NCBI GenBank assembly: GCA_001797315.1
Contig: MGPC01000022.1
Location: forward strand, 1 to 59,295
Direction of reading: 5' to 3'
DNA: 59,295 nt
Origin: Curvibacter sp. GWA2_64_110
Lineage (GTDB): Bacteria > Pseudomonadota > Gammaproteobacteria > Burkholderiales > Burkholderiaceae_C
Below the pieces are notes generated by a model, which saw nothing but the letters and a program-made list of their open reading frames with translations, was not told the DNA's origin and ran no database searches. Positions 1 to 59,295 of this stretch are shown one piece after another. Numbering within the stretch: the stretch's first letter is position 1; each line of letters begins with the position of its first letter. The translations under genes and the position numbers were made by a program.

Positions 1-542
1 TGCTGTTGGTCGGCGGTCTGGTCGAGATCGTGCCGCTGTTCTTCCAGAAGTCCACCACCGAGCCGATCAAGGGCATCCAGCCCTACACCGCACTGCAACT
101 GGCCGGCCGTGACATCTACGTCCGCGAGGGCTGCTACAACTGTCATTCGCAGATGATCCGTCCGTTCCGTGCCGAGACCCTGCGCTACGGCCACTACTCA
201 GTGGCAGGTGAGTCGGTCTACGACCACCCGTTCCAGTGGGGCAGCAAGCGCACCGGTCCTGACCTAGCGCGTGTCGGTGGCCGCTACAGCGACGAGTGGC
301 ACCGTATCCACCTCAATAACCCGCGCGATCTGGTGCCTGAGTCCAACATGCCGGCCTATCCCTGGCTGCTCAAGGACACGGTGGATGCCTCGGTCATGCC
401 GGCGCACATGAAGGCGTTGCGCACGGTAGGCGTTCCCTACACCGACGAGCAGATCGCCAAGGCCGCGGAAGAGGTCAAGGGCAAGACGGAAGTCGAAGCG
501 CTGATCGCCTATCTGCAGGTTCTGGGTACGGCCCTCAAGTAA
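1..542 (+). CDS. ccoO: CcoO, cbb3 oxidase monohaem subunit (5' end cut off)
   Basis: Membrane-anchored monohaem cytochrome c subunit of the cbb3-type oxidase, which passes electrons to the CcoN catalytic subunit. The window begins inside the gene, so the N-terminal anchor is only partly present (hydrophobic [12 protein letters not shown]). The haem c motif CYNCH is near residue 47 of the visible part, followed by [14 protein letters not shown], which is typical of CcoO. The C-terminus is complete and stops just before ccoQ. The last 315 bp belong to a 532-bp segment that is repeated in tandem immediately downstream. This copy keeps the haem motif and is the functional one. Confidence 0.95.
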
Positions 543-759
543 GACGGGAGATCACATCATGGATGTCAATACCCTTCGTTCCATTGCCACTGTGGCCAGT
601 TTCATCACCTTCATCGGCATCGTGCTGTGGGCGTGGTCCAAGCGCAATGCCGCTGATTTCGAACAGGCTGCCATGCTGCCTTTCGAACAGGAATAACGAG
701 CCGTCAAAGGAAGAAAAATGAGCGACTTTACAAGCAACTTCTGGTCGGTCTACGTTACC
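228..759 (+). repeat. 532-bp tandem duplication, copy 1
   Basis: First copy of a perfect direct tandem duplication covering the 3' part of ccoO, all of ccoQ and the first 42 bases of ccoP. Reading both copies side by side I see no mismatch. Only one or two C residues are shared at the join, so this looks like a junction with minimal microhomology. Confidence 0.93.
559..696 (+). CDS. ccoQ: CcoQ, small cbb3 oxidase subunit (first copy)
   Basis: A 45-residue single-span membrane protein (MDVNTLRSIATVASFITF...) in the usual place between ccoO and ccoP. CcoQ/FixQ stabilises the cbb3 complex. The hydrophobic stretch VASFITFIGIVLWAW is followed by the basic SKR and an acidic tail ending FEQE. The start lies 16 bases after the ccoO stop, with GGGAG upstream. 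An identical second copy occurs 532 bp downstream because of the tandem duplication. Confidence 0.9.
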   Translation: MDVNTLRSIATVASFITFIGIVLWAWSKRNAADFEQAAMLPFEQE

Positions 760-1074
760 CCGTTCCAGTGGGGCAGCAAGCGCACCGGTCCTGACCTAGC
801 GCGTGTCGGTGGCCGCTACAGCGACGAGTGGCACCGTATCCACCTCAATAACCCGCGCGATCTGGTGCCTGAGTCCAACATGCCGGCCTATCCCTGGCTG
901 CTCAAGGACACGGTGGATGCCTCGGTCATGCCGGCGCACATGAAGGCGTTGCGCACGGTAGGCGTTCCCTACACCGACGAGCAGATCGCCAAGGCCGCGG
1001 AAGAGGTCAAGGGCAAGACGGAAGTCGAAGCGCTGATCGCCTATCTGCAGGTTCTGGGTACGGCCCTCAAGTAA
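718..1074 (+). pseudogene. Chimeric ccoP-ccoO frame made by the duplication
   Basis: A 118-codon frame that joins the first 14 codons of ccoP ([14 protein letters not shown]) in frame to the last 104 codons of ccoO ([11 protein letters not shown]...). It starts at the normal ccoP ribosome site and stops at the normal ccoO stop. The CcoO haem motif lies outside the duplicated segment, so the chimera has no CxxCH, and it has no full membrane span. If the duplication is real the frame could be translated, but the product is very unlikely to work as an oxidase subunit. It may instead be an assembly artefact. Confidence 0.85.
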
Positions 1075-1291
1075 GACGGGAGATCACATCATGGATGTCA
1101 ATACCCTTCGTTCCATTGCCACTGTGGCCAGTTTCATCACCTTCATCGGCATCGTGCTGTGGGCGTGGTCCAAGCGCAATGCCGCTGATTTCGAACAGGC
1201 TGCCATGCTGCCTTTCGAACAGGAATAACGAGCCGTCAAAGGAAGAAAAATGAGCGACTTTACAAGCAACTTCTGGTCGGTCTACGTTACC
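760..1291 (+). repeat. 532-bp tandem duplication, copy 2
   Basis: Second copy of the duplicated ccoO'-ccoQ-ccoP' segment, identical to copy 1. After this copy the normal ccoP sequence continues, so the original gene order is restored downstream. Confidence 0.93.
1091..1228 (+). CDS. ccoQ: CcoQ, small cbb3 oxidase subunit (second copy)
   Basis: Identical 45-residue copy of CcoQ produced by the tandem duplication. It lies directly before the intact ccoP with the same upstream sequence as the first copy, so both should be translated from the same transcript. Apart from an extra dose of this subunit there is no reason to expect a different function. Confidence 0.88.
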   Translation: MDVNTLRSIATVASFITFIGIVLWAWSKRNAADFEQAAMLPFEQE

Positions 1292-2167
1292 GTTATCACT
1301 GTCGTTGGCATTGCTGCCTGTCTGCTGCTGCTGTGGTTCAGCGGCAAAGCCAAGGCCATGACCTCGAACGACAACACGACCGGCCACGTCTGGGACGGTG
1401 ACCTGCGTGAGATGAACAACCCCCTGCCGCGCTGGTGGGTGTGGCTGTTCGTCATCACGATCGTCTTCAGCGCGGTTTACCTTGCCATGTACCCGGGTCT
1501 GGGTACCAGTGCAGGCAAGCTGGGCTGGACTTCTCTGGGGCAGCACAAGGCCGAGATGGAGAAGGGGGAAAAGGATGTTGCCCCCCTGTACGCCAAGTTC
1601 GCCGGCATGAGCCCTGAAGACATGTCCAAGGACCCCCAGGCCATGGGTATCGGCGAGCGCGTGTTCATGAACAACTGTGCTCAATGCCACGGCTCGGATG
1701 CACGCGGCAGCAAGGGTTTCCCGAATTTGACCGATGGTGACTGGCTGCATGGCGGGATGCCGGACAAGATCAAGGAGACCATCACCAAGGGCCGCATCGG
1801 CAACATGCCCCCCATGGCGGCCGCTGTCGGTACGCCGGATGACGTGAAGAATGTGGCGCACTACGTGCTGAGCCTGTCGGGCAGCCCGCATGACTCGCTG
1901 CGCGCTTCGCTGGGCAAGGCCAAGTTCGGTGCCTGCGCCGCCTGCCACGGCATGGATGGCAAGGGCAACCAGGCTCTGGGCGCTCCCAACCTGACCGATG
2001 ACATCTGGCTGCACGGTTATGGCGAGAATGCGATTGTTGCCATGATCAACAACGGCAAGGTCAACCAGATGCCGGCCCAGGAAGGCAAGCTCAGCGAAAG
2101 CCAGATCCAGGTGCTGACGTCGTATGTCTGGAGCCTGTCCAACGGGGCTAAAGTGGCCGCCAAATAA
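1250..2167 (+). CDS. ccoP: CcoP, cbb3 oxidase dihaem subunit
   Basis: The 305-residue dihaem cytochrome c subunit of cbb3 oxidase, which accepts electrons from soluble cytochromes. Two hydrophobic spans (about residues 11-29 and 63-80) flank the conserved GHVWDGDLREMNNPLPRWW segment. Two haem c motifs follow, CAQCH and CAACH, each with a downstream methionine ligand candidate (NMPPM and QMPAQ). Length and layout are normal for the family. The RBS is AAAGGAAG. Its first 42 bases are also present in the duplicated copy upstream. Confidence 0.96.
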   Translation: MSDFTSNFWSVYVTVITVVGIAACLLLLWFSGKAKAMTSNDNTTGHVWDGDLREMNNPLPRWWVWLFVITIVFSAVYLAMYPGLGTSAGKLGWTSLGQHKAEMEKGEKDVAPLYAKFAGMSPEDMSKDPQAMGIGERVFMNNCAQCHGSDARGSKGFPNLTDGDWLHGGMPDKIKETITKGRIGNMPPMAAAVGTPDDVKNVAHYVLSLSGSPHDSLRASLGKAKFGACAACHGMDGKGNQALGAPNLTDDIWLHGYGENAIVAMINNGKVNQMPAQEGKLSESQIQVLTSYVWSLSNGAKVAAK

Positions 2168-2190
2168 GCAGTAAGCCGACCGGAGTTGTT

Positions 2191-3651
2191 TTGAACCATC
2201 CCGACAGCACAGACAAAAAAATCATTCCCATCGTTTCGCAGGAGGTGACGTCATCCGATGCGGACGATGCGGAAATGGTTTCTTTGTACCAAGCGCACAA
2301 GAAAGTCTATCCCCGCAGCGTTTCCGGCCTGTTCGCACGCTGGCGCTGGGGGATGGTGTTCCTGACGCAGCTGGTGTTCTACGGTTTGCCATGGTTGGAG
2401 TGGGGGCAGCGCCAGGCGGTGCTGTTCGATCTCGAAGCGCGGCGGTTCTATATCTTTGGTCTGGTTCTGTACCCGCAGGACTTCATCTATTTGACAGGCC
2501 TGCTGGTCATCTCGGCGCTGTCGCTTTTTCTTTTTACGGCGGTGGCGGGGCGTCAATGGTGCGGCTACGCCTGCCCGCAGACGGTTTACACCGAGATCTT
2601 CCTCTGGATCGAGCGCAAGATCGAAGGTGACCGCAGCGCGCGGATGCGGCTCGACAGCGCGCCGATGTCCGTCAGGAAGTTTTCCATCAAGGGGGCCAAG
2701 CAAATCGCCTGGATTTCGGTGGCGCTATGGACCGGCTTCACTTTTGTCGGCTATTTCTCGCCCATCCACGAGCTGGGGCGCTCTTTCCTGCATGCCACTC
2801 TGGGGCCGTGGGAAATTTTCTGGGTCTTTTTCTATGGTTTTGCCACCTATGGTTTCGCCGGCTACATGCGCGAACAGGTGTGCAAGTACATGTGTCCCTA
2901 TGCGCGTTTTCAGAGCGCCATGTTCGACAAGGACACGCTGATCGTCTCCTACGACGAACGGCGCGGCGAGCCGCGGGGCGCCCGCTCGCGCAAGGCTGAC
3001 CCCCAGGCGCTGGGCTTGGGTTCCTGTATTGATTGCACCCTGTGCGTGCAGGTGTGCCCGACGGGGATCGACATCCGCAAAGGGCTCCAGTACGAGTGCA
3101 TCAGTTGCGCGGCTTGCATCGATGTCTGTGACGACGTCATGGACAAGATGAACTATCCGCGCGGCCTCATCAAGTACACAACACAGAACTCGGTTCAGCT
3201 GGGCTGGACGCGTTCGCAGACCTTGCGCCATGTGCTGCGGCCACGCGTGCTGATCTACACCAGCATTCTGCTGGCCGTCAGCCTGGCCATGTTGATCAGC
3301 TTGGCAACACGTACGCCGCTGAAGGTGGATGTGGTGCGTGATCGCGGGGTGATGGCGCGTATCGTCTCCGGCGGCATGATCGAAAACGTGTATCGCCTGC
3401 AGGTCATGAACGCGACCGAGACGGCGCAGCAATACAAGATCACGGTTTCGGGCTTGCCAGGTCTGCAATTGGCGGCGGACCAGGATCCTCTGGTGGCCGT
3501 CAACGCCACCGAGGCGCGCTGGGTCGTGGTCCGCGCCCAGTTGCCCTACGAGGCAGCAGCTCCGGGGTCGCACCCCATCCATTTCGAGATCGCAGCGCAG
3601 GATGCACCTGCGCACGTGAGTGAGAAATCCGTGTTTCTGGTGCCGCGTTAA
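2191..3651 (+). CDS. ccoG: CcoG/FixG, polyferredoxin-like cbb3 assembly protein
   Basis: A 486-residue membrane iron-sulfur protein that follows ccoNOQP in most proteobacteria. CcoG is implicated in copper handling for cbb3 assembly. Visible are CGYACPQ, then VCKYMCPYARFQ, and a pair of [4Fe-4S] ligand sets in CIDCTLCVQVCP and CISCAACIDVC. About five hydrophobic spans and a C-terminal immunoglobulin-like domain follow the FixG plan. The likely start is TTG, placed after CGGAG and 23 bases behind the ccoP stop. Confidence 0.93.
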   Translation: MNHPDSTDKKIIPIVSQEVTSSDADDAEMVSLYQAHKKVYPRSVSGLFARWRWGMVFLTQLVFYGLPWLEWGQRQAVLFDLEARRFYIFGLVLYPQDFIYLTGLLVISALSLFLFTAVAGRQWCGYACPQTVYTEIFLWIERKIEGDRSARMRLDSAPMSVRKFSIKGAKQIAWISVALWTGFTFVGYFSPIHELGRSFLHATLGPWEIFWVFFYGFATYGFAGYMREQVCKYMCPYARFQSAMFDKDTLIVSYDERRGEPRGARSRKADPQALGLGSCIDCTLCVQVCPTGIDIRKGLQYECISCAACIDVCDDVMDKMNYPRGLIKYTTQNSVQLGWTRSQTLRHVLRPRVLIYTSILLAVSLAMLISLATRTPLKVDVVRDRGVMARIVSGGMIENVYRLQVMNATETAQQYKITVSGLPGLQLAADQDPLVAVNATEARWVVVRAQLPYEAAAPGSHPIHFEIAAQDAPAHVSEKSVFLVPR

Positions 3652-3660
3652 GGAGTACGT

Positions 3661-3942
3661 ATGAGCAAGAGCGCCCATGTGATGGCCCAACCCTGGTGGA
3701 AATTCGTCCATGTCTGGATGGTGCTGGCCGGTCCCGCTGTGGTGGTGGTCGCCGGTTTCGTGACCCTTTACTTGGCTGTGCACACACCCGACCCGGTGGT
3801 CAGCGAAGACTACTACCGTCAGGGAATCGAGATCAATAAAACCCTAGAGGCTGCCCCGAGCAGCCTGGCGCCGGCCATCCAGGCGCGCAACCATGCGGCC
3901 ACCGGCGTGGCGCCCGCTGCCAAGCCATCGCCCCAACCCTGA
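3661..3942 (+). CDS. ccoH: CcoH/FixH family cbb3 assembly protein
   Basis: A 93-residue protein with one hydrophobic span (VWMVLAGPAVVVVAGFVTLYLAV) followed by the FixH signature DPVVSEDYYRQGIEINK. FixH/CcoH proteins take part in cbb3 maturation. The start follows AAGGAG, ten bases after the ccoG stop, so it is probably co-transcribed with it. The proline- and alanine-rich tail is short. The usual partners ccoI and ccoS are not in this window and presumably lie before ccoN. Confidence 0.9.
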   Translation: MSKSAHVMAQPWWKFVHVWMVLAGPAVVVVAGFVTLYLAVHTPDPVVSEDYYRQGIEINKTLEAAPSSLAPAIQARNHAATGVAPAAKPSPQP

Positions 3943-3969
3943 TTACACTCAGGCTATGAGGAGACAAGC

Positions 3970-4263
3970 ATGAACATGCAAAAAATGATGTGGATAGCCT
4001 GGCCAGCCTTTCTGGTGGCAGGTGTGCTGGAGATGCTGGTGTTTGCCATGGTCGATCCCCAGGATCTGCAATGGTTCGGCCAGCCGGTGACGCTGTCGCG
4101 CCAGGGGGTCTATACCCTGGCATTTTTTGTATTCTGGGTGACGACCATGCTCTCCAGCGGGCTCACAGCCTTGCTGTCCATGTCACCCTTTGAGGTCAAC
4201 CAGTGCCCCTTGCCGGGCGATGAGCGCCCTGAGGGCTGCCCCAAGCAGGAAAGTTGCTGCTAA
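3970..4263 (+). CDS. Small two-span membrane protein after ccoH
   Basis: A 97-residue protein I cannot assign by name. It has two hydrophobic segments (about residues 8-26 and 48-70) and a short hydrophilic tail with several cysteines near the end (CPLPGDERPEGCPKQESCC). The start ATG follows GGAGACAAGC. Its place between ccoH and fnr suggests a link to the respiratory block, and the C-terminal cysteines could bind metal, but both are inferences. Confidence 0.7.
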   Translation: MNMQKMMWIAWPAFLVAGVLEMLVFAMVDPQDLQWFGQPVTLSRQGVYTLAFFVFWVTTMLSSGLTALLSMSPFEVNQCPLPGDERPEGCPKQESCC

Positions 4264-4276
4264 GGTTGCAACAACC

Positions 4277-5020
4277 CTAGTGGCATTCCTGGTGGTTGAC
4301 GATCTGGGACAGTGCGTCAGTGTCGAGAATGCGTACATGACGCTGCTTGACCTCGACAATGCCGTCTTCCACGAACTTTGAAAAAGTCCGGCTCACCGTC
4401 TCGAGCTTGAGGCCCAGGTAGCTGCCGATCTCCTCGCGCGTCATGCGCAGGATCAGCTCGGATTGCGAGAAGCCGCGTGCGTGCAGGCGCTGCACCAGAT
4501 TCAGCAGGAAGGCGGCCAGTCGCTCCTCGGCGCGCATGCTGCCCAGCAGCAGCATGACACCGTGTTCGCGCACGATCTCGCGGCTCATGATCTTGTGGAC
4601 GTGGCGCTGCAGTCCATTGATCTCGCGCGACAGGTCCTCGATCCGGTCGAAGGGCATGACGCAGACTTCGGCGTCTTCCAGCGCCACTGCATCGCAGGTG
4701 TGCTGGTCATTGACGATGCCGTCCAGGCCGATGATCTCGCCGGCCATCTGAAATCCGGTCACCTGGTCGCGCCCGTCCTCGGAGGCAACGCAGGTCTTGA
4801 AGAAGCCGGTGCGGATGGCATAGAGCGAGCTGAACTTCTCGCCATTGCGAAACAGCGACGTGCCACGCTTGATCTTGCGGCGGTTGGCGACCACGTTGTC
4901 CAGGCGGTCAATCTCTTCGGGACTCAGCCCCATGGGCAGGCACAACTCGCGCAGGTTGCAGTTGGAACAGGCGACTTTGATCGTTTGCGGATTCATACGC
5001 AGTATTTTGACATCAGCCAT
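4277..5020 (-). CDS. fnr: FNR-type oxygen-sensing transcription regulator
   Basis: A 247-residue CRP/FNR-family activator. The N-terminus holds CSNCNLRELC (C18, C21, C27), and a further cysteine occurs in NDQHTCDAV. Together these match the four ligands of the oxygen-labile [4Fe-4S] cluster of FNR. A cyclic-nucleotide-like beta-roll follows, then a helix-turn-helix with ETVSRTFSKF near residue 203, in which the E-SR signature reads TTGAT half-sites. ATG at 5020 is chosen because AGGAGG lies eight bases before it. The gene diverges from hemN across a perfect FNR box. Confidence 0.95.
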   Translation of the reverse strand: MADVKILRMNPQTIKVACSNCNLRELCLPMGLSPEEIDRLDNVVANRRKIKRGTSLFRNGEKFSSLYAIRTGFFKTCVASEDGRDQVTGFQMAGEIIGLDGIVNDQHTCDAVALEDAEVCVMPFDRIEDLSREINGLQRHVHKIMSREIVREHGVMLLLGSMRAEERLAAFLLNLVQRLHARGFSQSELILRMTREEIGSYLGLKLETVSRTFSKFVEDGIVEVKQRHVRILDTDALSQIVNHQECH

Positions 5021-5070
5021 AGGAGCATCCTCCTGGTTTCCTCGCACACAGGGTCATACCTTAACAGTAT

Positions 5071-5084
5071 TTGATGCACATCAA
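5071..5084. promoter_or_regulatory. Perfect FNR box between fnr and hemN
   Basis: TTGATGCACATCAA equals the classic FNR consensus TTGAT-N4-ATCAA. It lies 50 bases before the fnr start and 50 bases before the hemN start, so one dimer could control both directions: fnr autoregulation and oxygen-dependent hemN expression. Confidence 0.85.
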
Positions 5085-5134
5085 GAAGAGATTTGTGCTT
5101 TCCGGGCACAGTGATCCTCAGTCGAGGACCCTTC

Positions 5135-6532
5135 ATGAATGCCGAAACCGTTGAGCCCGTATCTCCAGAATTGCTGCGCCGTTATGACGTGGCCGGGCCG
5201 CGCTATACCTCTTATCCGACGGCAGACCGTTTTGTAGAAGCCTTCACCGCGGATGACTATGCCCGGGCCCTGCAGCAGCGCCGCTCCGGCGCGGCTGCGC
5301 TGGTGCTGCCGCTGTCGTTGTACGTGCACATCCCGTTCTGCGAGTCGCTGTGCTACTACTGCGCCTGCAACAAGATCATCACCAAGCACCATGACCGTGC
5401 TGCCGAATACCTGCGTTATCTGAGCCGCGAGGTGGATCTGCACACGGCTCAGCTCGGGGTGGGGCAGACTGTGACGCAGCTGCACTTGGGGGGGGGGACG
5501 CCAACCTTCCTTAGCGATGCCGAACTGCGTGAGCTCATGGCCATGCTGCGGCGCAGCTTCACACTCGCGCCGGGTGGCGAGTACTCGATCGAGGTCGATC
5601 CCCGCACCATCGACGTTCAGCGCCTGGATACCCTGGCCGAACTCGGCTTCAACCGCCTGAGCTTCGGCGTTCAGGACTTCGATCCGGCGGTGCAGAAGGC
5701 CGTACACCGTGTGCAGCCGGCCGAACAGGTATTTGCCCTGGTGCAGGCCGCCCGCGAGCGCGGCTTTGACTCCATCAACGTGGACCTGATCTACGGTCTG
5801 CCGCAGCAGACACCTGAGTCGTTCGAGCGCACGCTCAAGCAGGTTACTGAGCTGCGGCCGGACCGCATTGCCCTGTACGCCTACGCACATTTGCCCGAGC
5901 GCTTCAAGCCGCAGCGGCGTATCGTCACGACCGAATTGCCAGGTGCGGCCGCCAAGCTGTCGATGCTGTCGGACGCTCTGAAAACCTTCATGGGTGCCGG
6001 CTACATCTATGTAGGCATGGATCACTTCGCTTTGCCCAACGACCCCTTGGCCGTGGCCAAGCGGCAAGGGCGCCTGCACCGCAACTTCCAGGGCTACAGC
6101 ACGCAGCCCGATTGCGATCTGATTGCCCTCGGCGTGTCCTCCATCGGCCGCATCGGCGCAACCTACAGCCAGAACGCCAAGACCTTGGAGGAGTACTACG
6201 ACGCCATCGACCACGGCCGCTTCGCCGTGGTGCGCGGACTGGCCCTGTCGCGCGATGACCTGGTGCGTCGCGGTGTCATCATGGCTCTGATGTGCCAGGG
6301 GCAGGTGCTGTTCGAATCCATCAACCTGGCCTACTTGGTCGATTTCCGCAGCTACTTTGCCGCTGAGATGGAGGCTGTGCAGGAACTGGCCGAGCAGGGC
6401 CTGGTGACCATTGATGACAGCGGCATCCAGGTTACCGCCAACGGCTGGTTTTTCGTGCGAGCCGTGGCCATGGTGTTCGACCGTTACCTGCAGGCTGACC
6501 GCAACCGGGCGCGTTTCTCGAAGATCATCTAG
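5135..6532 (+). CDS. hemN: Oxygen-independent coproporphyrinogen III oxidase
   Basis: A 465-residue radical SAM enzyme that decarboxylates coproporphyrinogen III to protoporphyrinogen IX without oxygen in haem synthesis. The cluster motif CESLCYYCACNK has the CxxxCxxC spacing plus the extra cysteine typical of HemN. LHLGGGTPTFL and SFGVQDFDPAVQKAVHR are further HemN signatures. ATG at 5135 is chosen after GAGGA. An upstream in-frame extension lacks a ribosome site. Control by the adjacent FNR box fits the need for anaerobic haem. Confidence 0.95.
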   Translation: MNAETVEPVSPELLRRYDVAGPRYTSYPTADRFVEAFTADDYARALQQRRSGAAALVLPLSLYVHIPFCESLCYYCACNKIITKHHDRAAEYLRYLSREVDLHTAQLGVGQTVTQLHLGGGTPTFLSDAELRELMAMLRRSFTLAPGGEYSIEVDPRTIDVQRLDTLAELGFNRLSFGVQDFDPAVQKAVHRVQPAEQVFALVQAARERGFDSINVDLIYGLPQQTPESFERTLKQVTELRPDRIALYAYAHLPERFKPQRRIVTTELPGAAAKLSMLSDALKTFMGAGYIYVGMDHFALPNDPLAVAKRQGRLHRNFQGYSTQPDCDLIALGVSSIGRIGATYSQNAKTLEEYYDAIDHGRFAVVRGLALSRDDLVRRGVIMALMCQGQVLFESINLAYLVDFRSYFAAEMEAVQELAEQGLVTIDDSGIQVTANGWFFVRAVAMVFDRYLQADRNRARFSKII

Positions 6533-6552
6533 GGATCCACTAGACTCGACGC

Positions 6553-7233
6553 ATGCAGACATCACTTGCCGTCACGGCCCTGCTCATGGGGTTGGCGGGC
6601 GGCCCCCACTGTATTGCCATGTGCGGCGCCGCCTGTGCCGGTATCGGCCAGGCCGCCGGAGCCCACAAGAACACAGCCATGTGGATCTTCCAGCTCGGCC
6701 GCATCATCGGTTACGCCATCCTTGGCGCACTGGCCGCAGCGTCCATCCAGGGGCTGGGCTGGCTCACCATCCAGTCTGCCGCCCTGCGACCGGTCTGGAG
6801 CCTGTTTCACGTTGCGGCCTTGTTGCTGGGGCTGCTGCTGCTGTGGAAGGCGCAGCAGCCGGTCTGGCTCGAGAGTGCTGGGCGCAAGCTGTGGGCCGGG
6901 GCTCGGGCGCTGGCGGCCGGCCGGGGGCATGGCGCGCCGCTGGTGATCGGCATGCTGTGGGCCTTGCTGCCCTGCGGCCTGCTGTACTCGGCCCTGCTGG
7001 TGGCGGCCATGACCAGCCATGCCGTGGAGGGCGCCGCGGTGATGGCCTTGTTTGCCCTCGGCACCAGTGTCTCGATGATGGCCGGCCCTTGGCTGTGGCT
7101 GCGCCTGCGCGGCCAGCCCGGGGCAGGCGATTGGGGCATGCGCCTGGCGGGGCTGGCCCTGGCGGCCAGTTCGGCTTGGGCTTTGTGGATGGGCTTGGTG
7201 CACAACACGGCGCCCTGGTGTGCCACGCCTTAG
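6553..7233 (+). CDS. TauE/SafE-like (DsbD-type) membrane protein
   Basis: A 226-residue integral membrane protein with about six hydrophobic spans. GGPHCIAMCGAAC near the N-terminus and LLPCGLLYSALL in the middle are conserved cysteine-containing motifs of the short sulfite exporter/DsbD transmembrane families often found beside cbb3 genes. In such contexts the protein is thought to help cytochrome oxidase or metal maturation. The transported substrate cannot be told from sequence. It follows hemN by 20 bases and probably shares its transcript. Confidence 0.8.
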   Translation: MQTSLAVTALLMGLAGGPHCIAMCGAACAGIGQAAGAHKNTAMWIFQLGRIIGYAILGALAAASIQGLGWLTIQSAALRPVWSLFHVAALLLGLLLLWKAQQPVWLESAGRKLWAGARALAAGRGHGAPLVIGMLWALLPCGLLYSALLVAAMTSHAVEGAAVMALFALGTSVSMMAGPWLWLRLRGQPGAGDWGMRLAGLALAASSAWALWMGLVHNTAPWCATP

Positions 7234-7287
7234 GGTTGTTTGGCCTTTTGCGCCCATGAGACCGGGCTGGCTGGGATAATTCGCACC

Positions 7288-8286
7288 ATGCCATTGAAGA
7301 AGCCCGTTGCTCCCGAGCGTTGGCGAATGTCGGTTGCGCCCATGCTCGACTGGACTGACCGTCATTGCCGCTATTTCCACCGTCTGCTGAGCCGTCAGAC
7401 CCTGCTTTACACCGAGATGGTCACCACCGGTGCGCTGCTGCATGGCGATGTGGCGCGCCATCTGCGGTTCAATGCCGAAGAGCATCCCGTGGCCCTGCAG
7501 CTGGGGGGAAGCGAGCCGGCCGAGCTGGCGCGCTGTGCGGCGCTGGGCGAGCAGTGGGGCTACGACGAGATCAACCTGAACTGCGGCTGCCCGAGCGAGC
7601 GCGTGCAGCGTGGGGCGTTTGGTGCCTGCCTGATGGCCGAGCCGCAGCTGGTGGCTGATTGCGTCAAGGCCATGGTCGATGCGGTCTCGGTGCCGGTCAC
7701 GGTCAAGCACCGCATCGGCATCGACAAGACCGAGAGCTACGCGTTCGTGCGCGACTTCGTCGGTGCTGTCAGTGAGGCCGGCTGTTCCACCTTCATCGTC
7801 CATGCGCGCAATGCCTGGCTCAAGGGCTTGAGCCCGAAAGAGAACCGCGAGGTGCCGCCGCTGCGCTATGAGCTCGTGCACCAGCTCAAGCGCGAGTTCC
7901 CGCACCTGACCATCGTCGTCAACGGCGGCATCACCAATAGCGGGCAGGTGGCGCAGCAGTTGCAGCAGCTTGACGGCGTGATGGTCGGGCGCGAGGCCTA
8001 CCACAACCCCTGGTGGCTCAGCGACTGGGACGCGGCGTTTTACGGCGCTGCACCGTCTGGCCGGACGCGCGAGACGGTGGAAGCGCAGATGGTGGACTAC
8101 ATGACGCGCGAGATGGCTGAACATGGCACGCCCTGGTATGCCATCGCCCGTCACATGCTGGGCCTGCGCCACGGCCTGCCCGGCGCGCGGCGCTGGCGCC
8201 AGGTCTGGAGTGACCACAAGCTGAAAGCCCTGAATCCGCACGACGTGATGGCACTGGCGCACGGGCGCCAGCAACTGGCAGCCTGA
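7288..8286 (+). CDS. dusA: tRNA-dihydrouridine synthase A
   Basis: A 332-residue FMN enzyme that reduces uridine 20/20a in the D-loop of tRNA. SVAPMLDWTDRHCRYFHRLL, TEMVTTGALLHG, NLNCGCPSERVQ (catalytic cysteine in GCP) and GLSPKENREVPPL identify the DusA subfamily rather than DusB or DusC. ATG at 7288 is chosen because homology begins there. A GATAAT-like -10 box lies only about 12 bases before it, so a leaderless or very short-leader mRNA is possible. Confidence 0.93.
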   Translation: MPLKKPVAPERWRMSVAPMLDWTDRHCRYFHRLLSRQTLLYTEMVTTGALLHGDVARHLRFNAEEHPVALQLGGSEPAELARCAALGEQWGYDEINLNCGCPSERVQRGAFGACLMAEPQLVADCVKAMVDAVSVPVTVKHRIGIDKTESYAFVRDFVGAVSEAGCSTFIVHARNAWLKGLSPKENREVPPLRYELVHQLKREFPHLTIVVNGGITNSGQVAQQLQQLDGVMVGREAYHNPWWLSDWDAAFYGAAPSGRTRETVEAQMVDYMTREMAEHGTPWYAIARHMLGLRHGLPGARRWRQVWSDHKLKALNPHDVMALAHGRQQLAA

Positions 8287-8310
8287 TCCGGAGCGACCTT
8301 TCGGCGGCTT

Positions 8311-10908
8311 TCAGGGCGGGGGAAGTTGCAGGCCAGCGAGGTAGCGTTCGAATTCTTCGGCCGGCATGGGGCGGGCGAAGTAATAGCCCTGCGCCTCGTC
8401 GCAGCCGAAGTCGCGCAGCTGCTGCAGCATGGCGGCATTTTCCACGCCTTCGGCAATGGCTTGTAGATTCAGGCTGTGCGCCATCTGGACGATGGCATGC
8501 ACGATGGCGGCATCGTCCGGGTCGGTGGCCAGATCGCGAATGAACGACTGGTCGATCTTCAGTTTGTCGATGTCGAAGCGCTTGAGGTAGGACAGGCTGG
8601 AGTAGCCGGTGCCGAAGTCGTCGATCGACAACTTGACACCGAGCCGCTTGAGCCCTTTGACGGTGGCCAGGACCTGTTCGACATTCTGGATCAGGATGGA
8701 TTCCGTCAGTTCCAGTTCCAGCAGAGTGGGGGCGAGCCCCGACCGCTCCAGGGCGCTGACGACATCCTGCTCCACATTGCCGCGCCGGAACTGGACGGCG
8801 GACAGGTTGACCGCCACCACCAGTTCGGGCAATCCCGCCTGCTGCCAGGCGACGGCCTGCCGGCAGGCCGTGTTGAGCACCCATTCGCCAATCGGCACGA
8901 TCATGCCGCTTTCTTCGGCGATGTGGATGAACCTGGCCGGTGACACCAGGCCCAGTTCCGGGTGCTGCCAGCGGATCAGGGCTTCGGCGCCGATGATCCG
9001 GCCCGAAACCAGGTCGATCTGCGGCTGGTAATGCAGAACCAGCTCGTCGCGCTCCAGGGCGCGGCGCAGGCCGTTGCGGATGACCAGATGCTCGACGGCC
9101 TCGAAGTTCATGGCCTCATCAAAGAAACGGTAGGTGTTGCGGCCGGCTTCCTTGGCTCGGTACATGGCCATGTCGGCCTTTTTGCGCAGTGATTCGAAAT
9201 CGCGTCCGTCAGTCGGGTAGATGGCGACGCCGATGGAGACGGATGTCGAGAGTTCATTGCCGTCGGCCATGAACGGATCCTGCAATCGGCCAATGATCTT
9301 GGCTAGCACCGGCAAGGAGGCATCGGGGTCCTGCAGATCGCTCAGCAGGATGATGAATTCATCGCCGCCCTGACGGCTGATGGTGTCGGTATCCCGGACG
9401 CACTCGCCCAGGCGCACCGCAACCTCCTGCAACAGGGTGTCTCCCGTCGCATGCCCGAGCGAATCATTGATCTGTTTGAAGTTGTCCAGGTCCAGAAAGA
9501 GCAGTGCCAGCCGGGTCTGGCTGCGATCGGCATGGGCCATGGCTTGCTGGAGCCGGTCCTCCAGCAGCACGCGGTTGGGCAGACCGGTCAGCGCATCATG
9601 GTAGGCCAGAAATGCGATCTGATGCTCGGATGTCTTGCGCTCGGTGATGTCGGTACCGATGCCCCGGTAGCCGCGAAACTCGCCGTTCTCGAACACCGGC
9701 TTGCCGCTGATGGAGAACCAGCGCAAATGGCCGGGCTGGGTTTCCATCTGGTAGACAAAGTCCTTGAAGGGCAGATGTGCATCGAGGATTTTCTGGTGTT
9801 CCTGCCACTGCGCTTCCGAGACGCCGACGATGGGCAGCTCCCGTCGGGTCTTGCCGATGGTGCGGTTCGGATGCAGGCTGGTGGCCATCAGCCCGACAGA
9901 CATTTCCACGAAATGGAAGTTGACGTCCTGCTCCCAGAACCAGTCCGAGGACATCTCCGACAGGTCGCGAAAGCGCGCTTCGCTGGCACGCAGGTGCTTT
10001 TCGATTTCCTTGCGTTCAGCCACTTCGAGCATCAGGCGCGCATTGGCCTGGGCCAGTTCTTCCGTGCGTTCCTGCACCCGCAGTTCAAGCCCGCGGTGGG
10101 CTGCGGCCAGGGCTTCTTCCGCCGCCTTTTTCTCGCTGATGTCCTCGGTGATCCAGATCGTGCTCTGGCTGCCGTCGGTCGAGGGCAGCGCCTTGGCCAG
10201 ATGGCGGCACCAGATCGGGGTGCCGTCCCGGCGGGTGTTCTGCCAGTTGATGTCGACCAGTTCGCCGGCTGCCAGCTGAGGTCCCACCGTCTGCCCGAAG
10301 CGGACATAGTCGTCCCGGCTGCTGAAGAATACCTCGGCGATTTGTCCTTCCAGCGAACCGGGCGGCCAGTGCAGGATGGCTTCGGCCCGCGGGTTGCAGT
10401 GCACGATCCGGCCATTGTTGGTGAACATGATGCCCAATGAGGCATATTCCAGAATGGCTTTTTGCTTGAGCAGGAGATCCTGAAGTTGAGACTCGGCACG
10501 CTTGCGTTCGCCGATGTCCTCGGCGATCCAGATCGTTCCTTCGGCGGTGTTCTGGGGATTGATGGCCTTGGCCCGTATCCGGCAGTAGACCGCACTGCCG
10601 TCCTTGCGCCGCATGTGCAACTCCCGATCGAGCAAGCCGCCGCTGGAGAGGATGGGATATGCGGTGCGACCGATTTCGCGGTAGTCGTTTTCAGTGAGAT
10701 AGAAGACCGAACCGGCTTGGCCGACCAGTTCGCCATGAGGCCAGCCAAAGATCTCGGAAAACCTGGGGTTGCAGTGAAGTACCTTGCGGTCTCGTGTGAA
10801 CAGAATGCCGACCGAAGCGTTTTCAAGAATCGCCTGGTACTCGAGCAGGGTTTGCTGCATCGAGGCCTCCGGCGAGCGGTCAGGTTGCGGTGTGGATGTG
10901 TCGGGCAT
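8311..10908 (-). CDS. PAS-PAS-PAS-GGDEF-EAL cyclic-di-GMP protein
   Basis: An 865-residue signalling protein without membrane spans. Two related PAS domains (about residues 20-145 and 150-275) are followed by a coiled-coil segment and a third PAS domain (about 320-430). Next come a GGDEF domain with an intact RQGGDEFI signature and an EAL domain with EALIRW. Both catalytic signatures are present, so it may both make and break cyclic-di-GMP, or one domain may be regulatory. It converges on dusA with only 24 bases between stops. The ligand of the PAS domains is unknown. Confidence 0.93.
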   Translation of the reverse strand: MPDTSTPQPDRSPEASMQQTLLEYQAILENASVGILFTRDRKVLHCNPRFSEIFGWPHGELVGQAGSVFYLTENDYREIGRTAYPILSSGGLLDRELHMRRKDGSAVYCRIRAKAINPQNTAEGTIWIAEDIGERKRAESQLQDLLLKQKAILEYASLGIMFTNNGRIVHCNPRAEAILHWPPGSLEGQIAEVFFSSRDDYVRFGQTVGPQLAAGELVDINWQNTRRDGTPIWCRHLAKALPSTDGSQSTIWITEDISEKKAAEEALAAAHRGLELRVQERTEELAQANARLMLEVAERKEIEKHLRASEARFRDLSEMSSDWFWEQDVNFHFVEMSVGLMATSLHPNRTIGKTRRELPIVGVSEAQWQEHQKILDAHLPFKDFVYQMETQPGHLRWFSISGKPVFENGEFRGYRGIGTDITERKTSEHQIAFLAYHDALTGLPNRVLLEDRLQQAMAHADRSQTRLALLFLDLDNFKQINDSLGHATGDTLLQEVAVRLGECVRDTDTISRQGGDEFIILLSDLQDPDASLPVLAKIIGRLQDPFMADGNELSTSVSIGVAIYPTDGRDFESLRKKADMAMYRAKEAGRNTYRFFDEAMNFEAVEHLVIRNGLRRALERDELVLHYQPQIDLVSGRIIGAEALIRWQHPELGLVSPARFIHIAEESGMIVPIGEWVLNTACRQAVAWQQAGLPELVVAVNLSAVQFRRGNVEQDVVSALERSGLAPTLLELELTESILIQNVEQVLATVKGLKRLGVKLSIDDFGTGYSSLSYLKRFDIDKLKIDQSFIRDLATDPDDAAIVHAIVQMAHSLNLQAIAEGVENAAMLQQLRDFGCDEAQGYYFARPMPAEEFERYLAGLQLPPP

Positions 10909-11018
10909 GTAGGCGCAGCGACATTTTCACCTGGGCCGCAGGTCTCTGTCTATTGATTCATGCTTGTCTGCGGGCCAGGGGAGTGTCTACCCTGCATTCT
11001 AGACATGCCGGGGACAGA

Positions 11019-11666
11019 TTAACCCGCCGCTTCCAGCCCGTTGCGGAAGTGCGCCTGCATGGTGTGCGTGGCGGCAGCGGCATCGCGGGCGGCCAGCGCG
11101 GCCATGATGGCGCGGTGCTCGGCCAGCGACTCCTCGATGCGACCGGACTTGAGCAGCGAGTGGTGGCGGTTGAGCTTCATGACCTTGCGCAGGTCGGCCA
11201 CCATCTGGTTGCGCCAGCGGTTGTCGGCGATCTCCAGCAGGTGCATGTGGAAGCGCTCGTTGATTTCGAAGAAGCGTTCCCGGTCCTGCTTCTGCGGGCG
11301 GGCGGCAGCCTCCAGTTCGTCGTGCAGGGCCTGCAACTCGTGCAGCTGGGCCTCCGTGGCCCGGCTCGCCACCACGCCGGCAGCGTCGGACTCCAGCAGG
11401 GAGAGCAGGTGGTAGACGTCGGCCAGATCTTTCTCATTGACCTCGGTGACATAGGCGCCGCGCCGCACCTTCATGGTCACCAGGCCTTCGGCTGCCAAGA
11501 CCTTGAGCGCCTCGCGCAGCGGTGTACGGCTGATGCCGTAGTCTTCGGCAATCTTCAGTTCATCGATCCAGCTGCCGGGCTCCAGCTCGCGCTTGAAGAT
11601 GCGCTGGCGCAGGAGCTCGGCGACTTCCTCGTAAAGTGCGCGGGGGGAGAGGGATACGGCAGACAT
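11019..11666 (-). CDS. GntR/FCD-type regulator of the propionate cluster
   Basis: A 215-residue regulator. The N-terminal winged helix-turn-helix ([32 protein letters not shown]) is typical of GntR proteins. The C-terminal helical FCD domain has metal/ligand residues such as D and H in [14 protein letters not shown] and [12 protein letters not shown]. It is divergent from the methylmalonyl-CoA mutase gene with a short shared promoter region, so it probably controls that cluster. The effector, possibly an acyl-CoA or organic acid, is not visible. ATG at 11666 is chosen since upstream codons are not protein-like. Confidence 0.88.
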
Positions 11667-11698
11667 GATCCGGATTGTAAGCTTTACGGAATATTTTG

Positions 11699-11719
11699 CA
11701 TCAATAATTATGAATGATG
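11699..11719. promoter_or_regulatory. Candidate GntR operator
   Basis: An imperfect palindrome with outer arms CATCA and TGATG and a central perfect ATAATTAT. It lies in the AT-rich gap between gntR and the mutase gene, which is the expected place for an FCD-type GntR site. The assignment is by position and symmetry only. Confidence 0.4.
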
Positions 11720-11772
11720 TAAACTCCACGCAACGCAACACCGGGCGCCTTGTTGTGCCCCGCCGCCACGCC

Positions 11773-13932
<2,160 letters not shown>

Positions 13933-13934
13933 CA

Positions 13935-14948
13935 GTGGCGCATCCGCCCCTCCTGGACGGCATCCTGCAGGGCTCACCGACCCAGCAGCGCCGTGCCATG
14001 GCCAAGGCCATCACGCTGTTGGAGTCGACCCGGGCCGACCATCGCGCGCAGGGCGACGAGCTGCTGACGGCCTTGCTGCCGCACACCGGCAACGCGTTTC
14101 GCCTCGGCATCAGCGGCGTGCCGGGCGTGGGCAAGTCCACCTTCATCGAAGCGCTGGGCCTGTACCTGATCGGCCAGGGCCACCGTGTCGCGGTGCTGGC
14201 GGTGGACCCCTCCAGCAGCGTGTCGGGTGGCTCCATCCTGGGCGACAAGACGCGCATGGAAAAGCTTTCGGTGCAGGAGAAAGCCTATATCCGTCCCAGC
14301 CCGAGCAGCGGCACCTTGGGCGGCGTGGCCGAGAAGACGCGCGAAGCCATGCTGGTGTGCGAGGCTGCGGGTTACGACATCGTGATCGTCGAGACCGTGG
14401 GCGTGGGCCAGAGCGAGACGGCGGTGGCCAGCATGACCGACATGTTCGTGCTGCTGCAGCTGCCCAATGCCGGCGACGACCTGCAGGCCATCAAGAAGGG
14501 CGTGATGGAACTGGCCGACCTGGTGGCCATCAACAAGGCCGACATCGACCCGGCCGCCGCTACCCGTGCCCAGGCGCAGATCACTTCCAGCCTGCGTCTG
14601 CTCGGCCTGCACGGCAACCCCGAGCATGCACACCATGACGAGATGATCTGGCACCCGAAGGTGGTGCAGCTCAGCGCGCTGCTGGGGCAGGGGGTAGACA
14701 GTTTCTGGAATGCGGTGATGCAGTTCCGCACGCTGCAGACGGCCAATGGCAAGCTGGCCGTGCGGCGTCAGGCCCAGGCCCTGGCCTGGATGTGGGAGCG
14801 CATCGAAGCCGGCCTCAAGCAGGCCTTCCGTGCGCACCGCCACGTGCACGAGCTGCTGCCCCAACTCAGCGCCGACGTGGCGGCCGGCCGGCTGGCCGCC
14901 TCCACGGCAGCACGAAATCTGCTTCAGGCCTATGAAAAACGGGCGTGA
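13935..14948 (+). CDS. meaB: MeaB/ArgK GTPase, mutase chaperone
   Basis: A 337-residue G3E GTPase that loads cobalamin into methylmalonyl-CoA mutase and guards it from inactivation. The P-loop is [10 protein letters not shown], followed by [29 protein letters not shown] and NKAD for guanine recognition. The start codon is GTG, two bases after the mutase stop, which implies tight co-expression with its partner. Confidence 0.94.
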
Positions 14949-14951
14949 GCA

Positions 14952-14968
14952 GCTATCAAAACAGTAGC
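14952..14968. repeat. 17-bp imperfect palindrome
   Basis: GCTATCAAAACAGTAGC lies just after the meaB stop. It is one of six 17-bp elements of the form GCTA-N9-TAGC (or close variants) found in the window. Confidence 0.6.
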
Positions 14969-15009
14969 AAGTATCAATAGTCAATTTCCGTACCGACAGA
15001 GGACGAACC

Positions 15010-16542
<1,533 letters not shown>

Positions 16543-16564
16543 AGCCGGCGTCGCGAGTCCTGTC

Positions 16565-16855
16565 ATGTCCAAAGCCACCCACGCCGAGCAAGCCCGTGTG
16601 CTGACCGATATCCCGAACATCGGGAAGTCGCTGGCCGCCGATCTGCGTGGCTTGGGACTGACGACGCCACAACAAGTGCGTGAGATGGACCCGCTGGCAA
16701 CTTACGAGCAGTTGCGCGGCCCCATGGGCCAGCGCCACGACCCCTGTGTGCTGGATGCCTTTCTGGCCGCGCACGACTTCATGAACGGCGGGCCCAGCCA
16801 GCCGTGGTGGAACTTCACGGCCCGGCGCAAGGCGCTGCTGGCCCAACAACATTGA
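16565..16855 (+). CDS. Cdd1-like helix-hairpin-helix protein
   Basis: A 96-residue protein with a helix-hairpin-helix-like segment (LTDIPNIGKSLAADLRGLGLTTPQQV) followed by MDPLATYEQLRGPMGQRHDPCVLDAFLAAHDF and PWWNFT. These match the small pathogenicity-locus Cdd1/mitomycin-resistance family. Its biochemical role is not known. It lies between pccB and pccA with short gaps, so it is co-transcribed, but a role in propionate metabolism is not implied by its sequence. Confidence 0.82.
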   Translation: MSKATHAEQARVLTDIPNIGKSLAADLRGLGLTTPQQVREMDPLATYEQLRGPMGQRHDPCVLDAFLAAHDFMNGGPSQPWWNFTARRKALLAQQH

Positions 16856-16874
16856 GAGAGAACAGGAAGACATC

Positions 16875-18923
16875 ATGTTCAAAAAAATTCTGATTGCCAA
16901 CCGTGGCGAAATAGCATGTAGGGTCATCGCCACCGCCAAGAAGATGGGCATCGCCACCGTGGCGGTGTATTCCGAAGCTGATCGCGATGCGCGCCATGTG
17001 TTGCTGGCCGACGAGGCTGTGCTGCTGGGCCCGGCGCCCAGCCGTGAGTCCTATCTGGTGGCCGACAAGATCATTGCGGCGGCCAAACAGACTGGTGCGC
17101 AGGCCATCCACCCCGGCTACGGCTTCCTGTCCGAGAACGAGGACTTCGCCCGGCGGGTGGAGGAGGAGGGCATCGCCTTCATCGGCCCCAAGCATTTCTC
17201 CATTGCGGCCATGGGCGACAAGATCGCTTCCAAGAAGCTGGCCAACGCGGCCAAGGTCAACACCATCCCGGGCTGGAACGACGCCATCGAATCCGCCGCG
17301 CGGGCGGTAGAGATCGCCAAGGACATCGGTTATCCGGTCATGATCAAGGCCTCCGCCGGCGGCGGCGGCAAGGGCCTGCGCGTGGCCTTCAACGACAAGG
17401 AAGCGCTCGAAGGCTTCACTGCCTGCCAGAACGAAGCCCGCAACAGCTTCGGCGACGACCGCATCTTCATCGAGAAGTTTGTGCAGGAGCCGCGCCACAT
17501 CGAGATCCAGATCCTGGGCGACAGCCACGGCAACGTGATCTACCTGAACGAGCGCGAATGTTCGATCCAGCGCCGCCACCAGAAGGTGATCGAGGAGGCG
17601 CCGTCGCCCTTCATCAGTGACGCGACGCGCAAGGCCATGGGCGAGCAGGCCGTGGCACTGGCCAAGGCCGTGAAGTACCAGAGCGCCGGCACGGTGGAGT
17701 TTGTGGTCGGCAAGGACCAGGATTTCTACTTCCTGGAAATGAACACCCGCCTGCAGGTGGAACACCCGGTGACCGAATGCATCACCGGCCTCGACCTGGT
17801 GGAACTGATGATCCGTGTCGCCGCCGGCGAAAAGCTGCCGCTGACGCAGGCCGATGTGAAGCGCAACGGCTGGGCCATCGAGTGCCGCATCAATGCCGAA
17901 GACCCGTTCCGCAACTTCCTGCCCAGCACCGGCCGCCTGGTGCGCTTCACGCCGCCGGCGCAGAGCATGTGGCAGGCCAACAGGGACGATCTGCTGGGCG
18001 TGCGGGTGGACACCGGTGTGCAGGACGGCGGCGAGATCCCGATGTACTACGACTCGATGATCGCCAAGCTCATCGTGCACGGCAGCGACCGCATGGACGC
18101 CATTGCCAAGATGCGCGAGGCGCTCAACGGTTTCGTCATCCGCGGCATCAGCTCCAACATCCCGTTCCAGGCCGCCTTGCTGGCGCACCCGAAGTTCGTG
18201 ACTGGCGACTTCAACACCGGTTTCATCGCCGAGCACTACGGCAAGGGCTTCGCAGCGGAGGATGTGCCGCACGAAGACCCGGACTTCCTGGTGGCCCTGG
18301 CGGCCTTTGTGAGGCGTAAATCACGGGAACGCGCGACCACCATCTCGGGCCAATTGCCCGGGTATGCCGTCAACGCCGGCAAGGACTACGTGGTCATCAC
18401 GCTGAACGCCGATGGCCAGCACGGCTACTCGCCCGTCCATGTCGACGAGTTCGTGGGCGAAACCGGTACGGCGATCGTCAGGATCGGCGAGAGCAGCTAT
18501 GAAATCTGTAGCAATTCCCGTCTCAACGACATCTGCATCACGGGCACGGTCAACGGCCAAAGCTTCACGGCCCAGGTCGAGCGCGGCACGCTCAGGAACC
18601 CGCTGGCCCTGCGCTTGCAGCACAACGGTACACGCATCGAGGCGCTGGTGGTCTCCCAGCGCATGGCCGAGCTGCACCAGCTCATGCCCTTCAAGGCGCC
18701 GCCGGACATGAGCCGCTTCGTACTCTCGCCCATGCCGGGTCTGCTGGTGGACGTGGCGGTCGAGCCCGGCCAGAAAGTCCAGGCCGGCGAGCGTGTTGCG
18801 GTGATCGAAGCCATGAAGATGGAAAACGTGCTGTTCGCCGCCGCCGATGGCGTGGTGGGCAAGGTGCTGGCTGCCATGGGCGAGAGCCTGGTGGTGGATC
18901 AGCCGATCGTGGAATTCGTCTGA
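16875..18923 (+). CDS. pccA: Propionyl-CoA carboxylase alpha chain (biotin-containing)
   Basis: A 682-residue biotin carboxylase/biotin carrier chain. The N-terminus KILIANRGEIACRV and the ATP-grasp loop KASAGGGGKGLR are characteristic; FLEMNTRLQVEHPVTE is the catalytic region; the C-terminal biotinylation site is EAMKMEN. Between them lies the BT domain of PccA-type enzymes. A 17-bp palindrome (18496-18512) lies in frame inside the coding region. Together with PccB it forms methylmalonyl-CoA for the mutase upstream. Confidence 0.95.
   Translation: MFKKILIANRGEIACRVIATAKKMGIATVAVYSEADRDARHVLLADEAVLLGPAPSRESYLVADKIIAAAKQTGAQAIHPGYGFLSENEDFARRVEEEGIAFIGPKHFSIAAMGDKIASKKLANAAKVNTIPGWNDAIESAARAVEIAKDIGYPVMIKASAGGGGKGLRVAFNDKEALEGFTACQNEARNSFGDDRIFIEKFVQEPRHIEIQILGDSHGNVIYLNERECSIQRRHQKVIEEAPSPFISDATRKAMGEQAVALAKAVKYQSAGTVEFVVGKDQDFYFLEMNTRLQVEHPVTECITGLDLVELMIRVAAGEKLPLTQADVKRNGWAIECRINAEDPFRNFLPSTGRLVRFTPPAQSMWQANRDDLLGVRVDTGVQDGGEIPMYYDSMIAKLIVHGSDRMDAIAKMREALNGFVIRGISSNIPFQAALLAHPKFVTGDFNTGFIAEHYGKGFAAEDVPHEDPDFLVALAAFVRRKSRERATTISGQLPGYAVNAGKDYVVITLNADGQHGYSPVHVDEFVGETGTAIVRIGESSYEICSNSRLNDICITGTVNGQSFTAQVERGTLRNPLALRLQHNGTRIEALVVSQRMAELHQLMPFKAPPDMSRFVLSPMPGLLVDVAVEPGQKVQAGERVAVIEAMKMENVLFAAADGVVGKVLAAMGESLVVDQPIVEFV
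18496..18512. repeat. 17-bp palindrome inside pccA
   Basis: GCTATGAAATCTGTAGC in frame, coding for SYEICS. It has the same length and ends as five other copies in the window. Confidence 0.6.
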
Positions 18924-18928
18924 AAGAG

Positions 18929-19008
18929 ATGAGGGTTGGATCCCCATTCAGGACGGGTATCTGACCGGAGACAGGTGACAGCGAGCGAAATGGGGCTCTG
19001 ACCCTCAT
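18929..19008. repeat. 80-bp inverted-repeat element between pccA and the epimerase-like gene
   Basis: Two 20-base arms, ATGAGGGTTGGATCCCCATT and a near-complement, agree at 17 of 20 positions and enclose a 40-base core. The arms include the pattern GGGTCAGAGCCCCATT, which I associate with short repeats dispersed in Burkholderiales genomes. It could be a MITE- or REP-like element or an mRNA hairpin within the operon. Confidence 0.5.
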
Positions 19009-19029
19009 TCGCGCTTCCGGAGAAAAACC

Positions 19030-19500
19030 ATGCAAAGACCATTCAAGGTGCTGGGCATCCAGCAGATCGCCATCGGTGGGCCCGACAAGACCCGCCTGCA
19101 AAAACTCTGGGTCGAGATGCTGGGGCTGGAAGTCACCGGCACCTTCAAGAGCGAGCGCGAGAATGTGGACGAGGACATCTGTGCCATGGGTACAGGCCCG
19201 TTCAAGGTCGAGGTCGACCTGATGCAGCCGCTCGACCCCGAGAAGAAGCCCGCCGTGCACACCACGCCGCTCAACCACGTCGGCCTGTGGATCGACGACT
19301 TGCCCAAGGCGGTGGCATGGCTCACGGCGCAGGGCGTGCGCTTTGCGCCGGGCGGCATTCGCAAAGGGGCTGCCGGTTTCGACATCTGCTTTTTGCACCC
19401 CAAGGCCAGCGAGGAATTTCCGGTCGCGGGCGAGGGTGTCCTGATCGAACTGGTGCAGGCGCCGTCCGAGGTGGTGGTGGCGTTCGCGAAGCTGGCCTGA
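19030..19500 (+). CDS. VOC protein, probable methylmalonyl-CoA epimerase
   Basis: A 156-residue vicinal-oxygen-chelate protein with two beta-alpha-beta repeats. Possible metal ligands are the histidine in [10 protein letters not shown] and glutamates in FKVEVDL and LIELVQAP. The end of a propionyl-CoA carboxylase/mutase cluster is where an epimerase converting (S)- to (R)-methylmalonyl-CoA is needed, so this role fits well. The sequence alone does not exclude another VOC activity. RBS is CCGGAGAAAAACC. Confidence 0.7.
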
Positions 19501-19509
19501 CCCTGTTCT

Positions 19510-20520
19510 TCAGGGCGCCTGGCTGACGAAGGCGTCGCTGAAAAAGCGCGCTTCCGGTAGACCGCGCTGTTCAACGCAGACGCGCCTCAACGCTGCCACC
19601 ATGGCTGGCGCTCCACAAGCATAGACATCGCAGCCGGACAAGTCGGCATGGTCGGCCAGCACGGCCTCGTGGACCAAGCCGGTGCGGCCTGACCACGTGC
19701 CGGCGGCGGCATCGCTGACCACCGGCGCGTAGCGCAGCCCCGGCAGGGTTTGCTGCCATTTGGCAATCACTTCCGACGCGTACAGGCCCTCCACTTGCCG
19801 CGAGCCCCAGTACAGCGCCAGCGGGCGGTTGAGCTTGCGCCGCACCATGTGGTCGATGATGGACTTGATGGGAGCGAAACCAGTGCCGCCGGCCACCATG
19901 ATCAGCGGCCGTTCGCCATCCTCGCGGAGCCAGAAGTCGCCATGCGGCAGCTCAAGCTGCAGCAGGTCGCCGACTTTGAGCGCAGGCAGAATGCCTGCAC
20001 TGAAGTGGCCACCCGGTACGTGGCGGATGTGCAGCTGCACACCGTCGTTTTCATGCGGTGCGTTGGCCATGGAAAAGGCGCGGCGTTGACCGTCAGGCAG
20101 GATCACCTGCAGGTACTGGCCGGCCTTGAACTTGGCTCGCTGGCCGGCAGCAAAACGCAACTGCAAAACGGTCACGTCGCTGGCCGCCTGCGTGATGCGG
20201 AAGATCTTGGCCTGCAAGATCTTGCGGGCATGGGGATCGATGCGCTGCCAGCTGCGAGGGCGGATCAGCAGGTCGCTGGCGGCCTGGGCGTGGCAGAACA
20301 GGTGCTCGTTGTTGGCGTGGATGCCGGCCTCGGCACTGCCGCCGGCGGTGCCGGGCACCAGTTGGCCTTCGAGCACTTGGCCGCGGCAGTTGCCGCACAC
20401 GCCCTTGCGGCAGGAGTAGGGCAGTTCGATGCCGTTGCGGGCGGCGGCATCGAGCACGGTCTCGCCGTGCTCGCAGGAGAAGGCGACTTCGCTGTCTTCG
20501 ATCTTGATCTGGTGTGTCAT
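19510..20520 (-). CDS. tphA1: Terephthalate dioxygenase reductase TphA1
   Basis: A 336-residue ferredoxin reductase. The N-terminal plant-type [2Fe-2S] domain has CRKGVCGNC and a later cysteine in HLFCHAQAASDL. It is followed by an FAD domain (RAFSMANAPHENDG) and an NAD domain (VAGGTGFAPIKSII). It supplies electrons to the Rieske oxygenase encoded by the same operon. Its N-terminus (MTHQIKIEDSEVAFSC) closely resembles TphA1 of Comamonas as I remember it. It is the last gene of the set and starts just after the tphB stop. Confidence 0.85.
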   Translation of the reverse strand: MTHQIKIEDSEVAFSCEHGETVLDAAARNGIELPYSCRKGVCGNCRGQVLEGQLVPGTAGGSAEAGIHANNEHLFCHAQAASDLLIRPRSWQRIDPHARKILQAKIFRITQAASDVTVLQLRFAAGQRAKFKAGQYLQVILPDGQRRAFSMANAPHENDGVQLHIRHVPGGHFSAGILPALKVGDLLQLELPHGDFWLREDGERPLIMVAGGTGFAPIKSIIDHMVRRKLNRPLALYWGSRQVEGLYASEVIAKWQQTLPGLRYAPVVSDAAAGTWSGRTGLVHEAVLADHADLSGCDVYACGAPAMVAALRRVCVEQRGLPEARFFSDAFVSQAP

Positions 20521-20521
20521 T

Positions 20522-21484
20522 TCAATATTCAGTGGGGGCCGGCACGGCGGCGAGCCGTGCGACGGTATCGACCATGGCCCCGGCATCGGCGATGCCCTGG
20601 CCGGCAATGTCCATGGCGCAGCCATGGCCCACGCTGGAGAGAATCACGTCGGCGCCAATGGACAGGGCGCTGGCGCGTTTCGGGCTCAGCAGCTTGATGG
20701 GGATATGGCCCTGGTCGTGCAGCATGGCGACGTACAGGTCGTGGCGACGGTCGGCCAGCAAGGCATCGGCACCGATGGGGCCGTCCACCTGCAGGCCGGC
20801 GGCACGCAGGCGCCCGGCGGCGGGGCGGGTGATGCGCTCGTCCGCATCGCCGAACAGGCCGTTCTCGCCGGCATGCGGGTTGATGCCGAACAGGCCAATG
20901 CGCGGTGCTGCCACGCCCAGGCGCTGCATGGCACGCACACCGGCCTGCGTGGCCTGCTCGACCAGCTCGGGACTGAGCCGGTCCAGGGCGTGCTGCACGC
21001 TCTCGTGCAAGGTGGCATGCACGATGTGCAGACCACCGCCGACCAGCAGCAGGAACACACTGTCCTCGGGCTGGCCGCAGATGCGTGCTACCAGCGAGGG
21101 GTAGCCCGAAAAGGCAATGCCGGCCAGGTGCACCGCGGTCTCGTGGTGCGGCGCGGCAACCACGGCGTCGAACTCGCCGCGCCGTGCTGCCGTGATGGCA
21201 ACACTGGCGGCAGCAATCATGGCGACACCGGCTTCGGCACATACCTGCCCCGGAACAAAGGTGCTGCTGGCCCAAGCCTCGGTCGGAACGACGGCGCTGG
21301 CGTCCAGCAGGGCCGCGAGTCCCAGCTGGGCGGCCGTGCGCTGCAGCACCGCTTGGGGGCCGAACAGTGTGATCTGCACGTCATCGCGTCCGGCATAGGC
21401 GGCAACGGTCTTGAGGGCGATCTCCGGCCCGATGCCGTTCGGATCGCCGACAGGCAAGGCAATGCGGACGGCCGTTCTGCTCAC
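20522..21484 (-). CDS. tphB: PdxA-family diol dehydrogenase TphB
   Basis: A 320-residue member of the PdxA family (ALPVGDPNGIGPEIALK near the N-terminus and metal-ligand histidines in HHETAVHLAG and MLHDQGHIPIKLL). In this operon position the family member is TphB, which oxidises and decarboxylates the cis-dihydrodiol of terephthalate to protocatechuate. It is unlikely to serve vitamin B6 synthesis here. The start is GTG overlapping the tphA3 stop (GTGA), showing translational coupling. Confidence 0.82.
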   Translation of the reverse strand: MSRTAVRIALPVGDPNGIGPEIALKTVAAYAGRDDVQITLFGPQAVLQRTAAQLGLAALLDASAVVPTEAWASSTFVPGQVCAEAGVAMIAAASVAITAARRGEFDAVVAAPHHETAVHLAGIAFSGYPSLVARICGQPEDSVFLLLVGGGLHIVHATLHESVQHALDRLSPELVEQATQAGVRAMQRLGVAAPRIGLFGINPHAGENGLFGDADERITRPAAGRLRAAGLQVDGPIGADALLADRRHDLYVAMLHDQGHIPIKLLSPKRASALSIGADVILSSVGHGCAMDIAGQGIADAGAMVDTVARLAAVPAPTEY

Positions 21485-21954
21485 AGCGGCACGGCCAGCA
21501 AGGTGTCGATGCGGCTGCTGTCGCACACCACGATGCGGCTTTGCAGACGCAATGTATCGGTGCTCGTGTCGTACACGTCGTGGTAGACACCTGTGCAGTA
21601 CAGGCTGGTCTCGCCGTCATGCATGATGCGCGCCACCATGAAGGGTGTCTCGACGCTGGCCGTCTGCGCCTGGCTGGCTGTGACGAAGGGCTGGCCCACG
21701 AGGTGCCGGTAGCTGTGCCGCTCGTAGATGTTGGCATGGCGCAGGGCAGAGATGCGGTCCTGCAGCATGGCGCGGTTGCTGGCCCAGATCAGGCCGGCGG
21801 CCAGACCGTCGCGGTGGTTGTCGGCCGTGGTCACGGTGTACCGGCATTGCGGCAGGAAGAAGTCCGGCCAGCTTTCCAGCTCGTTGTTGTCGATGCAGCG
21901 GATGTAGGCGGCCTGAAAAGCCGCAATCTTTTCGCGTAGGGAAACGGTATCCAT
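21481..21954 (-). CDS. tphA3: Terephthalate dioxygenase small subunit TphA3
   Basis: A 157-residue ring-hydroxylating dioxygenase beta subunit of the NTF2-like fold. DNHRDGLAAGLIWASNRAML and RISALRHANIYERHSYRH are features I recall from TphA3. It pairs with the large subunit to form the hexameric oxygenase. ATG at 21954 is chosen over the TTG one codon earlier since AGGAG lies about nine bases before it. It is between tphA2 and tphB with a 12-base gap upstream. Confidence 0.85.
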   Translation of the reverse strand: MDTVSLREKIAAFQAAYIRCIDNNELESWPDFFLPQCRYTVTTADNHRDGLAAGLIWASNRAMLQDRISALRHANIYERHSYRHLVGQPFVTASQAQTASVETPFMVARIMHDGETSLYCTGVYHDVYDTSTDTLRLQSRIVVCDSSRIDTLLAVPL

Positions 21955-21966
21955 CAATCTGTGCTC

Positions 21967-23205
21967 CTAGATGTCCATGAGGCGGCGGTAGAGTTTCCAG
22001 AAGCCCCGGACCGAGGCTTCTGTCACGCGTGAGGGGCTGGACGAGGTACTGTCGCCGCCCATTTCGATCACGGCCTGGTCTTCACCGGCCGCGGCGATGC
22101 CGCGCTGCACGAAGCCACCGACCGCGCCGTCCTCCATCGAGACGAAGCCGGCCGGGCCGATCAGGTTGGCCTGCTTGAGGCGCACATTGCGCTGCTCGGG
22201 CGTGTCGTCGGCGTAGCCGAGGTAGGTCCAGTTCAGATCGGTCTTCTCCACACCGCGCGGCAGCACCTGGCGGATGGCCAGGCAGTTCTGGATCTGCTGC
22301 AGCACAAAGCCGGGAAAGACCGAAAGAATCTGCAGCGTGATGCCATCCTCGAATTCCTTGAAGCCCGCCAGCAGTGTCGGGTCGGCCAGTTTGTAGCCTT
22401 CCTGGTCGGAGCGCAGGCCCTGCTCCTGGTACTGCTTGCCGGCTTCGGCCTGCGGTGCGTCCACCATCGAGTAGCTGACGTGATGGCCGCCCGACTCGCT
22501 CACGATCACTGCGCCGCGTTGCGACAGGCGGTTGAGGCGGAAGGTGGTGAAGAACAGGTGCAGCAGGCTGGCGTGGTAGCTGTCCTTGACGTTCTCGAAG
22601 TAGAGTTTCCAGTTGTTGGGTAGCGCCTGCGTGAAGCGGCCGATGACCTCCACCGGTTTGTGCAGCACGCGTTCGATACGTGCGCAGATCTCGGGGCCGA
22701 GGTAGTCCTCGATGCCATCCACCTCGTCGCTGAAGCTGCCGAATACCAGGCCGCAGAAGGTGGCGATGCGCAGCTTGCGCGGCGAATGGTCTTCCTTGCA
22801 GAAGGTGGCCGGCATGCCGCCGGCGCCATTGAGGCCGGCCTCGAAGGCCACGCCCTTGAGCGAGCCCTGCAGGTCGTAGGTCCAGGCGTGGTAGACGCAC
22901 TGGAAGTCCTTGGCCGTGCCGGCCTTTTCCAGACAGATCAGCGCGCCGCGGTGGCTGCAGCGGTTCTCGAAGGCGTAGATCTCGCCATCGGTGTCGCGTG
23001 CCACGACGATGGGAGCCCGCCCGACGAAGGTCGTGCGGTAGCTGCCCGGTTCCGGAAGTTCGGCTTCCAGGCAGAGGTAGTTCCAGGCCGGTCCCTCGTA
23101 GACGCGCTTCTGCTCCTGATCGAGGACGTCCTGGTTTTGGTAAACAGCGTAGGGCACGCGGGTGTGCTGTCCCCGCACCCACTGGATGGGGTGAATCTGG
23201 CTCAT
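21967..23205 (-). CDS. tphA2: Terephthalate 1,2-dioxygenase large subunit TphA2
   Basis: A 412-residue Rieske oxygenase alpha subunit. The Rieske [2Fe-2S] ligands are in CSHRGALIC and CVYHAWTYD. The mononuclear iron site is in [16 protein letters not shown], giving D and two H ligands. [18 protein letters not shown] and [18 protein letters not shown] are stretches that I recall as very similar in Comamonas TphA2. The enzyme adds O2 to terephthalate at C1-C2. RBS is AGGAAATCACC. Substrate is inferred from the family and the operon. Confidence 0.87.
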
Positions 23206-23240
23206 GGTGATTTCCTGGTGTTGAGTGGTGAATACGTCGG

Positions 23241-24197
23241 TCAGTCGACCGTGACGCTGGCGTCCTTGATGACCTTGGCCCAGCGAGCGGCTTCGCTGCG
23301 CATGAAGCGGCCCATCTGTTCGGACGTGTTGCCGATGACCTCGGCGCCCTGTTCGGCGAAGCGCTGCTGCACGTCGGGCTGGTTGAGGGCCTCGACCAGT
23401 GCGCTGTTGAGCGATTTCACCGTGGCAGCCGGGGTGCCGGGTGGTGCGACGACGGCGAACCAGGTCACCGCCTGCATGCCGGGCAGGCCGGCTTCGGCGA
23501 ACGACGGCACTTCCTTGATCGTCGGTGCCCGTTTGCTGTCGGCCACAGCGAAGATGCGAATCTTGCCGGCCTTGTGCAGCGGGCCGGAAGCGCCAAGGTT
23601 GTCAAAGAAGACGTCAACCTGGCCGCCGGCGAGGTCCGTCAGCGCCGGTGCCGTGCCCTTGTAGGGAATGTGGGTCATCTGTGTCCCGGTGAGCAGCTGG
23701 AACAGATTGGCCGTCAGGTGTGAGGTCGAGCCGTTGCCCTGCGAGGCATAGGACACCTTGCCCGGATTGGCCTTGAGGTAGGCAATGAACTCTTGCACGT
23801 TCTTCACCGGCAACTGGTTGCTGACGGCCAGCACGTTGGGCACGGCCGCCAGCACGGTCACCGGTACCCACTTGGAAGCGTCGTAGGGCAGTTTGGGATA
23901 CAGGTTCTGGTTGATGGCAATGGGGCCGGGCGGTGCGACTAGCAAGGTGTGGCCGTCCGGCTCGGATTTGGCGACGATATCGGCGCCGATATTGCCGCCG
24001 GCGCCCGGCTTGTTTTCCACGATCACGCCGGCCGGAAAGCGGTGGCGTATTTTTTCGGACAGGATGCGCGGCAGCACGTCGGCCGTGCCACCAGCAGGAA
24101 ATGGAACGATCAAGCGAATCGGCTTGCTCGGGAAGTCGGCAGCTTGCAGGCTGGTCCAGGCGAACGCAGCGCACAGCCAGATGATCAATTGTCTCAA
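23241..24197 (-). CDS. tphC: TphC-like periplasmic tricarboxylate-type receptor
   Basis: A 318-residue Bug/TTT-family solute-binding protein with a signal peptide (hydrophobic [16 protein letters not shown], cleavage after QAA-like). [19 protein letters not shown] and [17 protein letters not shown] are family signatures. As the first gene of the terephthalate operon it matches TphC, which delivers terephthalate to a TctAB-type membrane transporter encoded elsewhere. The start is a TTG behind AGGAGA. The shorter ATG options lie within the signal peptide. Confidence 0.85.
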
Positions 24198-24281
24198 GTA
24201 TCTTCTCCTCGGGTAATGACTGTCCGGATGAACCGGACGGATGGCGAAAAACAGGGAGAAGTGTGTGGCTCCGGCTTCGGT

Positions 24282-24316
24282 TTGACAAAGTCAATTTTGC
24301 GAATAGCGCAAAATTG
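24282..24316. promoter_or_regulatory. Nested palindromes between tphC and tphR
   Basis: Two inverted repeats overlap. TTGAC-AAA-GTCAA lies at 24282-24294. Arms CAATTTTGCG and CGCAAAATTG, perfect over 10 bp with a 5-base spacer AATAG, lie at 24292-24316. The site sits between the divergent tphC and IclR-type genes, about 40 bases before the regulator start, and is the obvious operator for it. Confidence 0.65.
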
Positions 24317-24356
24317 GTGAAATTCTTTTGACCCCCATCAATGCAGAATCCATGCG

Positions 24357-25139
24357 ATGGACACAAATTCTCCGGTTCCACCTGTCAGTGACAAGGACCT
24401 GATCGCCGGCCTGGCCAAAGGCTTGCGGTTGATTGAGGCCTTCGATGACATGCACGCTCGACTGACCTCATCCGAGGCAGCGCGCCGAGTCGGCATCAGC
24501 CCTGCGGCGGCCCGACGTTGCCTGCTGACGCTGTGCCATGGCGGCTACGCCCAGACTGACGGCAAGCGCTTCTGGCTGAACCACGGAATACTGCGGCTGT
24601 CCTATGCCTACGCGGCATCAACCCGTCTACCGCGTCTGCTGCAGCCCACGCTAGACGCCTTGAGCGAACGCACACGCGAGTCGGCATCCGTGGCCGTTCT
24701 GCACGGAACGGAAGTCATGGTCGCCGCGCGATCAACGGCGCGTAAAAGTCTGACCGTCGGGCTGGGCGTGGGATCACGGCTGCCGCTGCACTGCTCTGCC
24801 ACCGGCCGCGTGCTGCTGAGTTCACGGCCTGCGGCTGAATTCGAGACGCTGTTCAAGGCCATGCCCCTCAGCCGGCTGACACCGCACACCATCACGGACC
24901 CCGTGCGGCTGCGCAAGCTGCTCAAGGCCTGTGCCGATAATGGCTATGCCTTGAGTAACGAGGAAATCGAAATCGGCGTTCGCTCCATTGCCGTGCCGCT
25001 CTACAACATGGGCGGATTGGTGGTCGGTGCTTTGAGCTTGTCCAGCCGCGCCGACCGCATGACGGCCAGTGAAATGGTCGAGCAATTGCTGCCGGCCATG
25101 CACCGCAGTCAGAACTGGGTGCGCTCACGGTTGAGCTGA
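24357..25139 (+). CDS. tphR: IclR-family regulator TphR
   Basis: A 260-residue IclR-type regulator with an N-terminal winged helix (LTSSEAARRVGISPAAARRCLLTL) and a C-terminal effector domain (LPLHCSATGRVLLSS, NEEIEIGVRSIAVPLYN). Divergence from tphC-A2-A3-B-A1 is the arrangement known for TphR, which activates the operon with terephthalate. The palindromes before it are the likely binding site. RBS is weak, and a second ATG five bases upstream is out of frame. Confidence 0.85.
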   Translation: MDTNSPVPPVSDKDLIAGLAKGLRLIEAFDDMHARLTSSEAARRVGISPAAARRCLLTLCHGGYAQTDGKRFWLNHGILRLSYAYAASTRLPRLLQPTLDALSERTRESASVAVLHGTEVMVAARSTARKSLTVGLGVGSRLPLHCSATGRVLLSSRPAAEFETLFKAMPLSRLTPHTITDPVRLRKLLKACADNGYALSNEEIEIGVRSIAVPLYNMGGLVVGALSLSSRADRMTASEMVEQLLPAMHRSQNWVRSRLS

Positions 25140-25299
25140 AGGAGTCTGACGGACGGCTTACGTGCCCGCCCTCGGATCAACTACTTGATTCAAACAAGTT
25201 TTCGAATCATATACTGCGCAAAAACAGGGCATTTCCTGCTTTTCTGCGCGCACGCGTTGAGGCAGGATATGCAACTACAAGCATAAGCGAGACAAATTC

Positions 25300-26787
25300 A
25301 TGAGATTCCTCAAGCGTCTGTTCGGTCCCGGCGCCTGGATGATGCGCCGCATGCACTTGTCGGCCAAGCTGTCGGTACTGCTGGTGGTGATGCTGGCCGC
25401 CGCTGCTGCCTTGTACTGGGCGGGGCCGGCCGCCGGCGGCGTGGGGCTGCTGGTCCTGCTCTATTTCATGATTTCCTTCTACGTCAGCTTCATTGCCGAC
25501 CTGCGCCGCGTCATGCGCTTCATGGACCAGACGGCGGCGGGCAATCTGCGCGAACAGATCCAGATCCGCGGGCATGACGAAATCGCCGACATGTCCCAAT
25601 CGATGAAAGCCATGGTCGGCAGCCTGTCGGCCATGGTGGCCAGCATCCGCAGCAATTCGGCGCTGGTGGCCAATGCCGGCCAGAGCCTGGCCGCCGGCAA
25701 CCGCGAGCTGTCGGACCGTACTGAGCAGCAGGCCGCCAACCTGGAACAGACGTCCGCCAGCGTGCAGGAGCTCTCCAGTACCGTGCAGGACAATGCCCAG
25801 ACCACGCAGAAGGCCAACAGCCAGGCGGCGCGCGTGCGCGACGTGGCCGACCGCGGTGCCCAGGCCATGGCCGAGGCAGTGAAGTCGGTGGAGGCGGTGC
25901 AGGGCACGGCCCAGCGCATGAACGAGATCATCGGCGTCATCGACGGCCTGGCCTTCCAGACCAACATCCTGGCGCTCAATGCGGCGGTGGAGGCCGCCCG
26001 CGCTGGCGAGGCCGGGCGCGGTTTTGCCGTGGTGGCCAGCGAGGTGCGCTCGCTGGCACAGCGCTCGGCCGAATCGGCCAAGGAAATCCGTCAGCTCATC
26101 GGTGCTTCCAGCGATCAGGTCACCACCAGCGTGGGGCAGATCCGTACCGCTGGCACGCACATTTCCGACATCGTCTCGGGCATTCGTGGCGTGGCCGACA
26201 ACATGTCGCACATCTCCACCTCCAGTGCCGAGCAAAGCACTTCGCTCACCGAGATCACCCAGGCCGTGCGCCAGCTCGACGAGATCACCCAGCGGAATGC
26301 GCAGATGGTGGAGCGGGCCGTGACGCAGGCGGTCAACCTGGAGAGCCGGGCCTCCACGCTCGCGCAGGCGGTCGCAGCCTTTCGCCTGCAGCAGGGTACG
26401 GCCGATGAGGCGCTGGCGCTGGTGCAGCGTGCCGTCCAGTTCCGCCAGCAGACCGGGCGCGACGGTTTTCTGCGCGGCCTGACCGATCCGCCGCAGGGTT
26501 TCCACGACCGCGACATGTACGTCTTTGCTCTCGACCGCAACGGTGCCTATGTCGCTTTCGGCGGCAACCCGGCCAAGGTTGGCACGCGGGTGCAGGACAT
26601 CCCGGGCATCGACGGCCAGGGCCTGCTCGATGCCATCGTGGCGCAGGCCAGCCATGAACCGGGCTGGGTGGAGTACGACATCACCAACCCGGCTACCGGC
26701 ACGTTGCAGACCAAGATGTCCTACGTGCAGCAGGTGGACGACGTGTTCATCGGCTGCGGCGTCTACAAGAACCTGGTGGCGCACTGA
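25300..26787 (+). CDS. Methyl-accepting chemotaxis protein with C-terminal sensor
   Basis: A 495-residue chemoreceptor. Two closely spaced hydrophobic spans (about residues 20-35 and 46-65) leave almost no periplasmic loop. A HAMP-like segment follows, then the signalling hairpin tip ([36 protein letters not shown]). After the hairpin, from about residue 380, comes an extra domain ([18 protein letters not shown] ... [20 protein letters not shown]) that resembles a single Cache sensor and would be cytoplasmic. A C-terminal sensor in place of a periplasmic one is less common. Its ligand is unknown. Confidence 0.9.
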
Positions 26788-26809
26788 AGCGCCGCGGCGT
26801 CGTAGTCGC

Positions 26810-27469
26810 TCAGGTGCCGCCGTCGCGCCGCGCACGGGCACGCGCCAGCGCCGCTTCGATCACGGCGCGTTTCTTGTCCAGCACGGCCGGGTCGGTGTGC
26901 AGCGAATGGGCCTCTAGATCGGCCAGCTTCATCTTCGCTTTTTCTTGAAGCTTTTTATCGTGTTCGGCCTTGTCTCGCTTGCGCCAAATGCTATGAAATT
27001 CATAGCGTTTGCGGGCGGCGGCGGCCTGCGTCGCTGACCAGGCGGCCCAGCCGGTGCGCTCGCCGCTGACGTTTTCCAGACGGATGCAGTCCACCGGGCA
27101 GACCGGAATGCACAGCTCACAGCCGGTGCAGTGCGGCTCGATCACGGTGTGCATCAGCTTGTTGCTGCCCAGGATGGCGTCGGTCGGGCAGGCCTTGATG
27201 CACAGCGTGCAGCCGATGCACCAGTCTTCGTCGATCACCGCCACGGTGAGCGGGCCCTCAAGGCCGAAGTCGGGATTCAGCGGTGCTTCAGGCTGGCCCG
27301 TGAGCCGTGCCAGCCGCGTTATGCCCTCGGCACCGCCGGGCGGGCACTGGTTGATGGGCGCCTCGCCGGCGGCAATGGCCTGCGCGTAGCCGGCGCAGTC
27401 CGGGTAGCCGCAGCGCGTGCACTGGGTCTGGGGCAGGGCATCGAGAATCTGGTCGGCAGTCGCAGGCAT
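26810..27469 (-). CDS. rsxB: RsxB/RnfB-type electron transport ferredoxin
   Basis: A 219-residue iron-sulfur protein. The N-terminal cluster region [22 protein letters not shown]...CPPGG has the RnfB four-cysteine pattern; two bacterial [4Fe-4S] motifs follow, [12 protein letters not shown] and [12 protein letters not shown]. The C-terminus is long and charged. No other rnf/rsx gene is nearby, as is common for the free-standing beta-proteobacterial version. A perfect 17-bp palindrome is embedded in frame at 26990-27006. ATG at 27469 begins the family-like sequence. Confidence 0.88.
26990..27006. repeat. Perfect 17-bp palindrome inside rsxB
   Basis: GCTATGAAATTCATAGC has two 8-base arms around one central base. 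It lies within the coding sequence in frame and is the most symmetric of the six copies in the window. Confidence 0.7.
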
Positions 27470-27492
27470 GGGGCCGATTATCCGGCCGATCG

Positions 27493-28836
27493 TCACGCCG
27501 CTTGGGCTGCCGTTTTGCGTGTGGCCGGCTTTTGGGAACTGGCCTTCGGTGCTGCATCTGAGGCCTTGGCCGGCTTGTTGTGTTCCAGGATGAAGGCCTT
27601 CACTGCCGGGTAGACGATCTCGCGCCAACGCCGGCCCGAGAAGATGCCGTAGTGGCCGGCCCCCTTGGCTTCCAGGTGCCGTTGGCGTGCCTTGGGCACC
27701 CCTTTGCAGATGGTGTGCACGGCCTCGGTCTGGCCCGAGCCGGAGATGTCGTCCAGCTCGCCCTCCACCGACAGCAGCGCCGTGGTCTTGATGTCCTGCG
27801 GCTTCACGCGCTCCAGCTGGCCCTGCTCGTTCTTCACGTCCCAGGTGCCCTGCACCAGGCTGAAGTCCTGGAACACGGTCTTGATGGTCTCCAGGTAATA
27901 GTCGGCATCCATGTCGAGCACGGCGTTGTATTCGTCGTAGAACTGGCGGTGCGCCTCGGCGCTGGCATCGTCGCCCTTGATCAGATGCTGGAAGTAGTCG
28001 TAGTGGCTCTTGGCGTGGTGGTCCGGGTTCATGGCCACGAAGCCGGCATGCTGCATGAAACCGGGGTAGACGCGGCGGCCGGCACCGGGGAAGCTGCTCG
28101 GCACGCGGTAGATCACGTTGTGTTCGAACCAGCTGTGGCTCTTGTTCATGGCCAGGTTGTTCACCGCCGTGGGCGACTTGCGCGCGTCGATCGGGCCGCC
28201 CATCATGGTCATGGTCAGCGGCGTCTTTTCGCCGCGGCTGGCCATCAGCGAGACGGCCGCCAGCACCGGCACCGTGGGCTGGCACACGCTCATCACGTGG
28301 CAGTTGCCGTAGGCCTGTTGCAGGTAGCGGATGAACTCCTGCACGTAATTGACGTAGTCGTCGAGGTGGAAGGCGCCTTGCGACAGCGGCACCGTGCGGG
28401 CGTTTTTCCAGTCGGTGATGTAGACCTTGTGGTCCCTGAGCATGGTGCGCACGGTGTCGCGCAGCAGCGTGGCGTAGTGGCCGGACAGCGGCGCCACGAT
28501 CAGCACCACCGGTTGGACCTTGAGCTTGGCCAGCGTGGTCGGGTCGTCCGAGAAACGCTTGAAGCGGCGCAGCTCGCAAAACGGCTTGTCCAGCTCCACC
28601 CGCTCGTGGATGGCCACGTTGACGCCGTCCACGCCCACGGTGCGGATGCCGAATTCCGGCTTTTCGTAGTCCTTGCCGAGCCGGTGCATCAGGTCATAAC
28701 CGGCCGCCACGCGCTGGGCAAAAGGCAACTGGCCCCAGGGCAGCAGCGGGTTGTTGAAGGCCTTGGCCGCGGTTTGCGCCAGATCGGAGAAGGGCTCCAT
28801 CAGAGTGCGCTGGGATTCATAAAGCTGGTAAAGCAT
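27493..28836 (-). CDS. phaZ: Intracellular polyhydroxybutyrate depolymerase
   Basis: A 447-residue PhaZ1-type depolymerase that mobilises stored PHB granules in the cytoplasm. No signal peptide is present. [16 protein letters not shown] at the N-terminus is characteristic. The nucleophile is the cysteine in [13 protein letters not shown]; the aspartate in EGELDDISG and histidine in [16 protein letters not shown] complete the catalytic triad. The C-terminal Lys/Ala-rich tail is common among granule-associated proteins. Confidence 0.94.
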
Positions 28837-28856
28837 CGCGGGCTCGCTTTTTGAGG

Positions 28857-28872
28857 ATTGCTGCAGTGCAAT
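28857..28872. promoter_or_regulatory. Candidate operator upstream of phaZ
   Basis: ATTGCTGCAGTGCAAT has arms ATTGC and GCAAT around TGCAGT, 20 bases before the phaZ start. PhaR sites in PHB genes are rich in TGC/GCA, so a PhaR role is possible, but I rely only on that resemblance. Confidence 0.3.
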
Positions 28873-28997
28873 ATAACAGTTGCGGCCGAGCTCCGCTTGC
28901 GTAATTACACCGATGTTTAGCCCTCAGAAAAACCCTTAGCCAGCGCGGAACTTCAGGGCCGGAAGCCTGCTCCTTCTGGGGAAGAAAGCGAAAATAC

Positions 28998-29918
28998 ATG
29001 CAACGTCGCACTTTCATGGCCGCCCTCAGCGGCAGCGCCAGCACCTTGATCGGAACCCAGATGACCGCCTTTGCCGGGGCAAGCCGCCTCTCCCAGCTCC
29101 AGAATCTCCAGCCCAGCCCGCGCATGCCGGTGCTGTTTGTCGGCCACGGCAGCCCGATGAACGTGATCGAAGACAACGAATTCCGGCCGCAATGGGAAGC
29201 CTTGGGGGGCGAGTTCGGAAAAAAATGGCCCAAACCGCAGCTCATCCTGTGCATTTCGGCGCACTGGATCACGCGCGGCTGGTGGCTCACCGGCATGGCC
29301 CAGCCCAAAACCATCCATGACTTCGGTGGTTTCCCGCAGGCCCTGTTCGACCAGCAATACCCGGCCCCCGGCGCGCCCGCCGTGGCGCAGGCTTTGGCGG
29401 CCAGCCTGCAGCAGCCTCACACCCACGCCCCGCTGGGGCTGGACGAACACGAGTGGGGTTTCGACCACGGCAGCTGGGCCGTGCTCAAGCCCATGTTTCC
29501 CCAGGCCGACATCCCGGTCATCCAGCTCAGCATGGACTACAGCCGTCCGCCGGCCGAGCACTATGCGCTGGGCCAGCAACTCAAAAGTCTGCGCGAGCGT
29601 GGCGTGCTGATCGTCGGCAGCGGCAACATCGTGCACAACCTGCGCACCATGCAGCGCAGCGCATCGAATGACCAGGCCTACGACTGGGCCATCGCGTTCG
29701 ACCACGCCATTGGCGAACAGATCGCGCAGGGCAAGCTGGATGAGCTGCCCAACTTCCAGCAGCTTGGCCAGGTGGCGCAGCAGGCGCACCCGACCTACGA
29801 CCACTACCTGCCGTTGCTCTACGCTGCCGGTGCGGCGGACGCCAAGGAAGCGTCGCAGTTCTTCAATGCCAAATTCCAGGGCGCATCGATCTCGATGCGC
29901 TCGGTGATCTGGGATTAA
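28998..29918 (+). CDS. ygiD: Class III extradiol dioxygenase, YgiD/DOPA type
   Basis: A 306-residue LigB-superfamily protein. GHGSPMNVIEDN near residue 50, SAHWITRGWW, HEWGFDHGSWAVL and GSGNIVHNLR are the signatures of the 4,5-DOPA-extradiol dioxygenase group; the histidines bind zinc or iron. The N-terminus MQRRTFMAALSGSAS has a twin-arginine-like start and may be exported. It is not a protocatechuate dioxygenase, so it does not complete the terephthalate route. The stop overlaps the convergent neighbour by four bases. Confidence 0.88.
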   Translation: MQRRTFMAALSGSASTLIGTQMTAFAGASRLSQLQNLQPSPRMPVLFVGHGSPMNVIEDNEFRPQWEALGGEFGKKWPKPQLILCISAHWITRGWWLTGMAQPKTIHDFGGFPQALFDQQYPAPGAPAVAQALAASLQQPHTHAPLGLDEHEWGFDHGSWAVLKPMFPQADIPVIQLSMDYSRPPAEHYALGQQLKSLRERGVLIVGSGNIVHNLRTMQRSASNDQAYDWAIAFDHAIGEQIAQGKLDELPNFQQLGQVAQQAHPTYDHYLPLLYAAGAADAKEASQFFNAKFQGASISMRSVIWD

Positions 29919-30652
29919 ATCAACGAGCGCAACAGCAGGCTGCTGCCGGTGAGCAGCAGCACGCTGTGCAGCAGCAACAGGAAGCGCCGGCGGTCCAGCC
30001 GCAGGCTGATGTGGTGGCCGATGTAGAGGCCCAGGCCCACCGCCGGCAGCAGGGTCAGCACCAGCCACAGCAGCTGCGGGTCGAGCAGGCGCCCGGCCAG
30101 CAGGAACAGGGCCACCCGTACCACCGAGCTGAACATCAGCACCGCTGTTTGCGTGGCGCGGATCTGCTGCGGCTCGTCCAGCCGGCGCAGCAGGTAGACC
30201 GAGTAGACCCAGCCACCAGCACCGAACAACGCGCTGAACACGCCGCCGACGCTGCCGTACCACCAGGCCCAGCGCGGCGAGATCGGCGAGGGCGCGGCTT
30301 TGGGACGCAGGCCGTTGAGCGCGTACAGCACCACGAAGGCGCCCAGCAACGGCATCAGCAGCTTGACCGGTAAGGTGAACAGCAGCCAGGCCCCCAGGGC
30401 ACTGCCGGCAAACAGCGCCGGCACCAGCCGGTACAGCTCATGCCGCGCCACGTGCTGGCTCAGGCGCCAGCCGTTGGACCAGGAGGCGATCATGTCCGTC
30501 AGTGCCAGCGTCGGCACCACGGTGGAGACGGGCAGCAGGTGGGCCAGCAGCGGCGCGCTCACCAGCGTGGAGCCGAAGCCTACCAGCCCGAAGACCACAT
30601 AGGCCGCGGTGATGACGGGTTCGGCCACCAGCAGGGTCAGGACATCAGGCAT
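29915..30652 (-). CDS. TSUP-family membrane transporter
   Basis: A 245-residue integral membrane protein with about eight hydrophobic spans. The two halves begin with similar GLVGFGSTLVSAPLL and GVFSALFGAGGWVYSVYLL motifs, as in TauE/SafE-type anion exporters (TSUP). Substrates in the family include sulfite and organosulfonates. None is indicated by the neighbours here. It starts 18 bases before the rhlE stop on the same strand and so may be part of another transcript. Confidence 0.85.
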   Translation of the reverse strand: MPDVLTLLVAEPVITAAYVVFGLVGFGSTLVSAPLLAHLLPVSTVVPTLALTDMIASWSNGWRLSQHVARHELYRLVPALFAGSALGAWLLFTLPVKLLMPLLGAFVVLYALNGLRPKAAPSPISPRWAWWYGSVGGVFSALFGAGGWVYSVYLLRRLDEPQQIRATQTAVLMFSSVVRVALFLLAGRLLDPQLLWLVLTLLPAVGLGLYIGHHISLRLDRRRFLLLLHSVLLLTGSSLLLRSLI

Positions 30653-30670
30653 GTGAGAGGTGACCAGTGC

Positions 30671-31903
30671 TTATTGCTTGCGGGCCGCAGCGGCGCGCAG
30701 CTTGTCCTTCTTGCTCGGGCGCTTGCCCTTGATGCCGCCTATTGATGGCACCGCTGGGGCAGTGTCCGTCGGCTCGAAGCCGGCCACCTGTTCACGCGCC
30801 AGCTTGAGGCCCTGGCGTTTTTCGATCAGGCGGAAATGCGCTTCGGTGGCGGCGCTGACAAAACTCAGCGCCAGGCCGCGCTCGCCGGCACGGCCGGTGC
30901 GGCCGATGCGGTGGGTGTAATCGGTGGTCGAGCGCGGCAGGTCGTAGTTCACCACCACCGGCAGCTGTGCAATGTCGATGCCGCGTGCGGCCACGTCGGT
31001 GGCCACCATCACGCTGATGCGCGAGGCCTTGAAATCGGCCAGCACCTGGGTGCGTTTGCCCTGGCTCAACTCACCGTGAAAAGGTTCGGCATCGATGCCG
31101 GCCTTGCGCAGCTTGTCGGCCACGATCTCGGCCGCGTGCTTGGTGGCCACGAACACCAGCACCCGGCTCCAGCCGTGCTGCGTCATCAGCTGGCGCAGCA
31201 GCTGGGTACGTTTGCCGGCATCCACCGTCATGGCGCGCTGTTCGATGTCAGGTTCGTTTTGCGGCTCGGGCAGCACGTCGATGCGCACCGGCTCATGCAG
31301 CAGCGTTTGTGCCAGTGCCTGCACGGCGGGCGGGAAGGTGGCGGAGAAAAACAGGTTCTGCCGCTGGGCCGGCAGCAGTGCCAGGACGTGCTCCAGTTCT
31401 TCGGCAAAACCCAGGTCGAGCAGGCGGTCGGCCTCGTCCAGCACCAGTGTGCTGACGCTGCCCAGTGTGAGCGCGTTGTGCTCGATCAGGTCCAGCAGGC
31501 GGCCGGGTGTCGCCACCACGATGTCGGTGCCGCCACGCAGGCCCATCATCTGCGGGTTGATGGAGACACCGCCAAACACCACGGTTACTTTGACGGGGTC
31601 GGCCAGGTGCTGCGCCAAGCTGCGGAATTCCTCACCCACCTGCGCTGCCAGCTCGCGCGTGGGGACCAGCACCAGCGTGCGTGCGCGTCGCGGTTTTTCC
31701 TTGGGGGCCTGCGCCAGTTGCTGCAACAGCGGCAGTGCAAAGGCTGCCGTCTTGCCCGAGCCAGTCTGCGCCGAACCGAGCACATCGCGCCCCTGCAGCA
31801 CGGCCGGAATGGCTGCAGTCTGGATGGCGGTGGGGGCCGTATAAGCCCGGGCGTTGACGGCGCGCAGCAGGGCGGGGGACAAGCCCAGGGAAGAAAATGG
31901 CAT
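30671..31903 (-). CDS. rhlE: DEAD-box RNA helicase RhlE
   Basis: A 410-residue ATP-dependent RNA helicase. The Q motif (SLGLSPALLRAV...AIQTAAIP), AQTGSGKTAAF, PTRELAAQV, VATPGRLLDL, DEADRLLDLGF, SATFP and HRIGRTGRAGERG are all present. The C-terminal tail after residue 385 is basic. RhlE acts in rRNA maturation and mRNA turnover. ATG at 31903 is chosen at MPFSSLGLSP. A start 16 codons upstream (31951) is also possible. Confidence 0.93.
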   Translation of the reverse strand: MPFSSLGLSPALLRAVNARAYTAPTAIQTAAIPAVLQGRDVLGSAQTGSGKTAAFALPLLQQLAQAPKEKPRRARTLVLVPTRELAAQVGEEFRSLAQHLADPVKVTVVFGGVSINPQMMGLRGGTDIVVATPGRLLDLIEHNALTLGSVSTLVLDEADRLLDLGFAEELEHVLALLPAQRQNLFFSATFPPAVQALAQTLLHEPVRIDVLPEPQNEPDIEQRAMTVDAGKRTQLLRQLMTQHGWSRVLVFVATKHAAEIVADKLRKAGIDAEPFHGELSQGKRTQVLADFKASRISVMVATDVAARGIDIAQLPVVVNYDLPRSTTDYTHRIGRTGRAGERGLALSFVSAATEAHFRLIEKRQGLKLAREQVAGFEPTDTAPAVPSIGGIKGKRPSKKDKLRAAAARKQ

Positions 31904-32005
31904 GAACGGATGCTCGTTAGGGGCGCCCAGTTTAAGCGCTTCCGTATCCATACCTGTGGGTGTGCGACGATAATCGAGCCCCCCGTGAATTTCCAAAGGC
32001 CCATC

Positions 32006-32326
32006 GTGCGCAAAACCTACCAGCTCAACATCGAGGGCAAACACCGTGACCGCGTGCTCGACGCCGTCAAGCACGACATCCGCAAATACGCCAAGCGCCA
32101 GCGCCGCGCGGCCCTGCCCGAGGGTGTGGACTTCTGGGACTTCGACTGCAAGATCGGCCTCAGCGCCGAGGCGGCTGCACCGGTGCATTTCGGCAACCTG
32201 ATCGAGCAGCTGGATGCCGCCGCCAAGGAAGGCGCTGCCGCCGTCTATGTCGAGCTCCTGCCCAGACACGGCCACCGCAAGGCCAAGCCGGCCCAGCCGG
32301 CGGCCGAAGAGCCCGCCCAGTCCTGA
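32006..32326 (+). CDS. Conserved small protein, DUF6172-like
   Basis: A 106-residue conserved protein with RKTYQLNIEGKHRDRVLDAVKHDIRKYAKRQRR and LPEGVDFWDFDCKIG, which match the family of this name as I recall it. Its function is unknown. The probable start is GTG at 32006 after AAAGG, with another GTG at 31985. It is divergent from rhlE. The tail is rich in Lys, Pro and Ala. Confidence 0.75.
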   Translation: MRKTYQLNIEGKHRDRVLDAVKHDIRKYAKRQRRAALPEGVDFWDFDCKIGLSAEAAAPVHFGNLIEQLDAAAKEGAAAVYVELLPRHGHRKAKPAQPAAEEPAQS

Positions 32327-32346
32327 GCGGGGCGAGCGGCAAGACC

Positions 32347-32715
32347 ATGAGCCTGAACTACCTCGATTTCGACTACAGCGAAGACGAGTCGGGTATCGGT
32401 ACCTTCGACGCCATGGCGTCAACGGCGGCCCCGCACGTGGCAGCGGTACGTGCCGAGCTTGCGTTGGTGCTGGATTGGGCTTACGCCACCTTCCCCGACA
32501 TGCGGGCGCCGCTGGACGAGGGCGGCGAGTGGGACTACAACCTGGAAGGCCAGCAGGAGTGGACCGCCCATGAAGCCATCACCTACGACGAGGTGAGCGG
32601 CAAGTTCAGCAGTCAGCTCAGCCCGGCCGGCGCACCGCGCCACACGGTGACCTTGTCGATCAGCGGCAGCGCGCAGTTCTGCGACGCGTTTCGCCGGCGC
32701 TTCGGCCTGGCCTGA
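32347..32715 (+). CDS. Conserved hypothetical protein
   Basis: A 122-residue acidic protein (MSLNYLDFDYSEDESGIGTFDAMAS...) that I do not recognise as a named family. It has no membrane span or signal. It appears globular, with WDYNLEGQQEWTA and a C-terminal SGSAQFCDAFRRRFGL. It follows the DUF6172-like gene by 20 bases in the same direction, so the two may be co-transcribed. Confidence 0.7.
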   Translation: MSLNYLDFDYSEDESGIGTFDAMASTAAPHVAAVRAELALVLDWAYATFPDMRAPLDEGGEWDYNLEGQQEWTAHEAITYDEVSGKFSSQLSPAGAPRHTVTLSISGSAQFCDAFRRRFGLA

Positions 32716-32724
32716 GACCAGGCC

Positions 32725-33987
32725 TCAGGCGGGCGCTGCTTCCAGCTCCGGCAGCCGGACCTGGTTGCCGGTGCTGAACTGGTAATCCTCGAAGACGTGC
32801 TCGGCCGTGAGCAACTGGTAGTTGCCGTCCTCGTGGCGCACCGAAGTGTCCTTCAGGCGCCAGGCCAGCTGGCCGCAGGTCCAGATGTCGAAATTGCGCA
32901 TGTGGGTGCACAGACAGGTCTTGTCCCAGACCTTGACCTTGCGCTCCCCGGGGTGGGCTGCCACCTCGCGGTTGTAGGCGTCGATGTAGGCGCACTTGCC
33001 ATTGGCGTCGAGCAGGTAGCCGTAGGCCTCGCAGTTCGGGCGGATGCCATCGCCAATGCCGGGGCTGGACTTGATCATGCGCATCGGGTAGCCGGTGGGC
33101 GAGATCTCGTTGACCTCGATGTCGTCTTCGTTGGCCTTGAAGTATTCCTGCTTGATGTCGTCCGGCAGGCCGCACTCCTTCGTCACCGTGAAACGCGTGG
33201 CCACCTGGACGCCGGCGGCGCCCATTTCCATGAAACGCACCGCGTCGCTGCCGGTGAAGATGCCGCCGGCGGGAATGACGGGAATGTCCAGCGACTCCTG
33301 CTTCAGGTACTGCAGGATCTCGGCCACGATGGTGGCCAGGTCGTATTTCGCCCAGTCCATGCCGAAGCCCAGGTGGCCGCCGGCCAGCGGGCCTTCCACC
33401 ACCACGTAGTCGGGCAGGCGGTTCAGGCGGCTGTTTTTCTTCAGGAACAGCTGCAGGGCGCGCAGCGACGAGACGATGATGCCGAGCTTGGCGTCACGGA
33501 AGCGTGGGTGGCTTTCCATCAGCGCGAACGAGCCCAGGTGCAGGCCGGCCGCCAGCGTGATGCCGTCGATGCCGGCGTCCAGTGCGCTGTTCAGGCGAAC
33601 GCTCAAAGTCTCCTTGGGCGCGTTCATCGTCAGCTTTTCCATGCAGTTGATGAAGATCTGGCCGTTGCCCTGCTTGCGCGTCATGGTTTTTTCCACGTGC
33701 ATGCGGGTGGCTTCGGCCAGGCCGCCCAGGTCGAACTTCACCGCCGACTTGTCGGCCGATTCGACGTTGTACTGGTACTGCGCCTGCTTGGCCTTGACGT
33801 ACTTGGTCTTGTAGCGGCGGTCCGTCACCGTCTTGATCATCGCGTCGGAAATGTGCCCCACACCGCCCAGGCGGGCGGCCTCCAGTGCCAGATCGGCGGA
33901 GGAAATGTCCACGCCCATGCCCCCAATCATGATGGGCACCAGTTCTTCGCGGCCAAGCCGCATACGGAAGTCATCCAGACGTTTCAT
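32725..33987 (-). CDS. Nitronate monooxygenase-family flavoprotein
   Basis: A 420-residue TIM-barrel FMN protein related to nitronate monooxygenases and enoyl reductases. PIMIGGMGVDIS near the N-terminus, EGPLAGGHLGFG with the catalytic-region histidine, IPAGGIFTGSDAVRFMEMGAAGVQVATRF and a C-terminal cysteine-rich segment (CLCTHMRNFDIWTCGQL) are seen. The C-terminal extension is longer than in plain nitronate monooxygenases, so the true substrate may differ. Confidence 0.8.
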   Translation of the reverse strand: MKRLDDFRMRLGREELVPIMIGGMGVDISSADLALEAARLGGVGHISDAMIKTVTDRRYKTKYVKAKQAQYQYNVESADKSAVKFDLGGLAEATRMHVEKTMTRKQGNGQIFINCMEKLTMNAPKETLSVRLNSALDAGIDGITLAAGLHLGSFALMESHPRFRDAKLGIIVSSLRALQLFLKKNSRLNRLPDYVVVEGPLAGGHLGFGMDWAKYDLATIVAEILQYLKQESLDIPVIPAGGIFTGSDAVRFMEMGAAGVQVATRFTVTKECGLPDDIKQEYFKANEDDIEVNEISPTGYPMRMIKSSPGIGDGIRPNCEAYGYLLDANGKCAYIDAYNREVAAHPGERKVKVWDKTCLCTHMRNFDIWTCGQLAWRLKDTSVRHEDGNYQLLTAEHVFEDYQFSTGNQVRLPELEAAPA

Positions 33988-34397
33988 AAGATCAGTTTTC
34001 GAGTGTTCAGCACAGACTGGCCTGGGCCATGAATCTGTGTCCCATCAGTGATTATCGGCTGACTTGCCGGGTCCGGCCAGCAAGCCGGGCTTGACCCGAT
34101 GGGCAATCAGCTCTCTTGAGCGTGTTTGGGTCCAACTGGCGACAGTCCATTCCGGTCGTGTGGGCGGTATGAAGCGACAACTTTGCAATCCTGAACTTGC
34201 AGCAGCCTTGCAGGCAAGGCCATGACACCTTTGCCGCCGTGGTCTTCACCTTGGCCCAGCACGTGGCCCCGAGCGTGCCGAGATGGCATTTCGACGGATG
34301 ATTGCTATGAAAAATATAGCTGCCTGCGCATGACTGGCAAGGTATAAGGCCCAGAAAGCCATGAAAACCGAGGGCGGTTTTTCCGTTGCGACCAGGC
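33988..34397. other. 410-bp intergenic stretch without a supported gene
   Basis: I find no convincing gene here. Short frames exist but have no ribosome site or recognisable composition. It contains a 17-bp palindrome at 34304-34320 and an inverted CGGGTC/GACCCG pair near 34066-34098. The text around 34130-34270 looks like decayed or dispersed repeat DNA, but I cannot name it. Confidence 0.5.
34304..34320. repeat. 17-bp imperfect palindrome
   Basis: GCTATGAAAAATATAGC in the gap between the nitronate monooxygenase-like gene and the cytochrome genes. It has the same size and ends as five other copies in the window. Confidence 0.6.
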
Positions 34398-35723
34398 TCA
34401 ACGCGTTGCCGTCGCGCGCAACTGCTCCACCTCCAAGGCCGTCACCGGTGCGGCCTGGTGGCCCCATTGCGTGCGCAGGTGCGTCAGGATGGCGGCGACC
34501 TCGCTGTCGCTCAGGGTCAGGACGAAGGGCGGCATGCCGAAGGGGCGCGGGTGGTCCGCCGTGGCCGGCGCAAAGCCGCCGTTCAGCACGATCTGCACCA
34601 GGTTGGCGGGCGAGTCCAGGGTGACGGTGCGGTTGCCTGCCAGCGGCGGGTAGGCCAAGCGGCCGTCGGCGCCGCGGATGCCCTGGCCTTCGATGCCGTG
34701 ACATTCGGCGCAGTGCTTCTCGAACAGTTTGGCGCCGACCGCGCTCGCACGCACACCGGTTGCGGCTGGCACGCTCTGGCGCGGTTCCCCGGTGCGCGGC
34801 AATTGCTTGAGGTACAGCGCCATGGCGCGCAGGTCGGCGGGCCGCCAGTGCTGCGTGCTGTGCTGCACCACGTCGGCCATGGGGCCGGTCACCTGGGCGC
34901 TGCCGGCGCGGCCGCTCTGGAACAGCGCCATGATGGCGTCCAGCGTCCAGTCCTGCACCCCGGCTTCGGCGGGGTTGGTCAGCGAGGGGGCGTACCAGTT
35001 CTGCACCGGAATCAGGCCACCGGCCAGGTCCAGCATGTTGCGGTTGGCACCCAAGGCGTTGCGCGGTGCATGGCAGGCGCTGCAGTGCCCCAGGCCGCGC
35101 ACCAGGTAGGCGCCGCGCTGCAGTTCGGCATTGCTGGCGCTGTCGGCGGCTGGTGCCGCACCTTCCTCGAAATACAGGGTGCGCCAGACCTTGAGCGCGG
35201 CCTGGGTGCTGTAGGGCCAGTCGAGCTGGTGTGCCGGTGCGGGGGTGGCATCCGGCGGCAGGCTGCGCAGGTAAGCGTAGAGCGCGTCGCTGTCGGCACG
35301 CGTGATGTAGGTGGTGTTGTTGTAGGGGAAGGCCGGGTACAGCCAGCGCCCGTCGCGCGACTGGCCGTGGTGCAGCGCACGCCAGAAATCGGCCGTGCTC
35401 CAGGCGCCCAGGCCCGCCGGGCTGGGGGTGAGGTTGCTGCTGTACACGGTGCCGAAGGGGGTGGCCATGCCGCGCCCACCGGCGTAAGGCACGCCGCCGC
35501 GCGGGGTGTGGCAGACCTGGCAATTGCCCAGCGTGGCCAGATAGCGCCCGCGCTCGATCGTGGCGCGGTCCGCTGACGGAGTCGTTGCCGTCACGGCAAT
35601 GGGCGAAGCCGGCCACCACAGCCAGGCGGCCAGTCCGCCCAGCAGCAGAAGCAGCGCCAGCAGCACGGGCAACAAGCGGCCCTGATGGGGGTGGCGGAAA
35701 GGGGGGTGCGCGCCGGCGCTCAT
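34398..35723 (-). CDS. Membrane-anchored trihaem cytochrome c
   Basis: A 441-residue protein with one N-terminal hydrophobic span (LLPVLLALLLLLGGLAAWLWW) and three haem c motifs: CQVCH, CSACH and CAECH. The arrangement and motifs such as GGRGMATPFGTVYSSNLTP match the cytochrome subunit of membrane alcohol, aldehyde or gluconate dehydrogenases. No dehydrogenase catalytic gene is next to it. It overlaps the upstream cytochrome c4-like gene by ATGA, so the two are coupled and may form a small electron-transfer unit. Confidence 0.88.
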   Translation of the reverse strand: MSAGAHPPFRHPHQGRLLPVLLALLLLLGGLAAWLWWPASPIAVTATTPSADRATIERGRYLATLGNCQVCHTPRGGVPYAGGRGMATPFGTVYSSNLTPSPAGLGAWSTADFWRALHHGQSRDGRWLYPAFPYNNTTYITRADSDALYAYLRSLPPDATPAPAHQLDWPYSTQAALKVWRTLYFEEGAAPAADSASNAELQRGAYLVRGLGHCSACHAPRNALGANRNMLDLAGGLIPVQNWYAPSLTNPAEAGVQDWTLDAIMALFQSGRAGSAQVTGPMADVVQHSTQHWRPADLRAMALYLKQLPRTGEPRQSVPAATGVRASAVGAKLFEKHCAECHGIEGQGIRGADGRLAYPPLAGNRTVTLDSPANLVQIVLNGGFAPATADHPRPFGMPPFVLTLSDSEVAAILTHLRTQWGHQAAPVTALEVEQLRATATR

Positions 35724-36481
35724 CGCTGCCCCCTTGTTGCGCTGGCGGGCGAGTGTTCGTAGGCGCTGCCGCAGTCCATCGGCAAGGCGGCGGGCAGTGC
35801 CCGGGCCGGTTTCGGATGGGCCGGCAGGCGCTGGCTGGCCAGCCAGCCGCTGACGGCGGACACATCGCTGTCGCTCAGGCGCCGGGCGATGGTGGCCATG
35901 CAGTCGGGCGCATGGGCACGGCGCTGGCCGCTGCGCCAGGCGCCGAGCTGTGAGTTCAGGTAGTCGCGCGGCAGGCCCAGCAGGCCGGGAATGCTGGGCT
36001 GCACCCCCGTCAGGGCGGCGCTGTGGCATTGCACGCAGGCAGGCACCTGGCGGGCGGTGTCGCCGCGCAGCGCCAGCTGTTCGCCGCGCTGCAGCGCCTG
36101 CGCCGTGGCCGACACCGGGCTGGGCGCGGGGTAGGGCAGGTCGAGGGCGGCAAAGTGCTCGGCGATTTCGCGCAGGTAGCTGTCGCTCAAGGGCTCCACC
36201 ATCTGCGTCATCAGGCGGTAGCTGCGGCGGCCGTCGCGGAAATGCAGCAACTGGTTGTACAGGTAGCCAGCCGGCTTGCCCGCAATGCGTGGGTAGTAGC
36301 CGTCGGGCGCGGCACGGCCCTGGGCGCCGTGGCAGGCGGTGCAGGCCAGCACGCGCTGGGCCAGGGTGTCTTCAAAGGCAGGCGGCGCGGCCACGGCCGG
36401 CAGCACGAGGCAAGCGAGCAGGGCACCGGTGACGGCGCCCCAGAGGCGAGGGCGGGCAAACAGGCGGGACAGGGCAGACAT
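35720..36481 (-). CDS. Dihaem cytochrome c4-like protein
   Basis: A 253-residue exported dihaem cytochrome. The signal peptide is GAVTGALLACLVLPAVAA. Two CxxCH motifs (CTACH and CVQCH) lie in two similar domains, with FRDGRRSYRLMTQMVEPLS in the first, as in c4-type proteins. ATG at 36481 is preferred, since GAG lies six bases before it. It precedes and overlaps the trihaem cytochrome gene. Confidence 0.85.
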   Translation of the reverse strand: MSALSRLFARPRLWGAVTGALLACLVLPAVAAPPAFEDTLAQRVLACTACHGAQGRAAPDGYYPRIAGKPAGYLYNQLLHFRDGRRSYRLMTQMVEPLSDSYLREIAEHFAALDLPYPAPSPVSATAQALQRGEQLALRGDTARQVPACVQCHSAALTGVQPSIPGLLGLPRDYLNSQLGAWRSGQRRAHAPDCMATIARRLSDSDVSAVSGWLASQRLPAHPKPARALPAALPMDCGSAYEHSPASATRGQR

Positions 36482-36581
36482 GACCATCTCAGGCTAATAC
36501 GTTTCACGGCTTCGTGCCGGCGATGAAAAAAGCCGCCGGCATGGCTGCGCGGCGGCTGTTTCTGTCAGGAGCGGAACCCGC

Positions 36582-37778
36582 TCACATCACCTTGGCAATC
36601 GCCTGGCAGACGTAGTCGATGTTCTTGCTGTTGAGCGCGGCCACGCACATGCGGCCGGTATCGGTGCCGTAGACGCCGAACTCGCTGCGCAGGCGCACCA
36701 TCTGGTCCTTGGTAAGGCCGGAGTAGCTGAACATGCCGATCTGTTGGGTGATGAAGCTCATGTCCTGCTTGACGCCGGCAGCCTTCAGGCCGTCGACCAG
36801 CTTCTGGCGCATGGCCTTGATGCGCACGCGCATCTCGCCCAGTTCCTTCTCCCACAGGGCGCGCAGTTCGGGGTTGTTCAGCACGGCGGCCACCACGGCA
36901 CCACCATGGGTGGGCGGGTTGCTGTAGTTGGTGCGGATCACGATCTTGAGTTGGCTCAGCACGCGGTCGGCTTCTTCCTTGCTCGCGCACAGCACGGACA
37001 AGGCACCGACGCGCTCACCGTACAGGCTGAAGCTCTTGGAGAAGGAGGTAGAGACAAAGAAGTCCAGGCCGGCGGCAACGAACTTGCCGATCACGGCGCC
37101 ATCTTCCGCAATGCCGTTGCCGAAGCCCTGGTAGGCCATGTCGAGGAAGGGCACCAGGTTCTTGGCCTTGACGGCGGCGATCACCTGGTCCCACTGGGAG
37201 GCGGTGATGTCGTAGCCGGTCGGGTTGTGACAGCAGGCGTGCAGCAGGACGATGGTGCCGGCCGGGGCCGCATTCAGGTCGGCCTGCATGCCGGCGAAGT
37301 CCACCCCGCGCTTGGCGGCATCGTAGTAGCGGTAGCTCTCGACGGTGAAACCGGCGCTGGTGAACAGGGCGCGGTGGTTTTCCCAGCTCGGGTCGGAGAT
37401 CAGCACCTTGGCGTTCGGGTTGAGTTTCTTCAGGAAGTCGGCGCCGATCTTCAGGCCGCCGGTGCCGCCGATGCCCTGCACGGTGGCGACGCGGCTGCTT
37501 TTCACCGGCTCGGAATCCGCACCGAACACCAGGCTCTTGACGGCGGCGTCATAGGCGGCAATGCCGTCGATCGGCAGGTAGCCGCGCGCGGTGGGCTTTT
37601 CCATCATGGTCTTCTCGGCGGCTTGCACGCACTGCAGCAGCGGCAGCTTGCCGTTGTCGTCGAAATACACGCCCACGCCAAGGTTGACCTTGTTGGGGTT
37701 GGTGTCGGCGTTGAACTGTTCGTTCAGACCCAGGATCGGGTCGCGCGGTGCCATTTCGACGGTGGAAAAGAGTGACAT
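36582..37778 (-). CDS. tyrB: Aspartate/aromatic aminotransferase
   Basis: A 398-residue class I aminotransferase of the AspC/TyrB branch (MSLFSTVEMAPRDPILGLNEQF...). It moves amino groups between aspartate or aromatic amino acids and 2-oxoglutarate using PLP. CCHNPTGYDIT and the PLP lysine in STSFSKSFSLYGERVG are clear; the substrate arginine lies in SGLTKDQMVRLRSEFGVY...GRMCVAAL. AspC and TyrB cannot be separated confidently by reading. Confidence 0.92.
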   Translation of the reverse strand: MSLFSTVEMAPRDPILGLNEQFNADTNPNKVNLGVGVYFDDNGKLPLLQCVQAAEKTMMEKPTARGYLPIDGIAAYDAAVKSLVFGADSEPVKSSRVATVQGIGGTGGLKIGADFLKKLNPNAKVLISDPSWENHRALFTSAGFTVESYRYYDAAKRGVDFAGMQADLNAAPAGTIVLLHACCHNPTGYDITASQWDQVIAAVKAKNLVPFLDMAYQGFGNGIAEDGAVIGKFVAAGLDFFVSTSFSKSFSLYGERVGALSVLCASKEEADRVLSQLKIVIRTNYSNPPTHGGAVVAAVLNNPELRALWEKELGEMRVRIKAMRQKLVDGLKAAGVKQDMSFITQQIGMFSYSGLTKDQMVRLRSEFGVYGTDTGRMCVAALNSKNIDYVCQAIAKVM

Positions 37779-37924
37779 GTGAGAGTCCAGTGAAGTGAAG
37801 TCTGAGAAAAAGCGAAATACCTTGTTCGGCGATCCGCATTTTACCGGCCACAGGCCGGCTGGGCTGTAGCGCAAAAGTGATCGGTGTTGCGCGGCTTGGG
37901 CGCGCCAGCCTCAGGGCCGGTTTT

Positions 37925-38248
37925 TCACGTGCCCGGCGACACGTGTTTGCCGATCACCGACGGCAGCACCTTGGGCGACTTGATGCGCAGCTGTTTGTTG
38001 ACATTGAATCTTCCGAAGACGACTTCGATGTCAGCGAACGACACGCCGAATTGACCCGCCAGGAAGCGGACCATGTGATCGGTTGCCCGGCCGGCCACCG
38101 GCGCTGCCGTGACGCTGACCTTGAGCTGCTTGCCTTTGACCTTGCCGATGGCATCGCGTTTGGCGCCGGGTGTGCCGAGAATGTTCAGCACCAGGGTTTC
38201 ACCATCCCAGGCACAGAACGAATCGAGGGTGAGTTTGGGGGACGCCAT
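37925..38248 (-). CDS. yggU: DUF167/YggU family protein
   Basis: A 107-residue protein of the YggU (DUF167) family: VLNILGTPGAKRDAIG, KVSVTAAPVAGRATDHMVRFLA and the typical alpha/beta length. The function is not known. ATG at 38248 begins the family-like sequence. It is divergent from uvrB and shares the intergenic region with the LexA box. Confidence 0.85.
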   Translation of the reverse strand: MASPKLTLDSFCAWDGETLVLNILGTPGAKRDAIGKVKGKQLKVSVTAAPVAGRATDHMVRFLAGQFGVSFADIEVVFGRFNVNKQLRIKSPKVLPSVIGKHVSPGT

Positions 38249-38310
38249 GTCAGCTCCAGCGTGCGATCTGAAGAAAAAAACCGGTTGCCACCATTGGGAT
38301 GGATTTTGTA

Positions 38311-38330
38311 TACTGTATAAATAGACAGGA
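38311..38330. promoter_or_regulatory. LexA (SOS) box upstream of uvrB
   Basis: CTGTATAAATAGACAG at 38313-38328 fits CTGT-N8-ACAG, preceded by TA as in the E. coli-type consensus. It lies about 195 bases before the uvrB start and 62 bases before the divergent yggU start. Regulation of uvrB by LexA is well established in other proteobacteria. Confidence 0.75.
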
Positions 38331-38523
38331 TTGGCGGCGATGACGGTGTCACCGTGCCGACCGTGCGATCGGGGCGCAACAAGAGGAAGCCGGAAAACGG
38401 TATCCGCACTATAGCCTCGGGCCGGGAAAAGCCTGTCAGCACCGGATGCGTTGCCGTGCGGGAGCGTGCCCGGTCGGCAATCGATAACATGCCTGTTCGT
38501 CCCGCCCATTGACTTGCCTTTTC

Positions 38524-40638
<2,115 letters not shown>

Positions 40639-40644
40639 CCCACA

Positions 40645-40661
40645 CCAGGCGCCACGCCTGG
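40645..40661 (+). terminator. Hairpin after uvrB
   Basis: Arms CCAGGCG and CGCCTGG around CCA form a perfect seven-base stem six bases after the uvrB stop. A second GC-rich inverted stretch follows, but there is no run of T, so this is at best an imperfect terminator. Confidence 0.45.
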
Positions 40662-40713
40662 CCGCACCCCCCGCCGGGGCGGCTTATCCGAGCAGACCAC
40701 GGGGTTTTTTGCT

Positions 40714-40738
40714 ATACTTGACCCAATTAGTCAACAAA
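40714..40738 (+). promoter_or_regulatory. Candidate IscR type 1 site before iscR
   Basis: ATACTTGACCC followed by AATTAGTCAACAAA resembles the type 1 IscR motif (ATA-YYYGACT-N-AGTC-R). It lies about 120 bases before iscR, where holo-IscR represses its own operon in other proteobacteria. Confidence 0.65.
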
Positions 40739-40796
40739 GCCCGGTGAACGGTCGGCCCCAGGGTCGTGGTTAGCAGCCGGGCAGGGTGGAACAGCA

Positions 40797-40819
40797 CCCC
40801 GGAGCTCCAAACTCCGGGG
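40797..40819 (+). other. Leader hairpin between the IscR site and iscR
   Basis: Perfect eight-base arms CCCCGGAG and CTCCGGGG enclose a seven-base loop. It would form in the iscR leader RNA, 36 bases before the start codon. No T-run follows, so it is not a standard terminator. A regulatory or mRNA-stability role is possible but not shown. Confidence 0.5.
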
Positions 40820-40855
40820 AAATACAGACAGTCAAACCCGGAACAGGAGTTTGCG

Positions 40856-41392
40856 ATGCGCCTCACGACCAAAGGCCGCTTTGCGGTCACCGCGATGATT
40901 GACCTGGCCTTGCGCCAGAGCAACGGCCCCGTGACGCTGGCGGCCATCAGCCAGCGCCAGCAAATATCGCTGTCCTACCTCGAACAGCTGTTCGGCAAGC
41001 TGCGCCGTCATGAGCTGGTGGAGTCCACCCGCGGCCCCGGCGGCGGCTACACGCTGGCACGCAAGGCGGCCGACATCACCGTGGCCGACATCATTCTGTC
41101 GGTGGACGAGCCGATCGATGCCACCCAGTGCGGCGGCAAGGAAAACTGCCTGGGCGACGCCGGCCGCTGCATGACGCACGAGCTGTGGGCCTCGCTCAAC
41201 GTGCGCATGGTCGAGTTCCTCGACTCCGTCACGCTGCAAAAGCTGGTCGACGACCAGTTGGCCAAGGGCATCACCATCGAAGACAAGCCGACCGTCAAGC
41301 GTGCCATCTCCAGCATGCCGGTGGTCAAGCCGGTGCGCGTGAATGCCCCCAATTCGGTGTTCGCGCTGGGCAATTCCTTTTCCAAGTCCTGA
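40856..41392 (+). CDS. iscR: Iron-sulfur cluster regulator IscR
   Basis: A 178-residue Rrf2-family repressor that senses [2Fe-2S] supply. The N-terminus MRLTTKGRFAVTAMIDLAL and helix-turn-helix (ISQRQQISLSYLEQLFGKLRRHELV) are typical; the cluster ligands are in CGGKENCLGDAGRCMTH (three cysteines and a histidine). ATG at 40856 follows CAGGAG. It heads the isc operon and probably regulates it through the site at 40714-40738. Confidence 0.96.
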   Translation: MRLTTKGRFAVTAMIDLALRQSNGPVTLAAISQRQQISLSYLEQLFGKLRRHELVESTRGPGGGYTLARKAADITVADIILSVDEPIDATQCGGKENCLGDAGRCMTHELWASLNVRMVEFLDSVTLQKLVDDQLAKGITIEDKPTVKRAISSMPVVKPVRVNAPNSVFALGNSFSKS

Positions 41393-41432
41393 TTTTCAAG
41401 ACATTTTTTACCGAGTTTCGTAGCGAGCCTGT

Positions 41433-42653
41433 ATGGACATGACCCCTCATTTCCCGATCTACATGGACTACGGCGCCACCACGCCTTGTGATCCGCGCGT
41501 GGTTGACGCCATGATTCCCTGGTTGCGCGAGCATTTCGGCAACCCGGCTTCGCGCAGCCACGCCTGGGGCTGGGAAGCCGAAGAGGCCGTCGAGAAAGCG
41601 CGCGGCCATGTGGCCGATCTGGTGGGCGCCGATCCGCGCGAGATTGTCTGGACTTCGGGTGCCACCGAGTCCAATAACCTGGCCCTCAAGGGCGCGGCGC
41701 ACTTCTACCAGGGCAAGGGCAAGCACCTGATCACGGTGAAGACCGAACACAAGGCCGTGCTGGACACCATGCGCGAACTGGAGCGCCAGGGCTTCGAAGT
41801 CACGTACCTGGACGTGCAGGAAGACGGCCTGCTCGACCTGGACAAGCTCAAGGCCGCCATCCGCCCGGACACCATTCTGATCAGCGTCATGTTCGTGAAC
41901 AACGAGATCGGCGTCATCCAGGACATCCCGGCCATCGGCACGCTGTGCCGCGAGAAGGGCGTGCTGTTCCATGTGGACGCGGCCCAGGCCACCGGCAAGG
42001 TGGCGATCGACCTCGCCACACTGCCGGTCGACCTGATGAGCCTGGCCTCGCACAAGACCTACGGCCCCAAGGGCATCGGCGCGCTGTACGTGCGCCGCAA
42101 GCCGCGCGTGCGCATCGAGGCGCAGATGCACGGCGGCGGCCACGAGCGCGGCATGCGCTCCGGCACGCTGCCCACGCACCAGTGCGTCGGCATGGGCGAG
42201 GCCTTCCGCATTGCCAGGCTGGAAATGGCGCAGGACAACGCCAAGGCGCATGCCTTGCACGACCGCCTGTTGAATGGCCTGAAGGACATCGAGCAGACCT
42301 TCCTCAACGGCCACCCGACCCAGCGCGTGCCACAGAACCTGAACATCAGCTTCAACTTCGTTGAAGGCGAATCGCTGATCATGGGCATCAAGGGCCTGGC
42401 CGTGTCCAGTGGCTCGGCCTGCACCTCGGCCTCGCTGGAGCCTAGCTATGTGCTGCGCGCCCTGGGCCGCAGCGACGAACTGGCGCACAGCAGCCTGCGC
42501 ATGACCATCGGCCGCTTCACGACCGAGGAAGAGATCGATTACGCCATCGCGACCATCAAGCACAACGTGGCCAAGCTGCGCGACCTGAGTCCGCTGTGGG
42601 AGATGTTCCAGGACGGCGTGGATCTGAGCACCATCCAATGGGCGGCTCATTAG
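41433..42653 (+). CDS. iscS: Cysteine desulfurase IscS
   Basis: A 406-residue PLP enzyme that takes sulfur from cysteine for iron-sulfur clusters and tRNA thiolation. The PLP lysine lies in [17 protein letters not shown]; the active-site loop cysteine is in [29 protein letters not shown] is conserved. It follows iscR by 40 bases. No obvious canonical ribosome site is present just before ATG 41433, but the first codons match the family. Confidence 0.96.
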
Positions 42654-42674
42654 ACAAACACCCCCGTGCGGCTG

Positions 42675-42743
42675 GCGCCGCCTCCCCCTCAAGGGGGCAA
42701 CGCCAGCGGCCCGGCAGAGCCGGTTCCGCGGCGTTCCTGGTCT
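42675..42743. repeat. Intergenic hairpin repeat, copy A (iscS-iscU)
   Basis: About 69 bp shared with copy B after iscU: CCCCCTCAAGGGGG hairpin, then CGCCAGCGGCCCGGC, AGCCGGTTCCGCGGCG and a CCTGGYCT end. It contains nested stems and lies within the isc operon. I associate this type of element with Comamonadaceae genomes. Confidence 0.7.
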
Positions 42744-42802
42744 AGTCCTCTGTGGCGAACCGGATGGCGTGAAACCAGGCGAATTGAAGAAAGGAAACTG
42801 AA

Positions 42803-43189
42803 ATGGCCTATTCTGAAAAAGTCGTTGACCACTATGAAAATCCGCGCAACGTCGGCTCCTTCGACAAGGGCGACGACACGGTAGGCACCGGCATGGTGGG
42901 TGCGCCTGCCTGCGGCGACGTGATGAAGCTGCAGATCAAGGTGAACTCGCAGACCGGCGTCATCGAAGACGCACGCTTCAAGACCTACGGTTGTGGCTCG
43001 GCCATTGCGTCGAGCTCGCTGGTGACCGAATGGGTCAAGGGCAAGACGCTGGACCAGGCGGCGGCGCTGAAGAACAGCCAGATCGCCGAAGAACTGGCGC
43101 TGCCGCCGGTCAAGATCCACTGCTCCATCCTGGCCGAAGACGCGATCAAGGCTGCCGTGGACGATTACCGCAAGAAGCACATGAACTGA
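42803..43189 (+). CDS. iscU: Iron-sulfur scaffold protein IscU
   Basis: A 128-residue scaffold on which [2Fe-2S] clusters are built from IscS sulfur. The three cluster cysteines are in GAPACGDVMKL, KTYGCGSAIASSS and KIHCSILAEDAI, and LPPVK is the HscA chaperone recognition motif. RBS is AAGGAAAC. Its two flanking gaps each hold a copy of the same hairpin repeat. Confidence 0.97.
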   Translation: MAYSEKVVDHYENPRNVGSFDKGDDTVGTGMVGAPACGDVMKLQIKVNSQTGVIEDARFKTYGCGSAIASSSLVTEWVKGKTLDQAAALKNSQIAEELALPPVKIHCSILAEDAIKAAVDDYRKKHMN

Positions 43190-43213
43190 TGGCTCCCCCC
43201 CGAAGCGTCTTCG

Positions 43214-43278
43214 GCGCTTCCCCCTCAAGGGGGCGCCGCCAGCGGCCCGGCCAAGCCGGTTCCGCGGCGGCCCTGGCC
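43214..43278. repeat. Intergenic hairpin repeat, copy B (iscU-iscA)
   Basis: Second copy of the repeat seen after iscS. Here it is preceded by a further hairpin (GAAGCG...CGCTTC, 43202-43220). Stems CCCCC-TCAA-GGGGG and CCGGC-CAA-GCCGG are perfect. Both copies point the same way. Confidence 0.7.
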
Positions 43279-43313
43279 TGAAGGGTCCGGGGGACGGGGC
43301 ATGAAAGACTGAA

Positions 43314-43637
43314 ATGGCAGTAACTCTGACTGAAGCCGCAGCCCGGCATGTGACCCGCTACTTGGCCAAGCGCGGCAAGGGCGTGGGCGTGCGCCTGGGC
43401 GTCAAGACCACCGGCTGCTCCGGCCTGGCCTACAAGCTGGAATATGTGGACGACGTGGCGCCGGAGGACCTCGTGTTCGAAGGGCACGGCGTCAAGGTGC
43501 TGATCGATCCCAAGAGCCTGTCCTACATCGACGGTACCGAGCTGGACTATGTGCGCGAGGGCTTGAACGAGGGTTTCCGCTTCAACAACCCGAACGAGCG
43601 CGACCGCTGCGGTTGCGGCGAATCTTTTCGAGTGTGA
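43314..43637 (+). CDS. iscA: Iron-sulfur assembly protein IscA
   Basis: A 107-residue A-type carrier. The three conserved cysteines are in [14 protein letters not shown] and the C-terminal RCGCGESF pair. It carries clusters or iron to target proteins. It starts 124 bases after iscU because of the inserted repeat, and is co-directional with the rest of the cluster. Confidence 0.96.
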
Positions 43638-43779
43638 AGCTGCTGCGCGAACGTGATCAGGGCTTCGGCAGTGCTCGAAATCCTCATGAACCGAAAGTTC
43701 ATTCCGGTTTCTGCGCGCTGGCGGCACCCTGCTGACGTCCGCTCACAACGCTTCCCATCTCGAAAAGGCTGAGTACTTC

Positions 43780-44316
43780 GTGACATCCCTGCAATCCAAC
43801 GACTTCGAACTGTTCGGCCTGCCGCAGCAGTTTGCGCAGGACCGTGCGGCCATCGATGCGCGCTGGAAGGAGTTGCAGCGCGAGGCGCATCCCGACAAGT
43901 TCGCCGCCCAGGGCGCGGCGGCGCAGCGCGTGGCCATGCAGTGGTCGGTGCGCATCAACGAGGCCTACCAGCGCCTGAAAGATCCGCTCAAGCGCGCAGC
44001 CTACCTGTGCGAGCTGCAAGGTGTGCCGGTGAATGCCGAGAACAACACCGCCATGCCGGCCGAGTTCCTGATGCAGCAGATGGAGTGGCGCGAGGCGCTG
44101 GACGACGTTGCAGGTAGCGAAGATCTGGACGATATCAGCGACCAGATCGCCCGCAGCCGACGCGACCTGCTACAAAAATGCGAGCAATTGCTGGACGTGG
44201 CGCACGACTACCCAGGCGCCGTGGCGCAGGTGCGGGCGCTGATGTTCGTTGAGCGCTTCGCCCGCGACATCGAAGCCCGCTACGAGCAGATGGATAACGC
44301 GGCCCGGCGACAATAG
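43780..44316 (+). CDS. hscB: Co-chaperone HscB
   Basis: A 178-residue J-domain co-chaperone that brings IscU to HscA. The J domain has the HPD motif in REAHPDKFAAQG, and the C-terminal helices bind IscU. The start codon is GTG at 43780. A 142-base gap separates it from iscA. A 17-bp element related to the window-wide palindromes lies in frame at 44169-44185. Confidence 0.93.
   Translation: MTSLQSNDFELFGLPQQFAQDRAAIDARWKELQREAHPDKFAAQGAAAQRVAMQWSVRINEAYQRLKDPLKRAAYLCELQGVPVNAENNTAMPAEFLMQQMEWREALDDVAGSEDLDDISDQIARSRRDLLQKCEQLLDVAHDYPGAVAQVRALMFVERFARDIEARYEQMDNAARRQ
44169..44185. repeat. 17-bp imperfect palindrome inside hscB
   Basis: GCTACAAAAATGCGAGC, a more diverged member of the 17-bp family, lies in frame in hscB. 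Confidence 0.4.
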
Positions 44317-44366
44317 GGGCCTGAAACAAAGGCCGTGAATCCGGCCCCGACCCGAACAGAACAACG

Positions 44367-46223
44367 ATGGCACTGCTGCAAATTTCCGAACCCGGCCAGT
44401 CCCCCGATCCGCACCAGCGGCGCATTGCCGTGGGCATCGACCTCGGGACCACCCATTCGCTGGTGGCCGCTGTGCGCAGCGGCGTGGCCGAGTGCCTGCC
44501 CGACGCACAAGGCCGTGTGATCCTGCCGTCGGTGGTGCGTTACCTCGCCAATGGCGGGCGCCAGATCGGCTTCGAGGCGCAAGCCGCGCTGGCCGAAGAC
44601 CCGGAGAACACCATTGCCTCCGTCAAGCGCTTCATGGGTCGCGGCGTGCAGGACGTGGTGGGGCGCGAAAAGCTGCCTTACAGGCTGGTGGACCACCCCG
44701 GCATGCTGGGCCTGCAGACAGTGGCGGGCGAGAAGTCGCCGGTGGAGGTGAGTGCCGAAATCCTGGCCACGCTGCGCTACCGTGCCGAAGACACCTTCAA
44801 CGACGACCTGTACGGAGCCGTCATCACGGTGCCGGCCTACTTCGACGACGCCCAGCGTCAGGCTACCAAGGACGCTGCGCAACTGGCCGGCCTCAACGTG
44901 CTGCGCCTGATCAACGAGCCCACCGCCGCGGCCATTGCCTACGGTCTGGACAACGCCAGCGAAGGCATCTACGCCGTCTACGACCTGGGCGGCGGCACCT
45001 TTGACATCTCCATCCTGCGTCTCTCCAAAGGCGTGTTCGAAGTCATCGCCACTGGCGGCGACTCGGCCCTGGGCGGCGACGACTATGACGCCGCCCTGGC
45101 GGCCTGGGCGTTGCAGCAAGCGGGCCTGAACAGCGTGACCGCGGCCGATAAGGCCGCGGTGAAAGTGGCGGCGCGGGCCTGCAAGGAAGCGCTGTCTGCT
45201 ACTGATTCCGTAGCGTTCCGCGCCCATGTGGCGGGCGCAGAGCTCGATTTGACGGTCAGTCGCGCGCAGTTCGAGGATCTCACCGCCGGCCTGACGGCGC
45301 GCACCATGAGCGCGGTGCGCAAGGCGCTGCGCGACGCCAAGCTCACCCTCGACGAGGTGCAGGGCGTGGTGATGGTGGGCGGCTCGACCCGCATGCCGGT
45401 GATCCGCCGCACGGTGGGCGAGTTCTTCGGCCGCGAGCCGCTGACCAACCTCAATCCGGACGAGGTGGTGGCGCTGGGCGCCGCCATCCAGGCCAACCAG
45501 CTGGCCGGCAACAACGTTGCCGGCGACCTGCTGCTGCTGGACGTGATTCCGCTCTCGCTCGGCATCGAGACCATGGGCGGGCTGGTGGAGCGCATCGTGC
45601 CGCGCAACCAGACCATCCCGACCGCGATGGCGCAGGACTTCACGACCTACCAGGACGGCCAGACCGCGCTGGCCTTGCACGTGGTGCAGGGTGAACGCGA
45701 CTTGGTGGCCGACTGCCGCAGCCTGGCGCGTTTCGAGCTGCGCGGCATCCCGCCCATGGCGGCCGGTGCGGCGCGCATCCGTGTCACCTTCACGGTGGAC
45801 GCCGACGGCCTGCTGCAGGTCAGCGCGCGCGAGCAGGTCAGTGGCGTGGAGGCGCGCATCGACGTCAAGCCGTCCTATGGCCTGGGCGATGAGCAGATTG
45901 CCAAGATGCTGCAGGAGAGTTTCACCACGGCCGAGGCCGACATGCGCGCCCGCGCGCTGGTGGAGGCGCGTGTCGAGGCCGACCGCATGCTGCTGGCCAC
46001 GCGCAGCGCGCTGGCCGCCGATGGCGACCTGCTGTCAGCCGAGGAGCGTGAAACGATCGACGGTCTGATGGCTGCCCTGGAGGCATCGCGCACCCTGGAA
46101 GACGCCGCGGCCATCGACGCCGCCACCGAAACGCTGGCCAAAGGCACCGAAGCCTTTGCCGCGTTGCGCATGAACCGCGGCATCCAGAAGGCCCTGGCGG
46201 GCAAGAACATCGAGACGGTCTGA
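44367..46223 (+). CDS. hscA: Hsp70-type chaperone HscA
   Basis: A 618-residue specialised DnaK-family ATPase that helps cluster release from IscU. Its nucleotide domain has [26 protein letters not shown] and [13 protein letters not shown]; the substrate domain recognises LPPVK of IscU. A 17-bp element lies in frame at 45198-45214, where it encodes part of ATDSVAF. It follows hscB by 50 bases. Confidence 0.95.
45198..45214. repeat. 17-bp imperfect palindrome inside hscA
   Basis: GCTACTGATTCCGTAGC in frame, with GCTAC and GTAGC as perfect outer arms. Same length as the other copies. Confidence 0.55.
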
Positions 46224-46245
46224 GTCCACGAACGCCGAACACACC

Positions 46246-46584
46246 ATGCCCATCATCAAGATCCTTCCCCACCCCGAGCTCTGCCCGCAAGGCGCTGAAA
46301 TCAAGGCGCCGGCCGGCACTTCGATCTGCGAGGCCCTGCTGGACAACGACATCGAGATCGAGCATGCCTGCGACATGAGCTGCGCCTGCACTACCTGCCA
46401 CGTCATCGTGCGCGAGGGCTTCGATTCGCTCAACGAACTCGACGAAAACGAGGAAGACCTGCTCGACCGCGCCTGGGGCCTGGAGCCGAACTCGCGCCTG
46501 AGTTGCCAGGCCATCCTGGCACAGAAGGATCTGGTGGTGGAGATACCCAAGTACACGATCAACCTGGCGAAGGAAAAGCACTGA
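46246..46584 (+). CDS. fdx: ISC-type [2Fe-2S] ferredoxin
   Basis: A 112-residue adrenodoxin-like ferredoxin that supplies electrons for cluster assembly. The cluster ligands lie in CDMSCACTTC and the later SRLSCQAI. EREGFDSLNELDENEEDLLDRAWG-like acidic helix is typical of interaction with IscS or reductase. It is 22 bases after hscA. No iscX follows. Confidence 0.95.
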   Translation: MPIIKILPHPELCPQGAEIKAPAGTSICEALLDNDIEIEHACDMSCACTTCHVIVREGFDSLNELDENEEDLLDRAWGLEPNSRLSCQAILAQKDLVVEIPKYTINLAKEKH

Positions 46585-46714
46585 TCCGGCGAGAAACCCC
46601 GCCATGTGTCGTTGCCGTGCTCACCGGGTGTTCAACCCGGTTCCGCGCGGCGCCTAACTTGACGCGGTTTTCGCCAGTCAGATATGAATTCCCTGTGACG
46701 GCTATCATTGGGCC

Positions 46715-47416
46715 ATGCGCCAGATCGTTCTCGACACTGAAACCACGGGCCTGTCCGCCGAAGGCGGCGACCGCATCATTGAAATCGGCTGCGTGGAGCT
46801 GCTCAATCGCAAGCTCACCGGCAACAACCTGCACTTCTACCTCAACCCAGAGCGCGACAGCCACGAGGACGCGCTGCGGGTGCACGGCATCAGCAACGAA
46901 TTCCTGCGCGACAAGCCCAAGTTCGTCGAGGTGGCGGAGGAGATCCTGGCCTACCTGCAGGATGCCGACATCATCATCCACAACGCGGCCTTCGACGTCA
47001 GTTTCCTGAACAAGGAGCTGGAGCTCATCCGCAAGCCGGCCTTCAGCGAATTCGTGGCCAGCGTGACCGACACGCTGGTGATGGCCAAGGAGATGTTCCC
47101 GGGCAAGCGCAACTCGCTTGACGCGCTGTGCGACCGTCTGGGGGTCGACAACTCGGGCCGTACGCTGCACGGCGCCTTGCTCGACGCCGAACTGCTGGCC
47201 GACGTCTACATCAACCTCACGCGCGGGCAGGATGCGCTGCTGATCGACGCAACGGACGCCGAAGACGGCAACGGCGGCTTCGAGCGCATCGACCTGAGCC
47301 GTTTCGAATTGCCGGTGCTGGCCGCCAACGAGCAGGAGATCGCCGCGCACGAAGACCTGCTGGCCCAGCTCGACAAGGCCAGCGGCGGCAAGACGGTGTG
47401 GCGCAACGCCGCCTGA
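46715..47416 (+). CDS. dnaQ: DNA polymerase III epsilon subunit
   Basis: A 233-residue proofreading 3'-5' exonuclease of the DEDDh type. The catalytic residues lie in VLDTETTGLS (D, E), HNAAFDVSFLN (D) and HGALLDAELLADVY (H, D). The C-terminal segment after residue 185 binds the alpha subunit. A TATCAT-like box lies a few bases before the start, so the leader could be very short. Confidence 0.95.
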   Translation: MRQIVLDTETTGLSAEGGDRIIEIGCVELLNRKLTGNNLHFYLNPERDSHEDALRVHGISNEFLRDKPKFVEVAEEILAYLQDADIIIHNAAFDVSFLNKELELIRKPAFSEFVASVTDTLVMAKEMFPGKRNSLDALCDRLGVDNSGRTLHGALLDAELLADVYINLTRGQDALLIDATDAEDGNGGFERIDLSRFELPVLAANEQEIAAHEDLLAQLDKASGGKTVWRNAA

Positions 47417-47439
47417 GGCGAAGAGCCGAAAATCTGTGG

Positions 47440-47445
47440 CATAAT
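47440..47445 (+). promoter_or_regulatory. Possible -10 box of tRNA-Val
   Basis: TGGCATAAT, an extended -10-like hexamer 45 bases before the mature tRNA. No clear -35 box is seen. Confidence 0.35.
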
Positions 47446-47489
47446 GCTGGTTTTCCCGGAGAGCAGATGGCTCAAGGAAAACAGATTCA

Positions 47490-47564
47490 GGGCGATTAGC
47501 TCAGCGGTAGAGCACTGCATTCACACTGCAGGGGTCACATGTTCGATCCATGTATCGCCCACCA
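47490..47564 (+). tRNA. tRNA-Val (CAC anticodon)
   Basis: A 75-base tRNA with acceptor arms GGGCGAT and ATCGCCC, anticodon stem CTGCA/TGCAG with loop TTCACAC (anticodon CAC, reading GUG), T-loop GTTCGATCC and encoded ACCA end. The integrase gene of the element begins immediately downstream, so this tRNA is the probable integration site and remains intact. Confidence 0.95.
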
Positions 47565-47568
47565 ACAA

Positions 47569-47610
47569 AAAACCCACGTAAATCAACAAGTTACGTGGGT
47601 TTTTCTTTTT
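47569..47610 (+). terminator. Rho-independent terminator after tRNA-Val
   Basis: Perfect arms AACCCACGTAA and TTACGTGGGTT around nine bases, followed by TTTTTCTTTTT. It would end the tRNA transcript and stands at the left border of the element. Confidence 0.88.
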
Positions 47611-47617
47611 CTGGTTT

Positions 47618-47657
47618 CGGTGTAATTCCGGGGCCGGTGTAATTCTCGGTGTAAATC
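47618..47657. repeat. Three direct repeats CGGTGTAAWTC at the element border
   Basis: CGGTGTAATTC at 47618 and 47635, and CGGTGTAAATC at 47647, lie between the terminator and the integrase stop. Short direct repeats at this place could be arm-type integrase or excisionase binding sites. This is inferred from position. Confidence 0.5.
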
Positions 47658-48696
47658 AAGCCCGCACTGCCTTTTTGGCGGTGCGGGCTTTTTGTTTTTT
47701 GGATGTGGTCTTTACCAACTGGCTGAGCTTGTCCAGGGCAGTGCGCTGCTGCTCGATCTGCAGGTGCGCATAACGTTGGGTAGTCTGGGTGTTGCTGTGG
47801 CCAAGGATCTTGCCAATGGTGTAGAGGTCGACGCCCAGGCTCAGCAAAATGCTGGCGCAACTGTGGCGCAGGTCGTGAAAGTTGACGTGCTCCATGCCGG
47901 CGTCCACACGGGCACGGCGCCAGGCGCTCTTGACACCGTCGACGGTGATGGTGAGAGGGAAATGCTTGAGCCACGGCCGCAGGGCCGGGATGATGGGCAC
48001 CACGCGCGGCCGCAGCGTCTTGGTGTGGCTGCTTGGGATGGTGATTTCATTGCGGCCAATGTGCTCCGCCCGGATCTGGAACAATTCGCCACGTCGGGCC
48101 CCTGTGAGCAGGGCGGCCCAGATGGCCGCCTGGGCTTGTTCGCTGCAGTGGCTGGCGATGGTGCGCACCTGGTCGACGGTGAGGAAGACCTCGCGCTTGT
48201 TGTTGACGGCGACAGTCTTGATGCGCAGGCCGTAGTTTTCCGGGGTGAGGTTCTGCTCCCAGGCCAGGGCCAGGCCTTTCTTGGCCGTGGCCAGGCTGCG
48301 GTTGATGGTGGCTGCAGCGTAGGCGGGGGCCTTCTTGCCGGTCTTCGGGTCTTCAACCAGGCGGCTCATGTCCTTGATGACGTGAGCTGCAAACTCGCGC
48401 GCCTGGCTGGCGGTGTATTTCACGGCCCAGGGACCGAGGCGCTGGGCGTGGTGCTTGGAGGTGTCGGCGCTGCGTAGGCGCGCAGCATGCTGCGTGTATA
48501 GGGCCAGGACGGCCGTCATGGGCGGGTCACCAGGCACTGAGACTTGTGCGCCCTTGGCCATGGCGCCACGCAGCTGAGCCTCGATCAGCTGGGCATCACG
48601 CGAAGATGTGTTTTCCGGCAGGATGCGGTGAATTCGTTGGCCGCGGACCATAAGGCCGACGTGCCGACGCCCTTGTTTGTCTTGCCAGATTGACAT
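47656..48696 (-). CDS. int: Tyrosine-type site-specific integrase
   Basis: A 346-residue phage/island integrase. Catalytic residues are the R in LLTGARRGELFQI, H-x-x-R in HDLRHSCAS, H in LGHSNTQTTQ and the tyrosine in QRYAHL. The N-terminal part is an arm-binding/SAM-like domain. It abuts tRNA-Val(CAC), the likely attachment site. The start at 48696 overlaps the upstream helix-turn-helix gene by about 110 bases, which suggests coupled control of integration and excision. Confidence 0.95.
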   Translation of the reverse strand: MSIWQDKQGRRHVGLMVRGQRIHRILPENTSSRDAQLIEAQLRGAMAKGAQVSVPGDPPMTAVLALYTQHAARLRSADTSKHHAQRLGPWAVKYTASQAREFAAHVIKDMSRLVEDPKTGKKAPAYAAATINRSLATAKKGLALAWEQNLTPENYGLRIKTVAVNNKREVFLTVDQVRTIASHCSEQAQAAIWAALLTGARRGELFQIRAEHIGRNEITIPSSHTKTLRPRVVPIIPALRPWLKHFPLTITVDGVKSAWRRARVDAGMEHVNFHDLRHSCASILLSLGVDLYTIGKILGHSNTQTTQRYAHLQIEQQRTALDKLSQLVKTTSKKQKARTAKKAVRA

Positions 48697-48860
48697 GGTT
48701 GGTGCACCTTGAGCCAGTTCTTTACTTCGTCCAGGTTGTAGCGTTTCGACCTGGCACCCACGGGCGTGAATGGTAGCCCATCATGCTCAAGCCGGCGAAT
48801 GGTGGACTCGCTCACGCCCAGGGCGGCGCAGAGCTGCTGGCGAGTTAGTTCGGTTGACAT
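48585..48860 (-). CDS. Excisionase-like helix-turn-helix protein
   Basis: A 91-residue DNA-binding protein. TRQQLCAALGVSESTIRRLEHDGLPFTPVGARSKRYNLDEVKNWL is the MerR/AlpA-like winged helix seen in excisionases. It overlaps the start of int in a different frame. ATG at 48860 is followed directly by this domain. It probably sets the direction of recombination, but a repressor role is possible. Confidence 0.75.
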   Translation of the reverse strand: MSTELTRQQLCAALGVSESTIRRLEHDGLPFTPVGARSKRYNLDEVKNWLKVHQPCQSGKTNKGVGTSALWSAANEFTASCRKTHLRVMPS

Positions 48861-48867
48861 GGTCACT

Positions 48868-49194
48868 TCAGGCGTCTCCAAACATATCCACAGTGTGCTC
48901 ACACCGCGGCGCTGATGTGGCTTGACCGGCCGGCACGTAGGCCGTGCACATGGGTTGGCCATCTTTGCCGTAGACCCACTCCTTGGCCTCGCCGGCGAAA
49001 CTGGCCGCGATGATGGTGCAGACCTCGTCGTCGTCGCACTCATCCAGCTCCACGCCGTCGCGCATGGCGCGATCTCTGGCGCACTGGCGGCACCACTCAG
49101 ACATGAATATCTCGCCCTCGGTGCCATTGCTCGGCTCGTAGCGTTGGCCGGCCTGCTCGACGTAGAGCTTGGCCAGATCTGCGGGGAATGTCAT
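48868..49194 (-). CDS. Small cysteine-containing element protein
   Basis: A 108-residue protein that I cannot name. It is acidic in the middle (ELDECDDDEVCTIIAA) and carries SEWCRQCARDRAMRDG, a pattern common in small phage proteins that may bind zinc. ATG at 49194 follows GGAGG by six bases, which fixes the start. It ends seven bases before the excisionase-like gene. Confidence 0.7.
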   Translation of the reverse strand: MTFPADLAKLYVEQAGQRYEPSNGTEGEIFMSEWCRQCARDRAMRDGVELDECDDDEVCTIIAASFAGEAKEWVYGKDGQPMCTAYVPAGQATSAPRCEHTVDMFGDA

Positions 49195-49275
49195 GGCTTG
49201 CCTCCGCCGGAAATCCAGCAAGATGACGCCGAAAATTCAACGCGAGATATTCGGGCATCACTTTGGAGGTGCCGA

Positions 49276-49380
49276 ATGCCAAAAATCATGCCTACTGAAT
49301 GGCTCCGCTTGGCTGGGCTGCTGTCCCGCCTTGTGGTCAATGTTCTGATCATGCTGCAGCACCTTCCTGATTGGATGTAG
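49276..49380 (+). CDS. Possible 34-residue hydrophobic small protein
   Basis: A short plus-strand frame, MPKIMPTEWLRLAGLLSRLV and so on to LQHLPDWM, with GGAGG six bases before the ATG. It is mostly a hydrophobic helix (LAGLLSRLVVNVLIML). It is one of the few plus-strand frames in the element and overlaps the end of the minus-strand gene at 49349. It could be a small membrane peptide, including a toxin-like one, or chance. Confidence 0.35.
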   Translation: MPKIMPTEWLRLAGLLSRLVVNVLIMLQHLPDWM

Positions 49381-49645
49381 TCGGTCTCATGACTGGCCGG
49401 TGTTCACTGCGGCTCTTGTTCCTTGGCCGCTCACAGTGCGGTGGCGGCACCACCACGCGCCACACAGCGCGATCGCCAAAGCCGTTGCTTTCCCAGTGGT
49501 GGATATAGGCATCGGGCATCTTGTGCAGCATGACCAGGGTGGTGGCTCTTTGAGCGCCGATCTGCCGCGCGATCGCAGGTGTGCTGAGTCCATCCGGGTA
49601 GGCGCGCAGCAGTTCACGGGTTTTTGTCATAGCTCGGCCGCTCAT
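49349..49645 (-). CDS. Helix-turn-helix-like protein coupled to the DGR reverse transcriptase
   Basis: A 98-residue protein. TRELLRAYPDGLSTPAIARQIGAQRATTLVMLHKM looks like a winged helix-turn-helix, and HHWESNGFGDRAVWRVVV resembles its beta wing. The ATG at 49645 overlaps the RT stop (ATGA) and is preceded by AGGAAAC. It is therefore translated with the RT and may be an accessory or regulator of the DGR. The C-terminal third is basic and unstructured in appearance. Confidence 0.65.
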   Translation of the reverse strand: MSGRAMTKTRELLRAYPDGLSTPAIARQIGAQRATTLVMLHKMPDAYIHHWESNGFGDRAVWRVVVPPPHCERPRNKSRSEHRPVMRPTTSNQEGAAA

Positions 49646-51024
49646 GGTTGTTTCCTGTAAATCTTCGAAAGGTCCCCAGCCACCGCGTGCCCACGCCGGC
49701 GCAGCAGCCGGGCCACTTGCGCCTGGTCGGCGTGGCTGTGGGTGGCCTGGCGCAGCAGGCCCAGGTAGCTGTTGCCGGCGGTGTGCAGGTCTTCGGCCGG
49801 CATGCGCTCCAGGCGGCGCAGGGCCGTGGCCAGGGTGCGCGGCCGTGTGGTGCGCCGCCATGGCTTGATGACGTGGCCAACGAAGTCGATACCGCGGGCA
49901 ATGGGCTGCAGGATGGTCTTGCTGGGGTTGGCGCGGGCGCCCAGGTACTGGGGCAGCCAGGCCTCGATATCTGCGCGCGCCTGGTTGAGCCACTGGGGTG
50001 ACTCGTGCAGCAGGATGAAGTCGTCCACGTAGCGCACGTAGTGCCGGGCGCGCAGCTGGTGCTTGACGTGCTGGTCCAGCGCGTCAAGGTGGACGTTGGC
50101 GAAGAACTGGCTGCTCAGGTTGCCGATCGGCAAGCCCGTGTCCGCCGGCGCGTTGAACAGGCTCTTGTGGGGCGGCACCAGGGCCAGCTTGGCCGGGCTT
50201 CCGCGCAGCTCGACGTCGGTGCGCGGATCATGAAAGAGGATGGTGCGTGCCAGAGCCAGCCACCAGGGTTCGTGCACACGTTTGGCCAGCTGGGCCAGCA
50301 GGACGGGCTTGCTGATGGCCACGAAGAAGTTGGCCAGGTCCATCTTCAGGTAGTGCGCCGGGCGGCTCCAGTTTTGGGTGATGGAGCGCACGCTGTGCTC
50401 CAGCTGCAGGGCGGCGTACAGGGTGCCACGGCCTGGGATGCAGGCGCAGCTGGTGGCCACGAAGCCGGCATGGAAGCGCGGGGCAATGTGGTTGTACAGC
50501 AGGTGGTGCACGATGCGGTCGGCGAACTGGGCGGCCCACACCTCGCGCGGCCTGGGGCGGGTAACCACAAAGCAGATGCTGCGGCCAGGCTGGTAGGTGC
50601 CGTCGATCAGGCGCTGATACAGCGCCCAGAGGTTGGCCTCCAGCGCCTGCTCGAATTGCAGGGCGCTGGCGGTGTTGCGCTTGTTGGCGCGGCAATCGAG
50701 GTAGGCCTGCACCAGGGCCTCGAACGAACACGGTGCGGTTGAATCTGCGGACGAAACGAGCGGCACCGCCAGACCAGGACTTGTCGTTGTTGTTGGTGTT
50801 GCCGTTGTTGAAGTTCTGGTTCCAGGCGTTGTTGCGCGAGTACTGCGTCGGTGTTTGCTATCCACGTCGCCCTGCCGAAGGCGGGTGCCGATCGGCGGGG
50901 AAACTGCGCCGGACCAGGCCTGCCCTGGGGCAGCGGTATCCGTGGTGCGCATGTCCGTGGCCTTGTGGGCCAGGGGCAAGACCAGATTCAATTGACGTTC
51001 GGGCATGAGAACCTTGGATTTCAT
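49642..51024 (-). CDS. Diversity-generating retroelement reverse transcriptase
   Basis: A reverse transcriptase that copies the TR RNA into cDNA with errors at adenines. The RT domain starts with FEALVQAYLDCRANKRN and ends near residue 400. The catalytic YVDD is at residues 332-335 in HYVRYVDDFILL; LPIGNLSSQFFANVHLDALD near residue 298 is the DGR-RT version of motif 4; KMDLANFF is motif 3. The longest coupled frame (460 residues) starts at ATG 51024, overlapping the avd stop by ATGA. It reads through the TR (residues 59-95). A GTG at 50766 would give a more usual 374-residue RT but has no ribosome site. Confidence 0.93.
   Translation of the reverse strand: MKSKVLMPERQLNLVLPLAHKATDMRTTDTAAPGQAWSGAVSPPIGTRLRQGDVDSKHRRSTRATTPGTRTSTTATPTTTTSPGLAVPLVSSADSTAPCSFEALVQAYLDCRANKRNTASALQFEQALEANLWALYQRLIDGTYQPGRSICFVVTRPRPREVWAAQFADRIVHHLLYNHIAPRFHAGFVATSCACIPGRGTLYAALQLEHSVRSITQNWSRPAHYLKMDLANFFVAISKPVLLAQLAKRVHEPWWLALARTILFHDPRTDVELRGSPAKLALVPPHKSLFNAPADTGLPIGNLSSQFFANVHLDALDQHVKHQLRARHYVRYVDDFILLHESPQWLNQARADIEAWLPQYLGARANPSKTILQPIARGIDFVGHVIKPWRRTTRPRTLATALRRLERMPAEDLHTAGNSYLGLLRQATHSHADQAQVARLLRRRGHAVAGDLSKIYRKQP
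50741..50848 (-). repeat. DGR template repeat (TR)
   Basis: A 108-bp template read on the minus strand. In the VR frame it has 36 codons with 30 adenines, including ten AAC codons (SRNNAWNQNFNNGNTNNNDK), the codon that gives the widest diversity when its adenines are mutated without making stop codons. It ends in a 41-bp block identical to both VRs. It lies between avd and the RT core, as in phage BPP-1. Confidence 0.96.
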
Positions 51025-51383
51025 GCTGCTGACGTTTTTTCGGTGAGCTTGATCCACCCGCCGCCTTGCGCACCCACGGCCTCCATCAGCTTGATGGCCT
51101 GTGCCCACTGCCCGGTGCTGACCAGGCGCTCGTCATTGCAGAAGCGCAGCAGCAGCTTGAGCCGGTCCAGGTGCTTGTGCATCAGCCGGATGGCTGTCAC
51201 ACGCGCCTGGCCCGTGGCTTCGTTGGCCTCGGCAATCTGCAGCACCACCTCCACGCCCAGGGCGTGCACGTCGCTGCCCGTGGTGTGCTTGAAGTCCTTG
51301 CGCATGTTTTTCTTGCATTGCGCCATCAGGCGCAGCAGGTCATACGCCGGCTTGTAGATGTTGAGCGTGGAGTAGTGGGCCAT
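51021..51383 (-). CDS. avd: Avd-type DGR accessory protein
   Basis: A 120-residue helical protein of the four-helix-bundle Avd/bAvd family (YKPAYDLLRLMAQCKKNMRKDFKHTTGSDVHALGVEVVLQIAEAN). Avd binds the RT and the TR RNA and is needed for mutagenic cDNA synthesis in known DGRs. Basic helices fit nucleic-acid binding. Its stop overlaps the RT frame by ATGA. It is preceded by the hairpin that lies behind the nearer target gene. Confidence 0.9.
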   Translation of the reverse strand: MAHYSTLNIYKPAYDLLRLMAQCKKNMRKDFKHTTGSDVHALGVEVVLQIAEANEATGQARVTAIRLMHKHLDRLKLLLRFCNDERLVSTGQWAQAIKLMEAVGAQGGGWIKLTEKTSAA

Positions 51384-51404
51384 GTGGGTGTAAAAGTGCG
51401 GCGG

Positions 51405-51423
51405 CCCGGCGCTGCGCGCCGGG
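51405..51423 (-). other. DGR hairpin behind VR1
   Basis: Arms CCCGGCGC and GCGCCGGG around three bases form a perfect eight-base stem, 35 bp beyond the VR1 end in the reading direction. An equivalent structure lies behind VR2. In BPP-1-type DGRs, a hairpin after the VR is needed for target recognition. Confidence 0.85.
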
Positions 51424-51432
51424 TTAAAGGGT

Positions 51433-51978
51433 TCAAGGGATCAAGAGTTCAAGGGCAGATCTGCGGACGAAACGAGCGGCACCGCCAGACCAGGACTTGC
51501 CGTTGGAGTCGGTGAGGCCGTCGTAGAAGTACTGGCCCCAGGCGCTGCCGCGCGAGTACTGCGTGCTGGTCCAGTACCAGAGATCCGGGTCGAAGGCGTC
51601 GCAGCCGTTGGCCGCCAGGTTATGCATCTCGCGCAGCGATGGGATGTACAGGTCGGTCAGGCCGCCAATGCCTTGGACCAGTGGGGCCACCACGGGGTGC
51701 TCGTCGGCGTTGGCCAGCAGCGCCTGGGTGTTGGCCAGGCCGTCCCACTGGCAGGCCGCGCCGGGCTCTTCTTTGCCTGCGCCGCCCCAGGCGACCTTGC
51801 GCAGCTCGAACTCGGGGCCGTGCGGCACGATGATGGCGTAGTCCGCCTGGCCAGAGCCGGGCTTGGCGCGCTGCAGCGCCCAGAAGGCGCCGCCGAGGTG
51901 AGGCAGCATGGTGCCGAGCGGCGGCAGCTTGATGCCGCTGTGCTGGCCGGTGGGGATCTCGATGGTTTCAGTGCTCAT
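51433..51978 (-). CDS. DGR target protein 1 (DUF1566/C-type lectin-like)
   Basis: A 181-residue target with the variable region at its C-terminus. The core has GLANTQALL, LTDLYIPSLREMHNL and FDPDLWYWTSTQYSRG, a pattern of the DUF1566 family whose fold resembles the C-type lectins used by DGRs for binding variation. The last residues are WSGGAARFVRRSALELLIP. No signal peptide or membrane span is seen. RBS is AGGAGCAACC. The binding partner is unknown. Confidence 0.9.
   Translation of the reverse strand: MSTETIEIPTGQHSGIKLPPLGTMLPHLGGAFWALQRAKPGSGQADYAIIVPHGPEFELRKVAWGGAGKEEPGAACQWDGLANTQALLANADEHPVVAPLVQGIGGLTDLYIPSLREMHNLAANGCDAFDPDLWYWTSTQYSRGSAWGQYFYDGLTDSNGKSWSGGAARFVRRSALELLIP
51459..51564 (-). 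repeat. DGR variable repeat 1 (VR1)
   Basis: About 106 bp matching the TR, at the 3' end of target gene 1. It differs from the TR at 14 positions, every one an adenine in the TR. Nine of ten AAC codons are changed (to Gly, Ser, Gly, Tyr, Tyr, Asp, Leu, Asp, Ser), plus one GAC to GGC. The 41-bp 3' block is unchanged. Confidence 0.96.
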
Positions 51979-52003
51979 GGTTGCTCCTGTGGAAAAAATT
52001 GGA

Positions 52004-52020
52004 CCGGCGCTGCGCGCCGG
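52004..52020 (-). other. DGR hairpin behind VR2
   Basis: Arms CCGGCGC and GCGCCGG around three bases, a perfect seven-base stem 33 bp beyond the VR2 end. It has the same loop and nearly the same distance as the hairpin behind VR1, and both gaps contain repeated CCTTGA-like sequence and a T-rich tract. Confidence 0.85.
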
Positions 52021-52038
52021 AAAAAAGGATTCAAGGGC

Positions 52039-52551
52039 TCAAGGAATCAAGGGGAATCTGCGGACGAAACGAGCGGCACCGCCAGACCAGGACTTGTCGC
52101 TGTAGCCGGTGTTGCCGTAGAGGAAGTACTGGCTCCAGGCGTAGTCGCGCGAGCACTGCGTGCTGGTCCAGTACCAGTAGTCGGTGTCGAATGCCTCGGC
52201 CGCATCGAGCAGGGGCTTGAGGTTGCCGTGCTGCAGCAGCGCACCCACGCGGGCGGGGACGTACCAGTCATCAAAGCCGCCGCTGCGGCAGGCCAGGGCG
52301 GCTTGCCCCAGGGGGCTGCCGGCTTCAGCCATGGCGCGGGTATTGGCCAGGCCATCGGATGCGCTGGTGGCGCCAGGAACATCCTTGTAGTCCGGCAGCC
52401 AGACGAGATCCTTGACAAAGCAATCGGCCGCAGGGCCGGTGACTTCGCCATACAGCTTGCCGTCGACCAGCAAGACGCCGTGGAAGAAGCCGCCTTCGAC
52501 CAGGTGGCCGAGGGCGGGGATGGAGAGTTTCAGGGTTTCGGGTGCGTTCAT
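52039..52551 (-). CDS. DGR target protein 2 (DUF1566/C-type lectin-like)
   Basis: A 170-residue target. Its N-terminal half (MNAPETLKLSIPALGHLVEGGFFHGVLLVDGK...) differs from target 1, but the second half has the same plan: GLANTRAMAEA, FDDWYVPARVGALL, FDTDYWYWTSTQCSRD and GGAARFVRRFPLIP. It is the first of the two target genes in the reading direction, with RBS GGAGCACACC. It has no signal peptide. One variable tyrosine has become cysteine. Confidence 0.9.
   Translation of the reverse strand: MNAPETLKLSIPALGHLVEGGFFHGVLLVDGKLYGEVTGPAADCFVKDLVWLPDYKDVPGATSASDGLANTRAMAEAGSPLGQAALACRSGGFDDWYVPARVGALLQHGNLKPLLDAAEAFDTDYWYWTSTQCSRDYAWSQYFLYGNTGYSDKSWSGGAARFVRRFPLIP
52054..52161 (-). repeat. DGR variable repeat 2 (VR2)
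   Basis: A 108-bp match to the TR at the 3' end of target gene 2. There are 12 differences, all at TR adenines. Nine of ten AAC codons are changed (Asp, Tyr, Ser, Tyr, Leu, Tyr, Gly, Tyr, Ser) and one TAC has become TGC. The 3' block is unchanged. Confidence 0.96.
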
Positions 52552-52578
52552 GGTGTGCTCCGGTTGGTGGGGAAAGGG

Positions 52579-53085
52579 TTAAGCGGCTTGCAGGGCATGG
52601 AAGTCGCGCATGAGGGTGACCTTGTCGCCGTTGGCCTTGATGTGGGCTTGGGCGGCATCAACGGCGGCCAGGAACTCGGCGCGGCCGAGCTGGTTGACCT
52701 GGAAGGTGTGCAGATCCACAAAGGTCTGCACCGCGTCCAGCTCGTAGTAGTGCAGGGCGGTTGGCTTCCACTGCCCGCTGGCCATGGCGCGGTCGTAGAC
52801 GGCCTGCAGGGCCTGCGTGGCAGTGTTCAGGTGCTCGGACAGGCCGCGCACGATGCCCTGGTGCTCGATGGCCTTGGCCACGTCCACGGCGCCGGCGATG
52901 ATGGACCACTGCAGCTCAGTGGCCACGCCTTCACGCAGGGCCTGGGCAGCCTGGCGCAGCATGTTGAGCACTTCCTCGTGGTCTGCTGCAGCTGGCTTGG
53001 CGGCACGGTGCAAGGCGATCTCCAGCGTGTTGACGGCGATCAGCCGCGGGCGGTAGGCCTTACGGGGTTTGTGGCTGCGGCTCAT
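52579..53085 (-). CDS. Helical element protein upstream of the DGR targets
   Basis: A 168-residue, mostly helical protein (MSRSHKPRKAYRPRLIAVNTLEIAL...) with a basic N-terminus. I do not recognise a named family, though similar proteins occur in phages of this group as far as I recall. ATG at 53085 overlaps the previous stop by ATGA and follows GAGGT. It ends 27 bases before the first target gene, so it is probably in the same transcript. Confidence 0.7.
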   Translation of the reverse strand: MSRSHKPRKAYRPRLIAVNTLEIALHRAAKPAAADHEEVLNMLRQAAQALREGVATELQWSIIAGAVDVAKAIEHQGIVRGLSEHLNTATQALQAVYDRAMASGQWKPTALHYYELDAVQTFVDLHTFQVNQLGRAEFLAAVDAAQAHIKANGDKVTLMRDFHALQAA

Positions 53086-54245
53086 GCTGCACCTCGCGTC
53101 GTGGCCTCGTTGATGCAGTTTTCGCACTCGTGCTGGTCGTCATCGTCCAGCGGCATGGGCAGGGTGCCGGCACCCAACAGGCCGAAGACAGCGCCCAGGG
53201 CACGCGTGTGTTGCATGCAGGCGTAGGTTGGGCCGTTGACGGTATTGACCAGGAACGCGGCGGGGTACTGTGGGCCGGCAAGTTCCGGCGCATCGACGGT
53301 GCGAACGTGCTCGATGGCCTGGTCTACCGGCATGGTGTGCCAGTCAGGCCACTGGCGGCCTTCGTTCTTGGTTTGCTTGGCCACCAGGGCGGTGATGATC
53401 TGTTCGGGTGTGGCACCGGTGCGCCAGGCGCCATCGAGCGCGAGGATGGCAACGTCGATCCACTCGCTCAGATCCTCCGGCTTGGCCAGTACCTCGATCA
53501 GTTCCTTGCGAATGTGGTCCACCACGCCCTGGGTGCGCATGCCGGGGCCGAAGGTGCGGGCGCTGAAAGCCTGCTGGCGTGTGAGGTGGGCGACCAGGTC
53601 GAAGGTGATGGGGCGGCCCTTGTCTGCCAGTTCGTCATCAACCTCGGTGTCGCCCAGGTACTGCCCACCCTCTCCGGGGTAGTCGGTACACCAGGCGAGG
53701 AGGCCTTTTTCGTGCCGGGCGATCGATACCTCGGTGTCGTGGCCACCGAAGAACGCGACCAGCTTCTCGGCCTGGCGCAGGGTGATGATCAGATCGGCGG
53801 CGATCGCGGGCTGGGGCTTTTCAAGGGGCTTGGGATCAACGCCAGCAGGAAGGTGGAGCATCCCTTCGTCTTTCGCGGCGTGCTGCCAGCAGTACAAGCC
53901 AGCGGGTGCGGGTGCGCCGTCCGTATCCTTTCCGAGGAGTTTCCACTGGAAACTCAGCCGCGCCTTGTTGTCGCCACCGCCCATGCCATCAATGGCATAG
54001 CGAAGCTGGCCGACGCTCATGGTGACGGGAGGGAGCAGGTGCACGACGCCATGTGGCATGACGTTCTGACCAGCATCAACGGCTTCGATTGGCGCATGAG
54101 CGGCCAATTTCTTTGCAGCCATTTCGACGAGACAGTCCTCCACCGTGTCACCTTCGATGGCTCCGACCGTGGTGGGGTTGCCCAGCGCTTTGCTGAGAGC
54201 AAGGATGTGCATGCGCTTGATGGGGGTGGTGTCGCTCGGTTTCAT
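53082..54245 (-). CDS. Multidomain protein with dATP/dGTP pyrophosphohydrolase domain
   Basis: A 387-residue protein. About residues 225-320 (FSARTFGPGMRTQGVVDHIRKELIEV, EWIDVAILALDGAWR, KNEGRQWPDW) match the phage dATP/dGTP pyrophosphohydrolase family, with its acidic metal-binding helix motifs. The first 220 residues include an unknown part with GLYCWQHAAKDEGMLHLP and ADLIITLRQAEKLVAFFGG. The end has CENC. Nucleotide-pool control is typical of phage early genes. It is coupled by ATGA to the ParB-like gene before it. Confidence 0.75.
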   Translation of the reverse strand: MKPSDTTPIKRMHILALSKALGNPTTVGAIEGDTVEDCLVEMAAKKLAAHAPIEAVDAGQNVMPHGVVHLLPPVTMSVGQLRYAIDGMGGGDNKARLSFQWKLLGKDTDGAPAPAGLYCWQHAAKDEGMLHLPAGVDPKPLEKPQPAIAADLIITLRQAEKLVAFFGGHDTEVSIARHEKGLLAWCTDYPGEGGQYLGDTEVDDELADKGRPITFDLVAHLTRQQAFSARTFGPGMRTQGVVDHIRKELIEVLAKPEDLSEWIDVAILALDGAWRTGATPEQIITALVAKQTKNEGRQWPDWHTMPVDQAIEHVRTVDAPELAGPQYPAAFLVNTVNGPTYACMQHTRALGAVFGLLGAGTLPMPLDDDDQHECENCINEATTRGAA

Positions 54246-56371
54246 GCCACCACCTCCAGTTGACCGGCGTCAAAGGGCATGGCACCGCCACGCTTGAGCT
54301 TGACGGAGTAGACGCCGTCGCCCATGTCTTTGCCGATGGTGCCGTCTCGCCCGGCCCATTTGGCGGCGATGGGGCCGAGCTGGGCTTTGTCGGTGATGAC
54401 GCGCACTGCCTGGCCAACGCTTAACGTGGCGGCCTTTGTGGGCGCTTTCTGGACCTTGTGGGATGTCAGCGCCTCGCTCGCCTTTTCGTCGGCGGTCTTG
54501 GGGAAGGGCCACGCTGCCATGGGGTTCATGCCGCCTGGCTTAGCGGGCGGCGCCACTGCGCCCTTGGGCGCAGAAGCTGACCCCTCGATGCCCTGCAGCG
54601 CGTCAGCGATGCCTTGCTTTGCTTCCTCGGCCGAGATCTTCGCCGCGCGAGCGGGAGCGGTCGACGGCTTGCCCTTCGTTCCGCTCTTTCCCCCCGCACC
54701 CGCCTTAGCTTGCGCAGCAGGGGCGTTCGCGGTGGGCGCTTTTTTCTCCGGCTTGGGGTAGACGCGGTCTTTCACCTCGGCCTCGATGCGTTTGGTGACT
54801 TCCTTGAGCCTGTTGCCGTGCACGGCCTTGGTGACCAGATCGAAGCCTTCGCCGCTGCGGTTGTGCATGAGGAAGAGCAGGTGCAGCAGGTCGGGCAGCG
54901 AGTCCTTCTTCACCATCTCGGCCAGGCCGTGAGATGCCCCTACGCTGCCGACGTCCAGGATTTTGCTGACGGCTGCTGCAGCGTCTGAGTCCAGGCTGTG
55001 GGCGGCCTGCCTGGCCAGCATGCGATGCACTTCGATGTTGAAGTGGCCCAAGCCAACGCGAGCGCCGTCGTCCATGCCTTCATTGGCCTGGATCAGTGCC
55101 CACGTTTCGGCGATGATCTGCGCCCGCACCTCGCGGTGGAACTTGGCATCCAGGCGGGCCTTCTCCTGGCTGGCCTTCTCGTCCAGCAGATCCTGCACGC
55201 CGGCGGGAGCGGCCTTCTTGTCGGCCTTGGCCTGCGCCTGGATCTCCTTCAGCAGGGTGTTGGCCACGTCATTGGGCAGGCAGGCCTCCAGCAGCCCCTT
55301 CTTGCTCGGGTGCTCCAGCATGGTGGGCTTGATGCCCTTTTCGTCCATGAGCTTGCCGATGAGTTTGCGCAGGGGTTCGCCGGTGGGGCTGTCTTCCTTG
55401 TTGTCCAGGCGTTTGTAGCCCTTGTAGCCGCCTTTGTAGTTGTTCACCTGCAGCTCGCGGGCCTCGCTGCCGGCAATGACGGTCTGGCCTTTGGCCTCGG
55501 CCTCTTTCACGAGCAGCTTGGCGGCGGCTTCTTCCTTCTTGTGGAAGCAGGGCGGGTCTGTGCACACGTCGGCACTCTTGACGTCGTGGAAGATGTCGGG
55601 GTTGGCGCCGGTGCGCTTGCTGCATTCTTTGCAGCTGCCGACGCCGGGCACCAGATCCACCACGGTGATCTTGAACCGGGCGTCTGACAGCTTGAGCATG
55701 TAGCTGTCTTGCGCGAGCTGCTGGGCGCGGCGGAAGCTCATGGGTTCGCGGTCGTAGCCTTGGCCGCGCAGAACTTCCTGCAGGAACTTGGCCTGTTGCT
55801 TGCCGTCTGGAATGCGGGCCGCCAGCATGGCCACGCTGGCTTCGATCTTGCCCTCGCGCAGGGCGGCGCGGCCTTCGGTGCCCAGGTCGAGCAGCTTGAG
55901 GCGGTTGTAGACGTAGGTGCGGCTCTTGCCGATTTTCTCGGCCACGTCTTCGGGCTTGAGTTCCTTGTTGTGATCCATCAGGCACTGGTAGCCTTCGGCT
56001 TCCTCCAGCTCGGACAGGTCGCGGCGCTGGAGGTTCTCGATGATCTGGATCTCCAGCACCTGGTCGTCGGTGAGGTCCTTGATCATCACGGGGTATTCGT
56101 CCACGCCGCCAATCTCGCAGGCGCGGTCGCGGCATTCGCCACAGACAATCTCGTGGGTGACGTTGCGGGGGGTATCAGGCACGCGCCAGGCGGGCAGGGG
56201 GCGCAGCAGCAAAGGCTGGTGCACGCCGCTGGCCTTGACGCTGACGGCCAGCTCCTGCAGGTAATCTGCGGGGAAGGTCTTGCGTGGGTTGGTGGTGCTG
56301 CGGACGGCGTTTGCCCGCTTGAACATTGCGAACTGGGTGCCAGCGGCCTGGGTGGGCGGGTTCTTGGTCAT
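54242..56371 (-). CDS. ParB-like protein with cysteine cluster
   Basis: A 709-residue ParB/RepB/Spo0J-type protein. The ParB nuclease-like domain (NPRKTFPADYLQELAVSVKASGVHQPLLLRP ... EIQIIENLQRRDLSELEEAEGY) is interrupted by CGECRDRAC; a helix-turn-helix follows (KPEDVAEKIGKSRTYVYNRLKLL). A second set of cysteines (CKECSKRTGANPD...CTDPPCFHKK) may bind zinc. A long Ala/Lys/Pro linker leads to a small beta domain (VRVITDKAQLGPIAAKWAGRDG). It could act in partition or as a phage regulator. ATG at 56371 follows AGGAG. Confidence 0.82.
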   Translation of the reverse strand: MTKNPPTQAAGTQFAMFKRANAVRSTTNPRKTFPADYLQELAVSVKASGVHQPLLLRPLPAWRVPDTPRNVTHEIVCGECRDRACEIGGVDEYPVMIKDLTDDQVLEIQIIENLQRRDLSELEEAEGYQCLMDHNKELKPEDVAEKIGKSRTYVYNRLKLLDLGTEGRAALREGKIEASVAMLAARIPDGKQQAKFLQEVLRGQGYDREPMSFRRAQQLAQDSYMLKLSDARFKITVVDLVPGVGSCKECSKRTGANPDIFHDVKSADVCTDPPCFHKKEEAAAKLLVKEAEAKGQTVIAGSEARELQVNNYKGGYKGYKRLDNKEDSPTGEPLRKLIGKLMDEKGIKPTMLEHPSKKGLLEACLPNDVANTLLKEIQAQAKADKKAAPAGVQDLLDEKASQEKARLDAKFHREVRAQIIAETWALIQANEGMDDGARVGLGHFNIEVHRMLARQAAHSLDSDAAAAVSKILDVGSVGASHGLAEMVKKDSLPDLLHLLFLMHNRSGEGFDLVTKAVHGNRLKEVTKRIEAEVKDRVYPKPEKKAPTANAPAAQAKAGAGGKSGTKGKPSTAPARAAKISAEEAKQGIADALQGIEGSASAPKGAVAPPAKPGGMNPMAAWPFPKTADEKASEALTSHKVQKAPTKAATLSVGQAVRVITDKAQLGPIAAKWAGRDGTIGKDMGDGVYSVKLKRGGAMPFDAGQLEVVA

Positions 56372-56955
56372 TGAGGCTGCTCCTGTGTGGTGGGGTTGTC
56401 CAGGCCAAGGTAGGTGCGCCATGGCACCTTCTTGTCTTTGACCAGGAAGCCCCATGTGCCGCGCTTACGGCCGGTGATGAAAAGCGTCCAGACGCCGCCG
56501 GGGCTCACCTCGCTGATGCGGTGGTATTGGCCGAAGAGCAGGCGGCCGGTGTAGCCGGCGTTGCGCTTGTAGATCTCGCGCAGGCGACGGTCCACAAGTC
56601 GGGTGGTCTCGGACGGCGGTGCATATTCGTCGAAGGGGCGCTCTTCGCGGTACCAGCCGCTCAGCACGATGGTGCGGGCGTTCCACGGGTGGTCGTGCAG
56701 GTCACGGTCCTGGTCGGCGCGGCAGATATGGTGGATACGCGCGCTAGGCAGCCACGGGATGCGGGCCGGCGTCTGTTCGTCATTGGCGTCGCGGCCGTAG
56801 GGGTTGAACAGCCACCAGCGGCCCATGTAAACGCTGCTGCCGTCTGCGCTGGTGATGTGGGTGTACGGGGTGCGCTGGGCACGGCGAATGATCCAGTCCA
56901 CCAGGCGGGGGTGGCTGGCCAGGGTGCGGGCGATGATTTGCCAGAGGGTGCTCAT
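56368..56955 (-). CDS. Cupin-like element protein
   Basis: A 195-residue protein with RADQDRDLHDHPWNARTIVLSGWYREE, where HDHPW and a later histidine in FGQYHRISEV fit a metal-binding cupin barrel. Similar proteins occur in phages, but the reaction is not known. ATG at 56955 follows AGGAGC. Its stop overlaps the ParB-like start by ATGA. Confidence 0.65.
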   Translation of the reverse strand: MSTLWQIIARTLASHPRLVDWIIRRAQRTPYTHITSADGSSVYMGRWWLFNPYGRDANDEQTPARIPWLPSARIHHICRADQDRDLHDHPWNARTIVLSGWYREERPFDEYAPPSETTRLVDRRLREIYKRNAGYTGRLLFGQYHRISEVSPGGVWTLFITGRKRGTWGFLVKDKKVPWRTYLGLDNPTTQEQPQ

Positions 56956-56957
56956 GT

Positions 56958-57206
56958 TCAGGCGCTCCTCTGGCTGGGTGCAACGCTGCCGGGCACAACG
57001 CGATCGCGCGTGCGGTGCACGGCGTCTATATCCACCTCGGCCAGCAGGGGCGTGGTGCCGGACCACTGGCGCTTGGTGGTGGTGATGATGTCCAGCGCGG
57101 CGGACTGGGCGGCGCTGCAGGGGGCACCGATGGCGGGTTTGAAGTCAGTGTGGATGGCCACGCCGCCGGCGGGTGTGTCTGTGAGGGTGATGGTTACGGT
57201 TGGCAT
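56958..57206 (-). CDS. Small element protein (82 residues)
   Basis: A protein beginning MPTVTITLTDTPAGGVAIHTDFKPAIGAPCSAAQSAALDII. It is mostly beta-strand-like at the start, with no family I can name. ATG at 57206 follows AGAGGAAG. It overlaps the upstream gene by 13 bases and ends two bases before the cupin-like gene start. Confidence 0.65.
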   Translation of the reverse strand: MPTVTITLTDTPAGGVAIHTDFKPAIGAPCSAAQSAALDIITTTKRQWSGTTPLLAEVDIDAVHRTRDRVVPGSVAPSQRSA

Positions 57207-57538
57207 GGGGCTTCCTCTTGTGCTTCGGGGATGACGTGGATGTGGCTGGCGGTGGCGCCGAGGCGCACGCTCACCAGTGGGGCCTGCACGGTGACGCGCA
57301 TGCCACGCTTGAGGCGGTGGGCTGCAGCGCGGGCCTGTTCGTGCGATGCGGCTGGGAATGGCTGCTCGACATGCATGGGGGTGTGCAGGGCGTTGTCGAG
57401 CTCGATGTCCATGCAGAGCACGGGCACGGTGTGGCCCTGGCCGTCCAGCACCTTGGTGCGGGCTTCGGCCTGGTGGAGCAGGGTGCCGGTGTATTCCATG
57501 ACCGGCGTGCCCTGTGCAGACGTGTGCACGGCGCTCAT
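57194..57538 (-). CDS. Small beta-rich element protein
   Basis: A 114-residue protein (MSAVHTSAQGTPVMEYTGTLLHQAEARTKVLDGQGHTVPVLCMDIELDN...) with ELDNALHTPMHVEQPFPA and RMRVTVQAPL-like strands ending in ATASHIHVI. The pattern could be an OB-fold, as in single-strand DNA-binding proteins, but I cannot show this. ATG at 57538 overlaps the previous stop by ATGA. Confidence 0.65.
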   Translation of the reverse strand: MSAVHTSAQGTPVMEYTGTLLHQAEARTKVLDGQGHTVPVLCMDIELDNALHTPMHVEQPFPAASHEQARAAAHRLKRGMRVTVQAPLVSVRLGATASHIHVIPEAQEEAPCQP

Positions 57539-57843
57539 GGCAGTGCAGCCAGCAAGGTGGCGCCCCATTCGCGCACGGCATCTGCCGCCTGGTGCGGGTT
57601 GCCCATGAGCCAGAGGCCGAAGCCCATGCCGAAGGCGATGCACACCACCAGCAGCATCCAGCAGGCGCAGAGCGCAAGGGCACCTTCGGCGCGGAAGAAC
57701 TCGTCGCCCAGGTCGACGATGGGCATGTCGCTATGGGGGCGGGTGGTGTCCACCTGTGCGCCGCCATTGCGGGTGTGCAGGTGGGCTCGTACAGGGCAAT
57801 CTGCGCCCCGGGTGCATTGGCCGAAGTCGTTGCAGCAGTTCAT
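57535..57843 (-). CDS. Cysteine-rich single-span membrane protein
   Basis: A 102-residue protein. The N-terminus has MNCCNDFGQCTRGADCPVRAH, and a hydrophobic span (LCACWMLLVVCIAFGMGFGLWLM) lies at about residues 58-80. I cannot assign a family. ATG at 57843 overlaps the previous stop by ATGA and so belongs to the same coupled gene run. Confidence 0.65.
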   Translation of the reverse strand: MNCCNDFGQCTRGADCPVRAHLHTRNGGAQVDTTRPHSDMPIVDLGDEFFRAEGALALCACWMLLVVCIAFGMGFGLWLMGNPHQAADAVREWGATLLAALP

Positions 57844-58406
57844 GGCTGTGCTCCTGCCAGTCGCACGGCGTAGGGTTTGAGACCGTGGCGGGGGTTGCAC
57901 TGGATGGCGCCGCTGCCGAGCTCTTCCCACTCGGCATTGCCACAGATGGCGCGGGCCATGACGTTCAGGCGCTGGCGTTGCTGCTCACCGCGCTGGGCGT
58001 CTTCAAGATCCTGGGCGACGGCCACCTCGGTGCTGTGGTCGCTGATGGTGAAGGTGTCCAGGTGAAACGAACTGGCCAGGAGGAGGCCCAGCAGCACCGC
58101 GGCGAAGATGCTAAGTAGCAGGCTCAGCAGCGGGGTGTAGATGTTGCCGGCCTGGGCACGCTGGGGGCGGTGCATGTCGCGGGCACAGGGCCAGCCACGG
58201 CGGTGGATGTCTTCGGGCGCAATGCCAAAGTCCTCCAGGTCCCCGGGGTGCATGCTGGTAAGGTGCAGCGCGCCGGGGCAGGTGCCCAGGCTGGGGTGCC
58301 AGTCGTCAATGACGTGGCGGCACTTGAACTCGACCTGCAGGGCGGCTTTTTGCCGGGTCTTGCCCCAGCCCTGGGGGGCGCTGAGGATGATGGTGGGGGC
58401 GCTCAT
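57840..58406 (-). CDS. P-loop-like membrane protein
   Basis: A 188-residue protein. The N-terminus TIILSAPQGWGKT looks like a Walker A loop; residues up to about 85 may be a small nucleotide-binding or DNA-associated part; a span follows (LLSLLLSIFAAVLLGLLLASSF). The lack of a visible Walker B makes ATPase activity doubtful. It is coupled to both neighbours through ATGA overlaps. Confidence 0.6.
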   Translation of the reverse strand: MSAPTIILSAPQGWGKTRQKAALQVEFKCRHVIDDWHPSLGTCPGALHLTSMHPGDLEDFGIAPEDIHRRGWPCARDMHRPQRAQAGNIYTPLLSLLLSIFAAVLLGLLLASSFHLDTFTISDHSTEVAVAQDLEDAQRGEQQRQRLNVMARAICGNAEWEELGSGAIQCNPRHGLKPYAVRLAGAQP

Positions 58407-58999
58407 GCCGGCACCTCTGTGCGCAACATCAGGTCGGCGCTGCTCAGGCGGAGATTGCTGGGCTGTGTTTCATGCTCCACCAGGTAAACATCGAAGTGCG
58501 TGGTTTCCCGTGTGTAAGGAAGCCGCACACCGTGATGGCGGATGGCTTCCAGCTGCCCCGGGTCCACGCTGCGCGGCTCAAGTCGCTCGCTGAGGTTGAT
58601 GGCCTTCACGCCATCTCCGGCAAGGCCTAAGATCAAGCGGCGCGCCAGCAGGCGCCTGCCGCTGCCCTGTGGCCCTACAACATGAATGAACGAGGAAGCC
58701 GATGACAAACGACGAGATGGAGACCCGCATCCTGCGCCTTGAGACGCGCCTTGCAGCGACTCAGGTGCTATTGCATACCTTTTTGCCAGCCACAGTCCCA
58801 GACCGACGTCATCAGATCCTGCGGCAGTTCGGGCAGTACTGCGCTGCCACGGAAGCTGATCTGAAGACGCAAGGCGTTCCTGAGGCTGACCGGCGGTGGC
58901 AGCTTGCAGAACTGGCGCAGATGTATTCGGCCTTGGACGGCGCGCTGAATTTGCTCCAGGAATGGGAAGCCAAGAAAAAAAGCGGCTGAGGTGCTTCAT
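58403..58999 (-). CDS. P-loop-like element protein, N-terminus uncertain
   Basis: A 198-codon frame from ATG 58999 (MKHLSRFFSWLPIPG...), with GAGGT seven bases before and ATGA overlaps at both ends. The C-terminal half has HVVGPQGSGRRLLARRLI, a Walker A-like loop, and LPYTRETTHFDVYLVEHE. The middle part overlaps a protein-like plus-strand frame (58702-58989), and its own composition there is poor. The gene may therefore start later, or the plus-strand frame may have invaded it. Confidence 0.5.
   Translation of the reverse strand: MKHLSRFFSWLPIPGANSARRPRPNTSAPVLQAATAGQPQERLASSDQLPWQRSTARTAAGSDDVGLGLWLAKRYAIAPESLQGASQGAGCGSPSRRLSSASSFIHVVGPQGSGRRLLARRLILGLAGDGVKAINLSERLEPRSVDPGQLEAIRHHGVRLPYTRETTHFDVYLVEHETQPSNLRLSSADLMLRTEVPA
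58702..58989 (+). CDS. Plus-strand helical protein antisense to the previous gene
   Basis: A 95-residue frame with convincing protein composition (MTNDEMETRILRLETRLAATQVLL ... LAELAQMYSALDGALNLLQEW), mostly amphipathic helix, and GAGGA six bases before ATG. It is the only long plus-strand frame in this part of the element. It lies antisense to the N-terminal half of the minus-strand frame. Both cannot be equally constrained. I favour this one for composition and the other for its couplings. Confidence 0.5.
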   Translation: MTNDEMETRILRLETRLAATQVLLHTFLPATVPDRRHQILRQFGQYCAATEADLKTQGVPEADRRWQLAELAQMYSALDGALNLLQEWEAKKKSG

Positions 59000-59295
59000 G
59001 CCGACACCTCGACCAGGTTGCCGAAGTCGTCGCAGACCATGTCGCCCAGGTTGCGTTCCCACTTGATGCCTGCGGCGTCGACCAGCTCCATGTAGCCAGC
59101 CCAGTGTGCGGGGGACCACCAGCCGGCCATGACGCGGCTGTTACGCCAACTCTCGGGTTCTTCGCGGCGGCGGTACAGGCGCACGTTGCCGCCCCGGCCG
59201 TCACGGATGTGGATGTCGTCACCCTCGATGTGGATACGCTTGGTGTCGGCATCCAGTGGGTGCAGGACGGTGATGCCGTCCTTGGCGCTTAAGTC
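58996..59295 (-). CDS. Element protein, start beyond the window
   Basis: An open frame of at least 99 residues that runs past the window end (visible part DLSAKDGITVLHPLDADTKR ... MVCDDFGNLVEVSA). It contains many Trp residues (WWSPAHWAGYMELVDAAGIKWE) and a beta-like start. I do not recognise it. Its stop overlaps the next start by ATGA, so it belongs to the same coupled run. Confidence 0.6.
   Translation of the reverse strand, partial: DLSAKDGITVLHPLDADTKRIHIEGDDIHIRDGRGGNVRLYRRREEPESWRNSRVMAGWWSPAHWAGYMELVDAAGIKWERNLGDMVCDDFGNLVEVSA

Follow-up and report, generated by a model that had tools for sequence, protein, structure and literature searches.

Our knowledge of the priming and the limits of cDNA synthesis in diversity-generating retroelements (DGRs) comes, as far as we found, from a single phage, the Bordetella phage BPP-1 (NC_005357). 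There, a structured RNA (Rfam Phage_DGR, 2750-2882) is located 3' of the template repeat (TR, 2887-3020), and brt runs from 2742. The DGR of the Burkholderia phage Magia (MT701587) is likewise among the systems nearest to the locus described here, and its description mentions two short candidate targets with a lectin fold (PMC7883833). In the DiGReF collection, loci with an annotated overlap form structural group 3, a class which is judged there to be irrelevant to mechanism.

We analysed a window of 59,295 nucleotides, the stretch 1-59,295 of contig MGPC01000022.1 of Curvibacter sp. GWA2_64_110 (GCA_001797315.1). It carries a DGR in which a structured RNA of another family lies 5' of the TR and the TR itself lies within the reading frame of the reverse transcriptase (RT).

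The locus and its phage setting

The minus strand holds a complete DGR at 49642-52551. Target 2, target 1, avd, TR and RT were all located there and all are open, as the original prediction from the sequence had stated (Table 1). The retroelement is confirmed as a genuine DGR, which is a known kind of system. The element had also been placed at tRNA-Val, and the tRNA gene was indeed found together with a tyrosine integrase gene. This tRNA is the probable attachment site of the phage: in a sister phage contig, the 3' half of tRNA-Val stands beside the integrase without an intact tRNA. No host-side right attachment site was found in the contig, whose end falls within the phage. The description of the carrier as a Burkholderiales mobile element was right as to mobility and has to be made more exact, as the carrier is a complete temperate phage of the contractile-tailed type, which lies dormant in the genome of a member of the Burkholderiales.

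Table 1 Features of the DGR locus and its surroundings in the window
Feature	Position	Strand	Remarks
tRNA-Val (CAC), probable attachment site	47490..47564	+	ARAGORN
Phage tyrosine integrase	47656..48696	-	Pfam Phage_integrase 4.5e-23; PHROG integrase 3.3e-43
DGR RT, 460 aa	49642..51024	-	Likely start is the ATG overlapping the avd stop (ATGA)
S2, partner of S1, CAGAUUCAA	50739..50747	-	At the 3' boundary of TR
TR	50743..50848	-	Inside the RT reading frame; VR2 match reaches 50738
Structured RNA, Rfam RT-15 (RF03018)	50846..51037	-	Between avd and TR, 5' of TR
GU junction, S1 to RT-15 closing helix	50981..50982	-	Putative priming site
S1, RT-15 segment pairing with the TR 3' end, UUGAAUCUG	50983..50991	-
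avd (accessory variability determinant), 120 aa	51021..51383	-	PHROG Avd; Pfam bAvd
GC-rich inverted repeat, 8-bp stem, 3-nt loop	51405..51423	-	35 nt past VR1
Target 1, 181 aa	51433..51978	-	Lcl_C-like domain; C-terminal VR1
VR1	51459..51564	-	14 mismatches to TR, adenines only
GC-rich inverted repeat, 7-bp stem, 3-nt loop	52004..52020	-	30 nt past VR2
Target 2, 170 aa	52039..52551	-	C-type-lectin-like fold; C-terminal VR2
VR2	52051..52161	-	14 mismatches to TR, adenines only

The long open reading frame of the RT spans 49642-51108 with a likely start at 51024. Its product matches the PHROG family 'Reverse transcriptase' (1.7e-111), contains the YVDD and DGR-type LPIGNLSSQ motifs that had been read from the translation, and is predicted to be disordered in residues 1-95. 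The nearest solved structure is 8ub7 (1.7e-38), named only 'Reverse transcriptase' in the structure table and presumably the BPP-1 RT. A group II intron RT follows at 1.5e-10, then others, and in this comparison with solved structures the grouping with retrons or group II introns that would have spoken against the original prediction was not observed. The Avd-like protein was recovered by PHROG ('Avd protein of DGR', 2e-26) and, above the cut-off, by Pfam bAvd (4.4e-11). NCBIfam DivGenRetAVD matched at 2.9e-13, under its curated cut-off (50 vs 80 bits), and a sequence search of solved structures gave no match for Avd.

Adenine mutagenesis and the two targets

Each of the two variable repeats (VRs) matches the TR with mismatches at TR adenines only: 14/14 over the 106 columns of VR1 (30 adenines available) and 14/14 over the 111 columns of VR2 (32 available), that is, 28/28 on template adenines. 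By position alone, such a placement has a chance of 1.4e-9 (VR1) and 2.2e-9 (VR2). The claim that a single TR serves both targets is supported by these matches. The repeats also bear on the idea that the RT belongs to a retron, a group II intron or a defence system and that the repeats are unrelated to it. NCBIfam and PADLOC do list such families, though the NCBIfam matches are all far under cut-off; the adenine-only mismatches, the presence of Avd and the nearest structure 8ub7 speak against this idea, which is refuted by the TR/VR repeats and to which we attach practically no probability.

Curvibacter sp. PD_MW3, the closest relative among the matches listed, was used for the TR/VR comparison. 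Its TR is identical to that of the window (0/106 differences), whereas VR1 differs at 12/30 adenine sites and VR2 at 16/30, with 0/76 other sites changed in either. Since the VRs differ at adenine sites while the TR is identical, the DGR, as judged from these repeats, has been active in the past, and the comparison shows copying from TR to VR to be adenine-specific. In two other loci (L011 and L012), non-adenine changes in the TR of the lineage recur in both VRs of the same lineage. Over the family, 2322 adenine and 37 other mismatches were counted among the matches listed, totals that lean to adenines because the VR search penalised non-adenine mismatches; for the pairs of the window itself, a plain alignment was made as well. 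The VRs differ among relatives, nearly always at adenines; invariant VRs, the outcome that had been named as fatal to the original prediction, were not seen. The identity of the window with an IMG/VR contig over 11,640 nt makes that pair uninformative on DGR activity. No variation was seen between the window and L010 either, and the two probably come from one sample. A decayed or silent DGR, in favour of which no evidence emerged, is very improbable, as every reading frame is open and the divergence from relatives sharing an identical TR is confined to adenines.

Both targets are small proteins. Target 1 gave a weak match to Pfam Lcl_C (1.1e-4, under cut-off), and a C-type lectin fold is suggested for it by homology only. 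For target 2, the Lcl_C match was 9.2e-7, also under cut-off, and the predicted model (pLDDT 94.9) had the Lcl C-terminal domain 8q4e as its best Foldseek match (3.2e-4), pointing to a C-type-lectin-like fold that would carry VR2. A pair of targets is usual in this DGR family: 66/88 unique loci among the matches listed have one (98 loci before near-identical ones were removed). Inverted repeats follow both VRs of the window, and a conserved hairpin follows the VR of BPP-1, but in the present family such hairpins are rare. A stem of at least 7 bp was found in 26/194 VR windows among the matches listed, compared with 17/580 random and 8/106 TR windows, and the post-VR hairpin was rejected as a family-wide feature on this count.

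RT-15 RNA and its helix with the end of the template

The RT-15 covariance model matched the window over its full length of 192 positions (157.8 bits vs a gathering threshold of 82, E 5e-39), and RT-15 was found in 14/14 family loci scanned; one Rfam scan covered 11 of 18 chosen relatives' loci. The motif reportedly originates from work of Weinberg in 2017. The original prediction was silent both on a structured RNA between avd and TR and on the position of the TR within the RT frame.

Covariation supports a helix between S1 and S2. Position 6 is paired in 97% of 101 unique loci, as UA, GC or CG, compared with a shuffled mean of 50% (0/1000 shuffles reach 97%), and same-branch changes on the RT tree were 10 of 14/14 (p = 4e-11). 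Tree-aware covariation was also detected at positions 7 and 8 (p = 1e-5 and 8e-5). Position 5 pairs in 57% only, with no tree-aware covariation (p = 0.31), and no pairing was found from position 9 onward in the same 101 loci. In register, 90.4% of cells are paired, as against 19-46% when the strands are slid, and in the window's own fold 7/9 pairs have a probability of at least 0.95. The helix set was formed with L010, L048, L098 and L102 omitted beforehand and with L025, L034 and L005 not located; viral relatives were the best 80 of 163. In the alignment, the G of the GU junction is invariant and the T is present in at least 90%. TR/VR identity begins 4-10 nt past the GATAGC of RT-15 in 151/152 VRs, and its other end mostly falls at the fifth base of S2 or a few bases from it.

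The template within the RT reading frame

Among unique loci with at least 260 nt upstream (102 of 114 after removal of near-identical ones), the RT frame is open across 260 nt in 86 and closed in 16, whereas the other sense frames are open in 6 and 0. In Magia and Cruim01, the frame is interrupted by a stop codon inside RT-15. Start codons were tabulated for 95 loci (11 of 106 were excluded for an absent TR/VR or end motif), and 75 of them have no ATG, GTG or TTG between the TR end and the RT domain. In 85/87 loci that lack an ATG after the TR, the distance from TR to the domain is a multiple of 3; among those that have one, this holds for 1/8 (Fisher 2.6e-8, uncorrected for relatedness). This strong comparative evidence, which falls short of proof, suggests that in most relatives translation of the RT begins within the TR or upstream of it, in which case one RNA would be the message for the RT as well as the template. 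The idea that the extension is under strong selection as a protein was rejected: changes at the codon positions (229/234/285 and 75/139/120 in the RT-15 and TR stretch, 77/67/225 in the RT domain) show that the peptide, which is also predicted to be disordered, is hardly constrained.

An ordinary DGR of the BPP-1 type would instead have its priming RNA 3' of the TR, concealed in the part that codes for the RT, and the overlap of TR and RT would be incidental. Such a reading could draw on the view, expressed for DiGReF, that component order is irrelevant (PMC3521204), and on the synonymous conservation, which is slightly higher in the first 60 RT-domain codons (0.51, 0.48, 0.54) than in the last five blocks (0.36-0.43). 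Values of 0.52 and 0.51 were also obtained at RT residues 220-260; the signal is weak and ambiguous and was not taken as evidence for a further RNA element on the 3' side of the TR, though such an element may exist. Against the reading, Phage_DGR had no match in the window up to E 1, although BPP-1 itself matches, and consensus folding (39 of 81 diverse loci) revealed no conserved structure on the 3' side of the TR. Moreover, only 27-57 nt separate the TR end from the conserved AYxxCR of the RT, and the RT frame is conserved. We regard it as improbable.

Proposed mechanism

The reading that we consider likely is that of a phage DGR, active in the past, whose TR forms a loop tethered to an RT-15 hub, with priming at the S1-S2 helix and a dual-coding RNA. 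A single transcript would carry avd, RT-15, TR and the RT gene. RT-15 folds immediately 5' of the TR, its closing helix ending a few bases ahead of the TR start, and S1 pairs with the last TR bases. Covariation and the repeat boundaries show the TR as a loop with a defined start and end, both tethered to one RNA hub. The RT and Avd would bind the hub, and we infer that the S1-S2 helix sets the start of cDNA synthesis. Priming would probably occur from the GU junction after S1 (cf. the spacer adenine in BPP-1), and synthesis would halt at the RT-15 closing helix. The cDNA would receive random bases opposite template adenines and be copied into the C-terminal VRs of two small C-type-lectin-like proteins.

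RT-15 and the S1-S2 helix, which cover the region of the likely RT start, might alternatively regulate translation of the RT and have no role in priming. The avd stop and several possible starts of the RT fall within RT-15, and a conserved ATG lies inside it in 64/86 loci among the matches listed. However, RT-15 scores equally high in loci where the RT starts after the TR (L114-L116, L123), and the helix spans precisely the point where TR/VR identity ends, which would be superfluous for a translation switch. Translation control is therefore unlikely, although it is the strongest of the competing explanations. As to the wider claim of a second DGR RNA architecture, with a 5' guide RNA, a covarying helix, a tethered TR loop and a TR coding for the RT N-terminus, we consider the case evenly balanced.

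Comparison with known systems

A widespread family with its helper RNA on the opposite side of the template would provide a natural test of what is essential to the system, and the helix holding the template 3' end is a candidate. The RT-15 layout predicts the cDNA start site to single-base precision and, if the reading is true, one RNA serves as message and template simultaneously. No description of RT-15/TR pairing was found in the literature searched, whose scope lay outside the main BPP-1 RNA papers; provisionally, the layout is apparently a new RNA variant of DGR. The Rfam RT-15 model ends near the TR start and leaves S1 unpaired, so that the TR and the S1-S2 helix lie outside it. In contrast to the judgement on DiGReF group 3, frame conservation in the family of the window suggests translation through the TR.

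With Magia, the window DGR shares an RT (57.6% identical), RT-15 and Avd, and in both cases the carrier phage is temperate and has a tail sheath. In Magia, however, a stop lies in the RT-15 part of the RT frame, the RT is annotated from a later ATG, and not both targets adjoin avd. With BPP-1 it shares the order of target, avd, TR and RT on one strand, adenine mutagenesis, a VR at the C-terminus of the target and the pairing of flanking RNA with the TR 3' end, which in BPP-1 is a 7-bp stem (spacer 48-54 with TR 123-129). The BPP-1-like gene order of the original prediction therefore stands, whereas the RNA layout differs: RT-15 lies 5' of the TR, the TR overlaps the RT frame, and two targets are present instead of one.

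The DGR and its adenine-specific variation

The gene series of the original prediction, target 2, target 1, avd, TR and RT on the minus strand, was confirmed by the positions of the open reading frames and repeats, and both RT and Avd matched DGR families. A single TR indeed serves two targets: its alignments with VR1 and VR2 are gapless, and all mismatches (14 of 106 columns and 14 of 111 columns, respectively) lie at template adenines (14/14 in both cases; chance 1.4e-9 and 2.2e-9). A search of the window's genome for extra TR copies found none, the three matches being TR, VR1 and VR2.

Coordinates of the features in the window
Feature	Position	Strand
DGR	49642-52551	-
S2 (TR 3'-boundary segment)	50747-50739	-
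TR	50743-50848	-
RT-15 (Rfam RF03018)	50846-51037	
S1 (RT-15 segment)	50991-50983	-
ATGA at avd stop	51024-51021	-
PF04447 protein	53082-54245	-
ParB-like protein	54242-56455	-
Identity with G060	47656-59295	

Among 88 unique loci of related elements (viral relatives being the best 80 of 163), 66 have two VRs, 14 have three and 8 have one. An additional VR lies about 3.8-5.6 kb upstream of RT in ten loci (L017, L029, L046, L057, L064, L085, L104, L105, L112 and L113), which implies that one TR also serves distant targets. In L048 and L098 (Polaromonas jejuensis), RT is present, TR and VR were not found and the frame is closed; these are possibly decayed DGRs.

The predicted variation of the VRs was observed in comparison with L119, the locus of Curvibacter sp. 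PD_MW3. The TR is unchanged (0/106 positions), and the VRs differ solely at adenine sites: 12 of 30 in VR1 (0/76 others; Fisher 4e-8) and 16 of 30 in VR2 (0/76 others; Fisher 4e-11). Compared with the related locus L012, the TR shows one difference, VR1 differs at 17/30 adenine sites and 2/76 others, and VR2 at 16/30 and 1/76. The TR-specific non-A changes of L012 or L011 are present in both VRs of their own element, as repeated copying from the TR would give.

The phage carrying the DGR

The IMG/VR contig G060 (38,549 nt) is identical to the window over 11,640 nt and extends 26.9 kb beyond it, with genes for terminase, portal, protease, capsid, tail sheath, tape measure, baseplate and tail fibre. 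Judged from this identity and these structural genes, the proposed mobile element at tRNA-Val is a contractile-tailed temperate phage; its integrase ends 91 bases from the tRNA. In the sister contig G061, the 3' half of tRNA-Val adjoins the integrase and the intact tRNA is absent, as expected of an attachment site. The right attachment site on the host side was not seen.

Among the matches listed, the closest relative is L119 (same place as G025, a relative genome; the window's genus). Its genome shares the phage type and the DGR with the window and has a tRNA-Pro at 9258-9334, and its closest match to the window's integrase reaches only 1.8e-6; the integrase module may have been exchanged.

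Both targets lie within the integrase-side gene block, distant from the tail fibre gene. The structure model of target 2 (pLDDT 94.9) gave the Legionella Lcl C-terminal domain as the best solved Foldseek match (3.2e-4, TM 0.52/0.65); a fimbrial protein came next, and C-type lectins matched weakly. Upstream of the targets, at a distance of two genes, lies the gene of a protein whose dATP/dGTP pyrophosphohydrolase domain (PF04447, 6.2e-24) might change the dNTP pools while adenine sites are being mutagenised. The early block of the phage also encodes a large ParB-like protein of 737 aa.

A helix closing the TR

RT-15, the structured RNA between avd and TR, was found in 14 of 14 family loci scanned, and its end coincides with the TR start. 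The consensus fold of 39 loci contains a long-range helix of S1 with S2 at the TR 3' end. Pairing exceeded shuffles clearly at positions 6 to 8, and position 6 is realized as UA (54), GC (29) or CG (10).

Pairing in 101 unique loci and same-branch changes on the RT tree (built with FastTree and rooted at its midpoint; changes by Fitch; p-values treat branches alike)
Position	Paired	Shuffles	Shuffles reaching it	Same-branch changes	Paired afterwards	p
5	57%	52%				0.31
6	97%	50%	0/1000	10 of 14 and 14	9	4e-11
7	83%	68%	0/1000	8 of 13 and 24	7	1e-5
8	57%	47%	9/1000	12 of 26 and 32	10	8e-5
9	not above shuffles					0.60
beyond 9	not above shuffles					

Sliding the partner by 1-3 columns lowered paired cells from 90.4% to 19-46%, and the window's own sequence folds with the helix (pair probabilities 0.59 to 1.0). 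The outer positions 6-8 are paired in 0.97, 0.82 and 0.58 of TRs versus 0.75, 0.48 and 0.24 of VRs. TR/VR identity starts 4-10 nt past the GATAGC of RT-15 in 151/152 VRs and ends 1-7 nt into S2 in 161/182 ends (mode 5). The pairing together with these boundaries thus points to the TR as a loop bounded by two helices of a single RNA hub.

Probable translation through the TR

The RT frame of the window is open across TR and RT-15 up to an ATG overlapping the avd stop. In 86 of 102 unique loci it stays open for the 260 nt that precede the RT domain (other sense frames, 6 and 0), but openness alone is not proof, since conserved RNA letters hold stops in the other frames and give part of the contrast. 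The absence of start codons and the distance phase are stronger support: ATG, GTG and TTG are absent from the TR end to the RT domain in 75/95 loci, and the length of this stretch is divisible by 3 in 85/87 loci without an intervening ATG but in only 1/8 with one. The phase of six landmarks is kept over 13 to 28 distinct spacings. RT-15 is equally present in loci with a closed RT frame.

Against translation through the TR, the amino acids of the RT N-terminal extension are little constrained and the extension is predicted to be disordered. In the family members Magia (Burkholderia phage) and Cruim01, a stop lies inside RT-15, where a later ATG could serve as the RT start. As ATGA at the avd stop in the RT frame occurs in 39/99 loci, the exact start varies. 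The best reading of these sequences is that translation covers a large part of the TR or all of it, while the resulting peptide hardly matters. L114, L115, L116 and L123, with RT-15, an RT ATG directly after the TR and the TR out of phase, are natural controls for the proposed dual coding. L117 differs in that its RT frame stays open across the TR in the reading frame of the VR instead of the usual one.

Comparison with known DGRs

DGRs, two-target DGRs and a TR overlapping the annotated RT ORF are already known. In the literature searched, no report was found of a TR closed by a helix with an RNA on its 5' side; as the main BPP-1 RNA papers lie outside it, this helix is only provisionally a new RNA variant among DGRs. 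The Bordetella phage BPP-1 lacks RT-15 and has the Rfam Phage_DGR RNA between TR and brt, its RT gene, whereas RT-15 ends at the TR start; the structured RNA therefore lies 5' of the TR here and on the opposite side of the template in BPP-1. The best spacer/TR-end stem of BPP-1 joins spacer 48-54 and TR 123-129, and the priming adenine, A56, lies two bases beyond it. According to PMC12875486, BPP-1 cDNA is primed by a spacer adenine. If the present family works in an analogous way, the primer strand would be S1 and priming would take place at the conserved GU that follows it.
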